Origin: Mesorhizobium sp. M1E.F.Ca.ET.045.02.1.1
GTDB lineage: Bacteria > Pseudomonadota > Alphaproteobacteria > Rhizobiales > Rhizobiaceae
DNA length: 64,000 nt
Reading direction: 5' to 3'
NCBI RefSeq assembly: GCF_003952485.1
Contig: NZ_CP034447.1
Location: forward strand, 1,798,001 to 1,862,000
The translations under genes were made by a program, and so were the position numbers. The notes under the pieces are model-generated. The model did no database searches and was not told where the DNA came from. It saw only the letters and a program-made list of their open reading frames with translations. Shown in pieces: positions 1 through 64,000 of the stretch (within the stretch, counting starts at the first letter, position 1; every line of letters begins with the position of its first letter).

Positions 1-830
1 GACCCGCAGGCGACCGTCAGCCGGTCATCGAGAATTCCTCCCGACTCGCCGACGCCATCGGAAAGCGTCGAGCGAAGCAGTTTCAGCCGCTCCATGCGGC
101 CGCCAATTTCGACCTCGCACCACGCGCCCGGAAAGGGCGAGAGGCCGCGGATGTGATTGTGGACTTCGCCGGCAGGCCGCGTCCAGTCTACGCGTGTCTC
201 CGATTTATCGATTTTTCGGGCGTAGGTCACCCCTTCCGTCGCCTGTTGGGTAAATGTCAGACAATTTATCCCCAACTGCGCGAGCGCTTGCACCATCAGC
301 GAGGCGCCTTGAGCCATCAGGCGGTCATGCAGCTCGCCGGCGGTCATATCGGGTCCGATGGCGCATTTTTCAACCAATGCCACCGGACCGGTGTCCAAAC
401 CTTCTTCCATGCGCATCACCATCATGCCGGTCTCGGCATCGCCAGCCATGATGGCGCGCTGGATGGGAGCAGCACCGCGCCAACGCGGCAAAAGTGAGGC
501 GTGACCGTTGAGGCAGCCAAGCCTGGTTGCCTCCAAAACCGGCTTCGGCAGGAGCAGGCCATAGGCGACGACCACGGCGACATCGGCCCGCAAGGCGGCA
601 AAAGCCTGCTGCTCGGCCTCGCCTTTCAGCGACGTCGGCGTCCGCACCTCGAGGCCGAGCCGCTCCGCCTCGCGCTGCACCGGCGAGGGCGTCAGTTCCA
701 GCCCGCGCCGGCCGGCGGCGCGCGGCGGCTGCGTGTAGACGGCCGCGATCTCGTGGCCGGCCTCGGCGATGGCGCGTAGCGTCGGCACAGAAAAATCCGG
801 CGTGCCCATGAAGATGACGCGAAGGGGCAT
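1..830 (-). CDS. fmt: methionyl-tRNA formyltransferase, 3' end cut by window edge
   Basis: Transfers a formyl group from 10-formyl-THF to Met-tRNAfMet, giving the initiator tRNA of bacterial translation. The minus-strand reading starts at the ATG at 828-830 ([16 protein letters not shown]) and stays open for 276 codons to base 1, so the C-terminus is missing. The formyltransferase signature is present ([16 protein letters not shown]), as is the folate-domain segment [10 protein letters not shown]. def lies upstream on the same strand, the usual rhizobial def-fmt order, but a decayed TA module now separates them. Only the C-terminal tRNA-binding part is unseen; the identity is clear. Confidence 0.95.
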
Positions 831-849
831 TTTTCCCGCAATCCTATTT

Positions 850-967
850 TCAGGCGTCCGCTTCAAACGGATTTACGAGCTTCAGGTCAAGCCCGGCGAA
901 GTCCCGGACGTTGTGGGTCCCCGGCATTGCTTGCTTCAGAGATGATGTTGGTATCGAGGACGATCAA
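850..967 (-). pseudogene. vapC-type PIN toxin remnant, middle deleted
   Basis: Directly after the antitoxin, overlapping its TGA, a TTG opens a reading MIVLDTNIISEA, the typical N-terminus of VapC/FitB PIN ribonucleases with the first catalytic Asp. About 14 codons on, a different frame gives [19 protein letters not shown] and a stop at 850-852. That is the typical VapC C-terminus. The roughly 100 central residues, including the other catalytic acids, are absent and the two ends are out of frame, so no active toxin can be made. It looks like an internal deletion in a once complete vapBC pair. Confidence 0.75.
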
Positions 968-1245
968 TCGAAGTCCTCGAGCCGACGGCCGAAATCGCGT
1001 TTTCGTTCCGCTTCGATCTTGTCCAATATCCCGGCAAACTCATCATCGATCGCATTCTCGGCCGCGAAGGCTGAGCGAACGGCGTCCCAGGCGGAAAGAT
1101 CCGACTTCGGCTTCCTGTCGTCGACTATGCCCCTGCGCAGAAGATCGATCGCCTTGCCGGACAGGCTCTGGCCAGCGCTTCGCGCCGCCTGCTCGATCTC
1201 CCGCTTCAAAGGCTCGGGAATGTTTCTGATCAACATGTCGCCCAT
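964..1245 (-). CDS. VapB/FitA-type ribbon-helix-helix antitoxin (toxin partner decayed)
   Basis: A 93-residue protein starting MGDMLIRNIPEPLKREIE. The N-terminal strand followed by two helices is the ribbon-helix-helix DNA-binding fold of FitA-like antitoxins; the acidic C-terminus (DEFAGILDKIEAERKRDFG) is the toxin-binding tail. I chose the ATG at 1243-1245 because a GGAGG ribosome site lies 6 nt upstream; a longer start at 1278 has none and would run through the operator-like palindromes. Its toxin is now only a remnant. The protein may persist as an orphan repressor, or be decaying too. Confidence 0.8.
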   Translation of the reverse strand: MGDMLIRNIPEPLKREIEQAARSAGQSLSGKAIDLLRRGIVDDRKPKSDLSAWDAVRSAFAAENAIDDEFAGILDKIEAERKRDFGRRLEDFD

Positions 1246-1260
1246 CAGAGCCTCCAAATC

Positions 1261-1277
1261 TGATATCGTTGATATCA
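1261..1277. promoter_or_regulatory. candidate VapB operator, tandem TGATATC palindromes
   Basis: TGATATC at 1261-1267 is followed after two bases by the perfect palindrome TGATATCA at 1270-1277, 15 bases upstream of the antitoxin start. Paired short palindromes at this place are typical operators of ribbon-helix-helix antitoxins that repress their own promoter. Position and symmetry are seen; the function is inferred. Confidence 0.5.
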
Positions 1278-1311
1278 TAGTTGAGGCAAGCTGCCCAAGC
1301 CGGCAGGGCTG

Positions 1312-1842
1312 CTAGCCCACCATCTTGCCCGGCGCTTTCTCCCTGGCGAGCTTCTTGAATTTCTTCACCACCATGTCGCGCTTCAGCTTCGAGATGTGGT
1401 CGATGAACAGCACGCCGTTGAGATGGTCGATCTCGTGCTGCAGGCAGGTCGCCATCAGGCCTTCGGCCTCAATCTCCTGCAGCTTGCCGTCGCGATCGAG
1501 ATATTTCACGCGCACGGCGGCGGGGCGCTCGACCTCGGCGTAGTAGTCGGGGATCGACAGGCAGCCTTCCTCATAGACCGAGCGCTGGTCCGAGCTTACG
1601 AGGATTTCCGGATTGATGAAGACATGCGGCGCGGGCGGCTCACCTTCCTTGGCGAGGTCGATGACCAGCAAGCGCCGCGGCTCGCCGACCTGGATCGCGG
1701 CCAGCCCGATCCCCGGCGCGTCATACATGGTCTCCAGCATGTCGTCGGCGAGCTTGCGCAAATCGCCGTCAACGCGCTCGACCGGTTTGGAAACCTGGCG
1801 CAGGATGGGATCGGGAAGGATGATGAGCGGCTTGATCGACAT
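1312..1842 (-). CDS. def: peptide deformylase
   Basis: Removes the N-formyl group from nascent proteins, acting after the fmt product. The 176-residue protein has all three metalloprotease motifs: [10 protein letters not shown] (44-53), EEGCLSIP with metal ligand Cys94, and QHEIDH (135-140) with His136, catalytic Glu137 and His140. Length is normal for type I enzymes. It is first in a minus-strand def-(vapB)-fmt arrangement and diverges from rmuC; the 103-bp gap 1843-1945 must hold both promoters. Confidence 0.97.
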
Positions 1843-1945
1843 GGCGTCTCACCTAAGACGTCGTTGGAAAAGCGTCAACGGGGGCGGCTGCGACCTGTTC
1901 ACGTTTTGATCTGTTTCAGCGGGCCGAATCGGCTATGCTGCCCGC

Positions 1946-3196
1946 ATGAACGACATGACCTCGATCCTTTCGCAACCGGTCGCGCGGCTCGGCGCCACCA
2001 CGATCACGCTCGGTGAAGCGCTCGGTTTCGGCGCGGTTGTGCTGCTGGTATTGTTCCTGGCGCTCATTGTCGCCTTGTGGCGCGCGGGCAAGGCGCGCGC
2101 GGAGGCGGCGGCCGAAGCGGCCGACCATGCGCGTGACACCGAGGCCCGCATGGCCGACATCCTGCAGGCGCAGGCCGAGATGCAAGGCCGCATGGGCGCG
2201 ATCGCCGAAGTGTTCGGCGCCAGGCAGGCGGAACTCACCCAGTCGCTCGGCCAGAGGCTCGACGCGATGACCGGCCGCCTTGGCCAGACCATGGCCGAGC
2301 AGACCAAGTCGACGCATGAGAGCCTGGCCAAGCTGCAGGAGCGGCTGGCGGTGATCGATACGGCGCAGGGCAACATCCAGTCTTTAGCCGGCCAGGTCGT
2401 GCAGTTGCAGGCGATCCTCTCCAACAAGCAGACACGCGGCGCCTTCGGCCAGTCGCGCATGGAGGCGATCATCGCCGACGGCCTGCCGCACGGCGCCTAC
2501 GAGTTCCAGGCGGGCCTGTCCAACGGCAGCCGGCCCGACTGCCTGGTGCGGATGCCCAACGGCGCGCCGATGCTTGCCATCGACGCCAAGTTTCCGCTGG
2601 AAGCCTGGAATGCCATCCGCGCCGCCGAGGGCGCCGACATGCAGAAGGCGGCGGCGCAGGCGTTCCGGCGCGACATCGAGGTGCATATCCGCGATATCGC
2701 CGAGAAATACCTGATCCAGGGCGAGACGCAGGACACCGCCTTCATGTTCGTGCCGTCGGAATCGGTATTCGCCGAGATCCACGAGAATTTCGAGGCGGTG
2801 GTGCAGAAGGCACATCGCGCCCGCGTCGTCATCGTCTCGCCTTCGCTGCTGATGCTGTCGATCCAGGTCATCCAGGCGATTCTGAAGGACGCGCGCATGC
2901 GCGAGCAGGCGCATCTGATCCAGGGCGAGGTCATCCGCCTGATGGAAGACGTGGCGCGCGTCGACGAGCGCGTGCGCCGGCTGCAGACGCATTTCGGCCA
3001 GGCGGCCAAGGATATCGACGACATCCTCGTCTCGACGTCGAAAGTCACCAAGCGCGGCCAGAAGATCGAGGCGCTGGAGTTCGGCGAGGGCGAAGCCGAA
3101 CCGCCGCGCGGCCCGGCCAAGGTCGAAGGCGGCGCGCGCGTGGCCGATTCCAAGACAGGCCAATTGCGGCTCAGGGTCGTCGAAGACGGCGAGTAG
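1946..3196 (+). CDS. rmuC: RmuC-family DNA recombination protein
   Basis: 416 residues. One membrane segment lies near residues 28-50, then an Ala/Glu/Gln-rich coiled coil to about 145, then the RmuC nuclease-fold domain (for example IDAKFPLEAWNAI and FMFVPSESVFAEIHENF). RmuC is known to limit DNA inversion at short inverted repeats and is a predicted nuclease of the PD-(D/E)XK superfamily; the visible D..K and E.. residues fit. It is monocistronic and divergent from def. A link to the many inverted repeats of this genome is suggestive only. Confidence 0.9.
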   Translation: MNDMTSILSQPVARLGATTITLGEALGFGAVVLLVLFLALIVALWRAGKARAEAAAEAADHARDTEARMADILQAQAEMQGRMGAIAEVFGARQAELTQSLGQRLDAMTGRLGQTMAEQTKSTHESLAKLQERLAVIDTAQGNIQSLAGQVVQLQAILSNKQTRGAFGQSRMEAIIADGLPHGAYEFQAGLSNGSRPDCLVRMPNGAPMLAIDAKFPLEAWNAIRAAEGADMQKAAAQAFRRDIEVHIRDIAEKYLIQGETQDTAFMFVPSESVFAEIHENFEAVVQKAHRARVVIVSPSLLMLSIQVIQAILKDARMREQAHLIQGEVIRLMEDVARVDERVRRLQTHFGQAAKDIDDILVSTSKVTKRGQKIEALEFGEGEAEPPRGPAKVEGGARVADSKTGQLRLRVVEDGE

Positions 3197-3223
3197 TCTC
3201 GCCTCTCGCCGAGGTCTCGATCC

Positions 3224-3628
3224 CTACTGCTCCTCGACCACCCTTGTGCCCTCGAATTCCGGCAGCCAGTGCAGCGCCGAGCGATGCCAGTATTGCGTCC
3301 TCGGCACCAGCTGGTCGCGCTGGCGCGCCGTGCCTGTCCTGACGCCATAGACCTTCGGCCCGTCGCCGACCGATGTCGCGTATAGGTGCGAACCGCAATC
3401 GCCGCAAAAGCCCTGCGCCCGCTTGGCGCCGCTCGACCCGGTCTTGATGTAGACCTTGGGCTCGCCCTTGGTGATGCGGTAATCTTCTTCAGGCACCCGT
3501 ACGGTGACGCGAAAAGCCGTGCCGGTGAGTTGCTGGCAGTCCGTGCAGTGGCAGATCGAGGTCTTTTCCGGGTCGACCTCCGCCTCATAGGTGATGGCGC
3601 CGCAATGGCACCCGCCGTCGATCTTCAT
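3224..3628 (-). CDS. GFA-family (CENP-V/GFA domain) zinc protein
   Basis: 134 residues with the Cys-rich signature of glutathione-dependent formaldehyde-activating enzyme-like proteins: CHCG near residue 7, CHCTDCQ near 27-33 and CGDCG near 83. These cysteines bind two zinc ions in the Mss4-like fold. Members are mostly of unknown function; some add glutathione to formaldehyde or other electrophiles. It converges with rmuC and is likely monocistronic. The substrate cannot be read from the sequence. Confidence 0.85.
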   Translation of the reverse strand: MKIDGGCHCGAITYEAEVDPEKTSICHCTDCQQLTGTAFRVTVRVPEEDYRITKGEPKVYIKTGSSGAKRAQGFCGDCGSHLYATSVGDGPKVYGVRTGTARQRDQLVPRTQYWHRSALHWLPEFEGTRVVEEQ

Positions 3629-3662
3629 CGGGCTTACTCCCCAAAGGTTACTTCGCTCAAAC

Positions 3663-4622
3663 CTAATCCTCTTCGGAGGCCTCGGCGATAGCCTTGCGCC
3701 TGCGCTCCCATGTGCCAGTCGCCTGCGGCTTGACGAACAGCTTGATGATTTCCGGCATCTCTTTCCTCAACCGCGCCTCCAGCCGCTCGACGCAGGCCTC
3801 GATCTCGGGCGCGGTCAGATGGTCCTCGAATTCGATGCTCAAGCCGGCGACGATCTCTTGCGGGCCGATGTGAACGCTCAATATGCCGTTCGCCCGCTGG
3901 ACTGCCGGATCTTCCTCAGCGATCGCCAGAACCTTGCGCTGCACCTCGGGCGAAGCGGGCTCGCCGAGGAGCAGGCCCTTGCTCTCGCGCGCCAGGAAGA
4001 TCGCGGTGGCGCCAAGGATGATCGCGATGCCGATCGAGCCGGCGCCGTCGAGTTCGGGGATCTCCAGGAGCTCGGCAGACAGGATGCCGGCGAAGGCGAC
4101 GATCAAGCCGAGCAGTGCCGCGCTGTCCTCGAACAGCACCGTGTAGACGCTCGGGTCCTTGCTGCGGCGCACCGCCTGGAACCAGCCCTGCTTGCCCTTC
4201 TGCTGGCGGAACTCCTTCAGCGCCACCAGCCAGGAACTGCCTTCGAACAAAAAGGACAGGCCAAGCACGATGTAGTTGACCTTGGCGTTGACGACCGGCT
4301 CGGGCGCCATGATGTGGATGATGCCCTCGTAGAAGGACACGCCGGAGCCGAGCGCGAACACCAGGAGCGCGACGATGAAGCTCCAGAAATAGAGCTCGCG
4401 CCCGTGGCCGAGCGGATGCTTGCGGTCGGGTGGGCGTGCGGCGCGACGCATGCCGTAGAGCAGAAGCGCGCCGTTGCCGGTGTCGACCAGCGAATGCACA
4501 CCTTCCGACAGCATGGCGGAAGAGCCGGTGAAGAATGCCGCGGCGAACTTGGTCAGCGCGATCGCGAGGTTGCCGGCGAGCGCGGCGTAGATCACCCTTT
4601 TCGAGCCGCTGTGCCCTGCCAT
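3663..4622 (-). CDS. cation diffusion facilitator family metal efflux protein
   Basis: 319 residues, inner membrane. Membrane-helix metal-site motifs are visible (EGVHSLVDTGNG near the second helix; DSAALLGLIVAF near the fifth), as is the conserved HPLGHGRELYFW loop and a C-terminal cytoplasmic domain. CDF proteins export Zn, Mn, Fe or Co by proton antiport; the metal is not determinable here. I take the ATG at 4622 (MAGHSGSKRV) because a GGAAGCGG ribosome site precedes it and the extra 24 upstream residues are low complexity. Confidence 0.88.
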   Translation of the reverse strand: MAGHSGSKRVIYAALAGNLAIALTKFAAAFFTGSSAMLSEGVHSLVDTGNGALLLYGMRRAARPPDRKHPLGHGRELYFWSFIVALLVFALGSGVSFYEGIIHIMAPEPVVNAKVNYIVLGLSFLFEGSSWLVALKEFRQQKGKQGWFQAVRRSKDPSVYTVLFEDSAALLGLIVAFAGILSAELLEIPELDGAGSIGIAIILGATAIFLARESKGLLLGEPASPEVQRKVLAIAEEDPAVQRANGILSVHIGPQEIVAGLSIEFEDHLTAPEIEACVERLEARLRKEMPEIIKLFVKPQATGTWERRRKAIAEASEED

Positions 4623-4878
4623 CCGCTTCCCGATCCTCTTTGGAGCGCCGAGCTTAACGACCTGCCGACCGAAGCTCCACAGACAATGCGCCAATGGCTC
4701 CGAGGTTCAAGGAGAGTGACGCACAGCCGGACCAACTGCCGAAACCTGTTTCGGGGCCGGCGGATCAAGGGAAAACGGTTGACATCCGGGAAGCCGGCTT
4801 CGAAGCGTCAAACGGCCTCTTGCGATCCGGCGCTTCTCTTGTTTCACTTGAGGCGCCCACAAATCGGAGGAGCGAATC

Positions 4879-5004
4879 ATGGCTAAAGGTGCGATGAAGG
4901 CGGGCAAGGAACCCCGCAAGCCGAAGAAGGACGCGAAGAAACCAGCCGCGGCCCCGGCTCCGAAGGCGCCGCCGGTCAAGGCGATGCGCATCAAGGAGAA
5001 GTAG
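4879..5004 (+). CDS. small Lys/Pro/Ala-rich basic protein, 41 aa
   Basis: ATG at 4879 follows a GGAGGAGCG ribosome site by a good distance. The reading encodes MAKGAMKAGKEPRKPKKD, continues in Lys/Ala/Pro-rich sequence and ends MRIKEK with TAG at 5002-5004. About a third of the residues are Lys or Arg and no hydrophobic core is visible, so it is probably disordered and nucleic-acid-binding, like the tails of histone-H1-like proteins. No named family recognised. The strong ribosome site and uninterrupted composition argue that it is real. Confidence 0.65.
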   Translation: MAKGAMKAGKEPRKPKKDAKKPAAAPAPKAPPVKAMRIKEK

Positions 5005-5107
5005 ACCGCCGGCGCGGCCGATCCGTCTCGAGTGAAACCTGAACCGGCGGCATGCCGAATGCTGCCGGTGTTTTGTTGATCGGGGAGCGGAGCTCACTAT
5101 ATCAGTG

Positions 5108-5180
5108 CGGCGAGGACGACCTCGCTTCCCGAAAACCGGCCGGGACGACCCGCCACCTCAGGCATCGGACAGCGATGCCG
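5108..5180 (+). promoter_or_regulatory. guanidine-II (mini-ykkC) riboswitch upstream of sugE
   Basis: Two hairpins with identical ACGA loops lie in the sugE leader: GCGAGG-ACGA-CCTCGC at 5110-5125 and CGGG-ACGA-CCCG at 5141-5152. Twin stems with ACGR tetraloops are the defining structure of the guanidine-II riboswitch, in which two guanidines are bound as the loops kiss and translation is switched on. A third stem, GGCATCG/CGATGCC at 5161-5179, follows immediately and ends just before the GAGGGAG ribosome site. The gene controlled is a guanidine exporter, as expected for this class. Confidence 0.88.
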
Positions 5181-5198
5181 GATGAGGGAGCGTTTGCG

Positions 5199-5513
5199 AT
5201 GTCCTGGGTTCTTCTTTTTTTCGCCGGCCTGTTCGAGATCGGCTGGGCCATCGGCCTCAAATACACCGATGGCTTCTCGAAACCGCTGCCGACCGGGCTC
5301 ACCGTCGCCTCGATGATCGTCAGTCTCGGCCTGCTCGGGTTGGCGCTGAAGACATTGCCCGTCGGCACCGCCTATGCGGTCTGGACAGGCATCGGCACCG
5401 TCGGCACGGCCTTGCTCGGCATATGGCTGCTCGGCGAGCCTGCGACCGCGGTCCGGCTTTCCTGCATCGGCCTGATCGTCTGCGGCATTGTCGGGCTGAA
5501 GCTCGTCGCCTGA
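5199..5513 (+). CDS. sugE: SMR-family guanidinium exporter (Gdx/SugE)
   Basis: 104 residues, four membrane helices, working as a dual-topology dimer that exchanges guanidinium for protons. The start at 5199 ([20 protein letters not shown]) gives the standard SMR length; an essential Glu lies in helix 1 and the segment [11 protein letters not shown] is the Gdx subtype signature, distinguishing it from EmrE-like drug exporters. The riboswitch in its leader independently supports a role in guanidine export. The longer reading from 5052 would translate the riboswitch itself and is rejected. Confidence 0.95.
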
Positions 5514-5531
5514 CGCGTCCAGCACAAACGC

Positions 5532-5560
5532 CTTCAGGGCCGCCACTGGCGACCCTGAAG
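5532..5560. terminator. hairpin between convergent sugE and DUF6481-like gene
   Basis: CTTCAGGG at 5532-5539 pairs perfectly with CCCTGAAG at 5553-5560, with further GCC/GGC pairing inside. It sits between two convergent genes, so it could end transcripts from both sides, though neither flank has a clear T run. Confidence 0.4.
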
Positions 5561-5597
5561 CATCTTCGAACGAAACTATATTCCGGGCGCGTACGCC

Positions 5598-6032
5598 TTA
5601 GCGGGCGGAGAAGCCCGGAGGCGTCCTGCCGACACGCGCCTTGCGGGCGGCGTAGCGTGCGTCGCGCTTGGCCTTGCGCTCGGCCTCTTCGGCGAGCACG
5701 CGGGCGATGCGTTCGGTCTCCTCGGCTTCGCGGATCTTCGCCTCGGCCGCCGCCGCCTCTTCGGCGGCACGACGAGCCGCTTCCGCGGCTGCCTCGCGCT
5801 CGGCCTTCTCGGCTGCTTCGCGCGCCAGCTTTTCCTGCTTCAGCCTGGCCTTCTCGGCCTCGCGGATCGCGCGGGCCTCGAGGATCGCCTTACGCTCCGC
5901 CTGACGCGCCAGCACCGCTGGATCATCTGCTGCCGGCTTTGCCTTGAAACGCTCCAGGAGCGCCTTCTTTGCCTCGTTCGCGGCGTTGCGCCGCTCGAAT
6001 ATGTCTTTTTCCCTGTAGATAGCCAAATCCAC
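5598..6032 (-). CDS. Ala/Glu/Arg-rich coiled-coil protein, DUF6481-like
   Basis: 144 residues. A short N-terminal part (FERRNAANEAKKALLERFKA) precedes about 100 residues of highly charged Ala/Glu/Lys/Arg heptads, predicted as one long helix, and a basic tail (RTPPGFSAR). No signal peptide or membrane helix. The layout matches the small alphaproteobacterial family I know as DUF6481, function unknown; compositional bias makes the family call less certain than the coding call. Confidence 0.7.
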   Translation of the reverse strand: MDLAIYREKDIFERRNAANEAKKALLERFKAKPAADDPAVLARQAERKAILEARAIREAEKARLKQEKLAREAAEKAEREAAAEAARRAAEEAAAAEAKIREAEETERIARVLAEEAERKAKRDARYAARKARVGRTPPGFSAR

Positions 6033-6253
6033 TTCCCTGCAGTCAATTCGCGACGCTTACATACGCGCGAAAGCGATGAGTTCAAGCGCCAAAACGGTAT
6101 GCCAGCCATGAAAATCTGAGCTGTTGCCGCCGGGATACGTCACCGCGGCGCGATGCACTGTTCACAAATCGCGCCTCTGGCGGGCGGCAAGGCCGATCGC
6201 TACGTCTTGCGCCGACAATCAACGCTCGAACACCTCATCAGGATGCAATCGAA

Positions 6254-7312
6254 ATGGAACTCGGCCTCTACACTTTCGCGGATGTCAGCCCGGAACCGGG
6301 CCCCGGCGCCATCGGACCGCACGAACGGCTGCGCAATCTGATCGAGGAGGTCGAACTGGCCGACCAGGTCGGTCTCGACGTGTTCGGCCTCGGCGAACAT
6401 CACCGCCCCGACTATGCTGCTTCGGCGCCGGTCGTGGCACTCGCGGCAGCCGCGGAGCGGACGAAGCGCATCAAGCTCACCAGCGCGGTCACCGTGCTCT
6501 CTTCCGACGATCCGGTGCGCGTCTTCCAGCAGTTCGCGACGCTCGATCTTTTGTCCAGCGGCCGCGCCGAGATCATGGCCGGGCGCGGCTCCTTCATCGA
6601 ATCCTTCCCGCTGTTCGGCTACAATCTCGAGGACTATGACGAGCTCTTCGCCGAGAAGCTCGATCTCCTGCTCGCCATCCGCGACCAGGTGAAGGTGACG
6701 TGGCAGGGCAAGCTGCGCGCGCCGATCAACGGCCGCGGCGTCTATCCGCGGCCCTTCCAGGAAAAATTGCCGATCTGGATCGCGATCGGCGGCACGCCGC
6801 AGTCGGCGGCACGGGCCGGCGCGCTCGGCCTGCCGCTTGCGCTTGCCATCATCGGCGGCGAGCCGGCCCGTTTCGCGCCGCTGTTCGAAATCTATCGGGA
6901 GGCGGCAAGGCGGGCCGGCAACGACCCGGCCTCGCTTGCCACCAGCCTCAACGTGCACGGCTTCATCGCCGAGACCACGGAGAAGGCGGCCGACGATTTC
7001 TACGCACCGCAGGCCGAGGTGATGAACCGGATCGGCCGCGAGCGCGGCTGGGGACCGACCTCGCGGGCGCATTTCGACCACGCGCGGGGTCCAAGCGGCG
7101 CCCTGTTCGTCGGCAATCCTGAAGCTGTGGCGGAAAAGATCGTCGCCCAGCACAACATCTTCGGCAACGACCGCTTCCTGCTGCAGATGGCCATCGGCGC
7201 CATGCCGCATGCCAAGATCATGAAGGCGATCGAGCTCTACGGCACCAGAGTGGCGCCGATCGTGCGCAAGGAGACGGCGAAGGCCACGCCCACCGCAGCG
7301 GCGCCCGCCTGA
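6254..7312 (+). CDS. LLM-class flavin-dependent oxidoreductase
   Basis: 352 residues with the luciferase-like (beta/alpha)8 fold. Visible family landmarks are the N-terminal strand [20 protein letters not shown] near 50, the [27 protein letters not shown] segment (split here: [10 protein letters not shown] then [10 protein letters not shown]) and [12 protein letters not shown]. Such enzymes use FMNH2 or F420; the substrate is unknown. It is preceded by about 220 bp without a gene and followed by a palindromic repeat, so probably transcribed alone. Confidence 0.85.
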
Positions 7313-7339
7313 AGACACCGCCGACGAAGGCTCTATCTC

Positions 7340-7400
7340 TTTGTTTTAACGCAATTCCGGACGGAAAACCGCCTCACACTTTTCCTGGAATTGCTCTAAC
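7340..7400. repeat. palindromic intergenic repeat, P family, copy 1
   Basis: GCAATTCC at 7351-7358 and GGAATTGC at 7387-7394 form the ends of an imperfect stem around a core reading GGAAAACCGCCTCACACTTT. A near-identical unit is at 10605-10664, and the core recurs with different arms at 16002-16056 and 24892-24995. Confidence 0.85.
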
Positions 7401-7468
7401 GGAACCTTGGTGCGGCGGACACGTTTTTCTCGACGATTGCACCGGTAGCGGTGCTCGACGGGAAACTG

Positions 7469-8638
7469 ATGAAAGCCGAAACGACCGCTTCGGGCGCGAG
7501 CGTTGCCGAGAGCGTCGATCCGCCGACCGGCGCCCGCGCCGAATTGCGGCTGATGCGATCGCTGCTGATCGGCATCTTCATTCTATTGACGGTATTCGCG
7601 CTCTATTTCGCCCGCGCTTTCTTCATGCCGGTCATCCTCGCCTTCCTGCTGGCGCTGACGCTGACCCCGATCGTGCGCTTCCTGCGCAAGCACGGCATTC
7701 CCGACGCGCTGTCCGCGACGCTGCTGGTGCTGCTCTCCGTCTTCTTCGTCGCCAGCGCCGGTTATCTGCTCAGCGGCCCGGTCATCGACCTCATCAACAA
7801 CACCTCGTCGATCGGCCAGCAGCTCACCGAGCGGCTGGCGCCGTTCAAGCGGCCGCTGGAAAGGGCTATCGATATCTCGCGCCAGTTGGAAGCGCTGACC
7901 GAGACCTCGCAGGAACCGGGCGTGCAGAAGGTCGCGGTGGCGTCGTCGGGCATCCTACCCACCGCAGCCGGCAATATCCTAGGGGCAGGCACCAGCATCA
8001 CCATCGTCTTCGTGCTGTCGCTGTTCCTGCTCGCCTCAGGCACCCTGTTCTACGAGAAGATCGTCCAGTCCTTCACCAGCCTCAGCCAGAAGAAGCGGGC
8101 GCTGCGCGTCGTCTATGACGTCGAGAGCGAGATCTCGCACTATTTGCTCACCGTCACGGTCATCAATGCCGGCCTCGGCACGGTGATCGGGCTTGGCCTG
8201 TGGGGGCTCGGCATGCCGAACCCACTGGTCTGGGGCGCGGCCGCGGCGCTGCTCAATTTCCTGCCCTATGTCGGCGCGCTGATGACCATCCTCCTGGTGA
8301 TGGTCATCGCGCTGATCAGCTTCGATACGATCTCCTACGCGCTGCTGGCGCCAGCCTTCGTGCTGTTGTGCGATATCGTCGAGGGCCAGTTCGTGACCCC
8401 GACGGTGGTCGGCCGGCGGCTCGAGATCAACGCGGTGGCGATCTTCATCGCCATCGCCTTCTGGTCGTGGCTGTGGGGTTTCGTCGGCGCGCTGATGGCG
8501 GTGCCGCTGCTGGTGGTCATCAAGGTGTTCTGCGACCATTTCGACGGCCTCAGCCATGTCGGCAATTTCCTGGCGGCGCAGCAGACCTTCGTCATCGACG
8601 ACGAGCCGGCCGAGAACGATCACAAGGCCGCAGGCTAG
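7469..8638 (+). CDS. AI-2E family transporter (PF01594-type permease)
   Basis: About 389 residues with seven or eight hydrophobic helices: a pair near the N-terminus ([32 protein letters not shown]), a soluble middle part and a C-terminal group containing [16 protein letters not shown] and the family-typical PYVGALMTI. Members include the AI-2 exporter TqsA and Na+(Li+)/H+ antiporters, so the substrate is open. ATG at 7469 is preferred; an in-frame GTG at 7451 would add six residues. Confidence 0.88.
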
Positions 8639-8724
8639 GCCAGTCCCGATCCGAGGCGTGGTCCATCGTTTGCGGCCTCGGCGGGGAGTGCCTATATCGG
8701 GCCGGTCATGCCGGACCTGCCTTG

Positions 8725-9561
8725 ATGAGCGACTTCGATCTCGACGCCTATTTCGCCCGCATCGGCTATGGCGGGCCGACCGACAGCTCGCTCGTCACGC
8801 TGCGGTCGCTGCATTTGGCTCATCCGCAGGCGATCCCGTTCGAGAACATCGATGCGCTGATGGGCGTCTCGGTCGGGCTCGATCCGGCTTCGCTGCAGGA
8901 CAAGATCTTCCGGCGCGGCCGCGGCGGCTACTGCTTCGAGCACAATCTGATCTTCATGCACGCGCTTGGAGCGCTGGGCTTCAATGTGAGCGGGCTCGCC
9001 GCCCGCGTGCTCTGGGGCCAGCCGGACGACGCCGTCACGGCGCGCAGCCACATGCTGCTGCGCGTCGATCTCGACGGCAAAATCTACATCGCCGATGTGG
9101 GCTTCGGCGGCCTGACGCTGACGGCACCGCTGCTGCTGGAGCCGGATCTCGAACAGCGGACGCCGCACGAGACGTTCCGCATCGTCGAGGGCGCCGATCA
9201 TTTTCGCCTGCAGGCCAATATCGGCAGCGCCAGCATCGGCGGCGATTGGCGCACGCTCTACCGCTTCGACATGCAGCATGCCTACGAGGTCGACTATCAG
9301 GTGAGCAGCCATTTCCTGTCGACGCATCCGACCTCGCATTTCCTGTCGACCCTGGTCGCGGCGCGCGCCCTGCCCGACAGGCGCTACGCGCTGCGCAACA
9401 ACCGGCTGTCGACCCATCATCTCGGCGGCCGCACCGAGCAGCGGGAGATCGCGAGCGCCGCCGAGCTCGCCGAAGTGCTGGAGAACCAGCTCGCCATCGT
9501 CATTCCCGACCGCGCCGCCTTCGAGGCCAGGCTGCTGCAGAAAAACATCATGGAGACCTGA
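8725..9561 (+). CDS. nat: arylamine N-acetyltransferase
   Basis: 278 residues. Acetylates arylamines and hydrazines from acetyl-CoA. The Cys-His-Asp triad is visible: Cys70 in RGGYCFEHN, His109 in SHMLLRV and Asp124 in [10 protein letters not shown]-terminal PFENID is also conserved. Start at 8725 ([17 protein letters not shown]) fits the normal NAT length. Only three bases separate its stop from the next gene, a monooxygenase-like protein, so the two are very likely co-transcribed. Confidence 0.95.
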
Positions 9562-9564
9562 TCT

Positions 9565-10563
9565 ATGACAGCCCTTTCGGTTCTCGACCTGTCGCCGATA
9601 ACCCTCGGCAGCAATGCCTCTCAGTCGCTGGCCAACTCGCTCGACCTTGCCCGCCATGCCGAGCGGCTGGGCTACAAGCGCTATTGGCTCGCCGAGCACC
9701 ACAACATGCCGGGCATTGCAAGCGCGGCGACTTCCGTTGTCATCGCGCATGTCGCCGGCGGCACCAGGACGATCCGCGTCGGCGCCGGCGGCATCATGCT
9801 GCCCAACCATGCGCCGCTGGTGATTGCCGAGCAGTTCGGCACGCTCAACGCGCTTTTTCCGGGCCGCATCGACCTCGGCCTCGGCCGCGCGCCAGGCACC
9901 GACGTGATGACGGCGCGGGCGCTGCGCCGCAATCTGGAAGCCAGCGACAACTTCCCCCAGGACGTGGTCGAGCTGATGGGCTATTTCCAGCCGGCCGAGG
10001 AAGGCCAGCGCATCCGCGCGGTGCCCGGCGAAGGCCAGGACGTGCCAGTCTGGATCCTCGGTTCCAGCCTCTACGGCGCGCAGCTCGCGGCGCTCCTTGG
10101 CCTGCCCTATGCGTTCGCCTCGCATTTCGCGCCGGCCGAACTCGACCACGCGCTGGAGGTTTATCGGACCCGCTTCCAGCCCTCGGCCCAGCTCGACAAG
10201 CCCTATGTGATGCTCGGCATCAATGTCTTCGCAGCACCCACCGACGCCGAGGCGCGGCTGCTGTTCAGCTCGCTGCAGCAGGCTTTCGTCAATCTGCGCA
10301 GCGGCCGGCCCGGGCAACTGCCGCCGCCGGTCGAAAACTATGACCGCGACCTCGATCCGGTGGCGAAGAGCATGCTTTCCCAGGCGCTGTCCTGCGCCGT
10401 CGTCGGTTCGCCGGAAACGGTCCGCCAGGGCATCGACGCCTTCGTGCGCCGCACCGGCGCCGACGAATTGATGGTGACGGCGCAGATGTTCGACCACGCG
10501 GCAAGGGTGCGCTCCTTCGAGATTCTGTCCGACGTCCACAAGTCGATGTCGCAAGCCGCCTGA
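9565..10563 (+). CDS. LLM-class flavin-dependent oxidoreductase (MsnO8-like)
   Basis: 332 residues with the bacterial luciferase-like fold: [24 protein letters not shown] and [13 protein letters not shown] are the landmarks of the MsnO8/YhbW subgroup, FMN-dependent monooxygenases of unknown substrate. It follows nat by three bases and is probably translated from the same mRNA. It is not a close paralogue of the LLM protein at 6254: length and signatures differ. Confidence 0.88.
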
Positions 10564-10604
10564 CCGACTCACTGGCTTTGCCTGACACACTCGTCTGCCA
10601 GCTG

Positions 10605-10664
10605 TTTGTTTTTACGCAATTCCGGACGGAAAACCGTTTCACACTTTTCCTGGAATTGCTTTAA
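10605..10664. repeat. palindromic intergenic repeat, P family, copy 2
   Basis: GCAATTCC at 10616-10623 and GGAATTGC at 10652-10659 flank a core almost identical to that at 7340-7400. It lies between the LLM gene and the inositol-phosphatase-family gene. Confidence 0.85.
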
Positions 10665-10699
10665 GGGCAGGCCACCCTCCTTAAGCGCGAGCCTTTCCC

Positions 10700-11494
10700 G
10701 TGACCGACGATCTCGACCAGCGCATGCATTTCGCCATCGATCTGGCGCGCCGCGCCGGCGAGCTTGGGCTGAGATATTTTCGCGATCTCGAAAATCTTAC
10801 CATCGAGAGCAAGGGCCATCAGGACCTGGTCTCCGACGGCGACCGGAACGTCGAGCTCTTCATCCGCGCGGCGATCGCCGAGGCTTATCCGGACGACGGC
10901 ATCGTCGGCGAGGAGCATGCGCCGGTGACCGGCAGGACCGGCCATGTCTGGGTGATCGACCCGATCGACGGCACCGCCAATTTCGTGCGCGGCATTCCCG
11001 CCTGGTGCGTGGTGATCGCCTGCGCCAAGGACGGCGAGACCATCGTCGGCGTCATCCATGAGGCTTCCACCGGCGAGACCTTCCACGGCCGCCTTGGCGG
11101 CGGCGCCTTCGTCAACGGCCGGCCGATCAAGGCGAGCGCCGCCACCTCGCTTTCCGAAGGCTCGGTCGGAACCGGGCTTTCGAACCGTGCGGCCACGGAA
11201 CATGTGGCGGTGCTGATCAGCATGATCATGGCCGAAGGCGGCGTCTTCTTCAGAAACGCTTCCGGCGCGCTGATGCTCGCCTATGCCGCGGCCGGGCGGC
11301 TGCTCGGCTATGTCGAGGAACACATGAATGCCTGGGACTGCCTTGCCGGCATGCTTCTGGTCGAAGAGGCGGGCGGCACGGTGCTGAAGCCCGACCCGAG
11401 GACGGTCGTCAGCCAGGGGACGCAAGTGATCGCTGGCGGAAGCAACATCTTCCCGAAGCTGCGCGCGCTTTGCACGGAGGCGTTCCGAGACTAG
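10700..11494 (+). CDS. inositol monophosphatase family protein
   Basis: 264 residues. Metal-dependent sugar-phosphate phosphatase fold, with the first motif GEEH (Glu71), the second VIDPIDGTANF (Asp87, Asp90) and the C-terminal WDCLAGMLLVEEAGG. This is the SuhB/HisN/CysQ superfamily; substrate could be inositol phosphate, histidinol phosphate or another. It stands alone between a repeat and a convergent L,D-transpeptidase gene. Confidence 0.9.
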   Translation: MTDDLDQRMHFAIDLARRAGELGLRYFRDLENLTIESKGHQDLVSDGDRNVELFIRAAIAEAYPDDGIVGEEHAPVTGRTGHVWVIDPIDGTANFVRGIPAWCVVIACAKDGETIVGVIHEASTGETFHGRLGGGAFVNGRPIKASAATSLSEGSVGTGLSNRAATEHVAVLISMIMAEGGVFFRNASGALMLAYAAAGRLLGYVEEHMNAWDCLAGMLLVEEAGGTVLKPDPRTVVSQGTQVIAGGSNIFPKLRALCTEAFRD

Positions 11495-11544
11495 CCCTTC
11501 GGCACCAAAAGCAAGGCGTGTCGAGATTCGAGTCCGGCCGAGCC

Positions 11545-12165
11545 TTAAATGACGATGACCTTGGTGCCGATCGGGGCGCGGTCGTAGAGATCGATGATGT
11601 CCTGGTTCATGAGGCGGATGCAGCCCGCCGACACTGCCTTGCCGATCGACCACCATTCAGGGCTGCCGTGCAGGCGATAGCCGGTGTCACCCTTCTCATT
11701 GTAGAGATAGAGCGCCCGCGCGCCGAGCGGGTTCATAAGTCCGCCTTCCATATGGGCCGGTATGATGTGGCCTCGATTGCGCTCGCGCACGATCATCTGG
11801 GACGGCGCGCTCCAATCGGGCCATTCGCGCTTCCTCGCGACCTGCGCGGTGCCATGCCACTCGAAGCCCGCCTTGCCGACACCGATGCCGTAGCGCAGCG
11901 CCTGACCGTCTCCCAGCACGTAGTAGAGGAATTTCGCTCCTGTATCGACAATGATGGTGCCGGGCGCCTCGTCGGTTGCATAAGGCACCGTCTGCCGATG
12001 GAGTTTCTGGTCGACCTTGTAGATCGGAACCGGCGGGATGCGGAAACCGGCGTCGGTGAGGCCGCCATAGGCCAAAGGAGAACTCTGCAACCCACCGCCG
12101 GTGGTGCAGCCGGAGAATGCGAGCATCCCGGCAAGTACCACGATCAGGATCGATTTCGCGCGCAT
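11545..12165 (-). CDS. L,D-transpeptidase (YkuD domain) lipoprotein
   Basis: 206 residues. The N-terminus is a lipoprotein signal with lipobox ending at Cys20 (LAFSGC), so it is exported and lipid-anchored. The C-terminal YkuD domain carries HGSPEWWSIG and the catalytic SAGCIRL (the usual SHGCIRL with Ala for His). Family members make 3-3 peptidoglycan crosslinks or attach proteins to the wall; Rhizobiales are rich in such enzymes. Whether the Ala substitution alters activity is open. Confidence 0.88.
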   Translation of the reverse strand: MRAKSILIVVLAGMLAFSGCTTGGGLQSSPLAYGGLTDAGFRIPPVPIYKVDQKLHRQTVPYATDEAPGTIIVDTGAKFLYYVLGDGQALRYGIGVGKAGFEWHGTAQVARKREWPDWSAPSQMIVRERNRGHIIPAHMEGGLMNPLGARALYLYNEKGDTGYRLHGSPEWWSIGKAVSAGCIRLMNQDIIDLYDRAPIGTKVIVI

Positions 12166-12646
12166 GATCCAAGCCGGCGCTCGTGCCGGCGATCTGCCTT
12201 ATCCTGCCTTATTCGTAGTCCCGCATGCCTCGCTTGCCAAGCGTTCTATCTTCTCCGCCGGCTGATTGCCGGCACATGGCGGCAAAAGATGTTTTCAGGC
12301 TTATTCGCGACCCAAAGTCACGCCCCCAGGGCAAAGCTTCTCCCGGCCGCCATGCGGCTGATGCATGACGACGATGTTCCGTTCGGGAAAAATCCTGTCT
12401 GGGCAATGAGATAGGGCAAATCCGGATCGACCCCGGCTGGTGACGGGCCGGCTCGTTTCCCGAGCCCCTGCCGGACGGCAGCCACCTTGCGCAGAATGCT
12501 TGCGCGCCGTGCCGCCTGTTCTTATATACGCGCCAGCCGTTCGGCCTTGAAAACCCGGGACCGTGACGGAATTCTTGTGAACAGGGGCTTTCGTCGGAAC
12601 GCCTTATCAGGGTCCTGAGAGCCTGCTTAGCGGAGAGACTAGAACA
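12166..12646. other. 481-bp intergenic region upstream of dnaK
   Basis: Separates the divergent L,D-transpeptidase and dnaK. Apart from the heat-shock promoter at 12499-12530 and a long dnaK leader I see no small ORF with a ribosome site and no strong hairpin. Long open readings on the minus strand through dnaK are shadows of its codon bias. Confidence 0.6.
12499..12530 (+). promoter_or_regulatory. RpoH (sigma-32)-type heat-shock promoter of dnaK
   Basis: CTTG at 12499-12502, an 18-base spacer, then CTTATATACG at 12521-12530. The -10 part fits the alphaproteobacterial RpoH consensus CYTATnTnnG at every defined base and the spacing is in the accepted range. The start point would lie near 12537, giving a leader of about 110 bases before the dnaK ATG. 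Confidence 0.72.
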
Positions 12647-14563
<1,917 letters not shown>

Positions 14564-14580
14564 GCCGGCCGACGGCAGAT

Positions 14581-14714
14581 CATGCGAACGACCCCAAAAT
14601 CGGTATCGATTTTGGAAAGGATCATGCGCCAATTCAAAAGTGCTACAGCGTCCTTTGCGCGTCCGAGAGGACGCGCGGCGCTGTAGAAAGCCCGGCGCAG
14701 AGCCGGGCTTTTTT
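14581..14714 (+). terminator. dnaK terminator with rhizobial palindromic repeat
   Basis: AAAGCCCGGC pairs with GCCGGGCTTT around 14688-14710 and is followed by a run of T: a good rho-independent terminator. Immediately upstream (14581-14687) is a repeat that includes CCAAAATCG/CGATTTTGG and a second stem around CTACAGCG/CGCTGTAG, a unit I know as common between Mesorhizobium genes. Confidence 0.8.
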
Positions 14715-14862
14715 GCAACCCTGGGCGAAAAAGTGACGGAAAACATGGGCCGAGCCGGGCTCGCTACTAGCATCCGGGCAGCATCGCTCCTAAATCCAAC
14801 AACGTGCCGGCAAACGACGCAACAATGCTTGAAGACATTGAGCATCCGGACCGCGGGAAAAA

Positions 14863-15993
14863 ATGAAAGCTGATTTCTACGAAACCCTGGGCGTGCAAAA
14901 AGGCGCCGACGACAAGGAGCTCAAGAGCGCTTTCCGCAAGCTCGCCATGCAGTTCCATCCCGACCGCAATCCCGGCGACCACGCCTGCGAGCACAAGTTC
15001 AAGGAAATCAACGAGGCCTACGAGACGCTGAAGGACCCGCAGAAGCGCGCGGCCTATGACCGTTTCGGCCACGCCGCCTTCGAGCAGGGCGGCATGAACG
15101 GCGCCGCGCACGGCTTCGGCGCCGGCGGTTTCGCCGACATCTTCGAAGACATTTTCGGCGACATGATGGGCGGCCGCCAGCGCCGCTCGTCAGGCGGCCG
15201 CGAGCGCGGGGCGGACCTGCGCTACAATATGGAGATCTCGCTCGAGGAGGCATTCTCCGGCAAGACGGCGCAAATCCGTGTGCCGGCCTCCATTTCCTGC
15301 TCGGAATGCTCAGGGACCGGCGCCAAGCCCGGCACGCAGCCGGTCACCTGCGCCATGTGCCATGGCCACGGCAAGGTGCGCGCCACGCAAGGCTTCTTCT
15401 CGATCGAGCGCACCTGCCCGCAATGCCAAGGTCGCGGACAGACGATCAAGGACCCCTGCGCGAAATGTGCCGGACAGGGCCGCGTCACCGAGGAGCGTTC
15501 GCTGTCGGTCAACATCCCCGCCGGCATCGAGGACGGAACCCGTATCCGGCTTGCCAATGAGGGCGAGGCCGGCCTGCGCGGCGGTCCTTCCGGCGACCTC
15601 TACATCTTCCTCGCGGTCAAGCCGCACGAATTCTTCCAGCGCGATGGCGCCGACCTCTATTGCAAGGTGCCGATCTCGATGACGACCGCCGCCCTTGGCG
15701 GCTCGTTCGAGGTCACCACCCTCGACGGCACGCAGACCAAGGTGAAAGTGCCGGAAGGCACCCAGAACGGCCGCCAGTTCCGGCTGAAGGGCAAGGGCAT
15801 GCCGGTGCTGCGCCAGCCCAATGTCGGCGACCTCTACATCCAGACGGCGGTCGAAACGCCGCAGAACCTGTCGCGCCGCCAGCGCGAACTGTTGGAAGAG
15901 TTCGAGCAGCTCTCGTCGAAGGACAACTCGCCCCAGTCGAGCGGCTTCTTCGCCCGCATGAAGGACTTTTTCGAGTCCTTTGGCGACAGCTGA
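14863..15993 (+). CDS. dnaJ: chaperone protein DnaJ (Hsp40)
   Basis: 376 residues. J domain at 1-70 with HPD at 32-34, Gly/Phe-rich linker ([17 protein letters not shown]), four zinc-binding repeats ([32 protein letters not shown]) and the C-terminal substrate-binding domain. It stimulates DnaK ATPase and delivers clients. The HPD context is unusual in carrying [16 protein letters not shown], with a Cys instead of the common Ala/Glu, not expected to matter. Confidence 0.98.
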
Positions 15994-16001
15994 CGTCATT
16001 T

Positions 16002-16056
16002 TTTGACGCAAGTCGTTATCCCAAAACCGCCTCACACTTTTGGGCAACTTGCGTTG
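16002..16056. repeat. palindromic intergenic repeat, P family, variant arms
   Basis: Outer arms ACGCAAGT (16006-16013) and ACTTGCGT (16047-16054), inner arms CCCAAAA and TTTTGGG around CCGCCTCACAC. The inner loop is the same as in the copies at 7340 and 10605, but the arms are different. It lies after dnaJ. Confidence 0.8.
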
Positions 16057-16158
16057 GCAGCATTCCCGAGCGTCATCAACACCTTATGCCAGCTTGACGC
16101 CTTGCCTTGTTCCACCTAGCTGATAAGTAGCGGGTGGGGAGCGTTGAGGAGAGCTCGC

Positions 16159-16764
16159 ATGGCACGTGGTCCCGGGTTGCGCAAAGCGCTGGCGGAAAAA
16201 TTCGACGACGAGCTGAAGTTCTTCAAAGGCTGGATCGACAAGCCGAAAGCGGTCGGCTCGATCGTTCCCACCAGTTCGATCACCGCCCGCAAGATGGCCT
16301 CGATCGTCAACCCGAAATCGGGACTGCCGGTGCTCGAGGTCGGACCGGGCACCGGCGTCATCACCCGCGCCATCCTGGCCCAGGGCGTGAAGCCGGAAAA
16401 CCTCTACGCGATCGAATACTCGACCGACTTCGTGCGCCATCTGCGCAGGCTCTATCCGCGCGTCAACGTCATCGAGGGCGACGCCTTCAACCTCGACGCC
16501 ACGCTCGGCGACAAGCGCGACATGGTATTCGATTCGGTCGTTTCCGGCGTGCCGCTGCTCAACTTCCCGGTCGCCCAGCGCATCGCCTATATCGAAAGCC
16601 TGCTCGACCGCATCCCGGCCGGCCGGCCGATCGTGCAACTGACCTATGGCCCGCTGTCGCCGATCCCGCCCGGCCGCGGCAATTACAAGGTCAAGCATTT
16701 CGACTTCATCATCCGCAACATCCCGCCGACACAGCTCTGGATCTACCGGCGCGAAGGGCATTAG
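16159..16764 (+). CDS. pmtA: phospholipid N-methyltransferase
   Basis: 201 residues, SAM-dependent. The SAM motif EVGPGTGVITRAIL and the sequence SGVPLLNFP match the rhizobial PmtA family, which methylates phosphatidylethanolamine three times to phosphatidylcholine, a main membrane lipid needed for symbiosis in rhizobia. Start at 16159 (MARGPGLRKAL) follows a GAGGAGA ribosome site. It acts at the cytoplasmic face of the inner membrane. Confidence 0.85.
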   Translation: MARGPGLRKALAEKFDDELKFFKGWIDKPKAVGSIVPTSSITARKMASIVNPKSGLPVLEVGPGTGVITRAILAQGVKPENLYAIEYSTDFVRHLRRLYPRVNVIEGDAFNLDATLGDKRDMVFDSVVSGVPLLNFPVAQRIAYIESLLDRIPAGRPIVQLTYGPLSPIPPGRGNYKVKHFDFIIRNIPPTQLWIYRREGH

Positions 16765-16766
16765 AC

Positions 16767-16880
16767 GAGAAGGGAGTAGGGGGGTAAGGCAGTAGGGGAG
16801 CAGGGGGAATGAACGGCTCGATTTCCGGACTTTTCCCTACTCCCCTACTGCCCTATTCCCTTACTCCCCTATTTCTCCCG
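16767..16880. repeat. G-rich inverted repeat between pmtA and FMN reductase gene
   Basis: A run of GGGAGTAGGGG-like units at about 16769-16809 is answered by CCCCTACTGCCC-like units at 16832-16875, giving a roughly 40-bp imperfect stem around a 20-base spacer. The G tracts could also form a quadruplex. No ORF uses it. Confidence 0.75.
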
Positions 16881-16888
16881 GGTGGCCG

Positions 16889-17485
16889 ATGGCAGTGATC
16901 CCAAGAATTCTCGTCTTCGCCGGCTCGATCCGCACCGGTGCCTTCAGCGGCAGGACGGCCGACGTGGCGCAGAAGGAACTCGCCATGCACGGCGCCGAGG
17001 TGACCCGCATCTCGCTCGGCGACTATCCACTGCCGATCATGGACGAGGACCTGGAGAAGGAAAAAGGCATCCCCGAGAATGCCGTGAAGCTCGGCTATCA
17101 GATCGCCGCCCATGACGGACTCCTGATCGCGACGCCGGAATATAACGGCTCGATCCCGCCGCTCTTGAAGAACTCGATCGACTGGGTGAGCCGGATCCGG
17201 CGCGACGGCAGCCGCTCGTTCAGGCCGCTCTACGGCAAGCCCGTGGCGCTCTGCTCCTCTTCCGAGAGCAAGTTTGCCGGCATACGCTGCATCAACCACC
17301 TGCGCGCGGTGTTGGTGCGCTGCCAGATGGACGTGATCACGCCGGAATGCTCGGTGTCGAACGCGGATGAGGCGTTCGCCGAGGACGGACAATTCCGGGA
17401 CGAGAAACTGCACCAATCGATGGAGCGCCTATGCCGCACACTGATCGAAACCTCGCGCATGCTGTCCATCCGGATCGAGGCCTGA
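16889..17485 (+). CDS. NADPH-dependent FMN reductase family protein
   Basis: 198 residues, flavodoxin-like fold. FMN-phosphate loop [14 protein letters not shown] near the N-terminus and [18 protein letters not shown] near 80-100 are the ChrR/YieF-type signatures. Members reduce quinones, azo dyes or chromate with NAD(P)H. Its stop overlaps the likely pyrF start (TGATG), so the two are translationally coupled although not functionally related in an obvious way. Confidence 0.9.
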
Positions 17486-18186
17486 TGCATCCGGCAGAGA
17501 CCATGCGCGACAGGCTGATCGTCGGCCTCGACGTGCCGACGCTGAAGGAGGCCGAAAAGGCGGTGCGCGAGCTCGAAGGCACCGTCTGCTTCTACAAGAT
17601 CGGCTACCAGCTCGCCTTCGCGGGCGGGCTCGATTTCGCGCGCGAGCTCGCCAGCGGTGGCACCAAGGTCTTCCTCGACATGAAGCTGCTCGACATCGAC
17701 AACACAGTGGCCAAGGGGGTCGAGAACATCGTCAGGATGGGGGTCTCGATGCTGACGCTGCATGCCTACCCCAAGGCGATGAAGGCGGCGGTCGAGGCCG
17801 CCAAAGGCAGCGAGCTCTGCCTGCTCGCGGTGACCGTGCTGACCTCGATGGACGAGCAGGACATGATCGACGCGGGCTACGAATATGACCCGCACACGCT
17901 GGTGCTTAGGCGCTCCGAACAGGCGCTGCATGCCGGCATGGGCGGCATCGTCTGCTCGGCCGAGGAGGCTGAAGCAGTGCGCCGGATCGTCGGACCCGAC
18001 ATGGCGGTGGTGACGCCCGGCATCCGGCCGGCCGGCAGCGACCATGGCGACCAGAAACGCGTGGTGACACCGGCGCAGGCCATCCGCAACGGCTCCAGCC
18101 ACCTCGTCGTCGGCCGGCCGATCGTCAAGGCGCCCGACCGGCGCGCGGCGGCCGAGGCGATCCTGGCCGAGATGCAGTCGGCCTGA
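17485..18186 (+). CDS. pyrF: orotidine 5'-phosphate decarboxylase
   Basis: Last step of UMP synthesis. About 233 residues from the ATG that overlaps the previous stop, or 227 from the ATG at 17503 ([13 protein letters not shown]). The catalytic signature [17 protein letters not shown], with the DxKxxDI motif, is intact, and GIRPAG and GRPIV near the C-terminus bind phosphate. The DUF1330 gene follows after 21 bases. Confidence 0.96.
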
Positions 18187-18207
18187 TTTTCAAACAGGAG
18201 AAAAAGA

Positions 18208-18495
18208 ATGCCCAAGGGATATTGGATCGCTCGCGTCGATGTGCGCGACCCGGAAGGCTACAAGGATTATGTCGCCGCCGCCAAGCTCGCCTTCGATCGT
18301 TTCGGCGTGAAATTCCTGGCGCGCGGCGGCGAGCACGAGAAGGCCGAGGGACCCAGCCGTGCGCGCAACGTCATCATCGAGTTCGAATCGCTCGCCGCGG
18401 CGCATGAGTGCTACCACTCGCCGGAATATCAGCGCGCCGTCGCCATCCGCCAGAAGGTAGCTGACGGCGAGATCGTGCTGGTCGAGGGGGTTTAG
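18208..18495 (+). CDS. DUF1330 family protein
   Basis: 95 residues, ferredoxin-like dimeric alpha/beta barrel fold. MPKGYWIARVDVRDPEGYKDY at the start (an ARVDVRDPEGY core) and ARGGEHEKAEG then HSPEYQ are typical of DUF1330, whose function is not established. The ribosome site CAGGAGAAAAAG is strong. Likely in one transcript with pyrF. Confidence 0.9.
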   Translation: MPKGYWIARVDVRDPEGYKDYVAAAKLAFDRFGVKFLARGGEHEKAEGPSRARNVIIEFESLAAAHECYHSPEYQRAVAIRQKVADGEIVLVEGV

Positions 18496-18565
18496 TTGGT
18501 CGAGGCAAGGGGTGGCTGATTGGCTGCGTTGGCACGTTGCAGATTAGCCGAAACGCCCATCTTGT

Positions 18566-18747
18566 CGTCATCCACGGGCGGAGCAAGGAGCGTAGCGACG
18601 CAGCGCAGACCCGAGGATCCATTCCGTGACTTCAACGCGCCGCTACGGTCCAGAATTCTGCTCTGCTCCACTCCACGGCAGAGGTAACGGCATGGATTCC
18701 AGGGTCTGCGCGCGTCGCTTCGCTCCTTGCTTCGCCCTGGAATGACG
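18566..18747. repeat. imperfect inverted repeat element between DUF1330 and ATP-grasp genes
   Basis: The left arm (18566-18630, starting CGTCATCCACGGGCGGAGC) returns inverted at 18683-18747 (ending CGCCCTGGAATGACG), with the shared core GCAAGGAGCG and GCGCAGACCC. Roughly four of five bases pair. It lies between two converging genes and holds no ORF; a rhizobial MITE-like sequence is the simplest reading. Confidence 0.75.
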
Positions 18748-18777
18748 AAGTTGTTAGGTCTCAGTCAGTCATGAAGG

Positions 18778-19836
18778 TCACGACGTCAGCCTGTTCGCCG
18801 CCGTCTCCGCCATCGCGTCGGCTAAACTCATGCCCCATTGCCTGCGGCAATAGTCGCGAAAATCGAAGCAGGGCAGACCGGGGCAGACTTCGAACTCGAT
18901 CAGATGGATGGTGTCGTCGGCCTCGACCCTGAGGTCGATCGAGAAGACGTCCTTCAGGCCAAGCCCGGCGATCAGCTTTTGCGCCATGGCGCGGATCGCC
19001 CGATCGGCTATCGGCTGGCTGGCGGCGACCGGCTGAAGCTTCGGCTCCGCATAGGCGCCGGCGTCCCTGGCGGCCTGGCCGGTATCGCCGTAGAGCGCCT
19101 GGCTGTCGGCCATGGTCTGGAAGTCGCCGCCGGAATCCACAAAGGCGATGCCGAGCGCCTGGACACCCGTTTCCGGCCTCAACCCGAGGAAGCTCGCGCG
19201 CGCATTGCGGCCGGCGACGTAGGGCTGGACGACGACATCGTCGCGGTAATGGGCAAAGACGCGCCGGCTAAGCTCCAGCGCATGGCCAAGATCAGCCGCG
19301 CGCGAATCCGGCCAGATGCCGATCTTGGCGCCGAGCCGGTTGGGCTTGACGAACCAGCCGGCCGGCGAGGCCGGGGGCTCGACCAGCCACGCGCCGTTGC
19401 GCGCCAGACCAGCCGGCGGGACCGGCAGGCCGAGTGCGCCGAGCACGGCGCCGGAGCGGAACTTGTCCTGGCAGAGCGCGAACAACGAATCGTCGGCGCC
19501 GACGGTTTTCAGCCCGTTCAGCCTTGCCAGCGCGGGCGAAGCGCCGCCACGGAAATAGGCGATGCCGTCGGTCAGTGTCCAGACGAGCGTTTTGGCCGGA
19601 TCGGCTTTCGCCAGTACGGCCGCCGCGTCGTCCAGTTCGACCGGCAAAAAGGCAAGACCGCGCTTTTCGCAAGCGGCGGCGAGCTGGCCGAATTCGCAGG
19701 CGAGATCGGTCGACTGCGCCAGATAGGACGATATCTCGATGGCGCGTTCCGCCGGGCAGCCGTCCGCGACGAGCCTGTCGAAACAGGCCTTCTCCGGCTC
19801 GTGGACAAGGATCAGCGTCGGCCCGTTGCGCGGCAT
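18778..19836 (-). CDS. ATP-grasp domain protein, substrate unknown
   Basis: 352 residues. The lid and core elements of an ATP-grasp ligase are visible: GWFVKPNRLGAKIGIW (the P-loop-like Lys strand), DDVVVQPYVAGRNARASFLG, and near the C-terminus FSIDLRVEADDTIHLIEFEVCPGLP with the metal-binding Glu and the Asn position replaced by Cys-Pro. It resembles D-Ala-D-Ala-ligase-like proteins. The start at 19836 (MPRNGPTLIL) follows GGGAG by six bases; an upstream in-frame ATG at 19857 lacks a ribosome site. Confidence 0.75.
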   Translation of the reverse strand: MPRNGPTLILVHEPEKACFDRLVADGCPAERAIEISSYLAQSTDLACEFGQLAAACEKRGLAFLPVELDDAAAVLAKADPAKTLVWTLTDGIAYFRGGASPALARLNGLKTVGADDSLFALCQDKFRSGAVLGALGLPVPPAGLARNGAWLVEPPASPAGWFVKPNRLGAKIGIWPDSRAADLGHALELSRRVFAHYRDDVVVQPYVAGRNARASFLGLRPETGVQALGIAFVDSGGDFQTMADSQALYGDTGQAARDAGAYAEPKLQPVAASQPIADRAIRAMAQKLIAGLGLKDVFSIDLRVEADDTIHLIEFEVCPGLPCFDFRDYCRRQWGMSLADAMAETAANRLTS

Positions 19837-19938
19837 GGAAGCTCCCGGCGAAATCAAGCTACCATCGCATGGCCGTTGCGATCGGCTTGCGGGAAACCGA
19901 CCGGCCCGGACGGTTGCGTGACAGCAGTGCTAAACTGC

Positions 19939-20814
19939 TCAGGCGATCAGCACGCGTGGCTCGAAGCGGCCCCTGACGGGAATATCGAGAAGAAAGGTCA
20001 TGCCGGCCTGCGGGTCGAGCGCGCGCTGCTTCTCGTCCTTGCCCTTCCAGGCCGACGTCACAGCGATGCGGTCGGCCTTCTGGCCGACGAAGGCCGAGCA
20101 GGAGGGTTGCGTCACCGGCATCGGGATTTCGCGCAGCAGCGCGCCGTCGGGCGAATACGCCTTCACCGCCTTGCCGCCCCAGACCGCGTTCCAGAGAACG
20201 CCGTCGCGGTCGACGACGGAGCCGTCGACATAGCCTTTCTGCGAGCGGTGGTCGACGAAGACTTTCGGCTCGCCTGTCGGCAGGCCGGTTGCCGGATCGC
20301 AGGCGACGCGCATCAGGAGGCCCGTCGCGGTGTCGGTGTAATAGGCGATCGTCCCGTCCTCGGAAAAGCAGATCGAGTTGGAGACGGTGATGTCGGCAAA
20401 CAGCCGGCGCAGCTCGCCCTTGAAGAACCAGTAGATCGAGCCGGCGCCCTTCCCCTCGTCCTTGCCCATCGTGCCGACCCAGAAGGCGCCGCAAGGATGG
20501 ACGCGGGAATCGTTGGAACGGGTCGCAGGATTGTCGGCCTCGATCGGCGTGTGCAGCGTCAGCTTGCCGGTCTTGACGTCGCGGACCTGCAGGCCGACCT
20601 CGGTGGCGATCAGCTGGCGGTCGTCGTCGATGACGGCAATGGCGCTGGCCATCAGGCCGAGGTCATGGACCTTCAGCGCGCCGGCGAGCGGCTTTTCCAG
20701 AAGCTTGCCGTTGACGATGTCGAACCAGAAGAGGGTGTCGGTGCCGGGATCGTAGCTCGGCCCCTCGCCAAGCTGGCAGATGTGATCGCTGAAGACCGAA
20801 ACGCTGTCCATCAT
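19939..20814 (-). CDS. SMP-30/gluconolactonase family sugar lactonase
   Basis: 291 residues, six-bladed propeller. LGEGPSYD near the start supplies the metal Glu; NDSRVHPCGAFWVGTM and VDGSVVDRDGVLWNAVW carry the Asn and Asp ligands. It hydrolyses a sugar lactone; beside dgoK and dgoA the likely substrate is galactonolactone. Its ATG overlaps the dgoA stop (ATGA), and it is the last gene of the four-gene operon. Confidence 0.9.
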   Translation of the reverse strand: MMDSVSVFSDHICQLGEGPSYDPGTDTLFWFDIVNGKLLEKPLAGALKVHDLGLMASAIAVIDDDRQLIATEVGLQVRDVKTGKLTLHTPIEADNPATRSNDSRVHPCGAFWVGTMGKDEGKGAGSIYWFFKGELRRLFADITVSNSICFSEDGTIAYYTDTATGLLMRVACDPATGLPTGEPKVFVDHRSQKGYVDGSVVDRDGVLWNAVWGGKAVKAYSPDGALLREIPMPVTQPSCSAFVGQKADRIAVTSAWKGKDEKQRALDPQAGMTFLLDIPVRGRFEPRVLIA

Positions 20815-21449
20815 TTCCCTCCGAATGCCTCGTCCCAGACGGCGACCGCGGCGCGGGCGCGCTCAGCCACGTCCTCGACGCTGGCGCCCGGCTTGTAGAG
20901 GCTCGACCCCAGACCAAACACGCTGACGCCGACCGCCTTGTAGCCGGCAAAGTCCTTGTCGGAAACGCCACCGACGGCGCCGATCAGGGTCGATGCCGGC
21001 AACACGGCTCGAATTGCCGCGATGCCGGACGCGCCGAGCACACTCGCCGGAAAGAATTTCAGCGCCGACGCGCCGAGCCGGATCGCCTGGAAGGCTTCAG
21101 TGGGTGTGAACACGCCGGGCATCGTCACCATGCCGTAGTCCTTCGCGCGGCCCATGACCTCGGCGTCGATGTTGGGGCTGACCAGCAGCCGGCCGCCGGC
21201 CTCGCGCAAGGCGTCGACATCGGCGGCCGTCAGCACCGTGCCGGCACCGACCAGGGCCGTTTTCGGCAGGACCTCCACGATCCTGGCGATCGACGAAAAC
21301 GGCTCAGGCGAGTTGAGCGGCACCTCGATCGCCTCGATGCCGGCGTCGAACAGTGCCTGGCCGATGGCAATCGCTTCGGTCGCCTGGAGGCCGCGCAGAA
21401 TGGCGACCAGCCCGCGCTTGAGCTTGGGAAAGGGGGCTGTCTGACTCAT
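20811..21449 (-). CDS. dgoA: 2-dehydro-3-deoxy-6-phosphogalactonate aldolase
   Basis: 212 residues. Class I aldolase splitting KDPGal into pyruvate and glyceraldehyde 3-phosphate. The Schiff-base lysine is Lys131 in SALKFFPAS; the general acid/base Glu42 lies in IEVPLNSPEP, whose PLNSP form is typical of the galactonate rather than the gluconate enzyme. Overlaps dgoK upstream and the lactonase downstream by four bases each. Confidence 0.94.
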   Translation of the reverse strand: MSQTAPFPKLKRGLVAILRGLQATEAIAIGQALFDAGIEAIEVPLNSPEPFSSIARIVEVLPKTALVGAGTVLTAADVDALREAGGRLLVSPNIDAEVMGRAKDYGMVTMPGVFTPTEAFQAIRLGASALKFFPASVLGASGIAAIRAVLPASTLIGAVGGVSDKDFAGYKAVGVSVFGLGSSLYKPGASVEDVAERARAAVAVWDEAFGGK

Positions 21450-22390
21450 CGGGCAACTCCGGTTCTGGCAATCATGCCGTTCTCGCGCGCGGCCTCGACA
21501 AGGCCGGCGCGCACCGCTTCATCCGCATCGACGATCCTGAAGGCAAGACCGGCGAGGCCCAGGGCGGCGCCGTAAAGCGAAGCCAGCGCGCCGGAGGCGA
21601 TCAGCACAACCGGCGCTTCGCTGACACCATAGCGGCGTTTGGCCGAGGCGATCTCGCCGCCGATCAAGAGTCCGGACAGGCAGGCCGCCGCCTCGTCGGA
21701 CTTCAGGTCCTGCAGCAGCCCTGCGGCGCGGATCGCGAACAGTTTCGAGGTGACGTCGCCGCCCTCGCCCAGCGCTTGGCTGCACCAGTGGCGGAAGAAC
21801 GGGTTGTCCGCAGCGACCGGGGCCGGATGCTCGCCGAGCGAATGTTTCAAGATCGAGTGCGTGGCCAGCACGGAAAACAATTCGCCGGTCGGCCAGGTGC
21901 CGAAGCCGGCGACGGTGCCGTCCTCGACCGCGACCCACTTCGAATGCGTCCCGGGCATGCAGACCAGGTGGCGGCCCTTTGCCGGCAAACCGGCGCCGGC
22001 GAGCTGGGTTTCCTCTCCGCGCATGACATCCGGCGCATCGGCCAGGCGCTGGGCGAGGCCCGGAACGATGCGGATATCGCGGCGCTCGCCCTCTATGCGG
22101 GCGGCCTCGCCAAGGATGGCGCCGATCGGCGCCGGCACCGTGACATAAGGCGCCTCGATCCAGCCCTGGCGGGAGCCGGCCATGCCGCAGATGATGACGG
22201 GCAAGTCCTCCGGCGCGCCCATGGCGGCAAGGTGACCCTCCAGCACGTTGGCGAAGCCTTTTTCGCGCGCGGTGATCAGCCCGTCGTCGCCGCGCCGCTC
22301 GGCAAGCATCTGGCCTTCGCCGTCGAGCAGCCAGGCCCGAAGCCTTGTCGTGCCCCAATCGAGGGCGGCGACCGCGGGCGCGCCGCTCAC
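21446..22390 (-). CDS. dgoK: 2-dehydro-3-deoxygalactonokinase
   Basis: 314 residues from a GTG overlapping the SDR stop (GTGA). ASKHA-fold kinase: phosphate-binding AALDWGTTRLRAWLL at the N-terminus, CGMAGSRQGWIEAPY, and LVCMPGTHSKWVAVEDG are the DgoK landmarks. It phosphorylates 2-keto-3-deoxygalactonate for the next aldolase. A longer open frame to 22504 is shadow; the GTG start gives the usual family length. Confidence 0.94.
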   Translation of the reverse strand: MSGAPAVAALDWGTTRLRAWLLDGEGQMLAERRGDDGLITAREKGFANVLEGHLAAMGAPEDLPVIICGMAGSRQGWIEAPYVTVPAPIGAILGEAARIEGERRDIRIVPGLAQRLADAPDVMRGEETQLAGAGLPAKGRHLVCMPGTHSKWVAVEDGTVAGFGTWPTGELFSVLATHSILKHSLGEHPAPVAADNPFFRHWCSQALGEGGDVTSKLFAIRAAGLLQDLKSDEAAACLSGLLIGGEIASAKRRYGVSEAPVVLIASGALASLYGAALGLAGLAFRIVDADEAVRAGLVEAARENGMIARTGVAR

Positions 22391-23154
22391 AGCACGCCTC
22401 CGTCGACGATCAGCATCTGCGCCGTCAGCATGCGCGAAGCGTCCGACGCCAGGAACAGCACCGTGCCGACGATGTCGTCGGGCCGCATCACCTCCTTGAT
22501 GCATTGCTTGGCGACATGAGCGGCGAGCGTCTCTTCGGTAACCCAGAGCTCCTTCTGGCGCTCGGTGATCACCCAGCCGGGCGCGACCGCGTTGACGCGG
22601 ATGCCGTCGGCGCCGAGCTTGCCGGCAAGGCCCTTGGTGAGGCCGAGTATGCCGGCCTTGGCCGCGGTGTAGGCCGGCATGTCCGGATGGTTGATGAGAT
22701 AGGAGGTGGAGGTGAAGTTGATGATCGAGCCGCCGCCGGCGCGCTTCATACCCGGCGCCACCGCCTGGGCGGTGAAGAAATGCGGCCGCAGGTTGATAGC
22801 GAGATTGTTGTCCCAGAACTCGACGGTGACGTCCTTGACCTCATGACGGTCATCGAGCGCGGCGTTGTTGACGAGCACCGTGACATCGCCATGCGCTTCC
22901 GCGGCCTTGGCCACAGCAGTGCGCAACGCCGCCACGTCGCGCAAATCGGTCTTGAGGTAGAGCGGACGCCGGCCAAGCTCCTTTTCCAGGCGGTCGGCGA
23001 GCACCGTGCTGGGCTTGTCGGCGATATCGATGAAGGCGACCTTGGCGCCTTGCCGCATGAAGCCTTCGGTCAGCGCCGCGCCGATGCCGGAGCCGCCGCC
23101 GGTGATCAGCACCGAGGCGCCGTCAAGGTCGGCGAAACGCGCCGATGGCATCAT
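22387..23154 (-). CDS. short-chain dehydrogenase, probable galactose 1-dehydrogenase
   Basis: 255 residues, classical SDR: nucleotide loop GGGSGIG (19-25), NNAA (96-99), catalytic Tyr162 and Lys166 in YTAAK with Ser near 149-151, ending IVDGGVL. First gene of the operon with dgoK, dgoA and a lactonase, so oxidation of D-galactose to its lactone is the likely role; L-arabinose/fucose is the alternative. Start at 23154 follows GGGAGAAAG; the open frame further upstream is a shadow. Confidence 0.85.
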   Translation of the reverse strand: MMPSARFADLDGASVLITGGGSGIGAALTEGFMRQGAKVAFIDIADKPSTVLADRLEKELGRRPLYLKTDLRDVAALRTAVAKAAEAHGDVTVLVNNAALDDRHEVKDVTVEFWDNNLAINLRPHFFTAQAVAPGMKRAGGGSIINFTSTSYLINHPDMPAYTAAKAGILGLTKGLAGKLGADGIRVNAVAPGWVITERQKELWVTEETLAAHVAKQCIKEVMRPDDIVGTVLFLASDASRMLTAQMLIVDGGVL

Positions 23155-23237
23155 GATTTCTTTCTCCCTTTGGCCGGCGCGCATCCTAGCCACGCAGGTG
23201 CCAGGGGCAAGGGCGAAAAAGCGGATTTCAGCGCTTA

Positions 23238-23246
23238 TGTCCGACA
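23238..23246. promoter_or_regulatory. candidate GntR-type operator of the galactose operon
   Basis: TGTCCGACA is a symmetrical nine-base site in the leader, 84 bases upstream of the first gene. The TGTC-n-GACA form resembles operators of FadR-type GntR repressors common in rhizobial sugar-acid operons. No regulator gene is adjacent, so this is a guess from form and place. Confidence 0.3.
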
Positions 23247-23299
23247 AATGAGGTCTGCTGCGCGGCAGGCTGTCGCGGCCAGACGGAAGCGCTTTACGA

Positions 23300-23431
23300 G
23301 TACCCCCACCCCTAACCCCTTCCCACAAGGGGGAGCGGAACTATGCCGACATTGTTTCGGCCGATGTCTTCGCGCACCTGTTCGCGATGTCCCCGGTCCA
23401 AACAGAGGGGAGGGGTTAGGGGTGGGGGTAG
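23300..23431. repeat. intergenic palindrome, D family
   Basis: TACCCCCACCCCTAACCCC at 23301-23319 is repeated inverted as GGGGTTAGGGGTGGGGGTA at 23412-23430, with CCCACAAGGGGG-like stem inside the left arm. The right-hand sequence recurs at 40561-40580. It directly follows the GGDEF/EAL gene stop. Confidence 0.85.
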
Positions 23432-24784
23432 TCAGATCGCCTTGGCGTGCAGCGCGCCGCGATAGGAGTCGCGCAGGTAGCCCAGCGTGGCGTCGGCATC
23501 GGCCGGCTTGCCGAACAGATAGCCCTGGCCGCCGGCGCAGCCGAACTGGACGAGGCGGTCGGCCTGCGCTTCCTCTTCGATGCCTTCGGCGACCACATCC
23601 ATGCCGAGCCCTTCGCACATGGCGAGAATGGCGCGGATGATGTGCTCCGACGGCCGGTCGTCGAGAATGGAGGAGACGAAGGCGCGGTCGATCTTCAGCT
23701 TGTCGAAATGGAATTCGCGCAGGCGTCCGAGCGACGACTGGCCGGTGCCGAAATCGTCGAGCGAGACGCGGATGCCGACGCGGCGCAGGTCTCCGACGAT
23801 CTTTTCGGCCGAAGCCGGGTCGGTCATCAAGCCGGTTTCGGTGATCTCGATCTCAAGCCGGCTCGGATCGAAGCCGGTGCGGTCGAGGATCGCCAGGATA
23901 TGCAGGCCGGTGTTCTGGTCGACGAGCTGCGACGGCGACAGATTGAAGGACAGGAACAGGTCCTTCGGCCAGTTGCGGGCAGCCTCGGTCGCCTTGCGCA
24001 GGACGAGCTGCGACAGCGGACCGATGATGCCGCGCTCCTCGGCGATGGGAATGAAGACGCTCGGCGGCACCGTGCCGAGATCGCGATCGGTCCAGCGGGC
24101 CAGCGTCTCGAAGCCGATGGTGCGGCGACTGTTGAGATCGACGATCGGCTGGAAATGCGGCTCGACCTCGCCGGCGGAGACGGCGCGGCGCAGCGCCTGC
24201 TCGATACGGGTGACGCGCTTGGCGGCCTCCTCCATCTCGCGGGTGTAGACCACGACGCGGCCGCGGCCCGAACGCTTGGCGTGGTAGAGCGCGGTCTCGG
24301 CCTTGTTGATCAGGATCTCGGTGGTCTCGTCGCCGGAATAGAACAGCGAGCAGCCGACCGAGGCCGACAATCTCGCGGTACGCTCGCCGACGTCGTAGGG
24401 CGCCGACAGGATCTCGATCAGCATGCGCGACTTCTCGGCCGCCTGCTCCTCGCTGAACACCATCGGATAGAGATAGGCGAACTCGTCGGCGCCGATACGG
24501 CAGACGGTGGAATAGCCGTCCATCGAGGCGCGCAGGCGCATCGCCACCTGGATCAGGATGTCGTCGCCGGCCTTGTGACCGAACAGGTCGTTGATCGGCT
24601 TGAAGCCGTCGAGATCGAGGATGCCGACGGTGAAGGGCGCGGGATCGTCGGCGCGATCGCTGATCAGGCGATCGACCTTGTCGAAGAAGCGACGATGGTT
24701 GCCAAGCCCGGTCAGCGGATCGGTGAAGGCCAGATCCGAGTTTTCCCTGCCTGGCTGCCCGGTGCCAAACGTCGTTTGCATCAT
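23432..24784 (-). CDS. GGDEF/EAL cyclic-di-GMP protein, GGDEF degenerate
   Basis: 450 residues, cytoplasmic, no membrane helix or sensor domain. The GGDEF half (about 18-175) starts FTDPLTGLGNHRRFF but reads RIGADEFAYL at the active loop (GADEF). The EAL half has all catalytic features: ETLARW (EAL position), NLSPSQL, EIEITETGLM, DDFGTGQSSL, DKLKIDRAFV, AEGIEEE and GGQGYLFGKP. It is likely a c-di-GMP phosphodiesterase whose GGDEF half binds GTP or is inactive. Confidence 0.9.
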   Translation of the reverse strand: MMQTTFGTGQPGRENSDLAFTDPLTGLGNHRRFFDKVDRLISDRADDPAPFTVGILDLDGFKPINDLFGHKAGDDILIQVAMRLRASMDGYSTVCRIGADEFAYLYPMVFSEEQAAEKSRMLIEILSAPYDVGERTARLSASVGCSLFYSGDETTEILINKAETALYHAKRSGRGRVVVYTREMEEAAKRVTRIEQALRRAVSAGEVEPHFQPIVDLNSRRTIGFETLARWTDRDLGTVPPSVFIPIAEERGIIGPLSQLVLRKATEAARNWPKDLFLSFNLSPSQLVDQNTGLHILAILDRTGFDPSRLEIEITETGLMTDPASAEKIVGDLRRVGIRVSLDDFGTGQSSLGRLREFHFDKLKIDRAFVSSILDDRPSEHIIRAILAMCEGLGMDVVAEGIEEEAQADRLVQFGCAGGQGYLFGKPADADATLGYLRDSYRGALHAKAI

Positions 24785-24891
24785 GTCCCTGTTGTGATGG
24801 CGGTATTTATCTTCAGACTGGCAGCAAAGCGTTTAGGAAAGGTATCGGAAAAATCGATTTTTCAATGGCCTCAAAAGTCCGCACGGCGCTT

Positions 24892-24995
24892 AAAGCACGT
24901 GGCGCTGAAACGGATCAGGCGACGCGTTTTTAGTCTTTGTTTTGATGCATGTCGTTGTCCCAAAACCGCTGCGCAGTTTTGGGCGACATGCATTA
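24892..24995. repeat. palindromic intergenic repeat, P family, long variant
   Basis: ATGCATGTCG (24945-24954) and CGACATGCAT (24984-24993) enclose CCCAAAACCGCTGCGCAGTTTTGGG. A second stem, GCACGTGGCGC with GGCGACGCGT, precedes it. The core is that of the other P copies. It overlaps the TAA of the following membrane-protein gene. Confidence 0.85.
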
Positions 24996-26786
24996 GCCGG
25001 CTTGCCTGAGGCGATAGAGCTCGATCGGGCTGCCTTTCGTCTCGGCGACCGGCTCCAGCCAGTCCGGAACACTGCCCTCGAGCAGACCGGAAAGGAAGCC
25101 GCGCGGCGCCCTTTTGGCCAGCATGGCGCTTTCGCCGCTGCCGCGGCAGACCGCCACCAGGCCGACGCGATGCGCCTCCACGATTTTGCGTGCCGCGTCC
25201 GGCGTGCCGAGAAACGCGTCCAGCACCAGAAGATTGCCGGCGACATTGCGGTGGTAGGGACCGGCAAAGACCCGATGCCCCGAAAAGGCCAGGATCGGCG
25301 ACCCCAGATTGGACGTCGCCAGCACGCTGGTTTCGGGCATGCGGCCGAACGCCGCGAAGCTGGCCGTCTTCTCGCAACCCTTGTCGGTGCTGCTTTCGTC
25401 CGCGGCAGAGGTGTTTTTTTCCAATGCTACCGAGGTCGCCGCGGCGGCGCCTATCCAAACCGGATTGATCGATACAAGCCAGACCGCACCAAGGCGCAAA
25501 GCCACTGCCAGCGAGGAATTGGTTTCGGCCCGCGCGCGCCATTTCGCGATCCAGGCGGACAGCGGGATCACGCCAAAGGCGATCGAGAATGTCGAGCCGC
25601 GCACCTGCCAGACCGCAACGCTGAAGGCGACGACGAGCAGCGCGCCGACAAGGCTGTCCTGCCGGCGCCACCCGCCACGGCCCAGACGCAGCGCCATCAG
25701 AAAAATCGCCACCAGCGGCGTCCCGTAGCGCGCCGCCACGAGCGCAGGCTTGTCGACAACCAGCGCAAACAGCGACTGGGCTTCCGTGATGTGATCCAGC
25801 CACAATTGCTTGAGACGCGGGTCGAGGCTGGCATAGGGCGCGGTCAGGCATTGCGGGAACAGCGCCAGCATGACCAGCCCGATGGCCGCCGCCAACACGG
25901 CGAGCGACGCCAGACGATGCCGCCGGCCGCGAGCGGCGAGCCCGCTCGCGGCAATAGCCGAGAGCCCGATACCGGCGACGGCGGCGGCGACGAACTGCAC
26001 CGTCGAGAAGGCGTCGCATCGCGCCTCGCCCCATGCCGAGGCCGGGATGGTGGCCAGGAAGACAAGCGTCGAGACACCGGCGAAGCCCAGTCCGAAATCC
26101 CTGGCGATCGCGCGCTCGCCGCTCTCGTCGACAACAAAAAGCAGCGCCACGCAGACGCCGATGGTGGCGACATAGGGCACGGTTTCCATGCCGACGGCGA
26201 GCGTCAGCGCCGCGCAGAGGCCGGAAACAAACGCGGCTGCCCGATGCGCCGGGGCCTCGAGCAGCAATGCGAGGCTCGCCATGGTCAGCATCAGCTGGAC
26301 ATTGTGATGGTCGAGCGCGCCGGGCGAATAGATGCCGAGGAAATAATAGGCGGCGGCGCCGATCAGGATCGCGGGCACCACCGCGCTCCGGCCGGCGAAC
26401 ATGCGCGCCGCGCGGGCAGTGAAGAACAGCGTCGAGCAAAACAGCAGCGCCGGCCAGAGCACCTGCGCGATCTTCTCGGCAAGGGGCGTGCTGCCGGTCA
26501 GCGCCGAAGCGGCCAGAATGATGGCGGCGATCGGCGCGTCGACCAGCCGGGACCAGTGCACGACGAAGCCGCCTTCCAGGCCCATCCTGTACTGGTGCAG
26601 ATCGAACCAGCCCTGGCCGTTGAGCAGATCGCGGACCTCGACCAGCCGCAGCAGATTGTCATTGTCGACATCGGCCAGCGCGCCGAAACCCATCCACGCG
26701 CTGAACGCGAACGCAGCCAGCGTTGCAAGCAACGCCAGCATGAAATCGTGCTTCCGGGTGGCGACGCCGTCCTTGGCTGTGCCCAT
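24993..26786 (-). CDS. multi-spanning membrane protein, probable glycosyltransferase of a gtr-like cluster
   Basis: 597 residues with about ten hydrophobic helices and a soluble C-terminal part. The first loop after helix 1 has FGALADVDNDNLLRLVEVRDLL then QGWFDLHQYRMG, the acid-rich first loop of GT-C type glycosyltransferases that use polyprenyl-phosphate sugars. It is divergent from a GT2 gene and a GtrA gene, which normally supply and flip such lipid-linked sugars. ATG at 26786 with an AAGG ribosome site; a longer N-terminus is not supported. The acceptor is unknown. Confidence 0.7.
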   Translation of the reverse strand: MGTAKDGVATRKHDFMLALLATLAAFAFSAWMGFGALADVDNDNLLRLVEVRDLLNGQGWFDLHQYRMGLEGGFVVHWSRLVDAPIAAIILAASALTGSTPLAEKIAQVLWPALLFCSTLFFTARAARMFAGRSAVVPAILIGAAAYYFLGIYSPGALDHHNVQLMLTMASLALLLEAPAHRAAAFVSGLCAALTLAVGMETVPYVATIGVCVALLFVVDESGERAIARDFGLGFAGVSTLVFLATIPASAWGEARCDAFSTVQFVAAAVAGIGLSAIAASGLAARGRRHRLASLAVLAAAIGLVMLALFPQCLTAPYASLDPRLKQLWLDHITEAQSLFALVVDKPALVAARYGTPLVAIFLMALRLGRGGWRRQDSLVGALLVVAFSVAVWQVRGSTFSIAFGVIPLSAWIAKWRARAETNSSLAVALRLGAVWLVSINPVWIGAAAATSVALEKNTSAADESSTDKGCEKTASFAAFGRMPETSVLATSNLGSPILAFSGHRVFAGPYHRNVAGNLLVLDAFLGTPDAARKIVEAHRVGLVAVCRGSGESAMLAKRAPRGFLSGLLEGSVPDWLEPVAETKGSPIELYRLRQAG

Positions 26787-26922
26787 CGTCGAAACCTTCG
26801 GAGGTAGAGGGCTTAAACCTAGCCTTAACGGCTTCAATAAATAGTAAAGCGGCCCGGAGACGCCGGCATCGGGGCCAGCATTGGCGCGACCGATGGGCTT
26901 GGGCCGGGCGCTGGAGACAGAC

Positions 26923-27927
26923 ATGCCGCATGAAGTCCGCAACGAGCCGGCGATTGCCGTGCTCCTGCCGTGCTACAATGAAGAGCTGACCATCGGCGAG
27001 GTCGTGCGGCGCTTCCGCGAAACGCTGCCTTCCGCGGCGATCTATGTCTACGACAACAATTCGAAGGATCTGACGGCGCTCAGGGCCCGCTCCGCCGGCG
27101 CGATCGTCGTGCGAGAACCGCGCCAGGGCAAGGGCAATGTGGTGCGCCGCATGTTCGCCGACATCGACGCCGACATCTATGTGATGGCCGACGGCGACGG
27201 CACCTATGCGCCGGAAGATGCGCCGCAGCTGATCAACACGCTTTTGACCGAGCGCTGCGACATGGTGGTCGGCACCAGGCGCGGCGTGACCGACGACGCC
27301 GGCCGCTCCGGCCATGCCTTCGGCAACCGCCTCTTCAACCGGCTCTACAAGGGCCTGTTCGGCGCCGACTTCACCGATATCTTTTCCGGTTACCGGGTCT
27401 TTTCGCGGCGCTTCGTCAAGAGTTTCCCGGCGGTTTCCGGCGGCTTCGAGATCGAGACCGAAATGTCGGTCCACGCCTCGCAGCTCAAGCTGCCGGTGAG
27501 CGAGATGGCGCTCGATTACGGCCGCCGCCCCGAAGGCTCGTCGTCGAAGCTGTCGACTTTCAGAGACGGCGCCAGGATCCTATGGATGTTCGCCATGCTG
27601 ATGAAGGAAACGCAGCCGCTGCGTTTCTTCGGCACCTTTGCCCTGTTCTTCCTGGCGGCCAGCATCGGCCTGATGATACCGGTGCTGATCGAATTCGCCG
27701 AGACGGGACTGGTGCCGCGCTTGCCGACCTGGGTGCTGTCGGTCGGCCTGCTGCTGTTGTCCATGCTGGCGGCCGTAACCGGGCTGATCCTCGATTCGGT
27801 GTCGCGCGGCCGCGCCGAACAGAAGCGCATCTTCTATCTTTCGATCCCGTCCGGCCGCATCGAGCGCCGCGTCAACGGGCAGGCGCCCCTGAAGAGCGAA
27901 CCGGGCAAGCCCTCGCGGGCGGCCTGA
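26923..27927 (+). CDS. family 2 glycosyltransferase, GtrB/DPM-like
   Basis: 334 residues. GT-A domain with PCYNEELTIGEVV, ADGDGTYAPED (DxD-type metal motif) and a C-terminal pair of membrane helices (FFGTFALFFLAASIGLMIP, LSVGLLLLSMLAAVTGLIL). Such enzymes charge undecaprenyl phosphate with a sugar on the cytoplasmic face. ATG 26923 follows GGAGAC; an earlier TTG at 26881 lacks support. Its stop overlaps the gtrA start (TGATG). Confidence 0.88.
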   Translation: MPHEVRNEPAIAVLLPCYNEELTIGEVVRRFRETLPSAAIYVYDNNSKDLTALRARSAGAIVVREPRQGKGNVVRRMFADIDADIYVMADGDGTYAPEDAPQLINTLLTERCDMVVGTRRGVTDDAGRSGHAFGNRLFNRLYKGLFGADFTDIFSGYRVFSRRFVKSFPAVSGGFEIETEMSVHASQLKLPVSEMALDYGRRPEGSSSKLSTFRDGARILWMFAMLMKETQPLRFFGTFALFFLAASIGLMIPVLIEFAETGLVPRLPTWVLSVGLLLLSMLAAVTGLILDSVSRGRAEQKRIFYLSIPSGRIERRVNGQAPLKSEPGKPSRAA

Positions 27928-28301
27928 TGGGCAGGCTTGCCCGCTTCGTCCTTGCCGGCGGCATCGGCTTCGTCGCCGACGCGGCCGCGCTCTGGCTGCT
28001 GCTTTCGGTCACGCCGCTTGGGCCGTTGATCGCGCGCGTGCTTTCGATCGGCTTCGCGCTCTGCGTCACCTGGCAGATCAACCGCCACCTGACCTTCTCG
28101 CCGTCGAGCCGGGGCATGGCGCGAGAGGGCGCGCGCTACGGCGGCGTCGGCATCGCCACCAGCATCGTCAACTATCTCGTCTATTGCGCCGCCCTGTTCG
28201 CGCTGCCGGGCCTGCCGCCGCTGGCGGCGCTGGTGATCGCCTCGCTAGTCGCGATGGCGCTGTCGTTCCTCGGCTATTCCCGCCTGGTCTTCGACCGCTG
28301 A
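27927..28301 (+). CDS. GtrA family membrane protein
   Basis: 124 residues, four membrane helices, the whole length of the GtrA/DPMS family. Landmarks are [25 protein letters not shown] and FLGYSRLVF. GtrA proteins are thought to flip lipid-linked sugars to the periplasmic face. Translationally coupled to the GT2 gene; together with the divergent 597-aa protein it forms the usual three-part gtr set for modifying a surface polysaccharide. Confidence 0.9.
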
Positions 28302-28377
28302 GCTTCTGCACCAAGCAAGCACGATTGGCAGACGCCGCCGAGTTCCTTATATCGACGGCAGAGTTCGGAGAACGAAA

Positions 28378-29319
28378 ATGCCGCTGAAAATCGCCGTCCA
28401 GATGGACCATGTCTCGACCGTGTCGATCGCCGGCGACACCTCTTTCGCGCTGTCGCTGGAGGCGCAGCGGCGCGGCCACAAGCTCTTCCACTACACGCCC
28501 GACCGGCTGTCGATGCGCGACGGCAAGGTGTTCGCGCGCGTCGAGGCGATGCAGGTGCGCGACGAGAAGGGCAACCACTATTCGCTGGGCGAGCCGGTGC
28601 GCACCGATCTGTCGGAGATGGACGTGGTGCTGCTCAGGCAGGACCCGCCCTTCGACATGAACTACATCACCACCACCCACATCCTCGAGCGCATCCATCC
28701 GAAGACGCTGGTGGTCAACGACCCGGCCTGGGTGCGCAACAGCCCGGAAAAGATCTTCGTCACCGAGTTTCCGGACCTGATGCCGGAGACGCTGATCACC
28801 AAGGATCCCCAAGAGGTTGCCGCCTTCCGCAGGGAGTTCGGCGACATCATCGTCAAGCCGCTCTACGGCAATGGCGGCGCCGGCATCTTCCATCTGCACG
28901 AGGCCGACCGGAATCTGGCCTCGCTGCTCGAGATGTTCGGCCAGCTTTTCCGCGAGCCCTATATCGTGCAGCGCTACCTCAAGGACGTGCGCAAGGGCGA
29001 CAAGCGCATCATCCTGATCGGCGGCGAGCCGGTGGGCGCCATCAACCGCGTGCCGGCCGAGCACGATTCGCGCTCCAACATGCATGTCGGCGGCCGCGCC
29101 GAGAAGACCGAGCTGACGGAGCGCGAACGCGAGATCTGCGCCCGCATCGGACCGGCGCTGAGGGAACGCGGCTTCATCCTGGTCGGCATCGACGTGATCG
29201 GCGACTGGATGACCGAGATCAACGTGACCTCGCCGACCGGCATTCGCGAGGTGCAGCGCTTTGGCGGGGCGGATATTGCCGCCCTGTTCTGGGATTGCGT
29301 TGAGGGGAAGCGGGCCTAA
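28378..29319 (+). CDS. gshB: glutathione synthetase
   Basis: 313 residues, ATP-grasp. Joins gamma-glutamylcysteine and glycine. Typical segments: [63 protein letters not shown] and the C-terminal [17 protein letters not shown]. Length is normal. It is apparently single, followed by a convergent regulator gene. Confidence 0.97.
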
Positions 29320-29357
29320 GGCACCCGGATCGGTCCGCCAAGATCGCCTCGCCGCGC

Positions 29358-31124
29358 TTAGAGCAGCCCGCTTTGCTGGCCCAGATCGCGTAGCAACTTC
29401 TGGTCATCAGATCGCATTCTGTTTGCCCGAATGAACAACTCGTTTCCGTTTTCCGGGCTTTCACTGTTGACCAGTTGAGCCAATTGTTTCGCCTCTTCGG
29501 TCCGGCCGGCTGCGGTCAGCGCCAAGACCGCAACACGCCTCACATGGGCGTGAGCGTTGCGATGGAGCGTTGCGCGCAAGGCCCAGGCAGCAGCCTCATC
29601 GGCTCTTCCGAGTCGCAGCAGGGAAACGGCGCGCACCGCTTGGTTAGGAGCGAGGAAGGGGTCGAATGGCGAGAGTTCTCTTGCATGATCGGCTGCCTGA
29701 ATGGCCGTCTCGGCATCCCCAGAGTGAGCTTGAATGAAGGCCCGCGAGTAATGCCCAAAAGCATATGAAGGACTGAGGACGGTCGCGTACTCCAGAGCCT
29801 CGATGGCTTCCTCGCGCGCACCGATGATCCAGAGGGCGCGCCCGAGAGCGCAATGTGCGGCGGGGTCGTGTGGATCGATCTCCACCGCGCGGGCCGCAAG
29901 ATCGTCAGCGATCCGGCCTTCCTCGGAGAGATGCGACGGATCAAACAGATACGCTTTCAAAAAATGTGTGAACGAGAGACTCGCATAAGGAGGTGCAAAG
30001 TGCGGGTCGAGGTGGATCGCCGCCTTGAACAGATTCTCGGCGACCGTATTGTCCTGACCGGTGAACATGTGCATGTGCCACAGGCCGCGATGATAGGCCT
30101 GCCATGCGTCCAACTCATGAATAGGTCGCCGGACTGCTATATTGCGCTCAGCGAGATTGACCTCGCCAGCTACCAGCGTGGCGATCTCGTCAGCCATACT
30201 CTGTCCGAACTGCGAGATGGATGCGAGAGGCTTCGAGAATATTTCGGAAAAAAGCACATGGCCGTCGTCGGCCGCGATCAACTCGACATCGACCCGAAGG
30301 ATCGATCCGTCGAGCGTGATGTTGCCGGCGCAGACATAGTCGCAGCGAAGCAGCCGGGCGGCCTCCAGCCTGCTCAGGCCGACCGCCGACAAAGCCTGCA
30401 GCGAGTTCGCGGCGATGACGAAGACGGTTCGCAGTCGGGCAACATCGCGGATGATGTCCCGCAGCAACCCGTCCCTCAAAACATATAGGTGCGGGGAAGC
30501 AATATCCTCGAGCGCGAACGGCAGCACCGCGACCGCGGGCCTGTCGCGCCCCGAGATGCGGGCCGACTGCGCTTCGGCTGATTGGGCCGACCCCACAAGA
30601 GGCACTGTCGATCTGCTTTCATCCACCAATAAGTCGAACGCGCGCCGCAACGATCGTTCACCGAGCAGATCCGCATCGACCTGGGGCGTTAGAAGCAAAT
30701 CGAGCCGAGCTTCCGACGGGAGACCTTGTTCCCCGAAGTTTTGCGACCTTGCTAGAGGTTCTGCGCTGTCTCCATCATTACCGCGACCGTTCGCTTGGTC
30801 CTGCGATTGAAGCGTTAACATGTAGCCGCGCTTTGCGACCGTCTTGATGAGGGTTGCCCGCTCGTCGCCAAGAACGTTTCGAAGGTCGCGGATCGTCTGC
30901 GTCAATGCGTCGTCAGTTACGACAAGACCTTTCCACACGACCTCAAATATCTCATCTCGGCTGACCACGCGGTTTGCGTGCTCAACGAGAAAGACCAACA
31001 GCGAAAACGTCCTCGCGCGGACATCGACAGGCCTGCCGTCGTTCAAAATGAGACCCCGCTCCCGGTCGAGAGCATATGCGCCAAGCCGGATGACGGCCTT
31101 GTCCGGATGGTCGGCTTCTCTCAA
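29358..31124 (-). CDS. winged-helix transcriptional regulator with TolB-like and TPR domains
   Basis: 588 residues. An OmpR/PhoB-type winged helix at about 10-105 (RARTFSLLVFLVEHANRVVS, LTQTIRDLRNVLGD), then a TolB/adenylate-cyclase-associated domain near 195-330 (AVLPFALEDIASPHLY, LRDGLLRDIIRDVARL) and TPR-like helices to the end. No receiver domain and no membrane segment, so it is not a CadC-type transmembrane sensor. It is divergent from a DUF1127 gene, a plausible target. The signal is unknown. Confidence 0.85.
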   Translation of the reverse strand: MREADHPDKAVIRLGAYALDRERGLILNDGRPVDVRARTFSLLVFLVEHANRVVSRDEIFEVVWKGLVVTDDALTQTIRDLRNVLGDERATLIKTVAKRGYMLTLQSQDQANGRGNDGDSAEPLARSQNFGEQGLPSEARLDLLLTPQVDADLLGERSLRRAFDLLVDESRSTVPLVGSAQSAEAQSARISGRDRPAVAVLPFALEDIASPHLYVLRDGLLRDIIRDVARLRTVFVIAANSLQALSAVGLSRLEAARLLRCDYVCAGNITLDGSILRVDVELIAADDGHVLFSEIFSKPLASISQFGQSMADEIATLVAGEVNLAERNIAVRRPIHELDAWQAYHRGLWHMHMFTGQDNTVAENLFKAAIHLDPHFAPPYASLSFTHFLKAYLFDPSHLSEEGRIADDLAARAVEIDPHDPAAHCALGRALWIIGAREEAIEALEYATVLSPSYAFGHYSRAFIQAHSGDAETAIQAADHARELSPFDPFLAPNQAVRAVSLLRLGRADEAAAWALRATLHRNAHAHVRRVAVLALTAAGRTEEAKQLAQLVNSESPENGNELFIRANRMRSDDQKLLRDLGQQSGLL

Positions 31125-31323
31125 ACGGCGTCTCCCTAGAAGCGCGCCTTACAATAGCGTAGCCCCGCATATTAGGAAATTCGCAGCTACGGGCCGTCGA
31201 GATATTCGATCCAATTTCATCTCGATTTCGGAAATGTTTCGGCTGGATATCAGGCCTGGCGCCACAAGCTCGCCTAGTCTCCACCTGCCGCTCAGGAAAA
31301 GCGGCTTGAGAGGAGAGATAACC

Positions 31324-31617
31324 ATGGCCACCATCGAATTTCCCTACAGTGCAGCGACCGGACGCAAGGAGAGCCGTGCTGTCCGTTGCCTTTTTGCGCT
31401 TCTGCACGGAACAATCGCCGCCGTTCTGTGGCTGCCGCGCTTCTGGGTACAACGAAAGCAGCTCGCTGTCCTCGCGTCGATGAGCACTCGCGAGCTCCTG
31501 GACATCGGCCTGAACACCTGCGACATCGCCAACGCCCTCGCGCAGAGAAACGAACAGGACCCGACAATGTACCTGGCAGATGTCGCCCGCGAGCGCAGGT
31601 TGCGCAGGCAGACTTAG
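31324..31617 (+). CDS. DUF1127-like small protein
   Basis: 97 residues from the ATG at 31324, preceded by GAGGAGAG. The C-terminal half reads LAVLASMSTRELLDIGLNTCDI, the YjiS/DUF1127 pattern in which an Arg-rich helix binds RNA or DNA; alphaproteobacterial members act in small-RNA turnover and phosphate uptake. N-terminal half is longer than usual with a hydrophobic stretch (FALLHGTIAAVLWLP). The longer open frame from 30844 runs opposite the regulator and is a shadow. Confidence 0.75.
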   Translation: MATIEFPYSAATGRKESRAVRCLFALLHGTIAAVLWLPRFWVQRKQLAVLASMSTRELLDIGLNTCDIANALAQRNEQDPTMYLADVARERRLRRQT

Positions 31618-31781
31618 GTCATTCTCGTCGGTTGTAGCCTGTCTGGTCACGCCTGGTCACGAAGCAATCCCGGACATTTGAGTTCACCGTTGATGATGCA
31701 CATCGCAGCGACAGCAAGCACCTTTGCGCTTGCCTTGAAGGCATTCTATTTTGGAGCATGGTAGCCGCTAGTGGGCATAGA

Positions 31782-32849
31782 ATGTCGGTACTGCGTTCCT
31801 TAAGAATCTACGCGCCGCCCAACGCGGTGCTGGCTGCGCCTGGGCTTCTGGCGGTGGCTGCGCTCACGATACCGGACATGTCCGAACGAAGCAGACTGGC
31901 TCTGGCTGCCGTGCTCGCGGTCATTTGGGGCGCCTATCTCCTGCAACTGGCCGCGACGCTGCTCAAGCGCCGGGCGGGAGACGTACGGAACAGGACGCCG
32001 GCAATCGCCATCGATGTGCTCGCGGTCTTGGTTCCACTCGCCGCATTTCTGCTCGTCGGCACGCCCGACCGGAGCCTCTACTGTGCTGTCTGGCTGCTGA
32101 AACCGCTGCGCGACTCGACTTTCTTCCCGGTGCTGGGCAGGGTGCTGGCCAACGAAGCGCGCAATCTGATCGGCGTCACCACGCTCTTCGGCGTCGTTCT
32201 GTTCGGTGTCGCGCTCGCGGCCTATGTCATCGAGCGCGACATCCAGCCGGAAAAGTTCGGCAGCATCCCCCTGGCAATGTGGTGGGCGGTGGCTACGCTG
32301 TCCACCACCGGCTATGGCGACGCTATTCCGCAAAGCTTCGCCGGCCGCGTCCTTGCCGGGGCGGTCATGATGAGTGGCATCGGCATCTTCGCGCTCTGGG
32401 CTGGCATTCTTGCCACCGGCTTCTATCAAGAAGTCCGTCGCGGGGATTTCGTCCGTAATTGGCAATTGGTCGCGGCCGTACCGTTGTTTCAGAAGCTCGG
32501 CCCGGCCGTGCTGGTCGAGATCGTGCGCGCGTTAAGACCTCGCACCGTGCCGGCGGGCGCCGTGATCTGCCGCAGTGGCGAGCCCGGTGATCAGATGTTC
32601 TTCGTTGTGGAGGGGCGCGTCAGCGTCGCGACGCCGAACCCGGTGGAGCTTGGCCCTGGCGCCTTCTTCGGCGAGATAGCGCTGATCAGCGGCGAACCGC
32701 GTATGGCGACCGTCAGCGCCGCAACGGCGGTCTCGCTCCTGTCGCTGCACTCGGCGGATTTCCAGATGCTGTGCGGCAGCAGCCCGGAGATCGCGGAAAT
32801 CATCCGCAAGACCGCGCTCGAGCGGCGCGGCGCATCACCGACGGCCTGA
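31782..32849 (+). CDS. cyclic-nucleotide-gated K+ channel, MloK1 orthologue
   Basis: 355 residues, the same length as M. loti MloK1 and, as far as I recall it, collinear. Six membrane helices including a voltage-sensor-like S1-S4 without a strongly charged S4, selectivity filter TTGYGD near 175-180, and a C-terminal cyclic-nucleotide-binding domain (EPGDQMFFVVEG, then FFGEIALISGEPRMATVS). Arg307 of the phosphate-binding cassette is kept, but residue 308, Ser in MloK1, is Met. Start at 31782 (MSVLRSLRIYAP) matches the MloK1 start; an ATG at 31758 adds eight residues. Confidence 0.95.
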   Translation: MSVLRSLRIYAPPNAVLAAPGLLAVAALTIPDMSERSRLALAAVLAVIWGAYLLQLAATLLKRRAGDVRNRTPAIAIDVLAVLVPLAAFLLVGTPDRSLYCAVWLLKPLRDSTFFPVLGRVLANEARNLIGVTTLFGVVLFGVALAAYVIERDIQPEKFGSIPLAMWWAVATLSTTGYGDAIPQSFAGRVLAGAVMMSGIGIFALWAGILATGFYQEVRRGDFVRNWQLVAAVPLFQKLGPAVLVEIVRALRPRTVPAGAVICRSGEPGDQMFFVVEGRVSVATPNPVELGPGAFFGEIALISGEPRMATVSAATAVSLLSLHSADFQMLCGSSPEIAEIIRKTALERRGASPTA

Positions 32850-33357
32850 CCATACTAGATGCGCAGTTCCAGACCGCAATGGTGCATCATCGCGACCCAA
32901 GATCGTCGCCAGCCTGATCGCGACCTGCCGGACCTTGCCGACATCAAGGCCAGGAGAGCGCCAAGCGGGCGCTGGAGGTGGCGGCGGCCGGTGGGCACAA
33001 TCTCCTGATGGTTTGCTACATTAATTTCCACCCGAAACCCACATCGTCTCTGGTCGTCGCCGGGTGCTGCCTGAAGGCGTAACAGTGACCCTATCCAGCC
33101 GTTGCAAGCACGCTGCCGGAAGGCCTTGATCGGGTGGAAAATCGCCGTACTGCGCGCCTGTCGGAAACCACGTGATTGCGGAGGGACGTCGCCTAGCCTA
33201 TGCGCTGAGGCTGGCTCACTCTAGCATCCGCCCGTTGAATGGAACCGCTACGAAGCTTACGGGCAGACCCGGGCCGCCGCGCTTGAGCACCTTGATCATG
33301 GCCTCAAACCCATAGAATCGTTACAGGGCGCGGTCGTCGAGCGAATTTTTCGGCAGC
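32850..33357. other. 508-bp region with duplicated channel/comM DNA and no intact gene
   Basis: 32850-32912 is the downstream flank of the channel gene and recurs after the second channel tail (to 36005). At 32929-33012 an 84-bp stretch matches an internal part of comM (36686-36770 region: LPDLADIKGQESAKRALEVA) at about nine bases in ten and with one base lost. 33013-33357 shows nothing recognisable; GGTGGAAA-like pieces at 33026 and 33134 might be insertion-sequence scars, unproven. Confidence 0.7.
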
Positions 33358-34008
33358 CTATTGATGTGCGACTTGGGACGCTACCGATATCAGTTCCTCG
33401 GGCTTCGGCGCCCTGAACGTTTGGAGACCAACCTCCAGAACTTCAGTGAAGCTCCAGCGCACGATGCCCTCCCGGTCGATTAGGAACTGACCGACAAGCT
33501 GCCCCTGGCCGGAAGCCATCATCTGCTGATCGGCTTCCGTAATCTCATATCCTTCCTTCTTGTTGAGTAACTCGTTCATTGCCATCACGTCCATAGGTTC
33601 TGGCAACTCGCCCGGAAGGTCAATCCGTATCGCCGTGACCGTGTCCATCCCGACCTCGCGCAAGCCGAAAGCACGATGCGAGGCCCGCTCCGGGTCGGAC
33701 GCGGCGAGAAGGTAGGGCATCGGGTGGTAGCGGAAATAGAGCCGTGCCCGTTCGACCGGCGTATTGACCACTGCCAGGCATTCGACGCCTTTCTCACGCA
33801 GAGCCGGATTGAGTTGCGCCATGGCCGCGACGTGACGGCGGCAGAACGGACAGTGCAGACCGCGAAACAAACCGATCAACAACGGGCTACGGCCTCGAAA
33901 ATCATTGAGCGCAATCTTGCCTTCGCGCGAGATAGCATCGAGCACTATATTGGGCGCTGGGTCGCCCGGCTGCAGTGGGCGGTCAACACTACACATGGAC
34001 ATGGACAA
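33358..34008 (-). CDS. peroxiredoxin-like AhpC/TSA family protein
   Basis: 216 residues, thioredoxin fold. GDPAPNIVLDAIS and LFRGLHCPFCRRHVAAM carry a CxxC at the peroxidatic position, typical of the 'peroxiredoxin-like' (AhpC/TSA) group that includes PRXL2 proteins rather than classical AhpC. It probably reduces peroxides or handles disulfides. It lies in the inserted segment between the two copies of the channel tail, together with a methyltransferase, so it is likely acquired cargo. Confidence 0.8.
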   Translation of the reverse strand: MSMSMCSVDRPLQPGDPAPNIVLDAISREGKIALNDFRGRSPLLIGLFRGLHCPFCRRHVAAMAQLNPALREKGVECLAVVNTPVERARLYFRYHPMPYLLAASDPERASHRAFGLREVGMDTVTAIRIDLPGELPEPMDVMAMNELLNKKEGYEITEADQQMMASGQGQLVGQFLIDREGIVRWSFTEVLEVGLQTFRAPKPEELISVASQVAHQ

Positions 34009-34755
34009 ACTCCTCGCCCAAGCTCAGTCGGCAAAAGGCAGCAACACTACATTTCGGGTTGGGCCCGTGCTGGGCGCAAACTCCCGCGCCAGAGCAAACA
34101 GCGTTCGGCCTCTGCCATATTGCCGAGGTCAAGATTGCAAGCCCATCATAGCACGGAAAAAGCATCTGCGGCTCACGCGTATCGCGAGCCGTCTCGGGCG
34201 CCGCGGCAAACAGTGGTCGTCTCATCCGTGCCATGGGACGACCACAGCGGCGAGACCGACAGGATCTTTCAGATGCGCGTTCTAACGGTGCTCAACGTCT
34301 TGAAACTTGGGCGGCTTCGATGTGGCCGGAGCCAATGTGGCGAATGAATTTCACTCCGTAGCACTCCCGAATTGTTGTTCTGAAGGTCAGGTTCCGAAGC
34401 TTGTTTTTTGACGCTGAAGTCTGCGGCGACTAGGGTCGTCAACGGATCGTATCACGACACTTGCGAGGCTGGCCGGCAATGTCGGGAGCTGGCGCGACCT
34501 GCTCGTTCTGGCAGATGAGCCAACGGCACCTTTCCCCCCACCCATTGCTGCCCTTCCTGGGCCGTTTCTCCTTCCCGAAACCCGACGTCGAGCGCAACCA
34601 GCGCTCCTGACCCGAACCGGTCATAGACTACGACGAGGGCGATCGAGACGCGGGGATTTGCCGCCCGCAGCTTAGCGATTGCATCGCGTGCGGTCGATCC
34701 CGACCGTCGGGAGGAACCGAGCGTCTTAGCGATGCTCGCGCCGCAACGACAGCTG
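34009..34755. other. 747-bp stretch without a recognised gene
   Basis: No ORF here has both a ribosome site and protein-like composition on the plus strand. On the minus strand 34470-34740 stays open in one frame and reads ARDAIAKLRAANPRVSIAL and VVYDRFGSGALVALDVGF, which vaguely recalls the N-terminal FIST sensory domain; with no start or continuation it would be a gene fragment. The rest shows nothing. Confidence 0.45.
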
Positions 34756-35580
34756 CTATCTGCGAGCGACCAGGACGTGAGCCTCTTGGGGGAACGTCAA
34801 CTCCCCTCCACTTGAATAGATTGCCAGCGAGGAACTTAGATCACCCGTGATCGCTGTGATTACTGCGTCGCGATGTCCGGCATCCATTCCGCTCACCAGT
34901 CCAGCCTGGGGAGTTGCTGCTAGCTGTAGTCGCACGTATTCCTTTGGCGAGGGGAATCGGATGTTCTGGGTAATCGTGTGGACGGTCACATGGCGAAAGC
35001 CCGTGCCAGCCACCAGTCGGTAAAGCTCGTCAGCATCGGCGAGTGAATGCTCGGACCGTTTGGTTGCCGAAGCGCCTGGACCGAGATGTCGGTCCAAGGC
35101 ATCTGCCAGAGCCTTCGCCGCAGGAGTGTGGTCAATAGCGCTGAAAACGCTTAAGGCCAGTCGGCCGTTAGGCACCAGCACCCGGAACATTTCACGTAGC
35201 GCACCCGATCGGTCCGGGAAAAACTGCAGTCCGAGCTGGCAAAGAACGAGATCGAAGGTGGAGTCAGTGAACGGCATTTCGAGCGCGCTTCCTTCGCACC
35301 AGTCAATACGCGGTCCAGCGCCTGTCGGGAGCGATCGAGCAACGGCAAGCATGCCCGTATTGATGTCGAGGCCGACGACCTGCCCCCCTCCCATACGCTC
35401 GGCCGCGACGCGTGCCACCACGCCGGTGCCGCAGGCGAGGTCCAGAACCCGCTCACCAGATTGAGGCGCAGCACGATCCACTAGGTCGGCGGCCCACAGG
35501 GCGGTAATTGCCGGGACCAAGTAACGCTCGTAGAGTTCCGCGCCGCTGCCTTCCAGCTGCCACTGCTCCTGCTGGGCCAT
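34756..35580 (-). CDS. class I SAM-dependent methyltransferase
   Basis: 274 residues. VLDLACGTGVVARVAAERMG is motif I of Rossmann methyltransferases, VVGLDINTGMLAVAR motif II, and FDLVLCQLGLQFFPD motif IV; UbiE/Methyltransf_11 type. Substrate unknown. ATG at 35580 (MAQQEQWQLEG) follows GGGAGGGAC. It is the second gene in the inserted segment between duplicated channel sequences. Confidence 0.87.
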   Translation of the reverse strand: MAQQEQWQLEGSGAELYERYLVPAITALWAADLVDRAAPQSGERVLDLACGTGVVARVAAERMGGGQVVGLDINTGMLAVARSLPTGAGPRIDWCEGSALEMPFTDSTFDLVLCQLGLQFFPDRSGALREMFRVLVPNGRLALSVFSAIDHTPAAKALADALDRHLGPGASATKRSEHSLADADELYRLVAGTGFRHVTVHTITQNIRFPSPKEYVRLQLAATPQAGLVSGMDAGHRDAVITAITGDLSSSLAIYSSGGELTFPQEAHVLVARR

Positions 35581-35756
35581 AGAGTCCCTCCCGCACAACC
35601 AGCCGCTCGGGCAACGGGCCCGACCAGAGCTTTAAACAGCAATCATAAAGCGCGTGTATGTCAACCAGCAACCAGTGTGGAAACAGAGCAGATCGATGGA
35701 AGGTCCGCTCCCCCACCCTAACGAGACCTCTACTCCTGTCTCAGCGAATGTCCCCC

Positions 35757-36005
35757 GGCGCCTTCTTCGGCGAGATAGCGCTGATCAGCGGCGAACCGCG
35801 TATCGCGACCGTCAGCGCCGCAACGGCGGTCTCACTCCTGTCGCTGCACTCGGCGGATTTCCAGATGCTGTGCGGCAGCAGCCCGGAGATCGCGGAAATC
35901 ATCCGCAAGACCGCGCTCGAGCGGCGCGGCGCATCGCCGACGGCTTGACCGTACTGCAGTCCCGGACGGTAGTGGCGTATCATCGCGGCCCAGGATCGTC
36001 GCCAG
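35757..36005 (+). pseudogene. duplicated 3' end of the K+ channel gene
   Basis: 35757-35948 repeats the last 64 codons of the channel (GAFFGEIALISGEPR to the stop), with very few base changes, and 35949-36005 repeats the flank after it. There is no start or membrane part, so it cannot make a channel. The corresponding stretch in the intact gene is 32658-32912. Residue 308 is Ile here and Met in the intact copy. Confidence 0.92.
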
Positions 36006-36129
36006 ACGGCGTTCCTCTGTTCCCGTAATGTTCTTGCCTAAATCCAAAATCTATGGTTGTCTGACCTGACCTTGCTCGCGGGCTGATCGCAAATCCGCGC
36101 GCGAGCCGGCATCCGGGGGCTTGAGAAAC

Positions 36130-37659
36130 ATGGTGGCGCGGGTTCGCACGGTGGCTTTCCAGGGCATCGAGGCCGTGCCGGTCGATGTCCAGGTGATGAT
36201 CGCGCCGGGCAAGGTCGGCATGCAGATCGTCGGCCTGCCGGACAAGGCGGTGGCCGAAAGCCGCGAGCGCGTGCAGGCGGCACTCCATGCATCGGGCCTG
36301 TCGATGCCTTCGAAGAAGGTGACGGTGAACCTCGCGCCGGCCGACCTGCCTAAGGAAGGCAGCCACTACGACCTGCCGATCGCGCTCGGCCTGATGGCGG
36401 CGCTCGGCGCCGTTCCGGGCGACATGCTGGCCGGCTATGTCGTGCTCGGCGAACTTTCGCTCGACGGCACCATCGCGGCCGTGGCCGGCGCGCTGCCGGC
36501 GGCGATCGGCGCCAATGCCGAAGGCAAGGGGCTGATCTGCCCCTTCGCCTGCGGGCCGGAAGCGGCCTGGGCCGGCAAGGATTTTGACATCCTGGCGCCG
36601 CGCAGCCTGATCGCCATCGCCAATCATTTCCGCGGCACGCAGGTGCTGTCGCGCCCCGAGGCCGGCATCCAGCTCGCGGCGCGCGACCTGCCGGACCTCG
36701 CCGACATCAAGGGCCAGGAAAGCGCCAAGCGGGCACTCGAAGTGGCGGCCGCCGGCGGGCACAATCTTTTGATGGTCGGGCCGCCCGGCTCGGGCAAGTC
36801 GATGCTGGCGCAGCGGCTGCCCTCGATCCTGCCGCCGCTGGCGCCGAAGGAGCTGCTGGAAGTCTCGATGATCGCTTCCGTGGCCGGCGAGCTCGGCGAA
36901 GGCAAGCTCACCGACCGGCGGCCGTTCCGCGCTCCGCATCACTCCGCCTCGATGGCGGCGAGGGTCGGCGGCGGGTTAAGGGTCCGGCCAGGCGAGGTGT
37001 CGCTTGCCCATCACGGCGTGCTGTTCCTCGACGAATTCCCGGAATTCACGCCGCAGACGCTGGATGCGCTGCGCCAGCCGCTGGAGACCGGCGACTGCGT
37101 GATCGCACGCGCCAACCACCGCGTCACCTACCCGGCGCGCATCCAGCTGGTGGCGGCGATGAACCCGTGCCGCTGCGGCATGTCGGGCGAGCCCGGCTAT
37201 CGCTGCCTGCGCGGCGAGCGCTGCCGCACCGAGTACCAGGCGCGCATCTCCGGCCCGCTGCTCGACCGCATCGACCTTCGGATTGAGGTGCCGGCGGTCT
37301 CCGCTAGCGACCTGATCCGGCCGGACAAGGCCGAAACGAGCGCCTCGGTGGCGCAGCGCGTGGCCCGCGCCCGCACCATCCAGCGCGAGCGCCTGGAAAG
37401 GCTGAGTGCTGCGGCCACCACCAACGCGCATTGCCCGCCTGCGATCATCGAGGAGATCGCCAGGCCCGATGGCGCCGGACTGGCGCTGCTTAAGGACGCC
37501 AGCGAGAAGCTCGCCTTTTCGGCGCGGGCCTATCACCGCGTGCTGAAGGTAGCACGTACGCTGGCCGACCTCGACGCCAGCGAAACGGTCGGCCGCATCC
37601 ATCTCGCCGAAGCGATTTCCTACCGCATGAATGCGGAGCGGATGGCGCAGGCGGCGTAG
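36130..37659 (+). CDS. comM: ComM/YifB family Mg-chelatase-like AAA+ ATPase
   Basis: 509 residues. N-terminal Lon-like domain (VARVRTVAFQGIEAVPVDV, VGLPDKAVAESRERV), AAA+ core with Walker A VGPPGSGKSML, Walker B GVLFLDEFPEF, a zinc-like cluster NPCRCGMSGEPGYRCLRGERC, and C-terminal helices. ComM is the hexameric helicase that extends branch migration in natural transformation. Start at 36130; a TTG at 36121 adds three residues. Partial copies of it lie on both sides of the intact gene. Confidence 0.93.
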   Translation: MVARVRTVAFQGIEAVPVDVQVMIAPGKVGMQIVGLPDKAVAESRERVQAALHASGLSMPSKKVTVNLAPADLPKEGSHYDLPIALGLMAALGAVPGDMLAGYVVLGELSLDGTIAAVAGALPAAIGANAEGKGLICPFACGPEAAWAGKDFDILAPRSLIAIANHFRGTQVLSRPEAGIQLAARDLPDLADIKGQESAKRALEVAAAGGHNLLMVGPPGSGKSMLAQRLPSILPPLAPKELLEVSMIASVAGELGEGKLTDRRPFRAPHHSASMAARVGGGLRVRPGEVSLAHHGVLFLDEFPEFTPQTLDALRQPLETGDCVIARANHRVTYPARIQLVAAMNPCRCGMSGEPGYRCLRGERCRTEYQARISGPLLDRIDLRIEVPAVSASDLIRPDKAETSASVAQRVARARTIQRERLERLSAAATTNAHCPPAIIEEIARPDGAGLALLKDASEKLAFSARAYHRVLKVARTLADLDASETVGRIHLAEAISYRMNAERMAQAA

Positions 37660-37730
37660 ATTTCAGCATTTTCCGTACAGCTTTTCGGCGCCACCCAAGC
37701 CATCGGAATACCTGAGCTATTCTCTGTTCG

Positions 37731-38509
37731 TCAGGATGGAATGAAATGCTTCTGGCATTCGGGACGAGTGTCTCTGGGAGCACATGGCCTCGGGCGGGGC
37801 TGCGGAACCTGCCTGAAATCATGCGGCTCGAATTTCACTGTTATTGTATTGCCAGTAGTACCCTTGAATTCACCGCCTGCGGTGAGAGCGATGGGAGCTA
37901 GACCCACACTCACCTTGCCATTGACATCCTTAACGACATTGATCGACATTTTGAACGTATTGGCGTCGGTAGATCCCTGCTTCAACTTCAGGCATACATC
38001 GCTGGCATCATCGCCACTCTGCAGAGCAGCGCTCCACAAGTTAACCATTGCTCTGGCTATCGGAGCCTTTTCGAGGGCGCCTGGTTGATAGTCCACCGGT
38101 TTGCTGCTGAGTGAGACCTCCTCTTGCACAAGGAGCGTTTGGCTGTCGGTTGTCACCTGGCTTGCCCCCAAATTACCTCCAACGGTTCCCCCACCTATTG
38201 GCATAGGGCTTACAACAGCACCGGCGCTTACAGTGCCCTCTGATGTTGAAAGCAATTCCATTTGACAGAAACTATATCAAATCCAATTAGGCCGTTGCCG
38301 CAAACCTTAGCTCGTGAGTTGGCTAGCACTGCAGGATACCCCAAAGACGACCTCTGGTATGCTGTATAAACTCCTATTTGACGTTTTACCTCGGCAACAA
38401 CTTTATATACGTCAGACTGGCTGATTGGTTTTAACTTTTCAAACTGCGTTGAAACACAACCTTCTATAAACAAAAAAGCAACTACCGCAATTATGCCTAA
38501 GTTGCGCAT
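37731..38509 (-). pseudogene. lipoprotein gene split by a frameshift (or two overlapping ORFs)
   Basis: Frame 1, 38228-38509: 93 residues with a lipoprotein signal (FLFIEGC, Cys18) ending VCGNGLIGFDIVSVK then out-of-frame WNCFQHQRAL. Frame 2, 37731-38261: starts MELLSTSEGTVSAGAVV, Gly- and Val-rich with beta-type alternation, to KFEPHDFRQVPQP. Adding one A in the AAA run before ATG 38261 would join them as DIVSVKMELLSTSEG, giving an exported protein of about 265 residues. Family not recognised. A+T-rich, between comM and its duplicated 3' end. Confidence 0.65.
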
Positions 38510-38593
38510 AGCAATCCCCCTCGCTACAATTCCCCAATTGAAATTTCTGCTCCTCTTTCGTTAACTTATCAACTAAATAAGACTCAAAGTGCC

Positions 38594-38696
38594 CACGCTG
38601 GCCGACCTCGACGCCAGCGAAACGGTCGGCCGCATCCATCTCGCCGAAGCGATTTCCTACCGCATGAGCGCAGAGCGGATGGCGCAGGCGGCGTAG
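38594..38696 (+). repeat. duplicated comM 3' end
   Basis: 103 bases identical to the last 103 of comM (37557-37659) except for three or four changes around the AATGCGG/AGCGCAG segment; it ends at the same TAG. The two copies bracket the A+T-rich lipoprotein insert. After the second copy the sequence returns to ordinary GC-rich DNA, so this end marks the original chromosomal flank. Confidence 0.92.
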
Positions 38697-38757
38697 TCAC
38701 AAGGAACCCGCAAGCGCGCCGGGTCCGTTTCTCCAAGCGGACCTTCCTTTGCCGGCG

Positions 38758-39351
38758 TCAAACGGCCTCTGGGATCAGCTTCTGCAATGTCGGCGTCATG
38801 ATCGTGGCGAAAGCCGCAGTATCGCCATAGGTTCGCGCAGAAAGCATCGCCCCGTGCACGGTCGCCATGAAGGCCTCCGCCTCAACGCGCGGCGCAGCGG
38901 AAATTGTCAACGTGCTTTGCCGGGCGCCCCGCTCGATGACACCGGTCAGCCACCCCGAGAGAAACTGAAAATACGCCCGGACTTCCACGGCAACCTCTGG
39001 CGGAAGGGCCGGAAGCTCACTGGCGAGCAGTGCGCAGACGCAGAACGGCCGGCTCGCATCCTCAATGCAGCGAGCCCAAAAGCCGGCGTAGGTTCGAAGC
39101 AACTCAGGCGGCTCAGGCACATTGCGCTCAAGCTCCGCCATGCCCGTGACGGCATCCTCGAGGTAGCGCCTGACCAGGGTTTGCACCAGATCGACCTTGC
39201 TGGGGAAATGGTGGTGGATGCTGGCCTTGCGGATACCGATCACCTCGGCGATATCGGCGTAGCTGAACCCGTTGTAGCCGCCGGCGACGATGAAGCGTCG
39301 CGCGGCGGCCAGGATGTCATCGGCAGTGTTCGATGGCTTGTTCATAGACAT
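38758..39351 (-). CDS. TetR/AcrR family transcriptional regulator
   Basis: 197 residues. N-terminal HTH: ILAAARRFIVAGGYNGFSYADIAEVIGIRKASIHHHFPSKVDLVQ (shown here in pieces: GYNGFSYADIAEVIG and ASIHHHFPSK). The ligand-binding domain is of the YcdC/AcrR type. It is transcribed after the DUF308 gene (24 bases apart) and probably represses the pair by binding the palindrome at 39991-40008. Confidence 0.92.
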   Translation of the reverse strand: MSMNKPSNTADDILAAARRFIVAGGYNGFSYADIAEVIGIRKASIHHHFPSKVDLVQTLVRRYLEDAVTGMAELERNVPEPPELLRTYAGFWARCIEDASRPFCVCALLASELPALPPEVAVEVRAYFQFLSGWLTGVIERGARQSTLTISAAPRVEAEAFMATVHGAMLSARTYGDTAAFATIMTPTLQKLIPEAV

Positions 39352-39375
39352 GCCTAACGTCCAGCGGAGAAAACC

Positions 39376-39966
39376 TCAACTCACGGCCCGCGGCGACTTG
39401 CGAAGAGCGCCGCCGACCGACAGCCACACGGCGGACACGAGGAAGTAGAAGGCGCCGAAAGCGGCATAGGGCGCAACGTTGGCGATGCCAATGGCCTCCA
39501 TGCCCCCGGCCATCTTTACGAAAAACAGGCCCGCCAGCGCCGATTGGGCGCCGCTCAGGATCATCGCCCACTGGGCGCCGTTGGTTTTCCAGCGACGCAC
39601 CGCGGTCAGCAGCTGAAACACGCCGGAGCCAACGGCCCAGACGCCATAGACCGAGAGCACCGCGTTCATACTGTGACCAAGCGCGATCGTGACCGCGATC
39701 GCAGTGATGACGCTGACGACCAAATTGAGCAGCTGCGATTTGTTGCGGCTGAGCCCACCGGTGCGCCGCGCGTCAATGTAGTTGGCGAGCGCGTCCCATA
39801 GAGGGTAGGCCACCAGCATGACGGCGGCAAACGGTGGACTGTCTTTCGCGACCGTGAAAGCCAGCGCAACCCAGGCCGCCGATACGGCAAACCGCAGGAA
39901 ATAATAGCTTTTGAGCCAGGCGTTTGAAGACAGGGCACGGCTTTGATCGTTCATTTGTGCAGACAT
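39376..39966 (-). CDS. DUF308-like membrane protein
   Basis: 196 residues with about six hydrophobic helices (for example FAVSAAWVALAFTVA, LLNLVVSVITAIAVTIALG, AYAAFGAFYFLVSAVWL cut short). The arrangement resembles HdeD/DUF308 proteins, inner-membrane proteins of unclear function. First gene of an operon with a TetR repressor, suggesting stress- or compound-induced expression. Confidence 0.72.
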   Translation of the reverse strand: MSAQMNDQSRALSSNAWLKSYYFLRFAVSAAWVALAFTVAKDSPPFAAVMLVAYPLWDALANYIDARRTGGLSRNKSQLLNLVVSVITAIAVTIALGHSMNAVLSVYGVWAVGSGVFQLLTAVRRWKTNGAQWAMILSGAQSALAGLFFVKMAGGMEAIGIANVAPYAAFGAFYFLVSAVWLSVGGALRKSPRAVS

Positions 39967-39990
39967 GATGGGATCTCTCGTTTGACGAGC

Positions 39991-40008
39991 CTACCAACTA
40001 GTAGGTAG
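39991..40008. promoter_or_regulatory. TetR-type operator palindrome
   Basis: CTACCAACTAGTAGGTAG is an 18-base palindrome with a single mismatched pair and lies 25 bases upstream of the DUF308 start. TACC-n-ACTAGT-n-GGTA symmetry is characteristic of TetR-family operators and the operon contains a tetR gene. Confidence 0.75.
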
Positions 40009-40164
40009 ATTATGGATCGTCAAGGCATCGCCGATCACCTCGACATCTCATTTATGTGATCGGTCGTTCGCGTATAGCCGCGCATGGACCGCGCTGGCCG
40101 AAGATCTGTCGAAGCTGCGCGGGACGGGCCGAACTGAGGCTCCTGCTCAAATGGGCGCGCTACG

Positions 40165-40387
40165 TCCCTCTCCCCTTGAGGGGTGGGGCAATCGCATATG
40201 GCGCTCCCCCTCTCCGTCTCGGCTTCGCCGAGCCACCTCTCCCCCACTTTGTGGGGGAGAGGAACCCAAGCTTTTCAAGGCCGCGGCGTCAGCAGTTAGC
40301 GTTTCCTCGCCCCCATGAAATGGGGGAGAGGTGGCCGCGTAGCGGTCGGAGAGGGGAGCCAGCGCTGCCATATGCGATTGCCCTGCC
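40165..40387. repeat. composite palindrome, C-family core in GCATATG outer arms
   Basis: Outer arms GGGCAATCGCATATG (40186-40200) and CATATGCGATTGCCC (40369-40383). Inside are C-family arms: CCCCTCTCCGTCTCGGC...GAGCCACCTC at 40206-40238 with hairpin CTCCCCCAC/GTGGGGGAG, and the inverse GGGGGAGAGGTGGCCGCG at 40322-40339. Confidence 0.85.
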
Positions 40388-40493
40388 CGTCGCCGCCTTT
40401 TTGAGCTGAACCGGACGGAGTGCGGTAGCGGTGACATCGCTTCGTGGCGTCGAAATGGGAGTCGGCGCGCACTTAACCCGGCCCTTCGGACCA

Positions 40494-40640
40494 CCCCCCT
40501 CAAGGCAGGGCTATTGCATATGAGATTCTTGCGAAGAGAGACCCCCTCCCCCTGTGGGGAGGGGTTAGGGGTGGGGGTATTCGTAGGGCGCAAACCGTCG
40601 CTATCCATATGCGATAGCCCTGCCCCTCAAGAGGAGGGGC
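40494..40640. repeat. composite palindrome, D-like core in GCATATG outer arms
   Basis: Outer arms GCAGGGCTATTGCATATG (40506-40523) and CATATGCGATAGCCCTGC (40607-40624), with CCCCTC/GAGGGG further out. The core contains CCCCTCCCC/GGGGAGGGG and GGGTTAGGGGTGGGGGTA, the D-family sequence also at 23412-23430. Confidence 0.85.
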
Positions 40641-40656
40641 GCCGGCGCTACCGGCC

Positions 40657-42828
40657 TCAGGCTTGCTCCCGCGCCTTCAGCTCCAGCCGGCGCGCATGCA
40701 GCACCGGCTCCGTATAGCCGTTGGGTTGGACTGTGCCCTTGAAGACCAGGTCGCAGGCGGCCTGGAAGGCGATTGAGTTATCGAAGTCCGGCGCCATCGG
40801 CCGGTAGAGCGGGTCGCCGACATTCTGGCGGTCGACGATCGCCGCCATGCGCTGCAGCGAATCCCGCACCTGGATTTCCGAGCACACCTTGTGGCGCAGC
40901 CAGTTGGCGATGTGCTGCGAGGAAATTCGCAGCGTGGCGCGGTCCTCCATCAGGCCGACATCGTTGATATCGGGCACTTTCGAGCAGCCGACGCCCTGGT
41001 CGATCCAGCGCACGACATAGCCGAGGATGCCTTGCGCGTTGTTGTCGAGCTCACGCTGGATCTCGTCCGGCGTCCAGTTCGGCCGCACCGCCACCGGCAC
41101 CGACAAAATATCGTCGAGCCTGGCCTTCGGCCGGCTCTTCAAGGTCGCCTGCACGGCGTGCACGTCGACCTTGTGGTAGTGCGTGGCGTGCAGGGTCGCC
41201 GCCGTCGGCGACGGCACCCAGGCGGTATTGGCGCCGGCCTTGGGATGCGCGATCTTCTGCTCCAGCATCGCCGCCATCAAATCGGGCATCGCCCACATGC
41301 CCTTGCCGATCTGGGCGTGGCCGGAAAGCCCGCATTCGAGACCGGTGTCGACATTCCAGGCCTCGTAGGCGGAAATCCAGGCGGCCTGCTTCATGTCGCC
41401 CTTGCGGATCATCGGGCCGGCTTCCATCGAGGTGTGGATCTCGTCGCCGGTGCGGTCGAGGAAGCCGGTGTTGATGAACACCACGCGTTCCCGTGCCGCG
41501 CGGATCGCTTCCTTGAGGTTGACGGTGGTGCGCCGCTCCTCGTCCATGATGCCCATCTTGATGGTGTTCTTCGCCATGCCGAGCAGCGCCTCGACGCGGT
41601 CGAAAATCTCGACGGCGAAGGCGACCTCGTCGGGCCCGTGCATCTTCGGCTTCACCACATACATCGAGCCCGCGCGGGAATTGGCGCACCGCCCGTTCGG
41701 CCCAACGTCATGCAGCGCGATCAGCGCGGTGAGCGCGGCATCCATGATGCCTTCCGGCACCTCTTGGCCCGCGCGGTCGAGGATCGCCTGATTGGTCATC
41801 AGGTGGCCGACATTGCGCACCAGCATCAGCGAGCGTCCGGGCAGCAGCAACTGGCCGCCATTCGGCGACGTGTAGCGGCGGTCCGGATTGAGCTTGCGGA
41901 CAAAAGTCTTGCCGCCCTTGGTGATCTCTTCCGCCAGGTCGCCCTTCATCAGGCCGAGCCAGTTGCGGTAGACGACGACCTTGTCCTCGGCATCCACGGC
42001 GGCGACCGAATCCTCGCAGTCCTGGATGGTGGTCAAGGCCGATTCCAGGATGAGATCGGCAATGCCGGCCGGATCGGTCTTGCCGATCTGGTTGGCGCGG
42101 TCGATTGCAATCTCGATATGCAGGCCGTTCTTGACCAGAAGCACGGCCTCGGGATTCTCGGCATCGCCGCGATAGCCGGCGAACTGCTTCGGGTCGGCAA
42201 GCGTGGTGGCGCCGGCGCCTTCGCCGACCCTCAGTGCGCCGTTCGCCACCGAGAGCCCGTTGACGCCGGCCCATTTGCCCGTGGTCAGCGGCACGGACTG
42301 GTCGAGGAAATCCCTGGCCCAGGCGATGACCCTGGCGCCGCGCGTGGGATTAAACCCCTTGCCCTTCTCGGCGCCGCCCGTCTCGGGGATGGCATCCGTG
42401 CCGTAGAGCGCGTCATAGAGCGAGCCCCAGCGCGCATTGGCGGCATTGAGCGCATAGCGTGCGTTCATCACCGGCACGACGAGCTGCGGCCCGGCGACGA
42501 CGGCGATCTCGGGGTCGACATTGTCGGTCGAGACACTGAAGATCGGACCTTCCGGCACCAGATAGCCGATCTCCTTGAGGAACCCCCTGTAGGCTTCCAT
42601 GTCGACCGGCGCGCCGTTTTCGCGATACCAGCCGTCGAGCTTTTCCTGCATGGCGTCGCGTTTGGCGAGCAGCGCGCGGTTCTTCGGCGCCAGATCATGG
42701 ACGATGGCTGAAAAGCCCTCCCAGAAGGCTTCCGGATCGATGCCGGTGCCGACTGCTGCCTCCTCGGCCACGAAGTCATGGAGCTCCCGGGCGATTTGCA
42801 ACCCGGCGATCTCGATGCGGTCGGTCAT
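40657..42828 (-). CDS. glcB: malate synthase G
   Basis: 723 residues, the long monomeric isoform. Condenses glyoxylate with acetyl-CoA to malate (glyoxylate shunt, glycolate use). Landmarks: [17 protein letters not shown] (active-site Arg region), [12 protein letters not shown], and [19 protein letters not shown]. Start at 42828 ([11 protein letters not shown]) follows GGAGA; longer frames lack a ribosome site. Preceded by an A-family palindrome, followed by the palindrome-rich gap. Confidence 0.97.
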
Positions 42829-42923
42829 CAGCACGTCTCCAGATGATAGGCTTTGCCGGGCCTTTGGCATGTTGGGGGTCAGGGGTCAATTCGGCTTAGG
42901 GTTAAGTAGGGCGGCGCGGCCTT

Positions 42924-43069
42924 CCCTTCTCCCCTTGTGGGAGAAGGTGGATCGGCGCGCAAGCGCCGAGACGGATGAGGGGTGTTCCAGCGGAGTGAGA
43001 CGTCAGCTTTCCCTAGAGCACCCCTCATCCGTCGCCTTCGGCGACACCTTCTCCCACAAGGGGAGAAGG
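42924..43069. repeat. A-family two-arm palindromic element, copy 1
   Basis: Left arm CCTTCTCCCCTTGTGGGAG...GAGACGGATGAGGGGTG, short spacer CCAGCGGAGTGAGACGTC..., right arm GCACCCCTCATCCGTCGCC...GGGGAGAAGG. Each arm has two hairpins. The copy at 53190-53333 shares even the spacer. Confidence 0.9.
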
Positions 43070-43077
43070 ACGGGCGC

Positions 43078-45114
43078 CTACGCCGCGATCCGCGGCCGTC
43101 CCGACGCCACCGCCACGACATGCGCTTCGATGAACATGCGCTGGCCTTCGATGGTCGAGACCTTGAACTCGGTGGCGACGTCGATCTCGGCGCTGTCGGT
43201 GCCGGCATCCTTGGCGCGCTGGGCGGCGAGCGCCCGCACATCGGTTTCCGCCGCGGCGATCGCCTTCGCCTCGTCGGTGAAATCGCGCACCGTTTGCCCC
43301 GACGCGAGGCGGAAGAGACCTTCCCTGGGCTGGCTGACGCGGGCTTCGGCCAAGACGCGGACCTGGCCGACCACGGCGCCAAGCGCATTCGCGACGTCGG
43401 TGTCCTCCGGCACGATGCAGCCATTGCCGATCAGCGGCGGCAGCCCGGCATAATGCAGCGGCGCCGAGGCGCCGAGGCCGATGACCGGGCGGTCGAGCGC
43501 GACAGTGAAGCGGGCGATGCCGGGATGCGCGTCGACGGCGCGCTGCACCAGCGCATGGGCGACCGTCGCGGCACCGTCCAAACCGTCCTCGGCGAAGGCG
43601 GTTTCGAGGATGTATTCGGCCGACCAGCGCGTCAGCGTGGTGAGCACGCGCTCGGCGAGCGCTTCCGGCGTCGCCGCAATCGCCTGCCCGCGGCCGTCGC
43701 GGCGGCGGGCGAAGAGCTCGGCGCCGAGGCGGGCGGCGGCGGGATCCCAATTGGCCTGCCTGCCCAGCACATGGGCGGCGTCGGACGGCGTGAAGCCGCA
43801 AATATGTACGAGGCCCCGCGCCACCAGCCGGTTGAGCGTGGCGTTCTGGGCGTTGGAGGTAAGCAGTCTGTCGAGCGCGAGCGGGGTGGCGCCGATCGCC
43901 TCGTAGAGTTTTGCTTCCGGCGCGGTGAGGCCGGCGGAGAGCCGATCCGGCACACCGGTGCGCACGGCAAAGCGCCCGTCCATGCGGCCGGGATTCGGCG
44001 CGCGCAACTGCCGTTCCAGCTCGGCGGTGACCGCCTCGCCATGCACCATTCCCGCCAGCGCCAGCGGCACCAGGCGACGCGGCCCGAGCAGGATTTTCGG
44101 GGTGAGCGCGCCGTCTTCCAGCGCCACTTCCGAGTCGCCGCCAAGGCCGAAGGTGCGCATGGCCACCGCCTCCACCATTGTGCGGAAGCCGCCGACGGTG
44201 GCGCCTTCGGGATCGAGGCGAGGCCGGCCGCCGTCGAGCACCGCGACATCCGTCGTGGTGCCGCCGATGTCCGACACCATGGCGTCGTCGAGCCCAGTCA
44301 TGTGGCGGGCGCCGACAAGGCTGGCGGCGGGGCCTGAGAGAATGGTTTCAATCGGCCGCTGGCGGGCGAAGGCCGCGGAGACCAGCGCGCCGTCGCCGCG
44401 CACCACCATCAGGGGTGCTGCGATGCCGCGTTTGGCAAGAAAGCCTTCGGTCGCCGCCACCAGCCGGTCGATCATCGAGATCAGGCGGGCGTTGAGCAGC
44501 GTGGTCAGCGCGCGGCGCGGCCCGCCGAGCTTGGCCGACAATTCATGGCTGGCGGTGACCGGCAGGCCGGTCTTCTCGCGGATCAGGTCGCGCGCCGCCA
44601 GCTCATGCGCCGGATTGCGGGTGGCGAAATAGGCGCAGACGGCGAAACCCGACACCGAACGCCCAAGCTCCGGCAGCGCCGCCTCGAGGTCGGAAAGGTC
44701 GAGTTTTGCCGCATTGCCGTGCACGTCATGGCCGCCGGGACAGAACACGACCGGATCGGTGCCTAAAGCCGTCTTCAGCCCGTCGCGGGCAAGGTCTGCC
44801 TCGGAAAAGCCGATCATGATGAGCGCCACGCGGCCGCCCTGGCCCTCGACCAGCGCGTTGGTGGCCAAAGTCGTCGACATCGAGACAAGCTTGATGGCCG
44901 CCGGGTCGGTGCCGGCCTTCTCCAGCACCGCGTCGACCGCGCCGGAAATGCCGACGGCGAGATCGTGCCTGGTGGTGAGCGCCTTGGCCTTGGCCAGCAC
45001 CTTGCCCTTGTTTGGGTTATCCAGGGGCCCGCCCTCTTCCGACCACAGCACAGCATCGGTGTAGGTGCCGCCGGTGTCGATGCCGAGGAAGAGAGGGGAT
45101 TGCTTGGCGATCAT
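43078..45114 (-). CDS. hydantoinase/oxoprolinase family protein (HyuA type)
   Basis: 678 residues, ASKHA-like fold: FLGIDTGGTYTDAVLW at the N-terminus, SMSTTLATNALVEGQGG, and DIGGTTTDVAVLDGG. The length and domains equal an N-methylhydantoinase A/5-oxoprolinase alpha subunit, but no HyuB partner is adjacent. It would open a lactam or hydantoin ring using ATP; substrate unknown. Start at 45114 (MIAKQSPLFLG) is at the domain edge; the 81-residue extension runs into a B-family repeat. Confidence 0.9.
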   Translation of the reverse strand: MIAKQSPLFLGIDTGGTYTDAVLWSEEGGPLDNPNKGKVLAKAKALTTRHDLAVGISGAVDAVLEKAGTDPAAIKLVSMSTTLATNALVEGQGGRVALIMIGFSEADLARDGLKTALGTDPVVFCPGGHDVHGNAAKLDLSDLEAALPELGRSVSGFAVCAYFATRNPAHELAARDLIREKTGLPVTASHELSAKLGGPRRALTTLLNARLISMIDRLVAATEGFLAKRGIAAPLMVVRGDGALVSAAFARQRPIETILSGPAASLVGARHMTGLDDAMVSDIGGTTTDVAVLDGGRPRLDPEGATVGGFRTMVEAVAMRTFGLGGDSEVALEDGALTPKILLGPRRLVPLALAGMVHGEAVTAELERQLRAPNPGRMDGRFAVRTGVPDRLSAGLTAPEAKLYEAIGATPLALDRLLTSNAQNATLNRLVARGLVHICGFTPSDAAHVLGRQANWDPAAARLGAELFARRRDGRGQAIAATPEALAERVLTTLTRWSAEYILETAFAEDGLDGAATVAHALVQRAVDAHPGIARFTVALDRPVIGLGASAPLHYAGLPPLIGNGCIVPEDTDVANALGAVVGQVRVLAEARVSQPREGLFRLASGQTVRDFTDEAKAIAAAETDVRALAAQRAKDAGTDSAEIDVATEFKVSTIEGQRMFIEAHVVAVASGRPRIAA

Positions 45115-45205
45115 GGGCGGGGCGGCAGTCCGGGGAAACGAGATTTGGTGCCTGCCCCTTAGCCGATACGGGGTTGCGGATAAAGGCGGGAGAGATGGGC
45201 CAGGT

Positions 45206-45368
45206 AATCTCCCCCCTTGAGGGGGAGATGTCGCCGAAGGCGACAGAGGGGGTCGCTGCGCGTCGAGCGCCGACGCCTTCCGCCACGACGAGCAATGACG
45301 TCGGCGATTTATGTGAGACGACCCCCTCTGGCCGCTTTGCGGCCATCTCCCCCTCAAGGGGGGAGATT
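45206..45368. repeat. B-family two-arm palindromic element, copy 1 (inverted)
   Basis: AATCTCCCCCCTTGAGGGGG...TCGCCGAAGGCGACAGAGGG on the left, CCCTCTGGCCGCTTTGCGGCC...AGGGGGGAGATT on the right, about 70 bases between. Compared with 46445 and 47110 it lies in the opposite orientation. Confidence 0.9.
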
Positions 45369-45374
45369 ACTCAG

Positions 45375-45677
45375 CTACTTCGCCGTGACGGTGCCCTTCA
45401 TCGAGCTGTGGATCGCACAGTGGAACGCATGCGCGCCGGCTTTGGCGATCTTGACCTTGGCGCTCTTGCCCTTGGCGAGCTGGCCGGTGTCGAAGGAGCC
45501 GTCCTCGGCCGTGGCGGTGTGCGTCATGGCGTCGGCATTGGTGAAGATGACGGTGTCGCCGACGGCGGCACTGATCTTGGCCGGGTGGAATTTCATGCCC
45601 TTGATCTGGACCGCGTGATTGGCGGCATAGGCGGGCATGGCGAAGGCGAGCAGAGCAAGAACGAGCATGGTTCGCAT
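45375..45677 (-). CDS. small secreted blue-copper protein (cupredoxin)
   Basis: 100 residues. Signal peptide MRTMLVLALLAFAMPAYA, then one plastocyanin/amicyanin-like domain. All four type 1 copper ligands are visible: His53 in MTHTA, Cys87 and His90 in HCAIH, Met93 in SSMKG. A periplasmic electron carrier or copper-binding protein. Strong CAGGAGG-like ribosome site upstream. Redox partner not adjacent. Confidence 0.92.
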   Translation of the reverse strand: MRTMLVLALLAFAMPAYAANHAVQIKGMKFHPAKISAAVGDTVIFTNADAMTHTATAEDGSFDTGQLAKGKSAKVKIAKAGAHAFHCAIHSSMKGTVTAK

Positions 45678-45736
45678 GATGGATTTCCTCCTGAAGCGCG
45701 AAACCTCATCCTAAACTAACGCCGGCGCACGGGTTT

Positions 45737-46363
45737 TCATGCCACGAACCCCACTCTTTTATGCGATCCGTCGCAGAACGGCTTGTTGGCCGAGTGGCCG
45801 CAGCGGCAGAGGAAGACCTTCGTCGTGCGGGCGACGGTGTGGCCGGTGCCGGTGACGATCTCGGCATTGCCTTCGAGCTTGAGCGGCCCGTTCGCGGTCG
45901 GCGTGACGTTCAGCGGGCCGTCCCGCGCCTCGAGCACCTGCGCCTCCTTCAGCGGCGGCTCGCCGGTGGCGGTGAAGCCGGCCTTGATGTGGCTGTTGTC
46001 GCAGAACGGCTTGTTCTGCGACTGGCCGCAGCGGCACAGCGTGGCGCGATGGAAAGTCTCGCCATTCAGTACGATTTGCGCATGCACCGCCAGGGGGCCG
46101 TTTTCCCTGACGCGCACGGTGTTGACCACCGGCGGCTTCTCCTGCGGCCCGCCATCCTTCCTGGCATAGGTGATGGCGCCCGACGGGCAGTTCTCGGCCA
46201 GCGCCACCACCTTCTCGACGCTCGCCGCATCGGGATGGATCCACTCGCCCTTGGCGTTTGGCACGAAGACATGCGGGTTGCCGAGCACGCAGTTGCGCGA
46301 ATGGATGCAGCGCTTGCCGCTGAAGGAAACGTCGATCTTCTCGCCTTCGACCATGCCTGCCAT
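45737..46363 (-). CDS. iron-sulfur protein with Fer4_19 and two CDGSH domains
   Basis: 208 residues, cytoplasmic. N-terminal divergent 4Fe-4S mono-cluster domain (GKRCIHSRNCVLGNPHVF, AENCPSGAITY), then two CDGSH motifs: LCRCGQSQNKPFCDNSH near 127-143 and LCRCGHSANKPFCDGSH near 185-201, each holding a 2Fe-2S cluster with three Cys and one His. Function of this combination is not known; redox or cluster transfer is likely. Confidence 0.93.
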   Translation of the reverse strand: MAGMVEGEKIDVSFSGKRCIHSRNCVLGNPHVFVPNAKGEWIHPDAASVEKVVALAENCPSGAITYARKDGGPQEKPPVVNTVRVRENGPLAVHAQIVLNGETFHRATLCRCGQSQNKPFCDNSHIKAGFTATGEPPLKEAQVLEARDGPLNVTPTANGPLKLEGNAEIVTGTGHTVARTTKVFLCRCGHSANKPFCDGSHKRVGFVA

Positions 46364-46444
46364 TTGGGGGTCTCCTGTTGGTGGGTGGAGACGAGGCTAG
46401 GGCGGGGGCGCGAAGGGCGTCAAGCTGGCCGGATGCACGGCCTT

Positions 46445-46604
46445 ATCTCCCCCCTCGAGGGGGAGATGGCCGCAAAGCGGCCAGAGGGGGTCGTCTCACG
46501 TAGATCGCCAGCGTCGTTTTCGTCGCGCAGGGCGCGTCGGCGCTCGATGCGCGGCGACCCCCTCTGTCACCTTCGGCGACATCTCCCCCTCAAGGGGGGA
46601 GATT
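46445..46604. repeat. B-family two-arm palindromic element, copy 2
   Basis: Starts ATCTCCCCCCTCGAGGGG with hairpin GGCCGCAAAGCGGCC, ends with TCACCTTCGGCGA-type hairpin and CCCTCAAGGGGGGAGAT. The spacer resembles that of copy 3 (47110-47269). Confidence 0.9.
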
Positions 46605-46611
46605 TGGCGCC

Positions 46612-46983
46612 CTACTCCTCCAGATTGATCTCCTCCGTCTGGCCGCCGCTGCAGGTGTAGCAGCAGTCGTCGCAGCTTTCCTTGTTGCCCGGACCGACGC
46701 CCCAATAGGTCTCCTCGTCGCCGTCGACCCAGGCGCCGTAGCAGATCTTCTCGCCGTCCTCGCAGGAGATCGGCAGCTCCTTGGTCTCGCCGTCGTCGAG
46801 ATAGAAATCCTTGCCATTGCCCGGCCAGACATAGTCGCGGTCCTGGCTGTAGAGTTCGACGCGCATGGCGTTGGGATGGCTGTTCCTGATCTGGAAGGTG
46901 ACGTCGCCGGCCTGCGCGGCGGACGAGACGATGACGGCAAGCGAGAGCGCGGCGGCAACGCGGCGCGCAATGGCGAAAGACAT
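46612..46983 (-). CDS. small Cys-rich secreted protein, paralogue 1
   Basis: 123 residues from ATG 46983. Signal peptide about 1-26 (ARRVAAALSLAVIVSSAAQA), then a beta-rich acidic domain: VTFQIRNSHPNAMRVELYSQ, VWPGNGKDFYL, PISCEDGEKICYGAWVDG, WGVGPGNKESCDDCCYTC. Six or seven cysteines cluster in the second half. No named family recognised. The gene at 47278 is a clear paralogue (PISCxxGExICxGAWV, GVGPxNxxxCxxCCxxC). Each is followed by a B-family repeat. Confidence 0.8.
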   Translation of the reverse strand: MSFAIARRVAAALSLAVIVSSAAQAGDVTFQIRNSHPNAMRVELYSQDRDYVWPGNGKDFYLDDGETKELPISCEDGEKICYGAWVDGDEETYWGVGPGNKESCDDCCYTCSGGQTEEINLEE

Positions 46984-47109
46984 GAAAACCCCCGAGGTCG
47001 AATCGGCCCCCACGGCCGATGGCGAATGATGGCATGCGAGGCTGGAACGAGGAAGGATTGATTCTCCCCGTGACGTTCGAGATTGGCGAAGGCGGAGTAG
47101 CGCGGCGCT

Positions 47110-47269
47110 AATCTCCCCCCTCGAGGGGGAGATGGCCGCGAAGCGGCCAGAGGGGGTCCTCGCGCGTGAAGCGCCAACGTCATTTCTTGTCGCGGACGGC
47201 GTCGGCGCTCGACGCGCAGCGACCCCCTCTGTCGCCTTCGGCGACATCTCCCCCTCGAGGGGGGAGATA
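47110..47269. repeat. B-family two-arm palindromic element, copy 3
   Basis: ATCTCCCCCCTCGAGGGG, hairpin GGCCGCGAAGCGGCC, spacer, then hairpin TCGCCTTCGGCGA and CCCTCGAGGGGGGAGAT. Lies between the two Cys-rich paralogues. Confidence 0.9.
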
Positions 47270-47277
47270 GCCGCCGC

Positions 47278-47625
47278 TTACTCCGCCAGATCCACCGTTT
47301 CCGTCGAATGCTCCACGCAGATGAAGCAGCAGGTGTCGCAGGGCTGGTCGTTGTCGGGGCCGACGCCGGCTGATATCTGATCGTTGCCGACGACCCAGGC
47401 GCCCCAGCAGATGTGCTCGCCATTGTCGCAGGAGATCGGCACGGATTTCCGCGCCTGCGGGCGGATGAGGAAGACCTTGTCGTTGCCCGGCCAGACCTTG
47501 CCGCTGTCGCGGCTGAACAATTCCACCGCCACGTCCTGCTGCCGCTGGTTCCTGACGAAGACCGACATGTCGGCGGCGAGGGCCGGCGTGGAGAGGAGCA
47601 GAGCGGCGAGCGAGATGCGAATCAT
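47278..47625 (-). CDS. small Cys-rich secreted protein, paralogue 2
   Basis: 115 residues from ATG 47625. Signal peptide MIRISLAALLLSTPALA, then MSVFVRNQRQQDVAVELFS, KVWPGNDKVFLI, PISCDNGEHICWGAWVVG and VGPDNDQPCDTCCFICVE. Same pattern as the 123-aa neighbour, so a tandem duplication that has diverged strongly. The cysteine spacing suggests disulfides or a metal site in the periplasm. Function unknown. Confidence 0.8.
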   Translation of the reverse strand: MIRISLAALLLSTPALAADMSVFVRNQRQQDVAVELFSRDSGKVWPGNDKVFLIRPQARKSVPISCDNGEHICWGAWVVGNDQISAGVGPDNDQPCDTCCFICVEHSTETVDLAE

Positions 47626-47678
47626 GGTGGGGTCCCCGAGAGGAGTAGAGCACGGGCGGGGGAAAGGCGCGACCTCCC

Positions 47679-47861
47679 CCTTCTCCCCTTGTGGGAGAAG
47701 GTGGCCGAGCGAAGCTCGGACGGATGAGGGGTGCTCCAGCTTGGCGACGACGTCCATTACCAATTGCGCTGGTGGAAATCGCCAGCGCCTCGTTTCTTCC
47801 AACACCCCTCATCCGTCTCGGCGCTGCGCGCCGATCCACCTTCCCCCACAAGGGGGGAAGG
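47679..47861. repeat. A-family two-arm palindromic element, copy 2
   Basis: Left arm CCTTCTCCCCTTGTGGGAG...GGATGAGGGGTG, 66-base spacer, right arm AACACCCCTCATCCGTCTCGG...GGGGAAGG. The spacer starts CTCCAGCTTGGCGACG, which is the inverse of bases next to the right arm of the DUF559 element at 54524-55077. Confidence 0.9.
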
Positions 47862-47866
47862 AAGGG

Positions 47867-48373
47867 TCAGCGCCTCACCTCCACATGCGGCGCGAATTTG
47901 CGCACCGCCTCCACCATGTCCTCGCCGCTCATGTCGAGCGAGGAGACCTCCATGTGCACGGTGGTCCTGCCGAAGGGCAGCAGGCCGAACAGGTTGGCGG
48001 GCGCGTATCTGATCTCGTCGGGCGGCACCTCGGTGAGATCGAAATTGAGCATCGCAGCGCCCCGGCCGGCGGCGAGGCGCACGCTCTCCACCTTCTGCCA
48101 CGGCACCAGCACGTCGCCGGCGCGGCGGTCGCGGAAGCCGTTTTCGTCGAGCACGACCTGGACACGCGTGTCGAAGGCGCCGCGCGCGATGAAAAGCCCA
48201 AGCCCGGCAAAGCCGAGCGTCAGCAGCGCCACCATGAACACGCCCCCGCCCGGCGCCCCCATGGACAGCCCCTTGACCAGATAGAAGCCGAAGATCGCCG
48301 CCATCAGGAACGACCCGAGCGCCGGGACGATCTTTCCCGTGGCGCTGTTGCGGATTTCGAGCGGCGCGGCCAT
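47867..48373 (-). CDS. small two-helix membrane protein, function unknown
   Basis: 168 residues from ATG 48373 (MAAPLEIRNSATGK). Two hydrophobic helices near 18-70 (LGSFLMAAIFGFYLVKG, GVFMVALLTLGFAGLGLFI), then a PH-like soluble part (VVLDENGFRDRRAGDVLVPWQKVESVRL in essence: LDENGFRDRRAGDVL and PWQKVESVRL). A GTG at 48388 overlapping the previous stop would add five residues. In operon with the upstream membrane gene. Confidence 0.7.
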   Translation of the reverse strand: MAAPLEIRNSATGKIVPALGSFLMAAIFGFYLVKGLSMGAPGGGVFMVALLTLGFAGLGLFIARGAFDTRVQVVLDENGFRDRRAGDVLVPWQKVESVRLAAGRGAAMLNFDLTEVPPDEIRYAPANLFGLLPFGRTTVHMEVSSLDMSGEDMVEAVRKFAPHVEVRR

Positions 48374-48384
48374 TTTTGCCCCGC

Positions 48385-48897
48385 TCACCGTTCCGATTTC
48401 ATGAGCGTCCAGATCCAGCCGATGAAGGTGAGGACCACGAACGGATAGCCGGCGGCGGGCAGCGGCGAGGAGGTGGGCAGCAACGGCGCGCCCCACAGGA
48501 TCATCGCCGCCGAGACGACGAAGAGCAGGGCCGACACGAAAGCGGTGAGCCGCATCCAGAGCGCGAAGGTGTTTTTCGCGCTGACCATGGCGAGCCCCGC
48601 CGCCCAGAGCGCAATGCCGCCGACATAGGAAGGCACGCTCGCCTGCAGGCCCGCCGCATTGCCGGCCAGAAGCAGGCTTTCGCCGGCCAGGAAGGTGAGG
48701 AAGCCGGCCGCGACAAGATCATTGCCCAGCCGCTGGTATTTCATCGTCAGCAGCGCGGCCGCGACGACGACGCCCACGCCGTCGATGGTCCAGAGCGTTT
48801 CGCGCAGCGCATCGCTCACAACGAAAGTGCCCGCCATGCCCAGCGCGCCGCCCACGGCGAGGCCGATCGCGGCGACGGTGTCCGAAGTGGAGCGCAT
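48385..48897 (-). CDS. multi-helix membrane protein, function unknown
   Basis: 170 residues with five or six hydrophobic helices (AAIGLAVGGALGMAGTFV, GVVVAAALLTMKY, AAGFLTFLAGESLLLAG, LTAFVSALLFVVSAAMILWG, PFVVLTFIGWIWTL). No family named with confidence. Its stop overlaps a possible GTG start of the next gene, so the two small membrane proteins probably work together. Confidence 0.7.
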   Translation of the reverse strand: MRSTSDTVAAIGLAVGGALGMAGTFVVSDALRETLWTIDGVGVVVAAALLTMKYQRLGNDLVAAGFLTFLAGESLLLAGNAAGLQASVPSYVGGIALWAAGLAMVSAKNTFALWMRLTAFVSALLFVVSAAMILWGAPLLPTSSPLPAAGYPFVVLTFIGWIWTLMKSER

Positions 48898-49041
48898 GTG
48901 ATGTCTCCCAAGCCGGGGAGAGGATACAACGAGGTGGGACGGCCCAAAAGGCCAAACAGGATAGATGTCAACTGTGGTAAGAGACCGCCCGAAGGCGGAC
49001 GCTGCGGGACAGCCGAGAGGGGATTTGCGAACCCAGCAGCT

Positions 49042-49698
49042 TTAGGCTCGCCCGCCGGCTTTCTCATACGCGTTTGTTAGTTGACGCGCCAGCATCCCGG
49101 ACAGCAATTCCTCCATACGAGAAAGATCAATACGTCCTTCCTTAGAGGCAGCATCCGCTGCGTCCAAAGCGTCGAAGTATGGATTTCTATTCTCTACGAT
49201 CTGTTCTGGGATAGTTGGCGTTCCTGGGAACACGCTCTCCGCTTTGATACATAATACTACGTAAGACAATATGCGCGACGTCCGGCCGTTTCCATCCGCA
49301 AAAGGGTGTACCCAATTAAGCCGCCACATTATATAGGCAGCCAGATGGATAGCTGTTGCTTTCTCCCAATTGTCGTTGACGTAGTCACAGAGATCTTCAA
49401 TCAATTCTGGAACGAGATGTGCTTCGGCCGGCTTGTGCTTACTTCCGACTATCTCCACGCCTGCGGGCCGAAAATTACCCGCGTACGCGCTGATTCCCGC
49501 TAAGGCCTCTCGCTGTAGAGCAAGTATCAAGGACGGCCTAAGCTTGAAGTTGCCGCGCTCCAACGCCTGATGAACGGTCTGAATACCATAGTCATACTGC
49601 TTCAGGCCGTTCCTGGCCTCTGCCTCTGCCTTAAGCTCCGGATCTGATATCAGATCAGCTTCAAATGCCCTGCTATGGCGTTGAGCGGAATCGGTCAC
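49042..49698 (-). CDS. Fic family protein (probable AMPylase, TA toxin)
   Basis: 218 residues. The core motif HPFADGNGR (131-139) is complete, with catalytic His131; Fic enzymes transfer AMP from ATP to target proteins such as gyrase. No inhibitory S/TxxxEG helix was found inside the protein, so it should be a class I Fic controlled by a separate antitoxin, and a 59-aa candidate lies 23 bases upstream. The DNA is visibly richer in A+T than the neighbours, suggesting transfer. Confidence 0.92.
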   Translation of the reverse strand: MTDSAQRHSRAFEADLISDPELKAEAEARNGLKQYDYGIQTVHQALERGNFKLRPSLILALQREALAGISAYAGNFRPAGVEIVGSKHKPAEAHLVPELIEDLCDYVNDNWEKATAIHLAAYIMWRLNWVHPFADGNGRTSRILSYVVLCIKAESVFPGTPTIPEQIVENRNPYFDALDAADAASKEGRIDLSRMEELLSGMLARQLTNAYEKAGGRA

Positions 49699-49721
49699 TA
49701 CAAATAGCCTTTGGACGCTAA

Positions 49722-49901
49722 CTACCTTTTGACATTCTTGCTCAAAAGCTCAGCCTGCTTATCGATCATCTCACGAGTTATCCTCTCGTTTTCGAACTTG
49801 GTGTTCCCATAAGCAAAGCTTCGGCGTTGCTGTTCCTTGTCGATCTTTGACTGATCAAGCGTTTTGGTGGCTTCAATCAGTTTTTTCAGTGCTTCAGTCA
49901 T
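49722..49901 (-). CDS. 59-aa VbhA/YhfG-like antitoxin partner of Fic
   Basis: Starts at ATG 49901 after an AGGAGG ribosome site; MTEALKKLIEATKTLDQSK, then QQRRSFAYGNTKFENERITR and DKQAELLSKNVKR, stop at 49722. Fic antitoxins such as VbhA are about 60 residues and block ATP with a helix of the form S/T-x-x-x-E-G/N; here GNTKFEN places E-N correctly but the S/T position holds Asn with Thr next to it. Context and size support the role; the motif match is imperfect. Confidence 0.7.
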   Translation of the reverse strand: MTEALKKLIEATKTLDQSKIDKEQQRRSFAYGNTKFENERITREMIDKQAELLSKNVKR

Positions 49902-50074
49902 AGATACCTCCTGCGCTTATCGCCCAACTGGCAAACGCAAATCACTCTGGCAAGCATGCGCGATGCCCGCCGGATTTGCCAATGAATTTGTTATGAAAGC
50001 CGTCACGCGTCTCGCGCTGCGAGACAACTCATTCCACAAGCCTGGCCACTAGCAACTGGGAGAGGCCTTACCTC

Positions 50075-50779
50075 TCAATCAAACAGTGGCAGTTCCGCGT
50101 CTCGAAGTGGTCTAATCCGTTTCACTTTCAGATCGCGCTTTTCGATCTCATCCATCGCGGACGCCACCATACCGAGTTGATCTCTAAGGCGTTCCTCTGA
50201 CCACATGTCCAAACTCGCTGAAGAATACGTCTTACGATTTCGCGAGCCACCCTCTTCGCCCGACGAGCAGTCGACGTATTCGACGTCGCAGGTTTCGCCA
50301 TAGAACTCTTGCTCTAGGAGGAACTTCCTGTGCACCGTAAGCATGCCACAGTAAACATCTTCCGAAAGCACAAAGGACTTTCTGTACTGAAGAAAATAGA
50401 GTTTAACGACGCCGCCCTCAGTGAAAAAGAACGGTATTCTATACGTCGCGAACCGATCCCGAGCGAAAGGAAAGCGGCGACCGTTTAGATCGAAAACTTG
50501 AGTCTTACGGCCGAACGCCAAGGGGCTTGCAAGAGCGATAACATCCTGATTGGCCTTGTAACCGACACGCTCTTGGACGGAGAGCGGCGCCGCTAAAAGT
50601 TGATCTATCTGATGAAGCCCTTTGTATGCTTTCCGCACGGCCTTCACAGCGCGCAAATAGTTGAATTTGCCGCCATCTACCGGGTTGTAAAACTCTAGCA
50701 GCGACCGCATTGCGGTCTGTACGTTCGTAGTGTCGGCTCGCAGGATTTCGACAAGCGGGGGATTGGTAAGAGGAATCAC
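50075..50779 (-). CDS. unknown partner of Panacea protein, possible toxin
   Basis: 234 residues, soluble, no family recognised. N-terminal part is helical (RAVKAVRKAYKGLHQIDQLL), the middle is beta-rich and aromatic (RFATYRIPFFFTEGGVVKLYF), and the C-terminus ends LRDAELPLFD. That tail resembles the QLxLF motif by which proteins bind the DnaN sliding clamp. Its ATG overlaps the stop of the Panacea gene (ATGA), the arrangement of a toxin-antitoxin pair. Confidence 0.6.
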   Translation of the reverse strand: MIPLTNPPLVEILRADTTNVQTAMRSLLEFYNPVDGGKFNYLRAVKAVRKAYKGLHQIDQLLAAPLSVQERVGYKANQDVIALASPLAFGRKTQVFDLNGRRFPFARDRFATYRIPFFFTEGGVVKLYFLQYRKSFVLSEDVYCGMLTVHRKFLLEQEFYGETCDVEYVDCSSGEEGGSRNRKTYSSASLDMWSEERLRDQLGMVASAMDEIEKRDLKVKRIRPLRDAELPLFD

Positions 50780-51300
50780 GTGTTCGCTCCTTGTTCACCC
50801 GAACGATAGAGCCTTCCTCCGGTTTTTTCAAACCATTCGAGGATGAGCTCGTCAGGGATCAACATCCCCGGAACAGCGTTTTTTTCAGCGGTGTTCCAGA
50901 TGATATCCCAAGGCGTGCCCTTTTCGTGTGTCAAATCCGAGAGCTTGTACGGATGGAACTCCGAATAGTAGGCAAATACGTTTTGCAGAAATACGAGACG
51001 TTCTCCCCCAATTGCGGCTTGGGCGTCAACAAACGCACCAGTTGAAACATCTAACTTCTGCAAGCGCTCCGTGATTGGTCCGGCACCAAAGCGCTTCACT
51101 TGATCATAGACAACTCTATTTACCGGGCCGTGCTTCCAAGCCTCAAATTTCTGACCTATTAACGGCTCTTTATATTTCGCGAGATGCCACGCGTGCGCAA
51201 AATAGAGAATTTTCAGTAGCGCCATAGAGGTCAGTCGATGGCCTTTGGCATCGGCCATATCAAGGAACAGGTTGGAAATTTCCCGGGCGTCGTAACTCAT
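50776..51300 (-). CDS. Panacea-domain (SocA/DUF4065) antitoxin-like protein
   Basis: 174 residues. MALLKILYFAHAWHLAKYKE, LIGQKFEAWKHGPVNRVVYDQ and DIIWNT are the family landmarks. Panacea proteins neutralise many unrelated toxins (PanAT systems); Caulobacter SocA instead delivers SocB, a DnaN-binding toxin, to ClpXP. First gene of a two-gene unit with the 234-aa protein. Codon use is A+T-richer than lepA next door. Confidence 0.85.
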   Translation of the reverse strand: MSYDAREISNLFLDMADAKGHRLTSMALLKILYFAHAWHLAKYKEPLIGQKFEAWKHGPVNRVVYDQVKRFGAGPITERLQKLDVSTGAFVDAQAAIGGERLVFLQNVFAYYSEFHPYKLSDLTHEKGTPWDIIWNTAEKNAVPGMLIPDELILEWFEKTGGRLYRSGEQGANT

Positions 51301-51334
51301 TTCATTGAGAACATATCAGGAACATCCATACTTC

Positions 51335-53140
51335 TCAATCACCCATCTTCAGCGCCTGAATAAACGCCTCCTGCGGGATATCGACCTTGCCGAACTGGCG
51401 CATCCGCTTCTTGCCCTCTTTCTGCTTGTCGAGCAGCTTGCGCTTGCGGGTGACGTCGCCGCCGTAGCATTTGGCGGTGACGTCCTTCCTGAGCGCCGAG
51501 ACGGTCTCGCGGGCGATGATGCGGCCGCCTATCGCCGCCTGGATCGGGATCTTGAACAGGTGCTGCGGGATCAGCTCCTTCAGCTTCTCGCACATGGCGC
51601 GGCCGCGCTTTTCGGCGGCCGAGCGGTGCACCAGCATGGACAAAGCGTCGACCGGCTCGTCATTGACCAGGATCGACATCTTCACCAGGTCGCCCTCGCG
51701 GTAGTTCGTCAGGTGATAGTCGAAGGAGGCGTAGCCCTTGGAGATCGACTTCAGGCGATCGTAGAAATCGAAGACGACCTCGTTGAGCGGCAGGTCGTAG
51801 GTCAGCATGGCGCGTTTTCCCACATAGGAGAGGTCGGCCTGGATGCCGCGCCTGTCCTGGCAGAGTTTCAGGATGCCGCCGAGATAGTCGTCCGGCGTGA
51901 GGATGGTGGCGCGGATCCACGGCTCCTCGATCGAGGCGATCTTGACCACGTCGGGCATGTCGGCCGGGTTGTGCAGTTCCTTGGTCGTGCCGTCGATGAG
52001 GTTCATGCGGTAGACGACGGAAGGCGCGGTGGCGATGAGGTCGAGGTTGAACTCGCGCTCCAGCCGCTCCTGGATGATCTCCAGATGCAGCAGGCCGAGG
52101 AAGCCGCAACGGAAGCCGAAGCCGAGCGCGGCGGAGGTCTCCATTTCGAAGGAGAAGGACGCGTCGTTGAGGCGCAGCTTGCCGACGGCGGCGCGCAGGT
52201 CCTCGAAATCGGCGGCGTCGACCGGGAACAGGCCGCAGAACACCACCGGCTGCGCCGGCTTGAAGCCGGGCAGCGCCTTTTGCGTCGGGCGGCGGTCCTC
52301 GGTGATGGTGTCGCCGACGCGGGTGTCGGCCACTTCCTTGATCGAGCCGGTGAAGAAGCCGAACTCGCCGGGGCCAAGCTCGTCGACATTGACGCGGGCC
52401 GGCTTGAACACGCCGGTGCGCTCGACGAGATATTTCGCGCCGGTGCCCATCATGCGGATGGTCTGGCCCTTCTTCATCACGCCGTCGATGATGCGCACCA
52501 GAACGATGACGCCGAGATAGGCGTCGTACCAGCTGTCGACCAGCATCGCCTTCAAGGGTGCTGCGATGTCGCCCTCGCGCGGCGGCGGGAGCTGGTGGAC
52601 GATCGCCTCCAGCACGTCCGGCACGCCGAGGCCGGTCTTGGCCGAGATCAGCACCGCGTTGGAGGCGTCGAGGCCGATCACCTCCTCCACCTGCTCGCGG
52701 ATGCGCTCGGGCTCGGCCGCCGGCAGGTCGACCTTGTTCAGCACCACGACGATCTCGTGGTTGTTGTCGATGGCCTGGTAGACATTGGCGAGCGTCTGCG
52801 CCTCGACGCCTTGGGAGGCGTCCACCACCAGCAGCGAGCCCTCGCAGGCGGCTAAAGAGCGCGACACCTCGTAGGCGAAGTCGACATGGCCGGGGGTGTC
52901 GATGAGGTTCAGGACATAGTCCTCGCCGTTCCTGGCTCGGTAGTTCAGCCTCACCGTCTGGGCCTTGATGGTGATGCCGCGCTCGCGCTCGATATCCATC
53001 GAGTCCAGCACCTGCTCCTTCATGTCGCGCTCCTCCAGCGCGCCGGTGAGCTGGATCAGCCGGTCGGCAAGCGTGGATTTGCCATGGTCGATATGGGCGA
53101 CGATGGAGAAATTGCGGATGTGGTCGAGGGGCGTCGTCAT
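51335..53140 (-). CDS. lepA: elongation factor 4
   Basis: 601 residues, ribosome-bound GTPase. G1 [15 protein letters not shown]2 region [16 protein letters not shown]3 [11 protein letters not shown]4 NKVDLP; then EF-G-like domains and the LepA-specific C-terminal domain ending [12 protein letters not shown]. Start at 53140 ([14 protein letters not shown]) gives the usual length; the 74-residue extension is translated repeat. Confidence 0.97.
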
Positions 53141-53189
53141 GCGGCGCGCTTTAGCAGGGGCGGGGGTAGCGGGCAAGCCGGGCACCTTT

Positions 53190-53333
53190 CCTTCTCCCCT
53201 TGTAGGAGAAGGTGGATCGGCGCGTTGGCGCCGAGACGGATGAGGGGTGTCCCAGCGGAATGAGACGTCGGCATTCCCTGGAGCACCCCTCATCCGTCGC
53301 CTTCGGCGACACCTTCTCCCACAAGGGGAGAAG
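53190..53333. repeat. A-family two-arm palindromic element, copy 3
   Basis: Almost the same as 42924-43069, including the spacer CCAGCGGAATGAGACGTC and the right-arm hairpin GTCGCCTTCGGCGAC. The 306-bp gap between lepA and the pilus gene is half filled by it; the rest (53334-53446) shows nothing but the likely pilus-gene promoter region. Confidence 0.9.
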
Positions 53334-53446
53334 GGGAGGGCCGCGCCGCGCCGTACATTCAAAACCGCTTAAACAATTATGCACCCATTTAGGGCATAGC
53401 TCCGCCTTGGGTGGCTGCGCCACCGGTGTTGTTCGGGGGTTGGGGA

Positions 53447-54514
53447 ATGTTCTCGTCGCCAAGAAATTTCGTTCGCTCGGAAAGCGGCTCGATGATGCCG
53501 ATCATGATGATGATCACGATCCCATTGCTGCTGGCCGTCGGCTTTTCCGTCGACTACACCTCGGCGGTGACGACCAGGAGCAACATGCAGAACGCGCTGG
53601 ACGCAGCGATCATCTCGATCACGACGCTGCCGACCACGACGTCGAAGGGCGACCGCCAGACGGCGCTGCAGCAGGCCTATGCGGCGAACAGCGGGCTTGG
53701 CACGGCGACGCTCACCGGTGTCGATATCGCCGCCGACGGCACGGCGACCTTCAGCGCCACGGCGGCCTATCCGATGCCGACCAATTTCATGCAGATCGCC
53801 CGGATCAACACGGTGGATGTCGGCGTCGGCTCCTCGGTGCGCAAGACGCCGGCGCTGGTGCAGTCCACCTTCAAGGTGACGAAAGTGTCCGGCTATTGGA
53901 ACAAGACCATGACGCTCTACGGCACCAAGTTCGGCGAAACCACCCCCAAGCCGCTGATGACGATCACGTACACCTACAATGGCTATGGCGACCCGAAGGG
54001 CTACGGCACGACCACGGTGAGCACCATCAACGGCTCCACCAGCACGGTGGTCCAGCAGCAGGTTTGCACGACCAACACGGTCGGCAATTTCAACAACCTG
54101 GCCGCCGGCACGATCACCCAGACCGACAGCAGGGGAAAGAAGTACGCGACGACCTGCGCCGACACCTTCTACCCCGCCAACGGCTCCGGCGCGGTGATCG
54201 ATGTCAGCCAGATGGACAAGCTTTATCTGGAGATGAAGGTACCTTCGGGCAATCCGACGACGCTGCGGTCGAACGATGCCACCACCTCGAACCGGCTCTA
54301 TATCGGCACCAGCGCCACCAACATGCCCGAGGTCCCCACCGGGCAGGTCGTCGATATCTTCAGCGCCGTGCCCTGCGGCCAGGCCGGCTACCAGGCCTGG
54401 GAGGACGGCGGCAATCCGGTGCCGGCCGATGTCAGCAATGCCGACTTCTTCTACACCACCACCGGCAAGTGCGACTTCAACCAGAGGCAGTCGGAAACGG
54501 TGCTGACGCAGTAG
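53447..54514 (+). CDS. TadG/TadE-like Flp pilus assembly protein
   Basis: 355 residues. N-terminus has the basic start, ESGSMMPIMMMITIPLLLAVGF and the membrane helix followed by DYTSAVTTRSNMQNALDAA, the signature of TadG-like pseudopilin-related proteins. The remainder is a large Thr/Ser/Gly-rich extracytoplasmic part with few charges. No other tad gene is near. Start at 53447 (MFSSPRNFVRS); earlier starts lack support. A+T and codon use are like the neighbours. Confidence 0.85.
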   Translation: MFSSPRNFVRSESGSMMPIMMMITIPLLLAVGFSVDYTSAVTTRSNMQNALDAAIISITTLPTTTSKGDRQTALQQAYAANSGLGTATLTGVDIAADGTATFSATAAYPMPTNFMQIARINTVDVGVGSSVRKTPALVQSTFKVTKVSGYWNKTMTLYGTKFGETTPKPLMTITYTYNGYGDPKGYGTTTVSTINGSTSTVVQQQVCTTNTVGNFNNLAAGTITQTDSRGKKYATTCADTFYPANGSGAVIDVSQMDKLYLEMKVPSGNPTTLRSNDATTSNRLYIGTSATNMPEVPTGQVVDIFSAVPCGQAGYQAWEDGGNPVPADVSNADFFYTTTGKCDFNQRQSETVLTQ

Positions 54515-54523
54515 GGCACCTCT

Positions 54524-55077
54524 CCTTCTCCCCTTGTGGGAGAAGGTGGATCGGCGCGAAGCGCCGAGACGGATGAGGGGTGTTGGACGGAGCGCAGTGG
54601 CTGGTTAATCTGGTACCATGCCGCATCGACCTGTCACACAGACCAAACGCAGCTTTGCCCGTTCGCTTCGGCGCGAAATGACGGAGGCGGAGAACAAGCT
54701 TTGGCAGGAATTGCGCGACCGCAGGCTCGATCGAATAAAGTTTCGACGCCAGGCGCCAATTGGGAAATACGTCGCCGATTTCGTTTGCCCCGAAGCACGC
54801 CTGATCATCGAGATCGATGGGAGCCAGCACGCGGATTCGGAGTCCGACCTAGCGCGCGGAGCTGAATTAAAGGCGAGAGGCTTTCGCGTCTTGCGCTTTT
54901 GGAACGACGATGTCCTGAAGGATCTGGACAGCGTCTGCGATACGATCATTGCGTATGTGAGGGATACCAGCCTGCAGCCGTGGCGGTGAGCTGGATAGGC
55001 GGCGTCGCCAAGCTGGAACACCCCTCATCCGTCTCGGCGCTCCGCGCCGATCCACCTTCTCCCACAAGGGGAGAAGG
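54524..55077. mobile_element. candidate mobile element: DUF559 gene between 61-bp A-family inverted arms
   Basis: Left arm 54524-54584 and right arm 55017-55077 are inverted copies with one mismatch in 61 positions. Each arm holds two hairpins: CCTTCTCCC/GGGAGAAGG and CGGCGC/GCGCCG, then GACGGATGAGGGG. A single DUF559 gene almost fills the 432 bases between. The other A-family copies have the same arms and 30-70 bases instead of a gene. No target-site duplication is obvious. Confidence 0.7.
54618..54989 (+). CDS. DUF559 (Vsr-like) endonuclease-domain protein
   Basis: 123 residues. RREMTEAENKLWQELRDRRL, KFRRQAPIGKYVADFVCPEA, LIIEIDGSQHA and GFRVLRFWNDDVL are DUF559, a PD-(D/E)XK-like nuclease domain related to Vsr mismatch endonuclease; Asp in VADFV and Glu in IEIDG with Gln/His are the likely catalytic residues. 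It lies entirely inside a pair of inverted repeat arms. Confidence 0.92.
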   Translation: MPHRPVTQTKRSFARSLRREMTEAENKLWQELRDRRLDRIKFRRQAPIGKYVADFVCPEARLIIEIDGSQHADSESDLARGAELKARGFRVLRFWNDDVLKDLDSVCDTIIAYVRDTSLQPWR

Positions 55078-55174
55078 AAGAAGCGGCACCGCCCCAATCA
55101 CAAACCGGTGAAGCTGTAACGAAGCCTTCGGCCGCGGCGAAATGGAAGCATCGCCGCAACGGAGACTGCTTCTC

Positions 55175-55879
55175 ATGACCGGACCCAAGACAATGCTCGG
55201 CAAAGCGCTGCTCGCCGGCGCGGCGCTGATCGCGCTTGCCACTGGCGCGAGTGCCGCATCCGCGCAGCTGACCGTCGTGGAGCTGTTCACCAGCCAGGGC
55301 TGCTCGTCCTGCCCGCCGGCCAATGCCAACCTGATCAAGGTCAAGGACCGGCCGGGCGTGCTGGCGCTGTCCTTCAACGTCACCTATTGGGACTATCTCG
55401 GCTGGAAGGACATTTTCGGCCGGCAGGAGTTCACCCAGCGCCAGGTCAATTACGAGCCCTCACTCGGTCATGACGGGCCGTTCACGCCGCAGGTGGTGGT
55501 GAACGGCAGCGCCGACGCGGTCGGCGCCAGGACCGGCGAGATCGAACGGCTGATCTCGACGAGCCCGTCTGCTCAAGGCCCGGCGCTTTCGCTCGGGCAG
55601 GGCAAGGTCAGCATCGGCTCGGGCAAGGCGCCCGGCGGCAAGGCCGACATCTGGCTGGTGCGCTACGCCAAGGGCGTCGTCGAGGTGCCGGTGGCGCGCG
55701 GCGAAAACACCGGGCGCACGCTGCCGCACGGCAATGTCGTGCATTCGCTGCAGCGGCTTGGCGGCTGGAGCGGCCAGGCCACGACCCTGCCGCTGCCGGC
55801 CGCCGCCAACGGCCTCAGCACCGCGGTGCTGGTGCAGAGCCCCGGCGGCGGGCCGATCCTGGCCGCCGCCGCGGACTGA
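55175..55879 (+). CDS. DUF1223 secreted thioredoxin-like protein
   Basis: 234 residues from ATG 55175, preceded by GGAGA. Signal peptide to about residue 31 (LAGAALIALATGASAASA), then VVELFTSQGCSSCPPANANL, a CxxC in a thioredoxin-like setting that defines DUF1223. The C-terminal half is beta-rich. Exported, redox function probable but unproven. An upstream ATG at 55142 adds 11 residues. Confidence 0.9.
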   Translation: MTGPKTMLGKALLAGAALIALATGASAASAQLTVVELFTSQGCSSCPPANANLIKVKDRPGVLALSFNVTYWDYLGWKDIFGRQEFTQRQVNYEPSLGHDGPFTPQVVVNGSADAVGARTGEIERLISTSPSAQGPALSLGQGKVSIGSGKAPGGKADIWLVRYAKGVVEVPVARGENTGRTLPHGNVVHSLQRLGGWSGQATTLPLPAAANGLSTAVLVQSPGGGPILAAAAD

Positions 55880-55963
55880 TCATCGTTTTTCGCGCGGGGC
55901 CGCAGGAAGCGGCATCGCAACACCCGGCCCGCATTCGCGCGCCACAACCCAAGGAGACTAGCC

Positions 55964-56248
55964 ATGACCAAATTCCTGACGGCGCTCACGCTTGCGCTCG
56001 CGACCACGGCCTTCGCCGCCAGCGCCCGCGCCGACGATGCGACCAATGCCATGAAGCCCGCCAACGCGATGGCGACGGATGCAATGAAGCCGGCGACGGA
56101 CGCGATGAAACCGGCCGATACGATGAAGCCCGATGCGATGGCGACACAAGCGATGAAGCCCGCCACCGACGCGATGAAGCCTGCCGACGCCATGAAGCCG
56201 GTGACGGATGCCATGAAACCGGCGGACGCGATGGCCCCGGCCCAGTAA
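55964..56248 (+). CDS. secreted MKP-repeat protein (pentapeptide MXKDX-like)
   Basis: 94 residues. Signal peptide MTKFLTALTLALATTAFA..ARA, then eight near-identical units of the form DAMKPA or TDAMKPA until the end at APAQ. Such Met/Lys/Asp hexa/pentapeptide proteins ('pentapeptide MXKDX') are known in proteobacteria, function unknown; regularly spaced Met could bind copper or scavenge oxidants. It stands between DUF1223 and msrA, both redox-related. Confidence 0.85.
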   Translation: MTKFLTALTLALATTAFAASARADDATNAMKPANAMATDAMKPATDAMKPADTMKPDAMATQAMKPATDAMKPADAMKPVTDAMKPADAMAPAQ

Positions 56249-56290
56249 GGTCCCGGCCTCTCCTCGGCGAAGGCCGAACAATCGCGAAGG

Positions 56291-56460
56291 GCGCTCCCCC
56301 GCTCCGTCTCGGCGCTGCGCGCCGAGCCACCTCTCCCCCATTTCATGGGGGCGAGGAAATGCCTAACCGCCGAGGGCGCGGCCTTCGCAAGCCTGGGTTC
56401 CTCGCCCCCGCGAAGCGGGGGAGAGGTGGCTCGGCGAAGCCGAGACGGAGAGGGGGAGCG
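56291..56460. repeat. C-family two-arm palindromic element
   Basis: GCTCCCCCGCTCCGTCTCGG on the left with hairpin CCCCCATTTCATGGGGG, inverse on the right with CCCCCGCGAAGCGGGGG and GGCTCGGCGAAGCCGAGACG. The order hairpin, GTGG, hairpin, GAGACGGA, GAGGGG is the same as in the A family. Confidence 0.9.
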
Positions 56461-56551
56461 CCGACGCCGGCGATAAGCCGCCGCACGGCAAAGTGAGAAC
56501 CTCTCGGCGGCTTCCTTCGTATATACTGGAACCAAGACAAGGAGATCCAAC

Positions 56552-57292
56552 ATGAACGGCATCGACAAAAAGCCCGCGCGGCGATCGCCATTCTTTACCC
56601 GCGGCGCGCTTGCGGCACTGGTGCTGACGGCGGCGGCGGCCGCGTTCTGGCAGACGCCGGCCCGTTCGGCCGAGGACGCGGTGGTGATCCCGCCGCCGGC
56701 TTTGGACGAGAAGGCCGCGAGCGGCACCGAGACGGCCGTGTTCGCCGGCGGCTGCTTCTGGGGCGTGCAGGGCGTGTTCCAGCACGTGAAGGGCGTCAGC
56801 AAGGCCGTTTCCGGCTATACCGGCGGCAGCGCCGAAAACGCCGTCTACGAGGTCGTCGGCACCGGCCGCACCGGCCATGCGGAATCGGTCGAGATCACCT
56901 ACGATCCGTCGAAGGTCACCTACGGCCAGCTCCTGCAGGTCTATTTCTCGGTGGCGCACAACCCGACGCAGCTCAACTACCAGGGACCGGACCAGGGCAC
57001 GCAGTATCGCTCGACGATCTTTGCCGGGAACGACGAGCAGAAGAAAGTCGCCGAGAGCTACATTGCCCAGCTCGACAGGGCCAAGGTGTTTGCGAAGCCG
57101 ATCGTGACGACGCTCGAGACCGGCAAGACCTTCTATCCGGCCGAGGACTACCATCAGGACTTCCTGACGCTGAACCCGACCTACCCCTATATCGTCTACA
57201 ACGACCTGCCCAAGATCGAGAACCTCAAGGCGCTGTTCCCGCAGCTCTACAGCGAAAAGCCGGTGCTGGTGCTGGCGTCGAGCAAGAGCTGA
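56552..57292 (+). CDS. msrA: peptide methionine (S)-S-oxide reductase, exported/anchored
   Basis: 246 residues. Signal or anchor at 18-40 (GALAALVLTAAAAAFW), then the MsrA domain with FAGGCFWGVQ (catalytic Cys68), GYTGGSAENAVYE, GRTGHAESVEI and QYRSTIF. Repairs oxidised methionine outside the cytoplasm. No fused MsrB. Sits next to a Met-repeat protein, a possible substrate. Confidence 0.95.
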   Translation: MNGIDKKPARRSPFFTRGALAALVLTAAAAAFWQTPARSAEDAVVIPPPALDEKAASGTETAVFAGGCFWGVQGVFQHVKGVSKAVSGYTGGSAENAVYEVVGTGRTGHAESVEITYDPSKVTYGQLLQVYFSVAHNPTQLNYQGPDQGTQYRSTIFAGNDEQKKVAESYIAQLDRAKVFAKPIVTTLETGKTFYPAEDYHQDFLTLNPTYPYIVYNDLPKIENLKALFPQLYSEKPVLVLASSKS

Positions 57293-57332
57293 CGGCGGCC
57301 GGCCGGTTCCGGAGCGCAGCGACAGGTTTGAA

Positions 57333-57368
57333 GCGGACGGGCCGCAAGGTCCGCCGCCTCTTTCTTTT
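57333..57368 (+). terminator. probable msrA terminator
   Basis: GCGGAC (57333-57338) pairs with GTCCGC (57349-57354) around a GC-rich loop, and TTTCTTTT follows at 57361-57368. Confidence 0.45.
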
Positions 57369-57554
57369 GCCGGCAAATAGATCGGAATGTGAAGCTGTTC
57401 ATAGAGTTATACTTCAAGTCCGCAAACATTGACAGTCAGTCTTCTGCCGCCACATAATCACCGCCGTCACTCTTTCTGACTTTCTGTTTCAACAGATCCG
57501 GAAACCTGCTTCCGGCGCGGATCTTGTCGGCGTCGCATCGGGGAGGAATGACAC

Positions 57555-59252
57555 ATGGCTGTCAGCATCGAGGTTTCCGTCTACACCAATGGCGACGACG
57601 CCTTCGTCGCCTGGGCGCCGAGCGAATTCATCCCGGGATGCCGCGGCTTCCTCCTGGAGCGCGGCCGCAAGGCCGGCGCGACGGAGAAGATCGAGCCGGT
57701 CGAGAACCGCGTCGGCTTCACCAAGGACAAGCCGAAATCGGGCGACCACCGGCCGTCCGACGTCTGGCCGTTCCAGCGCTTCAACTGGACCGACCATGCC
57801 GCCGATGTCGGCAATGTGGTGCGCTACCGGGTGACCGCGATGATGAGCGCCGGCGCCGGCAAGCCATTGACCAAGGGGGTTACGAGCGACTGGACGGACT
57901 GGAAGACGCTTTCCACCGATGCCGGCGGCGGCTTTTCCTGCTTCTTCAACCGCGGGCTGGTGCTGTCGCAATTCGTTGCGCGTTACATGGCCAAGAACAG
58001 GCTGACGCCGGCGGCGTTCAAGAAGAGCCTGCAGACCAATGGCGACGCCAAGTTCCGCGCCTTCCTCGAGGGCGATCTCGGTTTGCGCATGGTCGGGCTG
58101 ACGCAGGTCGCCGGCGACGAGCTGCATGCCGCGCTCTACGAGCTCGGCGACGCGACGCTGGAGACGGCGCTGATCGGGCTCGGGCCGCGGCTCAACCTCA
58201 TCCTCGCCAACGGCTCGGACAAGAAGGGCGACGGCAACGCGGCGGCGCGCAAGAACCTCAACGACCACGGCATTGCGACCATCGACCGGATGCTGAAGTC
58301 GAAGGGGCTCGGCCACAACAAATTCGTCGTGGTCTCGAAGGGCGGCGCGCCCACGATGGTGTGGACCGGGAGCACCAACTGGAGCACGACCGGGCTGTGC
58401 ACGCAGGTCAACAACGGCCTGCTGATCGAAGACAAGGATGTGGCGGCGCATTTCCGCAAGCATTGGGACCTGTTGAAGGACGCCTCACCGCCGAAGACCG
58501 ACCCGGCCAATTTCACGCCGGCGCTGATGGCCGACAACGACAAGCCGAAGACGTTTTCGGTCGGCACGGCCAAAGCGACGGTGTGGTTCACGCGCACCTC
58601 GGACGGGCGCGACATGGAGGCGCTGCGCGATGTCATCACCTCGGCCAAGCACGCGGTGCTTTTCCTGATGTTCACGCCCGGCAAGCAGGGCCTGCATACG
58701 CTGGCCGGCCAGCGCGCCAGAGAAAAGGGCATCTATGTGCGCGGCGTCGTCAGCACGCTCGGCCAAGACGAGGGCGGCACCGACCAGAATTTCCTCGACA
58801 TCGACCTGGTGAGCAGCGACCGGACGTTCAAGCCGGACCGCTATTCGGTGGCGCAGCCGCAAGGCCTCGACGCGCCGCTCGGACCATGGATCGCCGAGGT
58901 CAACCGCCGCACCTTCCTGTCGCAGATCGGCCACGCCATCGTGCATTCGAAGATCCTGGTCACCGACCCGCATTCCGACGACTGCGTGGTAGTGACCGGC
59001 AGCCATAATTTCTCGGCACCGGCGAGCGGGAAGAACGACGAGAACCTGGTGATCGTGCGCGGCCACAAAAAGCTCGCCGCCGCCTACGCCACCTATGCGA
59101 TGTCGGTCTACAGCCACTACCGCTACCGCTCCTACATCCGCGAGATGCGCGCGCAGGGCAAGACGCCGTGGAGCTATCTGGAAGACGACGATGCCTGGCT
59201 GAAGACGGAGCTGAGGACCAAGGCGCAGGAGATCGCCTTCTGGACTGCCTGA
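57555..59252 (+). CDS. phospholipase D-like protein with two HKD half-sites
   Basis: 565 residues, no signal peptide. N-terminal ~110 residues look like a beta-sandwich domain (VSIEVSVYTNGDDAFVAW, FTKDKPKSGDH). Two PLD motifs follow: GHNKFVVVS..TGSTNWS with His254, where the usual Asp of HxKxxxxD is Ser, and HSKILVTD..TGSHNFS with His464, complete. It may be a phosphodiesterase on DNA or lipid. Some bacterial members are effectors or defence nucleases; context here gives no hint. Confidence 0.88.
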   Translation: MAVSIEVSVYTNGDDAFVAWAPSEFIPGCRGFLLERGRKAGATEKIEPVENRVGFTKDKPKSGDHRPSDVWPFQRFNWTDHAADVGNVVRYRVTAMMSAGAGKPLTKGVTSDWTDWKTLSTDAGGGFSCFFNRGLVLSQFVARYMAKNRLTPAAFKKSLQTNGDAKFRAFLEGDLGLRMVGLTQVAGDELHAALYELGDATLETALIGLGPRLNLILANGSDKKGDGNAAARKNLNDHGIATIDRMLKSKGLGHNKFVVVSKGGAPTMVWTGSTNWSTTGLCTQVNNGLLIEDKDVAAHFRKHWDLLKDASPPKTDPANFTPALMADNDKPKTFSVGTAKATVWFTRTSDGRDMEALRDVITSAKHAVLFLMFTPGKQGLHTLAGQRAREKGIYVRGVVSTLGQDEGGTDQNFLDIDLVSSDRTFKPDRYSVAQPQGLDAPLGPWIAEVNRRTFLSQIGHAIVHSKILVTDPHSDDCVVVTGSHNFSAPASGKNDENLVIVRGHKKLAAAYATYAMSVYSHYRYRSYIREMRAQGKTPWSYLEDDDAWLKTELRTKAQEIAFWTA

Positions 59253-59261
59253 GGGTAGCTC

Positions 59262-59291
59262 CTTTCTCCCCGTATAGAGACGGGGAGAAAG
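59262..59291. terminator. 12-bp perfect hairpin between convergent PLD-like gene and cydB
   Basis: CTTTCTCCCCGT (59262-59273), loop ATAGAG, ACGGGGAGAAAG (59280-59291). It sits in the 45-bp gap between two convergent stops and can end either transcript. Confidence 0.6.
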
Positions 59292-59297
59292 ACGCTC

Positions 59298-60302
59298 TCA
59301 GTCGTAGGTCAGATCCGTCGCCTTGCCGCCGAAGACCCGGTAGGCATAGAAGGAATAGAAGATGATGATCGGCAGCACGACCACGGTGCCAACCAGGATG
59401 AAGGCTAGGCTCTCCGGCGCCGACGCGGCCTGCCAGATCGTCAACTTGTCGGGCACGACATAGGGGTAGAACGACCAGGCCAGCCCGGCGAAGCCGAGCG
59501 CGAAGATGGCGGCCAAGGTCAGGAACGGCCGCAGCGCATGCCGGTCGTCGGGCCTCGGCAGATGGAAGGTCTGCCGCCACAGCCACAGGAACAGCAGCGC
59601 CGACACAATGGGCAGCGGCGACAGGTAGAGTATCTCCGGCCACAGGAACCATTTGTCGAAGATGCGCGGGCTGGCGAAAGGCGTCGCCAGCGACACCGCG
59701 ACCATGCCGAGCGCCGTCAGCACCAGTGTGGTGCGCAGCCAGCGCACGGCTTTCCTCTGCAGGCCGCCCTCGGTCTTGTAGATCAGCCAGGCGGAACCCA
59801 TGGCGGCGTAAGCCGCCGACAGGCAGAGCGCCACCAGCGCGCCGAACGCCATGCCGCCGAAGCCGACATCGAGACCCAGCACATAGACGCCCAGCATATA
59901 GCCCTGCGCCAGCGAGGCGGTTGCGGAACCCAAGAAGAAGATGCGGTTCCAGCGCTGCTTCTTGCCGGCCGGCACCTTGGCACGGAAATCGAAGGCGACG
60001 CCGCGCAGGATCAAGCCCACGAGGAGCAGGAAGACCGGAATGTAGAGCGCGGTGAGGATGGTGCCATGCGCCATCGGGAAGGCGACCAGCAAAAGGCCGA
60101 CCGCCAGCACCAGCCAGGTCTCGTTGGCGTCCCAGAACGGGCCGATGGCTGCGATCATCGTATCCTGTTCGGCGTCGTCACCGGCGGCGAACAGGATGCC
60201 GATGCCGAGGTCGAAGCCGTCGAGGATGACGTAGATCAGGATGGCGAGGCCCATCAGGCCGGCGAAGATCAGTGGGAGTGCGGTTGGCCAGTCGAAGGTC
60301 AT
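59298..60302 (-). CDS. cydB: cytochrome bd-type quinol oxidase subunit II
   Basis: 334 residues, eight or nine membrane helices. ILIYVILDGFDLGIGILF and GPFWDANETWLVLAVGL are the subunit II landmarks; it supports the haem-carrying CydA in the inner membrane. It follows cydA after 109 bases that contain two hairpins. No cydX-like small gene was seen after it. Confidence 0.96.
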   Translation of the reverse strand: MTFDWPTALPLIFAGLMGLAILIYVILDGFDLGIGILFAAGDDAEQDTMIAAIGPFWDANETWLVLAVGLLLVAFPMAHGTILTALYIPVFLLLVGLILRGVAFDFRAKVPAGKKQRWNRIFFLGSATASLAQGYMLGVYVLGLDVGFGGMAFGALVALCLSAAYAAMGSAWLIYKTEGGLQRKAVRWLRTTLVLTALGMVAVSLATPFASPRIFDKWFLWPEILYLSPLPIVSALLFLWLWRQTFHLPRPDDRHALRPFLTLAAIFALGFAGLAWSFYPYVVPDKLTIWQAASAPESLAFILVGTVVVLPIIIFYSFYAYRVFGGKATDLTYD

Positions 60303-60365
60303 TGATCTCTCGTCCCAACAGTCACCGTTTCTGGCCCTTCGCTATGGCTCCGGGCGTTCGTCATT

Positions 60366-60405
60366 CGAAAAGCCAAACTGTTGGCTTTTCGTCCGCTTCG
60401 CGGAC
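60366..60405 (-). other. double hairpin between cydA and cydB
   Basis: CGAAAAGCCAA/TTGGCTTTTCG (60366-60391) is a perfect 11-bp stem with loop ACTG, followed at once by GTCCGC/GCGGAC (60391-60405). Lying inside the cydA-cydB transcript, it could be a processing or partial termination site setting the ratio of the two subunits, or an inserted repeat. Confidence 0.6.
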
Positions 60406-60411
60406 GATTCC

Positions 60412-61773
60412 TCACTCCCCCGCGGCCTGCTGTGAAAGGGCTGCGTTCATGGCGCCCGGCAGCGGCGAGGCGTCGCCATCCTTGGCCGCCTTCAGCGCCA
60501 GATGCACCAGCACACTCAGATAAGCGATGAGGAGCAGCACATAGAGGATAAGATAGACGGCTAAAGTCAGCGCCACATGGCTGCCGGCGACCGGGCCGAC
60601 GGCGTCCGCCGTCTTCAGGACGCCGGTGACCAGCCAGGGCTGGCGGCCGATCTCGGTGGTGTACCAGCCGGCGAGCGTCGCCACCCAGCCGGAGATCGTC
60701 ATCGGAACCATGATGAGCGCCAGCAGCTTCGGCAGGCTGTGACGGCGCTTGAGGAAAAAGGCCGCCGACCAGGAGACGATCAACATCAATATGCCGGTGC
60801 CGACCATGATGCGGAAACCCCAGAAGACCGGGAAGACCGGCGGATGGTTGCCCGGATAGTCGTTGAGGCCGGGCACGACGCCGCTCACGCTGTGGCGCAG
60901 CACGACGCTGGCGCCGTCGGGGATGGCCAGTTCGAATTTGTTTTCCTTCGCCGCCTCGTCCGGCAGCGCGAACAGCACCAGCGGCACGTTGGGGCCGGTG
61001 TTCCAGTTCGCTTCCATGGCGGCGATCTTCTGCGGCTGGTGCTCCAGCGTGTTCAACCCATGCTGGTCGCCGGCGAAGATCTGGATCGGGATCAGGATGG
61101 CGGCCGTGAAGACGCCGGTGCGCAGCGCCTTCCACATCGATTCCGAACGGTCGCCAGCAAGGTAACGCAGCGCCGACAGGCCGGCGATCAGGAAGGCGAC
61201 GGTGAGGCCCGAGGCGAGCAGCATATGCACCAGCCGGTAGGGCATGGACGGGTTGAAGATCACCGCCCACCAGTCGAGCACATGCGCCTTGCCGTCGACC
61301 ATCTCGAAACCGGCCGGCGTCTGCATCCAGGAGTTCAGCGCGATGATCCAGAAGGCCGAGACGGTGGTGCCGCCCGCCACCAGCACGGTCGCCAGCGTGT
61401 GGATGCGGTTGGAGACGCGGCGGAAGCCGAACAGCATGATGCCGAGGAAGGCGGCCTCGAGGAAGAAGGCGGTGAGGATCTCATAGGCAAGCAACGGGCC
61501 GGCGATGTTGCCGACCTTCTGCATGTAGCCCGGCCAATTGGTGCCGAACTGGAAGCTCATGGTGACGCCGGTAACCACGCCCATGGCGAAAGACAGAGCG
61601 AAAACCTTTACCCAGGTGAAATAAGCGCGCATCCAGGCGGAATCGCCCGTGGCGTTGTAGCGGAGCTTGAAGAACAGCAGCACCCAGCCAAGTGCAATGG
61701 TGATCGCCGGAAACAGGATATGAAACGAAATATTCGCGCCGAACTGGATACGCGACAGAATGAGCGGGTCCAT
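60412..61773 (-). CDS. cydA: cytochrome bd-type quinol oxidase subunit I, CIO type
   Basis: 453 residues. Haem ligand His18 in ANISFHILFP, His near 183 in YRLVHMLLASG, and Met/GWVATLAGWYTTEIGRQPW near 330. The short loop between helices 6 and 7 marks the cyanide-insensitive (CioA) subgroup. High-affinity terminal oxidase for low oxygen or stress. A 17-base palindrome lies 19 bases before the ATG. Confidence 0.96.
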   Translation of the reverse strand: MDPLILSRIQFGANISFHILFPAITIALGWVLLFFKLRYNATGDSAWMRAYFTWVKVFALSFAMGVVTGVTMSFQFGTNWPGYMQKVGNIAGPLLAYEILTAFFLEAAFLGIMLFGFRRVSNRIHTLATVLVAGGTTVSAFWIIALNSWMQTPAGFEMVDGKAHVLDWWAVIFNPSMPYRLVHMLLASGLTVAFLIAGLSALRYLAGDRSESMWKALRTGVFTAAILIPIQIFAGDQHGLNTLEHQPQKIAAMEANWNTGPNVPLVLFALPDEAAKENKFELAIPDGASVVLRHSVSGVVPGLNDYPGNHPPVFPVFWGFRIMVGTGILMLIVSWSAAFFLKRRHSLPKLLALIMVPMTISGWVATLAGWYTTEIGRQPWLVTGVLKTADAVGPVAGSHVALTLAVYLILYVLLLIAYLSVLVHLALKAAKDGDASPLPGAMNAALSQQAAGE

Positions 61774-61791
61774 GGGCGACTCCGGCTGCTG

Positions 61792-61808
61792 CTATTCTTC
61801 GAGAATAG
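61792..61808. promoter_or_regulatory. candidate operator palindrome of cydA
   Basis: CTATTCTTCGAGAATAG, 7-bp arms perfect around TCG, just upstream of the cydA start. TATTC..GAATA sites are bound by several small repressors, including Rrf2-type redox sensors. It is not an FNR/FixK box (TTGAT-n4-ATCAA). Confidence 0.5.
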
Positions 61809-62067
61809 GCTTCAAGCGCGCATCGGTCAAAGCGGCGCGGCGTCACGCGAGGCGCGTTGTCGCAGCGGCGAGCGGCGCCGCGCCGGCATGGATAGACATC
61901 CCGCGTGACAGCTTGCCGACGCCGCGAACGCTTCGTTCAGCGCCGTTCCACCGCCAGCCGGCGAGGGCGGCTGTTCAGAACTGTCAGGAGCAGCGTCGAA
62001 TGCCGGTTTGCATAAAACGACATCCGACCTATATGAGGTCACGTTTTCCAGCCGGCCGTTTTTCAGC

Positions 62068-62994
62068 ATGTCATCCATCATCTCGATTTCCGGTGTCACG
62101 AAAACCTATGCCACCGGCTTCAAGGCGCTGAAGGAAATCAACCTCGATATCGAGCGCGGCGAGATCTTCGCGCTGCTCGGGCCGAACGGCGCCGGCAAGA
62201 CGACGCTGATCTCGATCGTCTGCGGCATCGTCAACCGCTCGTCGGGCACCGTCACCGTGGACGGCTACGATATCGGCAAGAACTATCGCGCGGCGCGCAG
62301 CCTGATCGGGCTGGTGCCGCAGGAATTGACGATCGACGCCTTCGAGACGGTCTGGGCGACGGTCAATTACAGCCGCGGCCTGTTCGGCAAGGCTCCCGAC
62401 AAGGATTTCGTCGAGAAGGTGCTCAAGGACCTCTCGCTGTGGGACAAGAAGGACGCCAAGGCGATTACGCTTTCCGGCGGCATGAAGCGCCGGCTGATGA
62501 TCGCCAAGGCGCTGTCGCACGAGCCGCGCGTGCTGTTCCTCGACGAGCCGACGGCCGGCGTCGACGTCGAATTGCGCCAGGACATGTGGGCCATGGTGCG
62601 GCGGCTGCGCGAGGACGGCGTCACCATCATCCTGACCACGCACTACATCGAGGAAGCCGAGGCGATGGCCGACCGCGTCGGCGTCATCAACCGCGGCGAG
62701 ATCATCCTTGTCGAAGGCAAGGCCGAGCTGATGCGCAAGCTCGGGCGCAAGCAGATGACGCTCGAGCTGCGCGCCCCGATCGCCGCCATCCCCGACGGCC
62801 TGTCGCGCTATGCGCTGGAGCTCTCCGCGGACGGCAGCGAGCTCACCTACACCTATGACAACCAGAGCGACCGGCCGGGCGTCGCTTCGCTGATCCGCGA
62901 CCTCGAGGCCGCCGGCCTCCAATTCCGCGACCTCGACACCAAGAACAGCTCGCTCGAAGAGATCTTCGTCAGTCTGCTGAGGCAAGAGCCATGA
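62068..62994 (+). CDS. ABC transporter ATP-binding protein
   Basis: 308 residues. Walker [10 protein letters not shown] (38-46), Q-loop [10 protein letters not shown], signature [10 protein letters not shown], Walker [14 protein letters not shown]-loop TTHYIEEAE. The DrrA/CcmA-like (ABC-2) class with a C-terminal regulatory extension ending [12 protein letters not shown]. Start at 62068 ([12 protein letters not shown]); 20 extra upstream residues are not family-like. Stop overlaps the permease start (ATGA). Confidence 0.93.
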
Positions 62995-63752
62995 ACCTGC
63001 GCGCAGTATGGGCGATCTACCGGGTGGAGATGGGGCGTGCGTTCCGCACCGTGCTGCAGAGCATCATCTCGCCGGTGATCTCGACCTCGCTCTATTTCGT
63101 CGTCTTCGGCTCGGCCATCGGCTCGCGCATCAACGAGATCGACGGCATCAGCTATGGCGCCTTCATCGTGCCGGGCCTGATGATGCTGTCGCTGTTGACA
63201 CAGTCGATCTCGAACGCGTCCTTCGCCATCTATTTCCCGAAATTCGTCGGCTCGATCTACGAGCTCTTGTCGGCGCCGGTGTCCTATCTCGAGATCATCC
63301 TCGCCTATGTCGGGGGTGCCGCGACCAAGTCGATCCTGCTCGGGCTGATCATCTTAGGCACCGCATCGCTGTTCGTGCCGCTGAGGATCGAGCATCCGTT
63401 CTGGATGATCGCCTTCCTGGTGCTGACGGCGGTGACCTTCAGCCTGTTCGGCTTCATCATCGGCATCTGGGCAAAGACCTTCGAGCAGCTGCAGCTGGTG
63501 CCGCTCCTGATCGTCACGCCGCTCACCTTTCTCGGCGGCAGCTTCTACTCGATCCACATGCTGCCCGGCATCTGGCAGACGATCACGCTGTTCAACCCGG
63601 TCGTCTACCTGATCAGCGGGTTCCGCTGGAGCTTTTACGGCAAGGCGGATGTCTCGGTCGGCGTCAGCCTCGGCATGACGCTGGTGTTTTTGGCCGTCTG
63701 CATCGCGATCGTGGCGTGGATCTTCAGGACGGGGTATCGGTTGAGGAATTGA
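62991..63752 (+). CDS. ABC-2 type transporter permease
   Basis: 253 residues with six membrane helices in the ABC-2 arrangement ([51 protein letters not shown]). With the preceding ATPase it makes a half-and-half exporter for a polysaccharide, lipid or drug. Resembles the YadG/YadH pair. Substrate unknown. Confidence 0.92.
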
Positions 63753-63771
63753 GCGGTCCGACGACGGGGCG

Positions 63772-63988
63772 GTTCCTCGCCCCACGAAGTGGGGAGAAGT
63801 GGCCCGGCGAAGCCGGGACGGAGAGGGGCCTGCGCCGGCGGTTGGAATCTCGCTGTTCGGTGACCCCTGTCCTCTCAAGGCCGACGTCGCGTCCTTTCCC
63901 CACCGGTTCTGGCTTCGCGAATGTCGTCCCCCTCTCCGTCCCGGCTTCGCCGGGCCACCTCTCCCCCGCTCGCGCGGGGGCGAGGAAA
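63772..63988. repeat. C-family two-arm palindromic element at window end
   Basis: Left arm GGTTCCTCGCCCCACGAAG...GGGACGGAGAGGGG (63771-63828), right arm CCCCTCTCCGTCCCGGC...GGGGGCGAGGAA (63929-63987), about 100 bases between, no ORF. Confidence 0.88.
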
Positions 63989-64000
63989 TTAGATCGCCTT

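Follow-up and report, generated by a model that had tools for sequence, protein, structure and literature searches.

DUF559 genes framed by inverted hairpin repeats suggest a RAYT-like partnership with an unrelated enzyme in rhizobia

Introduction

RAYT transposases reportedly go together with REP/REPIN repeats, a partnership that Bertels and Rainey are said to have described in 2011. To our knowledge, palindromic repeats fill intergenic regions in many bacteria and include large families for which no enzyme has been named. DUF559 is, as far as we know, a common protein family with a solved relative (3HRL) and a member in Escherichia coli K-12 (ycjD), and almost no function has been assigned to it.

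In RAYT systems, as the available part of PMC2817692 (Nunvar 2010) describes them, a small gene lies between two inverted palindromic repeats, many gene-free copies are dispersed, and gene families and repeat families go together, three respects in which the DUF559 genes considered here are alike. The enzyme and the repeats differ: RAYTs are tyrosine transposases related to IS200/IS605, whereas DUF559 models as a Vsr-type nuclease fold, and RAYT repeats carry a GTAG-type head, whereas DUF559 arms carry a GAGGGG-like G-rich tag and often two hairpins (same part of PMC2817692). Another relevant system is I-Bth0305I (PDB 3R3P). According to the available part of PMC3943268, this phage-encoded homing endonuclease has further regions that bind DNA, whereas the DUF559 proteins considered here measure about 110-130 amino acids and are framed by palindromes. 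Likened by description only, the rhizobial RIME, Sm-repeats, AB and C palindromes (Osteras 1995, via PMC2573895) are dispersed and intergenic like the A elements presented below, with no associated enzyme named in the available part of that source. The CGTC-tagged REPs of alphaproteobacteria, named for their CGTC end, are said in the available part of PMC3733652 to lack association with transposase genes; as alphaproteobacterial palindromes they too resemble the arm families by description. A literature search that excluded most subscription journals returned no paper tying DUF559 or ycjD to palindromic repeats.

Results

The window, by which we mean the whole stretch of DNA analysed (64,000 nucleotides of Mesorhizobium sp. 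M1E.F.Ca.ET.045.02.1.1, contig NZ_CP034447.1, positions 1,798,001 to 1,862,000), holds a compact element at 54523-55078. Its left A-family arm (54523-54584, plus strand) consists of an outer hairpin, a second hairpin and a GGATGAGGGG tag pointing to the gene, a 123-aa open reading frame on the plus strand (54618-54989) that matches DUF559 (PF04480, E 5e-41). The right arm (55017-55078, minus strand) is the left arm's inverted copy, identical at 61 of 62 positions. The tight fit of the gene between inverted arms, noticed in the first-pass annotation, was therefore borne out, with arms of 62 nt and one mismatch, and folding as single-stranded DNA recovered the two hairpins claimed for each arm (z -5.5 and -6.2). 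In the 7.35-Mb genome, a 26-nt arm core (at most 2 mismatches) occurs in 117 copies and the reversed pattern in none, indicating that the arms are repeated beyond chance.

Three A elements consist of two inverted arms alone, at 42925-43070, 47679-47862 and 53189-53334, with spacers of about 32, 67 and 33 nt. All three had been seen before, and their description as carrying the same arms needs correcting: each pairs an arm of 94-98% identity to the left arm at 54523 with a partner that reaches only 83-86% and differs in its second hairpin. The roughly 15 bases which the 47679 element shares with the flank of the right arm, taken earlier as a trace of internal deletion, are present but prove little by themselves, because similar bases adjoin the arms of other A elements. 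Stronger grounds for that link come from orthology, since in Mesorhizobium sp. ORS 3428 (L019) a gene-bearing DUF559 element occupies the site of the arms-only 47679 element. By description rather than by sequence, one of the RIME, Sm-repeat, AB or C families may include the arms-only A elements.

Other two-arm palindromic elements of the window are of B type (45204-45370, with hairpin ATCTCCCC and tag CAGAGGGGG; 46440-46608; 47102-47277) or of D type (56290-56470, with outward tags; 63780-63977), and the B-type arms at 45204-45370 are close to an arm type that frames another DUF559 clade. An inverted element of the CGTCATCC...GGAATGACG kind at 18565-18748 is unlike the DUF559-type arms and is perhaps a CGTC-tagged REP, a label taken from the available part of PMC3733652 and applied by description only. 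Rfam gave no match above its thresholds over 40000-57000.

The first-pass annotation had proposed counting how often DUF559 genes in other genomes are flanked by A-family arms, rarity being the outcome that would speak against its idea. Genes were collected from the genome of the window, from named genomes (the best 80 of 530 loci, hence biased to close relatives), from relatives (41 genomes, the genome itself plus 40 relatives) and from the phylum (150 genomes, 30 loci taken); of the 210 DUF559 genes obtained, 9 were set aside as duplicates and 12 for short flanks. Inverted palindromic arms scoring at least 40 framed 127 of the remaining 189 genes, compared to 15 of 2358 equal-length placements in the same loci, the named-genome part being the best 80 of 530. 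By source, framing was seen in 3/5 genes of the genome itself, 54/79 in named genomes (from the best 80 of 530), 52/79 in relatives and 18/26 in the phylum. A second test on the window and L006-L085 gave 57 framed among 86 DUF559 genes versus 9 among 594 other open reading frames, and framing is thus the opposite of rare. The arms of the 127 framed genes had a median length of 61 nt and a median identity of 91%. The arm-score test left 62 of the 189 genes unframed, some of them with one-sided palindromes, and these count against a partnership. Within the genome of the window itself, three of the five DUF559 genes are framed by long inverted arms, each of a different family, and the other two (L002, L004) have palindromes on the 5' side only within the stretch searched. 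Framing by palindromic arms is general, beyond the A family and beyond rhizobia. The A-family arms proposed for the flank search turned out to be too narrow a criterion: as the arm family differs between DUF559 clades, a search restricted to the A family would miss many framed genes.

Arm families share a common plan, in which a CTCCCC...GGGGAG-type hairpin, frequently with a second hairpin after it, is followed by a G-rich tag (GATGAGGGG, CAGAGGGGGG, GGAGAGGGGG or GGGTGAGGGG). Each DUF559 clade tends to have its own cognate family of such arms, the C-rich/G-rich hairpins being followed by tags such as GATGAGGGG. Among 110 full-length framed genes with an arm score of at least 45, protein distance and arm distance were correlated (Mantel rho 0.29, a value reached by none of 2000 permutations). 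Consistent with this, when the 10 singletons were dropped and the 100 genes in arm families of at least two members were placed on the protein tree, many of them from one genus, 13 changes of arm family were needed (the least possible being 9), and all of 200 shuffles needed at least 47. Species relatedness alone is insufficient to account for this match, because single genomes hold several arm families.

For the A-type clade we compared 55 distinct genes that match at 70% identity or more along almost their full length, a set that leaves out shorter or broken copies, which do exist (for example, matches of 81-90 residues, and one match with a stop). The full 369 bases without internal stop were kept in 54 of the 55, and the median dN/dS was 0.10 (1033 of 1431 pairs scorable), so that the gene is under purifying selection. 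In the tree, the 23 genes that map to the same site as the window's gene, next to a DUF1223 gene, form a cluster that includes one unassigned row. A second group is made up of genes from the 46-48-kb sites, mixed among neighbouring intergenic sites. Two A-type genes occur in 8 of 57 A-type genomes, among the matches listed. The gene passes mainly by vertical descent, accompanied by duplication or conversion on a local scale and not by frequent long jumps. The gene-bearing copy that moves itself, as first proposed, finds no support in the A-type clade, where the gene stays in vertical residence and the second group is shuffled only among neighbouring sites.

Orthologous sites were found in changing states. 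The DUF1223-adjacent site holds arms and gene in L199, L208, L213, L222 and L224; arms alone in L202, L205-L207, L210 and L211; a solo outer hairpin in L201 and L217, degenerate in L279; and B and D elements, some nested, in L203, L209, L212, L223 and L228. The sites at 46440 and 47102, occupied by B elements in the window, hold an A-tagged DUF559 gene in 13/17 and 6/11 related loci, respectively, and L126 keeps hairpin remnants only. At 42925, the window and 13 further loci show A elements in six cases (window included), a related family in two, B elements in four and a solo hairpin in two. A solo hairpin may be similar to the left outer hairpin or to the right one, in keeping with the decay of a two-arm element, of which the solo hairpins look like further products. 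The comparison of empty and filled sites, also proposed at the outset, yielded a clean contrast for the arms-only D element at 56290, which is absent with continuous flanks in L201, L202 and L206, and none for the gene-bearing element. At these empty sites GGGCGC and GCGCC adjoin the insertion, and a target-site duplication is not established there.

Two side observations concern the use of sites. Across 45204-47277 and in L017, L026, L028, L031 and L250, the palindromic family at a given intergenic site varies between species, and two DUF559 copies lie about 1.1 kb apart, by recurrent use or replacement of sites. In several species, the left outer hairpin of an A element is split at an almost identical position by a palindrome of the GTGAG...GGGCCGGG kind (L006 about 3470-3600; L204; L222; L024 about 4880; L061; L254), a nested element with an apparent site preference.

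Repeats and gene also go together between genomes. In the window's genus (119 related genomes, which do not give independent counts), the median count of the A-arm core was 42 in the 57 genomes with the A-type gene and 16 in the 62 without it (p 2e-7), with exceptions on both sides: at least 40 A arms in 10 of the 62 (116 in G258), and at most 5 in 2 of the 57. For the phylum we built a generic tagged-palindrome pattern from arms that frame DUF559 genes, and called palindromes abundant at 10 or more and at least 3 times the reversed control. They were abundant in 23 of 31 genomes with DUF559 versus 5 of 119 without (150 related genomes, whose counts are not independent), and 6 of the 31 had fewer than 10. 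Two same-genus contrasts, with versus without DUF559, gave 241 versus 1 and 117 versus 1. In another genus, tagged palindromes number 6 in the genome with DUF559, 0-2 in thirteen genomes without the gene, and 154 in one further genome without it, G177 (87% complete, no DUF559 match). In the palindrome-rich genomes G177 (154 generic) and G258 (116 A-type), which have no matching DUF559, the gene may have been lost, its contig may be missing, or another helper may act.

Outside the rhizobia, the DUF559 family includes E. coli K-12 ycjD, which lies between sapF and fabI and has matches in 3365 of 5426 genomes of the species. This gene has a tagged palindrome on its downstream side only and no framing (L308 2507-3066). 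The 43-nt palindrome has matches in 5100 of the 5426 genomes, at a median of 4 places where there are any, and a near-identical copy lies between zntA and tusA (L310 1201-1243), beside what we take in some strains to be an ordinary REP sequence. For breadth, 12 records were hand-picked from 45. Only four are framed by inverted arms scoring at least 40 (Azospirillum lipoferum, Sinorhizobium meliloti, Deinococcus proteolyticus, Pseudanabaena), which counts against the partnership. In Neisseria gonorrhoeae and Picosynechococcus, strong palindrome-carrying direct repeats lie on either side of the gene, and the remaining records, two E. coli, two A. brasilense, Sinorhizobium sp. K101 and Deinococcus sp. 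NW-56, show one-sided palindromes or a weaker inverted match. The N. gonorrhoeae gene (L312 1200-2142) sits between copies of about 120 bp with a tagged palindrome that are direct, not inverted. Around DUF559 genes of Deinococcus and of cyanobacterial plasmids (L317, L318, L319, L320), GC-rich palindromes, inverted or direct, follow the plan of a hairpin plus a G-rich tag. On S. meliloti pSymB (L305 2850-3500), the gene lies between long repeated GAGGGG-tagged stretches, and an annotated ISRm16 transposase adjoins.

The DUF559 protein has the conserved acidic and histidine residues of a Vsr-type catalytic core, and among solved structures the DUF559-like protein 3HRL and the homing endonuclease I-Bth0305I, in its catalytic domain, come closest to it. 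The earlier comparison with Vsr was right as to type, with these two as nearest solved relatives, and the protein models as a Vsr-type nuclease fold of the kind seen in the EDxHD homing endonuclease I-Bth0305I. The anatomy likened to RAYT/REP systems held up well: hairpin arms, a gene between inverted palindromic repeats (in the window and in 127/189 genes), many dispersed gene-free repeats (117 arm-core copies), and an orthologous site that bears the gene in one case and arms only in another. Of the terminal inverted repeats with target-site duplication that mark MITEs and insertion sequences, the element shows the inverted ends, no duplication being proved. A tyrosine (HUH) transposase was rejected, as the protein belongs to PF04480 and has only two histidines and no His-hydrophobic-His pair. 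Neither arm in the window carries a GTAG head, the tag being GATGAGGGG; this comparison covered GTAG only, a head that also has Pseudomonas-type GTGG variants in the available part of PMC2817692. Despite the similar working, membership in the RAYT/REPIN class was therefore rejected.

Discussion

Our results suggest that the DUF559 family spreads or maintains hairpin repeats. We consider it probable, with real room for doubt, that DUF559 genes are partnered with tagged hairpin repeats much as RAYTs are with REPINs, by way of an unrelated enzyme, in a system in which the gene is mostly resident and the arms-only copies are dispersed; recognition, cleavage and copying are the inferred part of it. 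One or a few copies of an element would carry the gene, and many would be two arms with a short spacer. The DUF559 protein, probably acting in trans on arms elsewhere, would recognise the arm hairpins and cut or nick at them, and repair of the break would copy an element into the cut place. Elements of one family would in this way spread, replace those of another family, sometimes regain the gene and sometimes erode.

What chiefly discriminates between this partnership and its rivals is the scarcity of tagged palindromes in genomes without DUF559, together with the residence of the gene. The palindromes might instead be spread or kept by replication, recombination or terminator selection, with DUF559 as a parasite which, like a homing endonuclease, copies its own gene between the arms of cut arms-only elements. 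The closest functionally characterised relative of the fold is indeed the catalytic domain of a homing endonuclease, and gene-bearing sites do have gene-less states, with arms only or a solo hairpin, which could be either ancestral or derived. However, a parasite of independent repeats would not be expected to leave genomes without DUF559 so poor in tagged palindromes, and the A-type gene shows mainly vertical residence instead of recurrent invasion of the roughly 100 arms available, so that we regard this explanation as rather unlikely.

Still less probable is a cut-and-paste element with DUF559 as its transposase, the whole arm-gene-arm unit jumping. Such an element would agree with the compact unit, its inverted ends and its dispersed gene-free copies, as well as with gene copies at several neighbouring sites, two of them in 8 of 57 A-type genomes among the matches listed; the residence of the gene weighs here as well. 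We also give very little credence to a Vsr-like mismatch-repair nuclease that would travel with the repeats, or fix errors in them, and have no mobilising role. The Vsr fold would suit it, and in a Caulobacter methyltransferase mutant the SOS response requires VsrA, a DUF559 protein and, by the authors' prediction, a nuclease of mismatch repair (PMC12907096, available part). Yet the clade-specific arm families and the two-sided framing would be left unexplained by a repair enzyme, and the main text of PMC12907096, in its available part, has none of the words palindrome, hairpin or inverted repeat and neither supports nor tests the link.

More tentatively, it is possible that DUF559 and GAGGGG-like tagged palindromes constitute a resident class found across bacteria, with rhizobia, E. 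coli K-12, Neisseria, Deinococcus and cyanobacteria among its hosts, and that its Vsr-fold nuclease spreads and swaps hairpin elements by hairpin cutting and repair copying. If true, this would amount to intron-free homing, and it would add to RAYT a second enzyme-based explanation for the origin and persistence of palindromic repeats in bacteria. The link could be tested in E. coli K-12, given the palindrome downstream of ycjD and its further copies elsewhere in E. coli genomes. It would mean a new type of enzyme moving or converting hairpin DNA, and would give the DUF559 family a function and a large class of repeats an origin.
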